DNA of 18,283 bases, taken from contig JAJRZQ010000040.1 in the NCBI GenBank assembly GCA_024275165.1, positions 1 to 18,283 of the forward strand, written 5' to 3'. The DNA comes from a bacterium (lineage in GTDB: Bacteria; SAR324; XYD2-FULL-50-16). Positions within the stretch are counted from its first letter, which is position 1; each line of letters begins with the position of its first letter. Positions 1-18,283 of this stretch are shown in pieces. Made by a program: the position numbers and the translations under genes. The notes beneath the pieces are model-generated. The model saw only the letters and a list, made by a program, of their open reading frames with translations. It was not told the origin of the DNA and ran no database searches.

Positions 1-687
1 AGAACCGACTTTCTCAGTCGCATGAGTCATGACTTTCGCCTCCCCTTAAGCGCGATTTTAGGTTTTTGCCAAATTGCCCTCACCCCCATAAAAGGGGCCG
101 CGTTCAATAAAAACTCCAAAGAAGAACTCTTTGAAAAAATATTTCACAATGGGCAAAAACTTGAAAAAATGATTACCGACCTCCTTGAACTCAGCACCAT
201 TGAGATGGGGCATGAGCGGATTGATCAGCGCTCCTTATCGCTCAAGGATGCCTTTAAGGATGTCTTACTCAGCTTGCAGCCTTCCCTCACCGCAAATCGC
301 GTGGAAACCCAGATTGAAGTTGACCCCGACTTGCCCCGGGTGAGCGCTGATTTTCGCCTGCTGAGAAATGTTCTTTTCAACCTACTAAATACCTTGATTC
401 ACAGTAAACCAAAAAGCCACATCCTTTTATTCGGTCGTTTTAAAAAACAAAGCAAACAAATCGAAGTAGGATTACAAATCAGCAATGTAGTCATAAAGGC
501 GGAGAGCCTTGAAGAAATGTTGTCCGGGGTTTGCTCCTCTACAGATCAAGGGAACTGGGAAACCTTCGGCCTCAACATGAGCTTTCGCCTCTTAGAAATT
601 TCAGGCAGCAAACTTGAATTTATACCAAGTCCCCAGGGCGAAAAGGCCCGTTTTCGCTTCTTTTTAGCCCCTTGGGAGGATCAATGA
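1..687 (+). CDS. Histidine kinase, C-terminal part, with degenerate ATP-binding domain (5' end outside window)
   Basis: The reading frame is open from the window edge, so the start lies upstream. The codons before the first in-window ATG (22) already match the lead-in to a HisKA H-box, so that ATG is internal. The H-box has the motif SHDFRLPL with the phospho-acceptor His at 28-30, followed by the usual dimerisation helices. The region from about 340 should be the HATPase domain. In its N-box (LRNVLFNLLNTLIHSKP) the Mg-binding Asn is Thr (391-393). The DxGxG box is absent: the aligned stretch around 475-500 reads QISNVVIKAE. Only a remnant of the last glycine box (TFGLNMSF) remains. The fold therefore looks kept but ATP binding looks lost, so this is probably a pseudokinase or signalling scaffold. 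It overlaps the next gene by ATGA (684-687), which implies translational coupling. Upstream sensor domains cannot be seen. Confidence 0.85.
   Translation, partial: RTDFLSRMSHDFRLPLSAILGFCQIALTPIKGAAFNKNSKEELFEKIFHNGQKLEKMITDLLELSTIEMGHERIDQRSLSLKDAFKDVLLSLQPSLTANRVETQIEVDPDLPRVSADFRLLRNVLFNLLNTLIHSKPKSHILLFGRFKKQSKQIEVGLQISNVVIKAESLEEMLSGVCSSTDQGNWETFGLNMSFRLLEISGSKLEFIPSPQGEKARFRFFLAPWEDQ
674..686 (+). promoter_or_regulatory. Ribosome binding site deciding the start of the receiver-PP2C gene
   Basis: GGGAGGA at 674-680 sits three bases before ATG 684. It favours this ATG over the in-frame TTG at 672, which would lie upstream of the site. The receiver domain starts directly with MKALIIED from the ATG, as is usual for the family. 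Confidence 0.7.
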
Positions 688-1793
688 AAGCGTTAATCAT
701 TGAAGATCAAGGCGACTCACGCGATATCATTCAATTTGGTCTGCAAATGTTCGGTTTTGAGGTGCATACTGCTGAAAACGGGCTCTATGGCATGATCGAG
801 ATCTATCAATACGAGCCCGATGTGGTTTTGTTGGAACTGAATTTACCTTTCACCGATGGCTTTGCCGTATTGCGACAGATTAAAAAAGACCTCCGTTCCG
901 CCATGATCCCCGTGATGATCATCACCTCTTCGGGTGAGCCCATATTACAACATGAAGCCTTTGCCGCCGGCGCGGCGGACTATTTGATCAAACCGGTTGA
1001 TCTCGAAATCTTTGGGGCTAGGGCGCGAGTCATGGCGGATCGCTATCAATTGGCCAAGGGACGGCAAGCCGATATTCGCGCCGCTTCCTTATTGCAAAAG
1101 AAATTTCTTACCTCGATCCCTCAACTGCTGGACGCATTTCGGAATTCTAAAATCACCCCCGAATTATTCAATCAGCCCGCGACCGATATCTCTGGAGATT
1201 TTTTTTACCCCAAGCCCATCCGACACAAAAACGCGGTGGGTTTTTTCTTCGCAGATACCTGCGGCCACGGTTTGGCGGCAGGGCTCATCTCTATGCGGAT
1301 TCTCAGCGGAATCGAAACCGTGGATTCGCCCTCGCAGCATCCGAGTGAACTTTTACACTTTATCAATAGCGATCTAGTGGGGATTTTACCGCCCGGTACT
1401 TTTGTCGCCGCCCTGTACTGCATTTTTCATGAAAATCATGTGATCTTATCCAACGCGGGGCAGCCCGCGCCCATCATCATCCGGGAAAACAACGCGACCT
1501 TGATTGAGCAATACGGCAACCCCCTGGCGATTTCAGAAAATGTGACCTTTGACGATTTCACCATCCCCCTAAAGTCGGGGGATAAATTTATTCTTTATAC
1601 CGATGGGCTTATTGAAGCGACCAACCCGGAGGATCAAGACTACGGCTTGCAAAGATTGCTCAACCTTTGTTCCGCGGGGGGAGACCATTCAGCAAAAAAG
1701 CTGACTCAAACCATCTTAGAAGACCTACGCCTTTTTTGCGCCGGCAAACCCTTTGATGACGACTTGAGCCTAGCTATTTTTACGGCATCTTGA
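684..1793 (+). CDS. Receiver-PP2C (SpoIIE/RsbU-type) phosphatase with Asp-to-Glu receiver
   Basis: A 369-residue, two-domain cytoplasmic protein. Residues 1-120 are a CheY-like receiver with the acidic pair E7-D8, Thr81 and Lys103 in place. The phospho-acceptor position in the LLELNLP motif is Glu51 (codon 834-836) instead of Asp, so Asp phosphorylation is not expected and Glu may mimic the phosphorylated form. Residues about 135-369 are a SpoIIE-family Ser/Thr phosphatase. The metal-binding acids are visible in SGDFF (D172), ADTCGHG (D191), YTDG (D307) and DDDLS (D359/D360), so the catalytic domain looks active. Family members dephosphorylate STAS-domain anti-sigma antagonists, and the next two genes both carry STAS domains. 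A TTG at 672 is in frame, but ATG 684 has the better context: GGGAGGA at 674-680 and an ATGA overlap with the upstream stop. The stop TGA (1791-1793) shares a base with the next ATG. Confidence 0.92.
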   Translation: MKALIIEDQGDSRDIIQFGLQMFGFEVHTAENGLYGMIEIYQYEPDVVLLELNLPFTDGFAVLRQIKKDLRSAMIPVMIITSSGEPILQHEAFAAGAADYLIKPVDLEIFGARARVMADRYQLAKGRQADIRAASLLQKKFLTSIPQLLDAFRNSKITPELFNQPATDISGDFFYPKPIRHKNAVGFFFADTCGHGLAAGLISMRILSGIETVDSPSQHPSELLHFINSDLVGILPPGTFVAALYCIFHENHVILSNAGQPAPIIIRENNATLIEQYGNPLAISENVTFDDFTIPLKSGDKFILYTDGLIEATNPEDQDYGLQRLLNLCSAGGDHSAKKLTQTILEDLRLFCAGKPFDDDLSLAIFTAS

Positions 1794-2551
1794 TGGACAC
1801 TTTCATGCAACGAATCTTGCCTTCGACCACAGAGCAAATTGAAGCATGCTTTGATCTTTTTGATGAGGAACTCACGCAGATTCAGGGGCAAGAGACCGAA
1901 CGGGAACTGTTTTTACTCAACTTCGTTGAGGCCTTAACCAATGCCGCCGAGCATGGCAACCGCTGGTCGGCAAACAAGCGGGTCTATGTTGAAACCTTTA
2001 CCGATAGCCATTTCAGTATCGTCTTCATTCGTGATGAGGGGTCCGGCTATCGCCCTAAATTTGTGAAACTGGAAGAAGTTTCTCATAACCGAGGCCGAGG
2101 GCTGGGAATGATTCGAGCCCATTCCGATGCCGTTTATTTTAGCCACCAAGGCCGAGAAATTGTTTTTTGGAAACGCTTTACCAAGGAGGTCAGCATGTAC
2201 CGCGAAAACGACAATGCAAGTTATGAATATTCCCTGATTGGTGATCAAGGTATTTTGATCAACAAATTCACCATTAAGCAAAACGGCCTGCTCAATCATG
2301 CCCTAACCGAATTTTTTGCCGAACAAAAGCTGCCCGATGTGAACTTTATTCTATTTGATTGCAGTAAAGTACGGGTATTATCCAGCCTTTCTTGGGGAGT
2401 GATAATCGAGTTCTTACAGAGCTACTCAAAAATCTATTTAATTCTCTTCAACGCCAGTATGGCGGTCGTGCAAACTGCAAAAACCCTGGGGCTTTACGAA
2501 CCCGGAGGGCCTTATAGGAATTTAAAGATTTTAGAAAGAGCAACCGCCTAG
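1793..2551 (+). CDS. RsbW-like anti-sigma-type kinase fused to an STAS domain
   Basis: A 252-residue fusion. Residues 1-130 are a GHKL ATPase of the RsbW/SpoIIAB (HATPase_c_2) type, with the N-box EALTNAAEHGN (E46, N50), the G1 box RDEGSG (D81) and the G2 box NRGRGLGMI, all intact. Residues about 140-245 look like an STAS domain: a hydrophobic strand ILFDCSKVRVL, then SSLSWG aligned with the DSSGLG phospho-site loop of RsbV/SpoIIAA. S197 or S198 is the candidate phospho-serine. Kinase and probable substrate are normally separate proteins (RsbW and RsbV), so the fusion is unusual. The ATG at 1793 overlaps the previous stop in a TGATG arrangement; an in-frame ATG at 1805 is the alternative, and no strong Shine-Dalgarno sequence is seen for either. 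An internal start at 2195 may also produce the STAS half alone. The partner sigma factor is not in the window. The kinase assignment is firm, the STAS assignment good. Confidence 0.87.
   Translation: MDTFMQRILPSTTEQIEACFDLFDEELTQIQGQETERELFLLNFVEALTNAAEHGNRWSANKRVYVETFTDSHFSIVFIRDEGSGYRPKFVKLEEVSHNRGRGLGMIRAHSDAVYFSHQGREIVFWKRFTKEVSMYRENDNASYEYSLIGDQGILINKFTIKQNGLLNHALTEFFAEQKLPDVNFILFDCSKVRVLSSLSWGVIIEFLQSYSKIYLILFNASMAVVQTAKTLGLYEPGGPYRNLKILERATA
2183..2197 (+). promoter_or_regulatory. Internal Shine-Dalgarno and ATG in front of the STAS half (possible second start)
   Basis: AAGGAGGT at 2183-2190 is a full anti-Shine-Dalgarno match. It is followed after four bases by ATG 2195-2197, in frame with the kinase-STAS gene (residue 135). 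Translation from here to 2551 would give a 118-residue free STAS protein of the size of RsbV/SpoIIAA. The site falls exactly at the domain junction, which suggests a relic of, or a working, separate STAS gene. Real use is inferred from position and quality only. Confidence 0.55.
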
Positions 2552-2579
2552 CTCGATTCAGGTTTTAACAGGAGCCAAA

Positions 2580-3362
2580 ATGAATGATTATGCAGATTCC
2601 GGCGAATTGCTGGAAAGTTTTTTAACCGATGCGGAGACCTTGTATGAAGAAGCCCTAGAAGCCTTGAACCTTTTAAAAACAGGTTCGGTCGCAGAGGGGT
2701 TACAACATTTGGCCCGCCCCCTTCATACTTTAAAGGGGACCGCCGGCTTTATCAGCGGACTGGAACCCATTGGGAGCTATGCCCATCAATTAGAAGATCA
2801 CTTGCTCGAGATTCGCGCCCAACCCATTGCTTGGAACCAAAGCGTGCAGGCTTGGGTTGCTTCGTCTGTAGAGCAAATCTTCGCGGTGATCGAGCAAATT
2901 AAATCGGGTGATGAGGTTGAGGTACCCCCTTTATCCCCCTGGCCCCAGACCTCCCCCGCACCGTCTTTGCAAGAGCAAATGGCACAACAGACAGCCGCCG
3001 CGGCCCATCAACCCCAAACAGCGCCAATCCAAAGCAATGACTTTCACCTTGAGCAACGAGAGGGGTGGTTGATCCTCCATCCCTTAGTCAAAAGAATTCA
3101 TAAGGGGCAGCAATACCTGTATTTAAAACAGCTCGAAGGAGAAATCCAAGAGGGAAGCAAGCTCGCCTTAGACCTCTCTCCAGTGATGTCGATGGGCTCC
3201 GAGGGATGGGGCGCCTTGTCCCAACTCGCGAAACGCTGTTCCTTAGCCGTGTTCGGTATGGCCGAGGGCAACGCGTGCGAGCGAACCTTTCGCGCCTTTG
3301 GCTTCAGTCGCTTGATTCAAGTATATAAAAACGAGCAAGAGCTGTTTCAGGAGGCCAAATAG
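2580..3362 (+). CDS. Hpt-STAS fusion protein
   Basis: A 260-residue soluble protein. Residues 1-105 form an Hpt four-helix domain with the motif HTLKGTAG; His49 is the phospho-acceptor. Residues about 110-150 are a Pro/Ala/Gln-rich linker. Residues about 154-258 fit an STAS domain: the strand KLALDLS, a GSEGWG loop with Ser207 at the phospho-serine position, then a FRAFGFSRLIQVY segment typical of anti-sigma antagonists. The Hpt domain corresponds to the P1 domain missing from the next gene, a CheA-like kinase, so it is probably phosphorylated by that kinase in trans. The STAS part could be a substrate of the upstream RsbW-like kinase and PP2C phosphatase. AGGAG at 2570-2574 precedes ATG 2580; the gap to the previous gene is 28 bases and the next gene starts at once. 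In Pseudomonas the equivalent parts, HptB and HsbA, are separate proteins; the link to them is inferred. Confidence 0.86.
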   Translation: MNDYADSGELLESFLTDAETLYEEALEALNLLKTGSVAEGLQHLARPLHTLKGTAGFISGLEPIGSYAHQLEDHLLEIRAQPIAWNQSVQAWVASSVEQIFAVIEQIKSGDEVEVPPLSPWPQTSPAPSLQEQMAQQTAAAAHQPQTAPIQSNDFHLEQREGWLILHPLVKRIHKGQQYLYLKQLEGEIQEGSKLALDLSPVMSMGSEGWGALSQLAKRCSLAVFGMAEGNACERTFRAFGFSRLIQVYKNEQELFQEAK

Positions 3363-4913
3363 ATGGATCTACAACAAGAGGCAAAACAATCGCTGATCGA
3401 GTTGGAAGAAGCTCTACTCGACTTTGAGCAAGAGCCCCACAATACAGCCCTAACCGGCGAAGCTTTAGAGAAGCTCAACCAGTTTCGGCTCTTTGCGCAA
3501 ATCATGGAGCTTGATTCGGTTTTGCTCGCCGTCAATCTTTTGACGACCTTGTTGCAAGCGGTACAGGCCAAAGAAATGAATTTGAGTGAAAACCGCCTGG
3601 GCTTGTTTTTTGAAGCCGTGGAACTGATCCGTCAGGTAGCGGGGTTTCATCAATCTGCTCCCCTTGAGTCGCGCTCAACCTTGCCCCCAACCGCTCAGGC
3701 CAAAACCAATTCAGCCATCCCTGCTTCCCCTCCCTCCAAGAGCAAAATCGAAGGCAATGGAACAAAAACCAGCGAGACGCAAGGGAGTATTAAGGTGGAG
3801 GTGAAAAAGCTAGAACAAATTGACGCCACCTTGCAAGAAGTGGTGATTCGCTACTCGATCTTAGCCCAGAGCAATGAAAATGAAAAAGTCACGGAGTTGG
3901 GCAAGATGCTGGAACAACTCAAAGAGCAAATCCATGCGCTGCAAAGCATCAGCGTGAAACCCCTATTGATGAAAATGAAGCACCTCGTCACCAGTACGGC
4001 GATGAAAACAGGAAAGCAAATCGAATATGTTATGCAGGGCGCGGACTGCCTCCTCGATAAAAAATTAGTGGAAGAATTGAGCGAGCCCCTGTTGCACCTT
4101 TTGCGCAATGCTTGTGACCACGGGATCGAAACCACCCAAGAACGCACCGCTCAGGGCAAGCCCCCCTTAGCGAAAGTCTCCTTAAGCTTTGAAGCGACCC
4201 AAGACGAAGCCCTCATTACCATTACAGACGACGGTAAGGGGCTCAGTACGCGCCGCATCTTAAAAAAGGCATTGGAAAAAGGGGTCGCCCAGGCAGACCA
4301 AAGCTACTCCAACCAAGAAATCTGGCAATTTATCTTTCAATCTGGTTTCTCAACCGCGCAAACCCTATCGGATATTTCGGGCCGTGGGGTGGGGATGGAT
4401 GTGGTCAAGCAAAAAATCCACCGCCTAGGCGGGGAAATTCATTTAGAAAGTCAAGAGGGCATCGGAACTCGCGTTCTACTCAAAATCCCCCTCAAAAGCA
4501 GCCTAAACGGAATTTTTAAGGGAATCATCACCCAGGTTGGGCCCTATCGCTGCGCGATCCCTTTGCAATATGTCAAAGAGGTATTAGACGGCTCCAAGTT
4601 GCGACTCGACGCAAAGGACAAGCAAATTCTGCATCAAGGCAAAGCCTTAGCGGTTTATCCCCTAGCAGAACTCTTTCACAGTGAGGGAGCAAAAAAGCAA
4701 AAAGCCTTGGTTTTAGAAGCCGATGCCCAAGCCAAATGCGTCATTACGGTGGATCGGGTTTTAGGGGAGCAAGATATCGTCTCGCGGGGCTTTGGCAGTT
4801 ATATTCGCCAGCTCTCCGCCCGTTCTTTGATCTACGGAATGGGATATTGCGGAGATGAATTAAGTTTAGTTTTAGATGTGGAAAACCTACTGCAAAGCGA
4901 GGTTGCTGCCTAA
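3363..4913 (+). CDS. cheA: CheA-like chemosensory kinase lacking the phosphorylatable P1 histidine
   Basis: A 516-residue kinase, shorter than full CheA (about 650). Residues 1-95 are helical and align with an Hpt domain, but the HTLKG site reads NQFRL, with Asn39 in place of His. A Ser/Pro/Lys-rich linker follows at about 97-140. P3 dimerisation helices span about 143-205 (VEVKKLEQIDATLQEVV). The P4 ATPase spans about 206-378 with an intact N-box (HLLRNACDHGIE), G1 box (TDDGKGL) and G2 box (GRGVGMDVV). The P5 CheW-like domain spans about 383-512. The protein should bind CheW and MCP arrays and hydrolyse ATP, but it cannot phosphorylate itself on a P1 His; the Hpt-STAS protein encoded just upstream is the obvious partner. 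Split CheA pairs are known, for example CheA3/CheA4 of Rhodobacter sphaeroides. The ATG follows the previous stop with no gap; AGGAGG at 3350-3355 is its ribosome site. Confidence 0.9.
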   Translation: MDLQQEAKQSLIELEEALLDFEQEPHNTALTGEALEKLNQFRLFAQIMELDSVLLAVNLLTTLLQAVQAKEMNLSENRLGLFFEAVELIRQVAGFHQSAPLESRSTLPPTAQAKTNSAIPASPPSKSKIEGNGTKTSETQGSIKVEVKKLEQIDATLQEVVIRYSILAQSNENEKVTELGKMLEQLKEQIHALQSISVKPLLMKMKHLVTSTAMKTGKQIEYVMQGADCLLDKKLVEELSEPLLHLLRNACDHGIETTQERTAQGKPPLAKVSLSFEATQDEALITITDDGKGLSTRRILKKALEKGVAQADQSYSNQEIWQFIFQSGFSTAQTLSDISGRGVGMDVVKQKIHRLGGEIHLESQEGIGTRVLLKIPLKSSLNGIFKGIITQVGPYRCAIPLQYVKEVLDGSKLRLDAKDKQILHQGKALAVYPLAELFHSEGAKKQKALVLEADAQAKCVITVDRVLGEQDIVSRGFGSYIRQLSARSLIYGMGYCGDELSLVLDVENLLQSEVAA

Positions 4914-4973
4914 AACAGGCAGGGGCCACTAAAAGAGCGGTTCAAACAAGAAAGTAGATTGCTGAAGGATGAA

Positions 4974-6563
4974 ATGAAAATTACAGTCATTGCCTTATTT
5001 TTTGGTTTGCTGGGGTTGGGGGCTGGGGCTGCCCTACTCAAGGAGCTCTTAGAGCAAGAAGGGCTCCAGCAGAGCCTAGGCCACGCCAAGCAACTCGCAC
5101 AGGCTTTAACCCAAGAATCAACGGGGAGGCCGCCCCTTTGGCATGGTCTGATCCAAAGCGCGAAACCCGCTCCAAACGAAAAGTTCGAGCCTAAAATCAA
5201 GGGCTTGCGTTTTTGGAGTTTGGGAGGGCACCTGCCTCAAATGAGGCCCTTGGAGCAAAATGAGGCGGGGTTTCAAGCCTGGCAGCACACCAAAAAACAA
5301 GACTATTGGGTGCGAGAGGCGCAGACTCAAGAACTTCGTTTTTTTAAGGTGATCGTGGCGCAAAAAAGTTGTAGGACCTGCCACCTTGAGTCCGGGGGTA
5401 AAAAAGCAAAACAAATCTTTAAAGCGGGGGAGCAGCTTGCCGTCATGGAGATTACAACCCCCCTAGCTCCCTGGCGAGCCGAGGTTAAAAAAACAGTTCA
5501 ATGGATCTTTGGGGCTGCTTTGCTGGGTTGGGTGATCTTAGTCTTCTCGCTCCAGCTCAGCACAGGCAAAATCGTGCATCGAGCTTTGAGGAGAGTGCAA
5601 CAACGACTCGAATTGATGGCAACAGGGCAATTTTCAAAAGACGAGGCCCCAGAAGGAGCCCTCTTTCATCATCTGTCTGCTTTATCACAGCGACTGCAAA
5701 AAGCCTTGCAAGAGATCCAAGGCACCGCAGACCTGATCAGCGCAAACAGTGAGGAAGTGAGCAACCGAACCCAAAGCCTAGCCGCGGATACGGCTCAGCA
5801 GGCGGTTCACCTCGAAGAAGCTACAGAACGCTTTGAGGAAATTGCCGCTTACCTCCACCAAACCAAGGAAAAGGCAAAAGAATCTCAACGACTGGCAAGC
5901 ACCGCCACAGAAAGGGCGGAAAAAAGCACCGCCGCGGTGGATGCGGCCTTAAACGAAATGGAACAGCTTTTTGCCAAGGTAAATATCATCGAAGAAATCG
6001 CGAAACAAACCCATCTTCTCGCCCTGAATGCCTCAATTGAAGCGGTTCGGGCAGGGGAGCAGGGGAAAGGGTTTGCCGTGGTGGCAGGCGAAGTCCGCAA
6101 ACTTTCAGAAGCCAGTAAAGGAGCGGCCAATGAGGTCATGGAAAACTCCAACCGCTGCAACCAAGCGATCCGGCGAGCCCATGAAGAGTTGAAGCGGCTG
6201 CGGCCTGCCTTAGAGCAAACCATCCATCTGGCGCAGACGATAGCGCAAGGGAATGTAGAACAAAGTCAGGGGAGTGTGAAGGTGCGTCAATCCATACAGT
6301 CCCTCACCCAAATGACCCAAACCCAAATCGCTGGAGCAGCGAATTTGACCCACCTTGCAGAAAATATGAACCAAAAAACACAACAATTGAGGAGCCCTTT
6401 AAGCTTTTTCAATCCGCAAAAGCTACCCCATAAAACATCGCTCACAGCCAAACGACCTAACCCGAACCCCTCAGAGCCCAAAGGAGCGCAACCCGACCCC
6501 TTGCTCAACCTCGCGGTGAAACCAACACCACAAAATGAAACAGGAATGATCAACTCACATTAA
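4974..6563 (+). CDS. Methyl-accepting chemotaxis protein with periplasmic c-type haem motif
   Basis: A 529-residue membrane receptor. Transmembrane segment 1 is at about 4-22 and transmembrane segment 2 at about 174-195. Between them is a periplasmic domain of about 150 residues that resembles the DUF3365/Tll0287-type sensor. It ends in SCRTCH (C133, C136, H137), a CxxCH covalent haem-attachment motif. A short HAMP-like stretch follows, then the coiled-coil signalling domain with the hairpin tip at about 338-385 ([19 protein letters not shown]), which is the CheA/CheW contact. The tail is Pro/Lys-rich and lacks a CheR-binding NWETF-like pentapeptide. The sensor probably reads redox state, oxygen, NO or another haem ligand in the periplasm; the ligand is unknown. 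An in-frame TTG at 4959 is possible, but ATG 4974 with AAGGA at 4965-4969 is preferred. It lies 60 bases after cheA and 8 bases before cheW. Confidence 0.92.
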
Positions 6564-6571
6564 ATATCGTT

Positions 6572-7093
6572 ATGGAACAATATCTAACCTTTGAACTACA
6601 CCATGGAACCTACGGTATCTTAGTCCAACAGGCAAAAGAGGTTTTGGAAAACTACCCCATTACCGCGGTTCCCAATATGCCCCAAGCCATGTTGGGGGTA
6701 ATCAACCTGCGGGGGGACGCGACCCCGGTCATGAACTTGAGTTTGCGCCTCGGCCTGACTTTTCCAAAAGAACAGGGTGTGGCGCATTTGATAGTGGTGG
6801 AACTGGCGGAACAAACCCAAATCGCCTTAGCGGTAGAGCAGGTTAAAGAGGTGGTTTTACTCGAACCCGAAGCAATTTTAGCCCCGCCGAAACAAGGTAT
6901 GAACAGGTTGTTGAGCCCCTCTTTTATCCAGGGCTTAGTTGAATCCGAGCCGGGAAAAATGATGATTTTATTGAATGTGGAAGAACTTTTTTCTTTCTCC
7001 AGCTTAAGCGCGCAAGAAGCCTTGAGCAGACTGAAAGAAGACCTGCTTCAACTTGAAGCGGAAGAAAGCTATCCCCTTGAACAGCAAGGATAA
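6572..7093 (+). CDS. cheW: CheW-type coupling protein
   Basis: A 173-residue protein, close to the usual CheW length, with a single CheW domain. The typical order is seen: YLTFELHHGTYGI at the start, VKEVLENYPIT-like first half, MLGVINLRGDATPVMNL in the middle (the most conserved CheW stretch), then VEQVKEVVLL and a final MMILLNVEELF strand. It should link the MCP encoded just upstream to the P5 domain of the CheA-like kinase. The start ATG lies 8 bases after the MCP stop; no clear Shine-Dalgarno sequence is present, so translation probably depends on coupling. The C-terminal helix, rich in Glu and Leu, is slightly longer than usual. It is the last gene of the tightly packed run; a 190-base gap follows. 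Confidence 0.93.
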   Translation: MEQYLTFELHHGTYGILVQQAKEVLENYPITAVPNMPQAMLGVINLRGDATPVMNLSLRLGLTFPKEQGVAHLIVVELAEQTQIALAVEQVKEVVLLEPEAILAPPKQGMNRLLSPSFIQGLVESEPGKMMILLNVEELFSFSSLSAQEALSRLKEDLLQLEAEESYPLEQQG

Positions 7094-7096
7094 GAT

Positions 7097-7252
7097 ATGC
7101 TTATATTGAGAAGTTTACCCTCTGTTTCTCTTAGGGAACAGGGGAAGCCAGCACAAAAAAGAGGTGAAAAAGCCCCTTTTTATCATTTCTCGCACCGCTG
7201 CGGCGCAAGAAAAGACTGGCTGATGGAGCGCCTTTCGCGCAGGACAAAGTGA
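7097..7252 (+). CDS. Possible small basic protein of 51 residues (doubtful)
   Basis: An open frame in the gap between cheW and the receiver-like gene. The ATG at 7097 follows the cheW stop by three bases; AAGGATAAG just upstream overlaps the cheW end and could act as a weak ribosome site. The product would be rich in Arg and Lys, with one Cys and three His-rich or aromatic positions in the middle, and no recognised domain. No family is recognised. The frame also spans an A/T-rich hairpin-like stretch (7167-7181), and such a short frame could be chance. The rest of this gap shows no clear gene or RNA. Confidence 0.2.
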   Translation: MLILRSLPSVSLREQGKPAQKRGEKAPFYHFSHRCGARKDWLMERLSRRTK

Positions 7253-7283
7253 ATTTAACAACCTTTTAATCTAAAGAGGAACA

Positions 7284-7796
7284 ATGGAACAGGCACTTTA
7301 CTATCGAATTCTGGTCATTGATTCACAGATTTTATATTGGCATATTTTACGGCAGGTCATGGTTCGCTTCGGAGATTTTTCCATTGATTACGCCATGACC
7401 CCCGCCCAAGCGCAAGAAAAAATGGAAAACGACCATTATGATCTTGTTATCTTAGAGCCCCTGGCCCTGGCGGCGATCCCGCTTGAGATGCAAGACGAAT
7501 TTTATGAATTCTGCGAGAATTCACAAATCTCTTTGATTCTTTTCAGTATTCTTTCCCATGCCGAGTTATCTCGCTTTATGCTGCACTCCTTGGCGCTAGC
7601 CTCTTTGTCTAAGCCCTGCAACTATATGGAGTTTGGCGAAGTCGTTACCCGTCTGCTCTTAAACGAAGAAAAACCCTTGAAGAAAAAATCACAGGCTCGC
7701 AAAAAAGGCCGACCTCTGGTTCAGCCCGAGGCGATTCCCTTGTTGAACCATGGTTTGCCCTTTATCCCTGATTTGAGCAGCGGAGCCTTAAATTAA
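7284..7796 (+). CDS. Receiver-like protein with Glu at the phospho-acceptor position
   Basis: A 170-residue protein. Residues about 6-128 fit a CheY-like receiver: RILVIDSQ at the start (one acidic residue, D13, instead of the usual pair), LVILEPLAL where the phospho-acceptor Asp should be (Glu58, codon 7455-7457), LILFS for the Thr/Ser strand and LSKP with the conserved Lys. Residues about 130-150 are strongly basic (KKKSQARKKGRP), followed by a hydrophobic, Pro-rich tail. Phosphorylation on Asp is not expected; the protein is probably a pseudo-receiver that acts by binding a partner. GAGGA at 7276-7280 precedes ATG 7284. It is separated from the chemosensory operon by 190 bases, so it may have its own promoter. 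Its stop overlaps the stop of the opposite-strand gene. Partner and output are unknown. Confidence 0.75.
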   Translation: MEQALYYRILVIDSQILYWHILRQVMVRFGDFSIDYAMTPAQAQEKMENDHYDLVILEPLALAAIPLEMQDEFYEFCENSQISLILFSILSHAELSRFMLHSLALASLSKPCNYMEFGEVVTRLLLNEEKPLKKKSQARKKGRPLVQPEAIPLLNHGLPFIPDLSSGALN

Positions 7797-7800
7797 GGCT
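7784..7800. terminator. Palindrome at the convergent gene ends (possible weak two-way terminator)
   Basis: AGCCTTAA at 7784-7791 and TTAAGGCT at 7793-7800 are perfect inverted repeats around one base. The stop codons of both convergent genes lie inside. As RNA it could form a short AGCCT/AGGCT stem with an A/T loop on either strand. The stem is weak and no long U-tract follows, so a terminator role is only a guess from the position. Confidence 0.35.
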
Positions 7801-8398
7801 TTGGATCGGTTTCAGCAATTGTGATGGGCGAGGTTTGAACCCGCGATTCCCAGAGATCGACTAAATACATTTTACTCTCTCGCATCGCTTCGTTCGCGCC
7901 AGGAGCGCGCAAGGCTTGATCAATATAAAACAAAGCGGTGTTGAAATCCAATTGAATGTAGCAGATGTCGGAAATCGCCCAAAAATACGCCGCGCTGTTG
8001 GGTTTATCCAAAGCGTTTGCAATGAGAATTTTTTTTGTTTCTTCCAACTGCCCTAAAAAAAAGGTTTCCACCACTTCTTTGGGAGGCAGTTCCAAAAGAG
8101 CGACATTGAGGCGCGCCACCTTTTGTTTGATTCCTAAAGAGACGGTACCGACTTGATCCGCCAAACCATGTTGAGATAAAAGATCTTTGATTTGCTTGCG
8201 AAATTCCGCTTTATGCACGGGAACATTGTACCCCCCGGGAATGGATTTCAAACGGGCGTTTTTACCGCTTCGTTTGTTGATCCAGGTGGTACCGATCATC
8301 AAGATCACCAAAAAGGCCGTTAAAAAAATCAGCAAAAAATAGATCTGCTCAACATTACCCTCCGAACTGGTAGGGTGAATTATCTGGCTGAAGTCCAT
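7793..8398 (-). CDS. Small membrane-anchored protein with one TPR-like repeat, unknown function
   Basis: A 201-residue protein, last gene of the Pfa operon. A transmembrane helix spans about residues 18-40 (IYFLLIFLTAFLVILMIGTTW) and is followed by positive residues (NKRSGKNAR), so the C-terminal part is probably cytoplasmic. The rest is soluble and helical. One TPR-like helix pair is visible at about 132-166 (AAYFWAISDICYIQ and FNTALFYIDQALRAPG). No enzyme motif is seen and the family is not recognised. The start overlaps the pfaD end by 19 bases, which argues for co-expression with the lipid synthase. A membrane adaptor role for the synthase or its product would fit the context but is speculation. 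Confidence 0.72.
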   Translation of the reverse strand: MDFSQIIHPTSSEGNVEQIYFLLIFLTAFLVILMIGTTWINKRSGKNARLKSIPGGYNVPVHKAEFRKQIKDLLSQHGLADQVGTVSLGIKQKVARLNVALLELPPKEVVETFFLGQLEETKKILIANALDKPNSAAYFWAISDICYIQLDFNTALFYIDQALRAPGANEAMRESKMYLVDLWESRVQTSPITIAETDPKP

Positions 8399-9996
8399 AA
8401 TGAGTTGGGTTTGATATTGTGTAAAGAAGAGGCAAATTGAACGCCTTGCAGACGCAAAACCTGCAACCGAGCTAAGTAAAGAGTCGAGTTTAAAAGCGCC
8501 TGGGCGACCATTGCGACCTTTCGCCCTTCCGGGGTGGCAAACTCAGTGCCTCGAGTCCAATCGTTAAAGGCACCCATGGCGGGGCCGCACCAGATTTGAT
8601 AATCCATCTCGCGCTTTTTGATCCCCCCGTTGGCCCAACGGGAGGAAAGGCCCAAATACCAGCGAAAGATCAGGGCCATTTTCCGTTTGTCATTGCCTTG
8701 GGCTTTAGCGATGGTGGCGGGGTCTCGTTCCTGAAAAAAGGTGAGGCATTCTTGCCATACCTCTTTGAGGGGGCGTTGAAAAATTTGCCTTTCTAACTTT
8801 TCCCGCTCTGTTGCGGGAATCTGCTCAATGGAGGCATAGCTGTTGTAAATCTCCCAAAGTTTGCCCGCGCGCATGGGGAAGAGAGTGCCTCGTTTCAATA
8901 CCTGTAATTTGACTCCCTGTTCAAACATGTCCGAGGCAGGAGCCATCATCACATCCGCCATATCCGCCTGGGCTAAGAGCTGGCGTACCGCAGCGCAGGT
9001 GCCCGATTCCATGCAGGCTTGATTGATGCTCCCCGTAACAATGTAAGCCGCGCCCATGCTAAAGGCGGCTAAAGCTGCCTCTGGGGTGCCGATTCCGCCC
9101 CCGGCGCCAACGCGAATCCGTTGCGGGTATTGCCGTTGGGATTGAATTTCCTCTCTTAGGCTTAAAATCGCCGGTAAGAGGCTGACCAAAGGGCGATTAT
9201 CGGTATGACCACCGCTGTCGGCTTCTACCGTGATATCTTCTGCCATGGGCAGCTTTTGACTTAAACGGGCCTGCTCCGCCGTGATTTTTCCCTGTTCTTG
9301 CAGCAAGGTCACCCAGCGTTCCGGGGCGGGCTCCATGAAACGGGTAGCCACCTCCTTGCGGCTGATTTTGGCGATAATCCGGTTGGAGCTTTGAACCTGC
9401 CCCGCCTCATCGAGGTAAATTCCCGCCAAACGGTAATGCACCAAGGCGGGGGTTAAGTCCAAATAGGCGGAAGCCTCAATGCAGGTCACTCCCTTGGCTA
9501 GATAGAGGTTTACGGCTTCTTGCTCTAAGGCGGGCTCATTGGGGCTGTGAATCAAATTAAAGCAATAAGGGCCCTTGGGCAATGCGGCCTGAATGGCGTC
9601 AATCGCCTCCTGAATCACTTTGGGGAGTTGCCCCGCCGCGCCGTAACTCGCTAAAAACCCCGCCTGGCCCAACGCGATGACCATTTCTACACTGCTAATC
9701 CCGTTGGCCATGGAACCGGCAAAGTAGGGAGCTTGCACCCCATGCAGGGCAAGAAACCCGGGATCGCCCAAGTCACCCGCTTGCAAAGGGGGGGAAAGGG
9801 CGAGCAATTCCAACCCCTCAGAGGAGTGTAGCCTTCCCCCTTGGGCCAAGGCAATCCCCTGGCCCGTTTTTACGATAAAAAGCTTTTGATCTTGTTTGAA
9901 GGCTTGGCGTATTTCGTTCTCCTTAAAGAACAAGGAAGACTCTTCCCCTTGCCAATAAAGCCCTAACCCCCTCCCTTGTTGTCGAATCAGGTTCAT
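8380..9996 (-). CDS. pfaD: PfaD, enoyl reductase of the polyunsaturated fatty acid synthase
   Basis: A 538-residue FMN-dependent enoyl reductase of the 2-nitropropane dioxygenase superfamily, trans-acting in PUFA synthases; the length matches the family (about 540). Visible marks are GVQAPYFAGSMANGISS at about 86-102, EADSGGHTDNRP at 259-269, the phosphate-binding GAGGGIGTPEA at 297-307 and TGSINQA at 321-327. It reduces enoyl-ACP intermediates during selected elongation rounds and, with the FabA-like domains of PfaC, sets where double bonds stay. ATG 9996 has GGAGG (10001-10005) four bases upstream, inside the end of pfaC, and overlaps the pfaC stop by ATGA. The 3' end overlaps the small membrane gene. 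The assignment is strong; the lipid product cannot be read from the sequence. Confidence 0.96.
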   Translation of the reverse strand: MNLIRQQGRGLGLYWQGEESSLFFKENEIRQAFKQDQKLFIVKTGQGIALAQGGRLHSSEGLELLALSPPLQAGDLGDPGFLALHGVQAPYFAGSMANGISSVEMVIALGQAGFLASYGAAGQLPKVIQEAIDAIQAALPKGPYCFNLIHSPNEPALEQEAVNLYLAKGVTCIEASAYLDLTPALVHYRLAGIYLDEAGQVQSSNRIIAKISRKEVATRFMEPAPERWVTLLQEQGKITAEQARLSQKLPMAEDITVEADSGGHTDNRPLVSLLPAILSLREEIQSQRQYPQRIRVGAGGGIGTPEAALAAFSMGAAYIVTGSINQACMESGTCAAVRQLLAQADMADVMMAPASDMFEQGVKLQVLKRGTLFPMRAGKLWEIYNSYASIEQIPATEREKLERQIFQRPLKEVWQECLTFFQERDPATIAKAQGNDKRKMALIFRWYLGLSSRWANGGIKKREMDYQIWCGPAMGAFNDWTRGTEFATPEGRKVAMVAQALLNSTLYLARLQVLRLQGVQFASSLHNIKPNSLWTSAR

Positions 9997-12900
9997 TTTT
10001 CCTCCACAGAAACCCGGTCTGAGGCAAAACCCCGCGCCCTTTGCTCGCCGTGGCCCAATTGATGTTGTAGGATGGAGGCAGGCTCGTCTTCCAGCAGCTC
10101 GATACCTACCCCTTGAAAGTCGACCACGACCTTTCCCTTTAAAAGAATATCTACATTCGCCTTTGCGTATGGATGGGGACTCAAACCGATTTCAACAACC
10201 TCCATGCGGTATTCAAGGCGGTGATCCCGCGGGCCCACCTGCCCCCGGCAACGAACCTTGTTGGCCAGTCCGGCAATGGGCTGAAAGCGTGCCTTTTTGG
10301 TTTGACTCTGCATCCCAAGGTAGAGTAGATAAAATTCCAATAGCTGCACGCAGCCCTCGGCCATCAGGCTTCCCGCTAGGCAAGGATCATCTTTAAAGTG
10401 GCAGGGAAAATACCAATCCTCTGGGGTTAAATCCTTAAAGGCAGTCACCTGACCCAACCCCCATAAACCGCCTTGGGGGTCAATCGAACTGATTTGATCC
10501 AGCATTAAGAACTCCTCGCTGCTAAAACGCAACGCCGGGTTGAGCCCCTGTTGATCAAAAGCGGGGCCAAAGCAAGAGGCGATCTGCCCCCGGCAGAGGC
10601 AGAGGATCTCCGCATGGGTAAAGGCGGTTTTATTGGTTTGCAATAAGGGTTGAAAAGCTTGTTTTTTTACCTTTGCCCGTTCTGCCTTTTCCTTGTCTGT
10701 TTTCAGCACCCCCTTCCCTTTTTCCAAATCCTCCAGGCTAAAAAACCCGGCGCAGCCGTCGGTCATGATGTGAACCAACTCATCACCTACAAAACATTGA
10801 TACTCAAAAAAGAAAAGCAGGTTGTGCCCGTGACGGGCAAAGGAGTTGATCTGAATCTCGTAGCGCATCCGGTCGCCCTCTTTGGGCATCTTGCCCTTAA
10901 AGGTAAGGGTGCAGTCTAAGAGGCGATAGAGATACTTGCCTTTTGCCTCAAAATCAATCCCTAAATAACTGATCAAAAGCAAGTCGCATTGACCCGCCTC
11001 CACCGCTATTGCCCAGGGAATCTGCCCATCCACGCAAAACCACGCGTCATGAGGCACATCGTACTCGGTGGTGATGGAACTTTGTTTAAACTCCCCCTTT
11101 TTTGCCTCCAAGGCGGTAACGCGGTTGACCAAGAGATAAGGCGGCATGGGAAGGCGCACTCTGGGGCCGTAGCTGTCGATGACCGCGTACTCCGGCCCAA
11201 AGACCTCGGCAATCGACCCGCAAGCAAACTCCATCAAGGCGGCTTCATCCCATATCGCTTGCGGTTTCGGCCCTGGATGGGAAACCGGCGGATAGGCGAG
11301 ATGGCCGGGCACCCGCCGCGGCAATTCGTCAGCAGGCGGAGCCGTTGGCTGAGGCACGGGAAAGGAGCTAGGCTCTTGCTGAGTTTCCAGCAATTGCCCA
11401 TAGCGCAACAGCCCCTTGAGTTGGTGGAGGGATTGGCGGCGCATTTCCAAAAAGGCCGCTTGAGTCTGGGCTAGGCCGAGATGCAGAGCAAAAAGCCGGT
11501 CTAGGGGCGTTGTTTCCTCGCCGAGAATCGCCGTATTGGGCTGGGGGCTTGCCGCCACCGCTTGCGCCGGGGTTGGGGCCCTAGGCAAGGAGGGCTCTTG
11601 CAGTTGAGGCGGGGCAAGCGGCTTCTTCTTCAGCACAAAGGGTTGAATGACTTTTCCACCGGTTAAGACCCGCTGCACCAACTTCTTTTTTTCCGCTTGT
11701 TGTTGGTCGTCCTCACCAAAAATAGCCCCCAGATTGGGTTGAAGTCCATGGCCAATCAATTGGGCTAAGGCTTTATAAATCGAGAGTTGATCGGGCTGCC
11801 CCTTCTGATTGACCCCAACGGCGACATGAGGTCGCTCTTGCAGCGTCTGGTTGATCCATTTGCCGCAAGAAGAGCGAGGACCCAATTCGATAAAAATTCT
11901 GGCCCCCGCTTGGTAGGTTGCCTCAACCAGCTTAGGAAAATCCAAGGCGCGGCAGTACATCTCCGCGATATTGCTTGCGATTTGTTCTTGCGTCACCTCG
12001 GTGACCCCATAGGTTGCGGCGCTAAAAAAGGTCACCTCCGGCGGGTGAGGCGTCTCGATACTGTGGAGTCGGATTAAGGACTCATATTCAGAGCGCACCA
12101 AGTCGCAGTGAATCACATCGCTCAAGGGAACGGGGTGACCTGCCAAGCCTTCTTGAATTAAAAAGTCTTCCAGATTCTTCCGCTCCCCTGCCAACACGGC
12201 TTCTTTAGGGCTGTTGATAAGAATCAAGTAAAGCTTCTCCAGCCCGAAAACCTTTTTTCGCAAGGCATCGACATCGGTTTGCACCGCATAGCCCACCCAA
12301 TCCACCTGCTCTACCCCCCAGGCCTCTTTCGCTACCTCTTTAGGGCCCGCTAAACGGGTTTGAAAAATCGGGTTTTCTTTTAAATACCGGCTCATCTTGT
12401 GAGTGCTGGGCCAAAGCCGCAAGGCATGAGCCATGGAAACCTCCCCCATGGAATAACCGAAAGCCAGGTCGGGTTTGATCTGAAAAAACCCCTGGAACAA
12501 GTCGGTTAAAAGGATAGAGGAATGAATCCCCGTTTCAAACATCCCCACCGCGTCTTGGGTTAAGTCTTCCTGCCACGCCTTTTCCAAAGCTTCAGCGGGC
12601 AATTGGGCTGTTTTAGGGAAAATCCTCCCTGCCCAAAAAAGGTTTTCAGGCTCTGGAGTATGACTTGCGGTGACATCCCACAATTGGGGAAAGGCATACA
12701 GCAGGTCGCGGTGCAGACCAGGGTAGCTGTTAAACCCGCCGGGATAGACAAAGGCGACCTTGCCCTTTTCCCCTAAGGGAGAGGAGGTATAAAAGCTGCC
12801 TCTTGGAGAGGAGTAAAGCGCTTCGCCCTGCTCCACCGCTTTTTTGGCGGCATGGATTTCTTGTCTTAGTTCCTCTAAACTGCCCGCAATCAAGGCAAGG

Positions 12901-15650
12901 CTAGCCCCCTCCGCTTTGAAGGCCTGCGCGTAACAATCCTTGGCAACTTGAAAAAGGGGGCGCTTGGCCGCCGCCTCGCTTAAGCTTGCCAGTCCTTGAG
13001 GCAAATCCTTGCCCTTGAGCCAAAATAAATAGGGAGGGCGTTGCAGGGGCTCGGGAGGGAACACCACCTCTCTGGGCCCTTCGGTCAGTTCTAAGGCCCA
13101 GGACTCCTCCCCTAAGCTTAAGAGTTGCCCCTTGCGTTGCTGAAAATTCAGCCAAGGGCGAGCTTGAGCCTCAAAAGCCAAGGGCCCCTCGGTTAAGGGG
13201 CCTGTAGGGAAGCCCTTGAAATTGACCAGGGGAGGGATAAAGCGATGATAGATCGCCAAAGAGAGTTTAGCCAAACTCAAGGCCTCTTGAGCGGCATAGG
13301 CCTGACCTCCTTGGGTCTCTAGGCTGCTTGCCAGTACGCTATGCCGTTCGCCTTGCAAGGTAATGGGTTGGGGTTGGGTACCGCAAAACTCCAGATAATC
13401 GGCTTGAGGGGTAAACTCCTCAGCTGGATCCAACCGGTTTAAGCTGGTGATTTCTGCGTAAATGGGGATTTTACGCCTCTTTGCTTCCCGCAAATCCATC
13501 ACCACCAAGGCCGCCGCTCCGTCGGCAGGGCGAGGGCCGGAATAATCCGGGTCGAATAAAAAACGAGCTTCCTCACTCCATTGAGCCCCTTGCAGACGGG
13601 CGAATTCCGCGCTGCCGCAGAGGTCAACCGCCGCGATCACCATGGCGGTGACCTCGCCTTTAGAAAGGATCAAATGGGCGGTATCCAAAGCCTGCAAGGT
13701 GGAATGTTCTTCCACAGAAAGGGTAAAGCTCGCCCCTTTAAAATCCCAGAGGTTCGAGACCCGGCAAGCCATAATATTTCCGATGAAGCTGGTAAACTGG
13801 TTGACTCCCACCGGATTATGGAGTTGATTTTGATAATGCTCGATCAAGACGGCTTCTTCTTCTGGCTCTAGGCGTACTCCCGCTTGCCTTAAGCCCTCTT
13901 TAATCCGCCAACCCAACTCAATGCGGGCGCGAAAGGCGTGCAGGCTCGAGTCGGCCTCCATCGCTACAATGACTCCGGCGTTTTCCCCCTCCCTCAAGCC
14001 CGCTTGGCGAATCGCCGCGTCCGCGGTTTTTAGAAGGAGCAACTGCTGAGGAATAAGAGGGTCTTTTTCGTTGGGGGGAATTTTAAAGCGCAGATAATCA
14101 AAGTCAAAGGACTCCATATAGCCGCCTCTTTGCCCCTGGTCCAAAGCCAAGCCCCGTTGTCGCTGGGGGGAAGGGGTAGAGGTGAGGTCTTCCCCCGCGT
14201 AAAGGGCTTGGGAAAACTCCTGTAAGTCGCTCAAAGGGCCGTAGGCCGCTTCGAGCCCCACAATGGCAAGCTTACAAAGTTCAAAGGGTCGGCTCTTTTC
14301 AGCCTGCGCCCTTTCCGGTTTTTCAAACAAAATATGGGCATTGGTGCCCCCAAAACCAAAGGCGTTCACCGCGCCAATGGGTTTATTGCTCGGCCAGGGA
14401 GTTTTGCTTTGGACAATCTGATTTTTACCCAAGCTGTTGGCCGGACTTTCCAAGGGATTTTTGATCCGAATCGTGGCGGGGATGAAGCCTTCTCGCATGG
14501 AAAGGATCACCTTCATCATGCTGCCCATTCCCGCGGCGGTGAGCATGTGCCCGAAATTAGACTTTACCGAGCCAATTTTTGGTTGTAGGTCTTTTTCTCC
14601 AAAAAAGCGGCCTAGACTATCGAGTTCGGTAACATCGCCCAAGGGGGTGCCCGTGGCGTGGCACTCCACATAGCCCACCTGGGCAGGGTCAACCGCTTGC
14701 TCCGCATAAGCCCGCTCATAGCTTAAGACTTGGCCTGCCGGGTTGGGGCTTAAGATGAACTTTCCCCTTCCGTCGTTGGAAAGACCGATTCCCGTGATCA
14801 CGCTTAAAATTGGATCGCCCGCTTGTTGCGCCTCCTCCAAGCGTTTTAGGAGAAAAAAACTGGCCCCTTCGGCGGCAACCAAACCCTGAGAATTTTGGTC
14901 TAGGGGGCAGGACTGATCCTGTTCTGAAAAAGCTTGGAAGGTGGAGAACCCTTGAGCGATAAAAAAGGGATCTGCCCCGCTGACGGCCCCGGCAAGCATT
15001 AAATCCACCTGCCCCGCGTCCAGCCGATCACAGGCGAGCTTCATCGCGTACAGACTTGAGGCGCAGGCCCCGTCTAGGGCAAAATGCCCCCCCTTCAGCC
15101 CCAAGGCCCGAGCCACCACTTTGGCGGGGCGGCTGGAAACCCAACCGTCATCCTTGGTGTGTTCTTTCTCCTCTTGACCTAAGGAAAAATGAGAGCAATG
15201 AAGGGTTTTTTGAATCTCCTCTTCTATCTTTTGGTAGTACAGGGGGAGAAAGACTTGATTCGAGGCGCGGGTGGGGAAGCTTAAATTCCCCAACACCAAA
15301 CCACAGCGCGCTAAGGCGGGGTGATCTAAATACCCCGCTGCCTGTAACGCCTCTTTGGCCGCGTAGAGGGGCCATTGATAAATCGGGTCGAGCTTGCTCA
15401 ATTGCTCCGGGGGGAGGCGAAACCCGCTGGAGTCGAACTCAAACCCTCGAATGTACCCCCCACGCAGACTGTATAATTTATCGGGAACCCCTTTTTTGGG
15501 GGCAAAGTACAAGGCCGGGTCTTGCCCCATTTCAGCGGTTCCCGCCAAGGAGGTGCTATCGATCTCCTCTTTTAGATTTTGGAAGAACTGCTCGGGGTTG
15601 TCTGCCCCAGGAAAAAGACAGCTCATGGAAACAACGGCGATCTTACCCAT
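9993..15650 (-). CDS. pfaC: PfaC-type PUFA synthase subunit with inserted acyltransferase (KS-CLF-AT-DH-DH)
   Basis: A 1885-residue multidomain cytoplasmic synthase subunit. The ketosynthase (about 1-445) has active-site C196 (LDGACASS), H331 (ECHATGT) and H368 (NFGH). The chain-length factor (about 458-800) has lost all three: the Cys position is Glu near 648 (SVEEHST), and the two His positions are Cys and Gly. The acyltransferase (about 955-1290) has GYSMGE with S1067 and a downstream His (H1181); its Tyr before Ser is like PfaB-type ATs. A Pro/Ala-rich linker spans about 1340-1455. FabA-like DH1 spans about 1460-1640 (EYDVPHDAWF, ISYLGIDF). DH2 spans about 1665-1855 with a clear FabA active site CHFKDDP (H1751) and a Glu in MAEGCVQLL. 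Standard PfaC is KS-CLF-DH-DH with AT in PfaB, so this gene probably covers both; no C-terminal acyltransferase of the AGPAT kind is present. ATG 15650 is preferred over the in-frame TTG 15656; it overlaps the pfaA end by 8 bases. Confidence 0.95.
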   Translation of the reverse strand: MGKIAVVSMSCLFPGADNPEQFFQNLKEEIDSTSLAGTAEMGQDPALYFAPKKGVPDKLYSLRGGYIRGFEFDSSGFRLPPEQLSKLDPIYQWPLYAAKEALQAAGYLDHPALARCGLVLGNLSFPTRASNQVFLPLYYQKIEEEIQKTLHCSHFSLGQEEKEHTKDDGWVSSRPAKVVARALGLKGGHFALDGACASSLYAMKLACDRLDAGQVDLMLAGAVSGADPFFIAQGFSTFQAFSEQDQSCPLDQNSQGLVAAEGASFFLLKRLEEAQQAGDPILSVITGIGLSNDGRGKFILSPNPAGQVLSYERAYAEQAVDPAQVGYVECHATGTPLGDVTELDSLGRFFGEKDLQPKIGSVKSNFGHMLTAAGMGSMMKVILSMREGFIPATIRIKNPLESPANSLGKNQIVQSKTPWPSNKPIGAVNAFGFGGTNAHILFEKPERAQAEKSRPFELCKLAIVGLEAAYGPLSDLQEFSQALYAGEDLTSTPSPQRQRGLALDQGQRGGYMESFDFDYLRFKIPPNEKDPLIPQQLLLLKTADAAIRQAGLREGENAGVIVAMEADSSLHAFRARIELGWRIKEGLRQAGVRLEPEEEAVLIEHYQNQLHNPVGVNQFTSFIGNIMACRVSNLWDFKGASFTLSVEEHSTLQALDTAHLILSKGEVTAMVIAAVDLCGSAEFARLQGAQWSEEARFLFDPDYSGPRPADGAAALVVMDLREAKRRKIPIYAEITSLNRLDPAEEFTPQADYLEFCGTQPQPITLQGERHSVLASSLETQGGQAYAAQEALSLAKLSLAIYHRFIPPLVNFKGFPTGPLTEGPLAFEAQARPWLNFQQRKGQLLSLGEESWALELTEGPREVVFPPEPLQRPPYLFWLKGKDLPQGLASLSEAAAKRPLFQVAKDCYAQAFKAEGASLALIAGSLEELRQEIHAAKKAVEQGEALYSSPRGSFYTSSPLGEKGKVAFVYPGGFNSYPGLHRDLLYAFPQLWDVTASHTPEPENLFWAGRIFPKTAQLPAEALEKAWQEDLTQDAVGMFETGIHSSILLTDLFQGFFQIKPDLAFGYSMGEVSMAHALRLWPSTHKMSRYLKENPIFQTRLAGPKEVAKEAWGVEQVDWVGYAVQTDVDALRKKVFGLEKLYLILINSPKEAVLAGERKNLEDFLIQEGLAGHPVPLSDVIHCDLVRSEYESLIRLHSIETPHPPEVTFFSAATYGVTEVTQEQIASNIAEMYCRALDFPKLVEATYQAGARIFIELGPRSSCGKWINQTLQERPHVAVGVNQKGQPDQLSIYKALAQLIGHGLQPNLGAIFGEDDQQQAEKKKLVQRVLTGGKVIQPFVLKKKPLAPPQLQEPSLPRAPTPAQAVAASPQPNTAILGEETTPLDRLFALHLGLAQTQAAFLEMRRQSLHQLKGLLRYGQLLETQQEPSSFPVPQPTAPPADELPRRVPGHLAYPPVSHPGPKPQAIWDEAALMEFACGSIAEVFGPEYAVIDSYGPRVRLPMPPYLLVNRVTALEAKKGEFKQSSITTEYDVPHDAWFCVDGQIPWAIAVEAGQCDLLLISYLGIDFEAKGKYLYRLLDCTLTFKGKMPKEGDRMRYEIQINSFARHGHNLLFFFEYQCFVGDELVHIMTDGCAGFFSLEDLEKGKGVLKTDKEKAERAKVKKQAFQPLLQTNKTAFTHAEILCLCRGQIASCFGPAFDQQGLNPALRFSSEEFLMLDQISSIDPQGGLWGLGQVTAFKDLTPEDWYFPCHFKDDPCLAGSLMAEGCVQLLEFYLLYLGMQSQTKKARFQPIAGLANKVRCRGQVGPRDHRLEYRMEVVEIGLSPHPYAKANVDILLKGKVVVDFQGVGIELLEDEPASILQHQLGHGEQRARGFASDRVSVEEK
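10001..10005 (-). promoter_or_regulatory. Ribosome binding site of pfaD inside the end of pfaC
   Basis: GGAGG on the minus strand, four bases before ATG 9996. It lies in the last codons of pfaC (Val-Glu-Glu-Lys) and fits translational coupling of the two subunits. Confidence 0.65.
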
Positions 15651-18283
15651 CTTCAAACTTGGCTTTTAGTTTTTCGCTCAAGGTCACCTCAGCACCGATA
15701 AAGCGGGTATAAACCCGACCCGACGCGCTATGGCTGGTGACATTCGCTTTGAGTTTGCCTCGGCTTGCCTCTTGAACCTCTAAGGTGAGGTAAAACTCCC
15801 TGCCCAAGGGGCTGGGGTGAAAACATTCCACCTCGTTGATTTTTAAAGGCAGGCTGAGTAACCCTGTTAATTTAAAGGCTTGGATTACCATGGCTTGGAG
15901 TTCTCCATCCTCACAAAAGGGGTTGAAGATGGTATAAGCGAACTGGCCTAGGGTTGTCGGCTTGGGGCAATTGCATTTGAGTACCAAACGATCTTTCGAG
16001 TAATGGACGACCTCTTCCACCATGCGAAAGGCAGGGCCATGAAACAAGACCCTCGCTTCGTAAAAGCCGGCGCCGGATTCTTGGTTGGCCGCGGTTAAAT
16101 CCGCGCTAAAGGCCGGAGCCCGCGCCGGAACCAGGCCCAAGCGCAACTTGCAGGAATAATGATAGCGGACCTTACCTGCTTGTTGGCTTTGAATCTTTGC
16201 TTCAATCAAAATTGAATCTTCTGATTTTTCCGATTCCTTTAAACACAATTCAAAGGTGGCGGGTTCTTGGTTGACCTGCACCCCCTTTAAAACCGCGATA
16301 TCAGTAGCCTTTTGCAGGTATCGGCCGGGGTACAGGCCGAGGGCGCCTTCCAACATCCAGCTCAAGGCATGCACCAGGGGTAATACGGCTTCCCCGCCCA
16401 GGCTGTGATCCTTGACCCAAGGGTTTTGCTCCAGCCCTAAGCGCCTGCGCAAATTGTAGCTTTGCAACTCTCCTTTTGCGGCAGGGGGCGTGATCAGGGA
16501 GGAACCGATGACACATTGCACCTGATTGGTCACTTCAGGGCTGCATTCATCCACAAATAGGCTTGCTCCCACAGCCGGAGGGATTACCTTGATCCCCTTT
16601 GCCTGGAAGTGCTTTTTTAAGCTTTCGGTGACCATGCCGCCATCCCAAGGGCCCCAATTGTAGCTATGGACTTGGGTATCTGGATGTTGGGCTTTAAAGA
16701 AATAGGCGGTTTTATTTAAGATTTCATTGGCCAAGGCGTAATCGGTTTGCCCAGAATTCCCATAAAACCCGGCGCTGGAAGAAAAAAGCAATAGATAACG
16801 CAGTTTTTTTGCGTTTAGGTTCTCTAAAAGCCTAGCCAAGCCCTCGACCTTGGTCGCGTAAACGCTTTCAAAATCGCTCAGCTCTTTTTTTTCAATCCGT
16901 TTATCCGCCAAGACCCCGGCCCCATGCACCAAGCCGGTAATGGGGCCCCATTCCGACTGTAAGTTGGACAGAGCTTGGGCGAGGGCTTTTTGATCGGTAA
17001 TATCCACACTGAGATATCGCGTGGTCGAACCCGCTGCCTCTAGCTCTTGCAGGGTTTTGTCAATCTCTCGTTGGGCTAAGATGGGGGTTAGGAGTTCTTG
17101 CGCCTTCACGGGGGTCGGTTTTTCCCCGGCGCGCTTTAAAACCTCAATCGCTTTGACTTGCAAGCCTTCACTTTCAACCCCTTGGGCCCAATCCGGTTCT
17201 TCGATTTTTTTGGAGCGACCGAGCAAAACCAGGCGAGGCTGGTAAGCCCGAGCCAGTTCCTTAACCGCCGTGGCGGTAACGCCCTTGGCCCCACCGCTGA
17301 CGAGAAACAAATCCTTTGCGCTGATGGTTGCCCGGGCGAGGTCTGTGCTTAAGGTTTTCTCGTGGCTCGCGATACCGAAGCGTTGCCCCTCGTGCCAACC
17401 GACCTCGGGCAGGCCGCGATTGCCGTCGGAAAATTCCCGCGCCAAGAGTTGAGACAGGCTTTCCGGGGTTTGTTGGGGAGAAAAATCCACGGCGCGACAA
17501 AAGACCTGAGGCCATTCGGCCCGCAAGGACTTGATGAGCCCTCCTTGCCCCCCCTGGATCACGCCAAAACCCGGGTGACCGGCTAAGCCGAGCTTGCCAT
17601 CCATACGGGTCGCGGACATAAAAACGGCGCGGCCTGTGGTGGCCGCCTGTTGCAGGTCTCGCGAGAGGTGCTTGGCCAGAAAAAAAAGCCCCCGCAAAGT
17701 CGATTTTTGGCTCTCAACCCAGCCCTCCCCAGCAGGGGGCTCGAGATGAATCAAGGCGTGGATCGGGCCGAGTTTGCGAAACTCGGTCAAGGCCTCTTGG
17801 AGCGCTTCTTCGCTCCAATCAATAAGTTGGATGCTTTCGATTTGACCGGGGAGATGCTCATAGCCCGCAATCAAATCCTTAGGCCATTGCAGCACGCTGA
17901 CTTGTCGCCAACCCTGCGCCTGAATCGCTTCGGCCAATAAAGCGGTGGCCGGGGTTCCGTCATAGGTGATCAAGACCTGGCCTTTTTTAGGCGGATCATA
18001 GAGCAGGCGATCCGGTGGGCTCAGTTTCTTTAAAAAAACAGCTCGACGCCACCCCTTTAGATTAGGCTTTTTTTTTTGGCTTTCCTCTGCTGCCGGAACA
18101 GGAGCAACAGCAGAAGCCTCGCTTAGGCTTTGCAGATAGGTTAAAATCTGGCCCAAGCTGCGCTGTTCGGCCAGGTCGTCTTGGTTGATCGGGGGCAGAT
18201 GGGGGAGTTCTTCTTGAATCCCGTAGAGAATCTCGACCCGTTTGATGGAGTCAATCCCCAAATCCGCTTCCATGTCCATGCCC
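15643..18283 (-). CDS. pfaA: PfaA, C-terminal part: last ACP, ketoreductase and PKS-type dehydratase (5' end outside window)
   Basis: The frame is open to the right edge, so the KS, AT and earlier ACP repeats lie outside. Numbering from the first in-window Met (18279): an ACP end at about 1-55 with LGIDSIKRVEIL, where S11 carries the phosphopantetheine; a Pro/Ala/Lys linker at 56-75; a structural KR half at about 80-310; and a catalytic KR at about 322-600 with the NADPH loop VSGGAKGVTA (327-336), K477, S501/S502 and Y514 (TDYALANE). A PKS-type dehydratase spans about 610-870, with H625 in DHSLGGEAVLP and D791 in DGELQ, both needed for activity. This ACP-KR-DH order is the standard PfaA C-terminus. 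The stop overlaps the pfaC start by 8 bases. The number of tandem ACPs, which affects product yield in known synthases, cannot be seen. Confidence 0.94.
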   Translation of the reverse strand, partial: GMDMEADLGIDSIKRVEILYGIQEELPHLPPINQDDLAEQRSLGQILTYLQSLSEASAVAPVPAAEESQKKKPNLKGWRRAVFLKKLSPPDRLLYDPPKKGQVLITYDGTPATALLAEAIQAQGWRQVSVLQWPKDLIAGYEHLPGQIESIQLIDWSEEALQEALTEFRKLGPIHALIHLEPPAGEGWVESQKSTLRGLFFLAKHLSRDLQQAATTGRAVFMSATRMDGKLGLAGHPGFGVIQGGQGGLIKSLRAEWPQVFCRAVDFSPQQTPESLSQLLAREFSDGNRGLPEVGWHEGQRFGIASHEKTLSTDLARATISAKDLFLVSGGAKGVTATAVKELARAYQPRLVLLGRSKKIEEPDWAQGVESEGLQVKAIEVLKRAGEKPTPVKAQELLTPILAQREIDKTLQELEAAGSTTRYLSVDITDQKALAQALSNLQSEWGPITGLVHGAGVLADKRIEKKELSDFESVYATKVEGLARLLENLNAKKLRYLLLFSSSAGFYGNSGQTDYALANEILNKTAYFFKAQHPDTQVHSYNWGPWDGGMVTESLKKHFQAKGIKVIPPAVGASLFVDECSPEVTNQVQCVIGSSLITPPAAKGELQSYNLRRRLGLEQNPWVKDHSLGGEAVLPLVHALSWMLEGALGLYPGRYLQKATDIAVLKGVQVNQEPATFELCLKESEKSEDSILIEAKIQSQQAGKVRYHYSCKLRLGLVPARAPAFSADLTAANQESGAGFYEARVLFHGPAFRMVEEVVHYSKDRLVLKCNCPKPTTLGQFAYTIFNPFCEDGELQAMVIQAFKLTGLLSLPLKINEVECFHPSPLGREFYLTLEVQEASRGKLKANVTSHSASGRVYTRFIGAEVTLSEKLKAKFEDG

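Follow-up and report, generated by a model that had tools for sequence, protein, structure and literature searches.

Partner switching of the RsbU-RsbW-RsbV and SpoIIAB-SpoIIAA type combines a PP2C phosphatase, a GHKL serine kinase and a STAS protein with a conserved serine. Such genes have also been found joined to chemosensory genes: the che1 operon of Shewanella oneidensis additionally encodes CrsR, a regulator with PP2C and kinase parts, and CrsA, an anti-sigma antagonist of the STAS type (PMC9855816), and a link to RpoS was proposed (PMC9855816; mechanism summarised in PMC6482189). In Pseudomonas aeruginosa, the HptB-HsbR-HsbA pathway brings together Hpt, receiver-PP2C, kinase and STAS parts, and its stand-alone Hpt protein is fed by hybrid kinases (PMC6482189). 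It is likewise accepted that CheA can have its Hpt domain in a separate gene of the operon, as exemplified by CheA3/CheA4 of Cereibacter (PMC10782961). Che operons with partner switching and CheA proteins with a separate Hpt gene are both already known.

The locus described here resembles each of these systems in part. Like Che1-CrsR/CrsA, it places CheA, CheW, MCP, PP2C/kinase and STAS parts in a che operon, but Che1 has CheY, CheB, CheR and CheD, which this operon does not. CrsR is one receiver-PP2C-kinase protein with a stand-alone STAS protein, whereas REC-PP2C and kinase-STAS are separate proteins here, and an Hpt-STAS protein has not been described for Che1, whereas the present P1 is fused to STAS in a genome with no visible RpoS or SigB. 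The parts list of HptB-HsbR-HsbA is also shared, but here CheA and an MCP provide the input, Hpt and kinase are each fused to STAS, and the PP2C receiver has lost its acceptor Asp. With bipartite CheA systems the locus has in common a core without a phosphorylatable P1 and an Hpt in the same operon; the term STAS is absent from the survey of these systems (PMC10782961), whereas the Hpt protein here carries a STAS domain. Compared with the classical partner switches, the kinase is fused to STAS, a second STAS sits on the Hpt protein, and no cognate SigB or SigF was found. What looks new is a conserved module in which CheA's P1 is fused to STAS, and with it a way for chemoreceptors to reach another output; no description of such a fusion was found in the open-access literature, to which the search was confined.

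Organization of the operon

The window (the whole stretch of DNA analysed, 18,283 bases) makes up the whole of contig C32, part of a draft genome of 2.69 Mb. Its first 349 bases recur at the end of contig C45 with 2 mismatches, and owing to this overlap the first gene could be read complete. Across the contig edge, the operon encodes in order a REC-HisKA protein without an ATPase (3' part at 1..687), a REC-PP2C phosphatase of the SpoIIE type (684..1793, 369 aa), an RsbW-like GHKL kinase-STAS protein (1793..2551, 252 aa), an Hpt-STAS protein (2580..3362, 260 aa), CheA (3363..4913, 516 aa), an MCP with a CxxCH motif (4971..6563, 530 aa) and CheW (6572..7093, 173 aa), all on the + strand. Intergenic gaps, read directly at the junctions, are about 57 bases or fewer: an ATGA overlap at 684 joins REC-HisKA to REC-PP2C, a TGATG overlap at 1793 joins REC-PP2C to RsbW-STAS, and the later junctions in gene order leave 28, 0, 45-57 and 8 bases between genes. 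The junctions show translational coupling within the operon.

Upstream, on contig C45, the REC-HisKA gene is preceded by 566 gene-free bases, and the genes beyond these include no cheY, cheB or cheR. Downstream, a degenerate receiver (7284..7796, + strand; Pfam and alignment) with Asp replaced by Glu and Thr by Ser lies 190 bases 3' of CheW; the sequence between them shows no convincing terminator on the + strand, and the receiver is a candidate operon member. These data support a single operon that unites chemosensory parts with a partner-switching module. The sequence-only reading had proposed this run of genes from PP2C to CheW and had noted that cheY, cheB and cheR were missing; Pfam recovered every named domain above its curated cut-off, the junctions proved tight, and the absence extends upstream onto contig C45.

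Domain architecture of the encoded proteins

The joined REC-HisKA protein is 372 aa long, and its start is about 430 bases 5' of the first base of the window. Pfam identified Response_reg (7.6e-24) and HisKA (5.8e-13) in it, with the acceptor Asp of the receiver and the His of HisKA intact, and found no HATPase match at E<=0.1, in contrast to an analogous REC-kinase elsewhere (HATPase_c 1e-25). It is the only receiver of the operon with a phosphorylatable Asp. The earlier proposal that the output is a STAS protein instead of CheY is unsupported, since this intact receiver is encoded by the first gene.

The REC-PP2C protein contains a SpoIIE/PP2C domain (8e-36) and a receiver in which the alignments place Glu at the acceptor position (LLELNLP). 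By comparison, every relative of REC-PP2C that was read has Asp there (nine rows, of which some come from overlapping loci). Receivers with Glu at this site usually imitate the on state and do not take up phosphate. The adjacent RsbW-STAS protein matched HATPase_c_2 (5e-11) and STAS (7e-5); alignments showed intact N, G1 and G2 boxes in the kinase and a conserved STAS Ser (residue 198 if the ATG at 1793 is taken as the start) that is invariant across all four aligned proteins. Phosphatase, boxed GHKL serine kinase and serine-bearing STAS are thus all present. No true relative of this RsbW-STAS was obtained in a scan of GTDB genome contigs. Descent from a cassette at locus L080 (REC-HK, REC-PP2C, RsbW-STAS-Hpt) was considered and dropped, because the tree, in which long branches met, gave no resolution and the RsbW-STAS of genome G798 was much closer (103 bits versus 48 bits for L080).

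CheA matched HATPase_c (6e-16) and CheW (1e-11), its dimerisation domain reached only E 0.07, and Pfam gave no Hpt match. A phmmer comparison with Thermotoga maritima CheA scored 3e-58 over residues 142-505, with an alignment that takes in the N, G1, F and G2 boxes as well as the CheW domain. Residues 1-95 have a weak Hpt score with Asn at the phospho-His position, in agreement with the earlier view of this CheA as His-less, and were modelled as four helices. CheA P1 structures were among the PDB matches of this model, including 1tqg (Z 12.4, rmsd 2.9, 97 aligned), a match that is supporting and not decisive because generic four-helix bundles dominate the comparison. On the model, residues 1-95 appear to be a vestigial P1 bundle with His changed to Asn, followed by a short dimerisation region, an intact ATPase and the CheW domain. 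The protein is predicted to work like a CheA core and not as a complete CheA alone.

The missing phosphorylation site has a counterpart immediately upstream. The Hpt-STAS protein, characterised by Pfam, relatives, conservation and a model, matched Hpt (3e-10) and STAS (7e-6); its Hpt is canonical, with His49 in RPLHTLKG, and its STAS carries Ser207. Its stop codon ends at 3362 and cheA begins at 3363, placing an HxxKG Hpt in the same operon as CheA, and by this arrangement Hpt-STAS would be the obvious substrate of the His-less CheA.

On the input side, the MCP (MCPsignal 2e-24) has an intact signalling hairpin tip and two TM segments with CxxCH, a c-type haem motif, at residue 134 between them, in line with its earlier description as haem-type. 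A Tll0287-like domain reached E 0.078 in the window MCP, below the cut-off; in an alignable MCP from genome G863, CxxCH lies inside such a domain (3.5e-27). CheW matched the CheW domain (9e-28).

Recurrence of the Hpt-STAS and CheA pair

Among 50 sampled relatives of the window, only Hpt domains matched Hpt-STAS. A wider sample gave one full-length match (4.7e-24, 32%) in genome G074, with a receiver directly upstream and a CheA without the P1 His directly downstream. A profile built from three members then recovered Hpt-STAS, nearly always full length, in 83 of 348 genomes and 13 genera of the class of G074, which is distant from that of the window and may be Desulfovibrionia. A search for a Desulfovibrio vulgaris homologue through published primer sequences gave no match, and a plasmid search was empty.

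In 40 Hpt-STAS loci the core could be located. A CheA without HxxKG followed directly in 36 of these by pattern and, with a variant N-box, in both of the two further loci read by eye. An intact-Asp receiver lies upstream in 37 of the 40, a small receiver in the distant class, REC-HisKA being seen only in the window's operon. All 38 distinct Hpt-STAS sequences keep the Hpt His (the search pattern favoured His), and the position of Ser207 is held by Ser in 33 and Thr in three, the other two being Arg (G863) and Pro (G862). Several relatives score below the Pfam cut-off for STAS. Since the pair recurs in a distant class, the split arrangement looks real, and by its sequence conservation it appears to be a module kept beyond chance.

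Additional parts of the operon recur as well. The G798 locus encodes, in this order, a receiver, HD-GYP, PP2C without a receiver, RsbW-STAS, Hpt-STAS and CheA, with identities to the window of 36% for PP2C (1e-58), 33% for RsbW-STAS (5e-31) and 33% for CheA (5e-67), and the STAS signature VRxLSSLxWG is common to both RsbW-STAS proteins in the alignment. G838 has an RsbW-like kinase, Hpt-STAS and CheA in order with a convergent REC-PP2C, and G863 has receiver, Hpt-STAS, CheA and the c-haem MCP. PP2C, kinase-STAS and c-haem MCP therefore each recur beside Hpt-STAS and CheA at distant loci. The gene order, which the sequence-only reading had proposed to look for in other genomes, was found from PP2C to CheA in one genome, G798, and not in the sampled own-class relatives, which lack the pair. 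Because most Hpt-STAS loci read have no kinase or PP2C beside them, the Ser code is positionally linked in only three, those of the window, G798 and G838.

Within the window's class, G027, G028 and G034 have RsbW-STAS beside CheA genes of the ordinary kind with an Hpt, a related theme for which a shared lineage is unsupported. Contig C9 of the window's genome carries a full che operon ending in a REC-PP2C-RsbW fusion. These own-class operons, including one in G002, resemble the window in having partner-switch parts inside che operons, but their CheA keeps its Hpt, CheB and CheR are often present, and there is no Hpt-STAS. Merging of che and partner-switch genes therefore arose more than once or diversified widely.

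Proposed mechanism and alternative explanations

These results suggest a bipartite CheA (probability about 0.6) in which the array-driven core phosphorylates Hpt-STAS in trans, while the STAS Ser207 of the same protein is set by RsbW-STAS and PP2C. The c-haem chemoreceptor would control, via CheW, a CheA core lacking a phosphorylatable P1, and the core would transfer phosphate to His49 of the separate Hpt-STAS. Two phosphate codes would then cross on one protein, the His phosphate set by the array and the phosphate on Ser207, a putative kinase and PP2C substrate, set by the partner-switching enzymes. The His phosphate would most likely pass on to REC-HisKA here, and probably to the small upstream receiver in the distant class. 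The Ser code would act through STAS partner binding, and receptor input would thereby shift the STAS/kinase pair from one partner to another. RpoS or SigB was rejected as the final target, since neither an RpoS-like nor a SigB-like gene was seen among the genome's three sigma-70 region-2 genes, which are of RpoD size, FliA-like beside FlhG/FlhF, and of ECF size. A stronger version, held only tentatively, makes Hpt-STAS a coincidence detector in which the array's His phosphate directly changes the partner-switching state of STAS on the same molecule.

A rather unlikely alternative is that the split CheA feeds a response regulator only, with STAS docking the Hpt or recruiting the receiver, and the partner-switch genes co-transcribed but acting separately. 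The intact-Asp receiver upstream of Hpt-STAS in 37 of the 40 loci, usually with no kinase or PP2C gene beside it, fits this. The retention of a phosphorylatable residue at the STAS site in most sequences (33 Ser and 3 Thr of 38) speaks against it, as does the synteny of PP2C and RsbW-STAS in a pair of distant genomes.

The sequence-only reading had favoured a rearranged HptB-HsbR-HsbA relay, in which Hpt phosphate would reach the REC-PP2C receiver and switch the phosphatase on. The domain list is indeed that of the Pseudomonas pathway (PMC6482189), but a relay into this PP2C protein is improbable because its receiver has Glu in place of the acceptor Asp that the relatives read retain, and in G798 the syntenic PP2C lacks a receiver altogether. 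Similarly improbable is ordinary flagellar chemotaxis in which the split CheA acts on a CheY encoded elsewhere. FliA-, FlhF- and FlhG-like genes do occur in the genome, as do further che clusters that include CheB, CheR and CheY, but such clusters encode a CheA of their own that has P1, and the present operon has no cheB, cheR or cheY but a whole partner-switch set. A decaying locus, with the pseudo-receivers, the HisKA protein that lacks an ATPase and the CheA that lacks its His as signs of lost function, would explain why four signalling domains of the operon are degenerate but is barely credible against intact, tightly coupled reading frames, intact catalytic motifs in CheA, kinase, PP2C and Hpt, and the recurrence of His-less CheA across a class.

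Biological implications

The bipartite CheA proposed here would give a concrete, testable physical link from chemoreceptor arrays to serine-phosphate partner switching, and would explain a class of CheA proteins otherwise annotated as without Hpt. As the pair is found in 13 genera within a single class, what such orphan CheA proteins do there may be tested by mutating one His and one Ser. If Hpt-STAS is a coincidence detector, a chemosensory array would control partner switching without any response regulator.

Related Loci and Neighboring Genes

The genome of the window contains another chemosensory and partner-switching locus on contig C9 (L089, 5132-14039), where the genes for CheA-REC, CheW, CheB, CheR, and CheY are followed by one encoding an REC-PP2C-RsbW fusion. 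This 888-amino-acid fusion carries an additional receiver-like N-terminal part, which looks degenerate, and the same arrangement was observed in G002, a genome of the same class (L081). RsbW-STAS fusions directly adjoin ordinary CheA genes in G027 (L078), G034 (L079), and G028 (L141), with REC-PP2C also present at two of these three loci. In addition, a sensor-kinase operon (L080, 957-11374) encodes an RsbW-STAS-Hpt fusion together with two near-duplicate REC-PP2C genes. REC-PP2C-like candidates are very numerous in some genomes of this class, the first-look counts being 399 in G027 and 343 in G042.

In the distant-class genome G798, a receiver gene and an HD-GYP gene (L230, 5613-6964) adjoin the start of the cassette. 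The HD-GYP product is likely a c-di-GMP phosphodiesterase, and the pair is possibly an output of this cassette. On the minus strand of the window, a polyunsaturated fatty acid synthase cluster (7793-18283) comprises PfaD (TIGR02814, 7e-192, above cut-off), the C-terminal half of PfaA cut by the contig end (TIGR02813, 5e-176), and a KS/AT/FabA-like multidomain protein.

The STAS serine of Hpt-STAS (Ser207 in the window) is replaced by Arg or Pro at L232 and L241, and these two members provide natural test cases of whether phosphorylation of this Ser is required.
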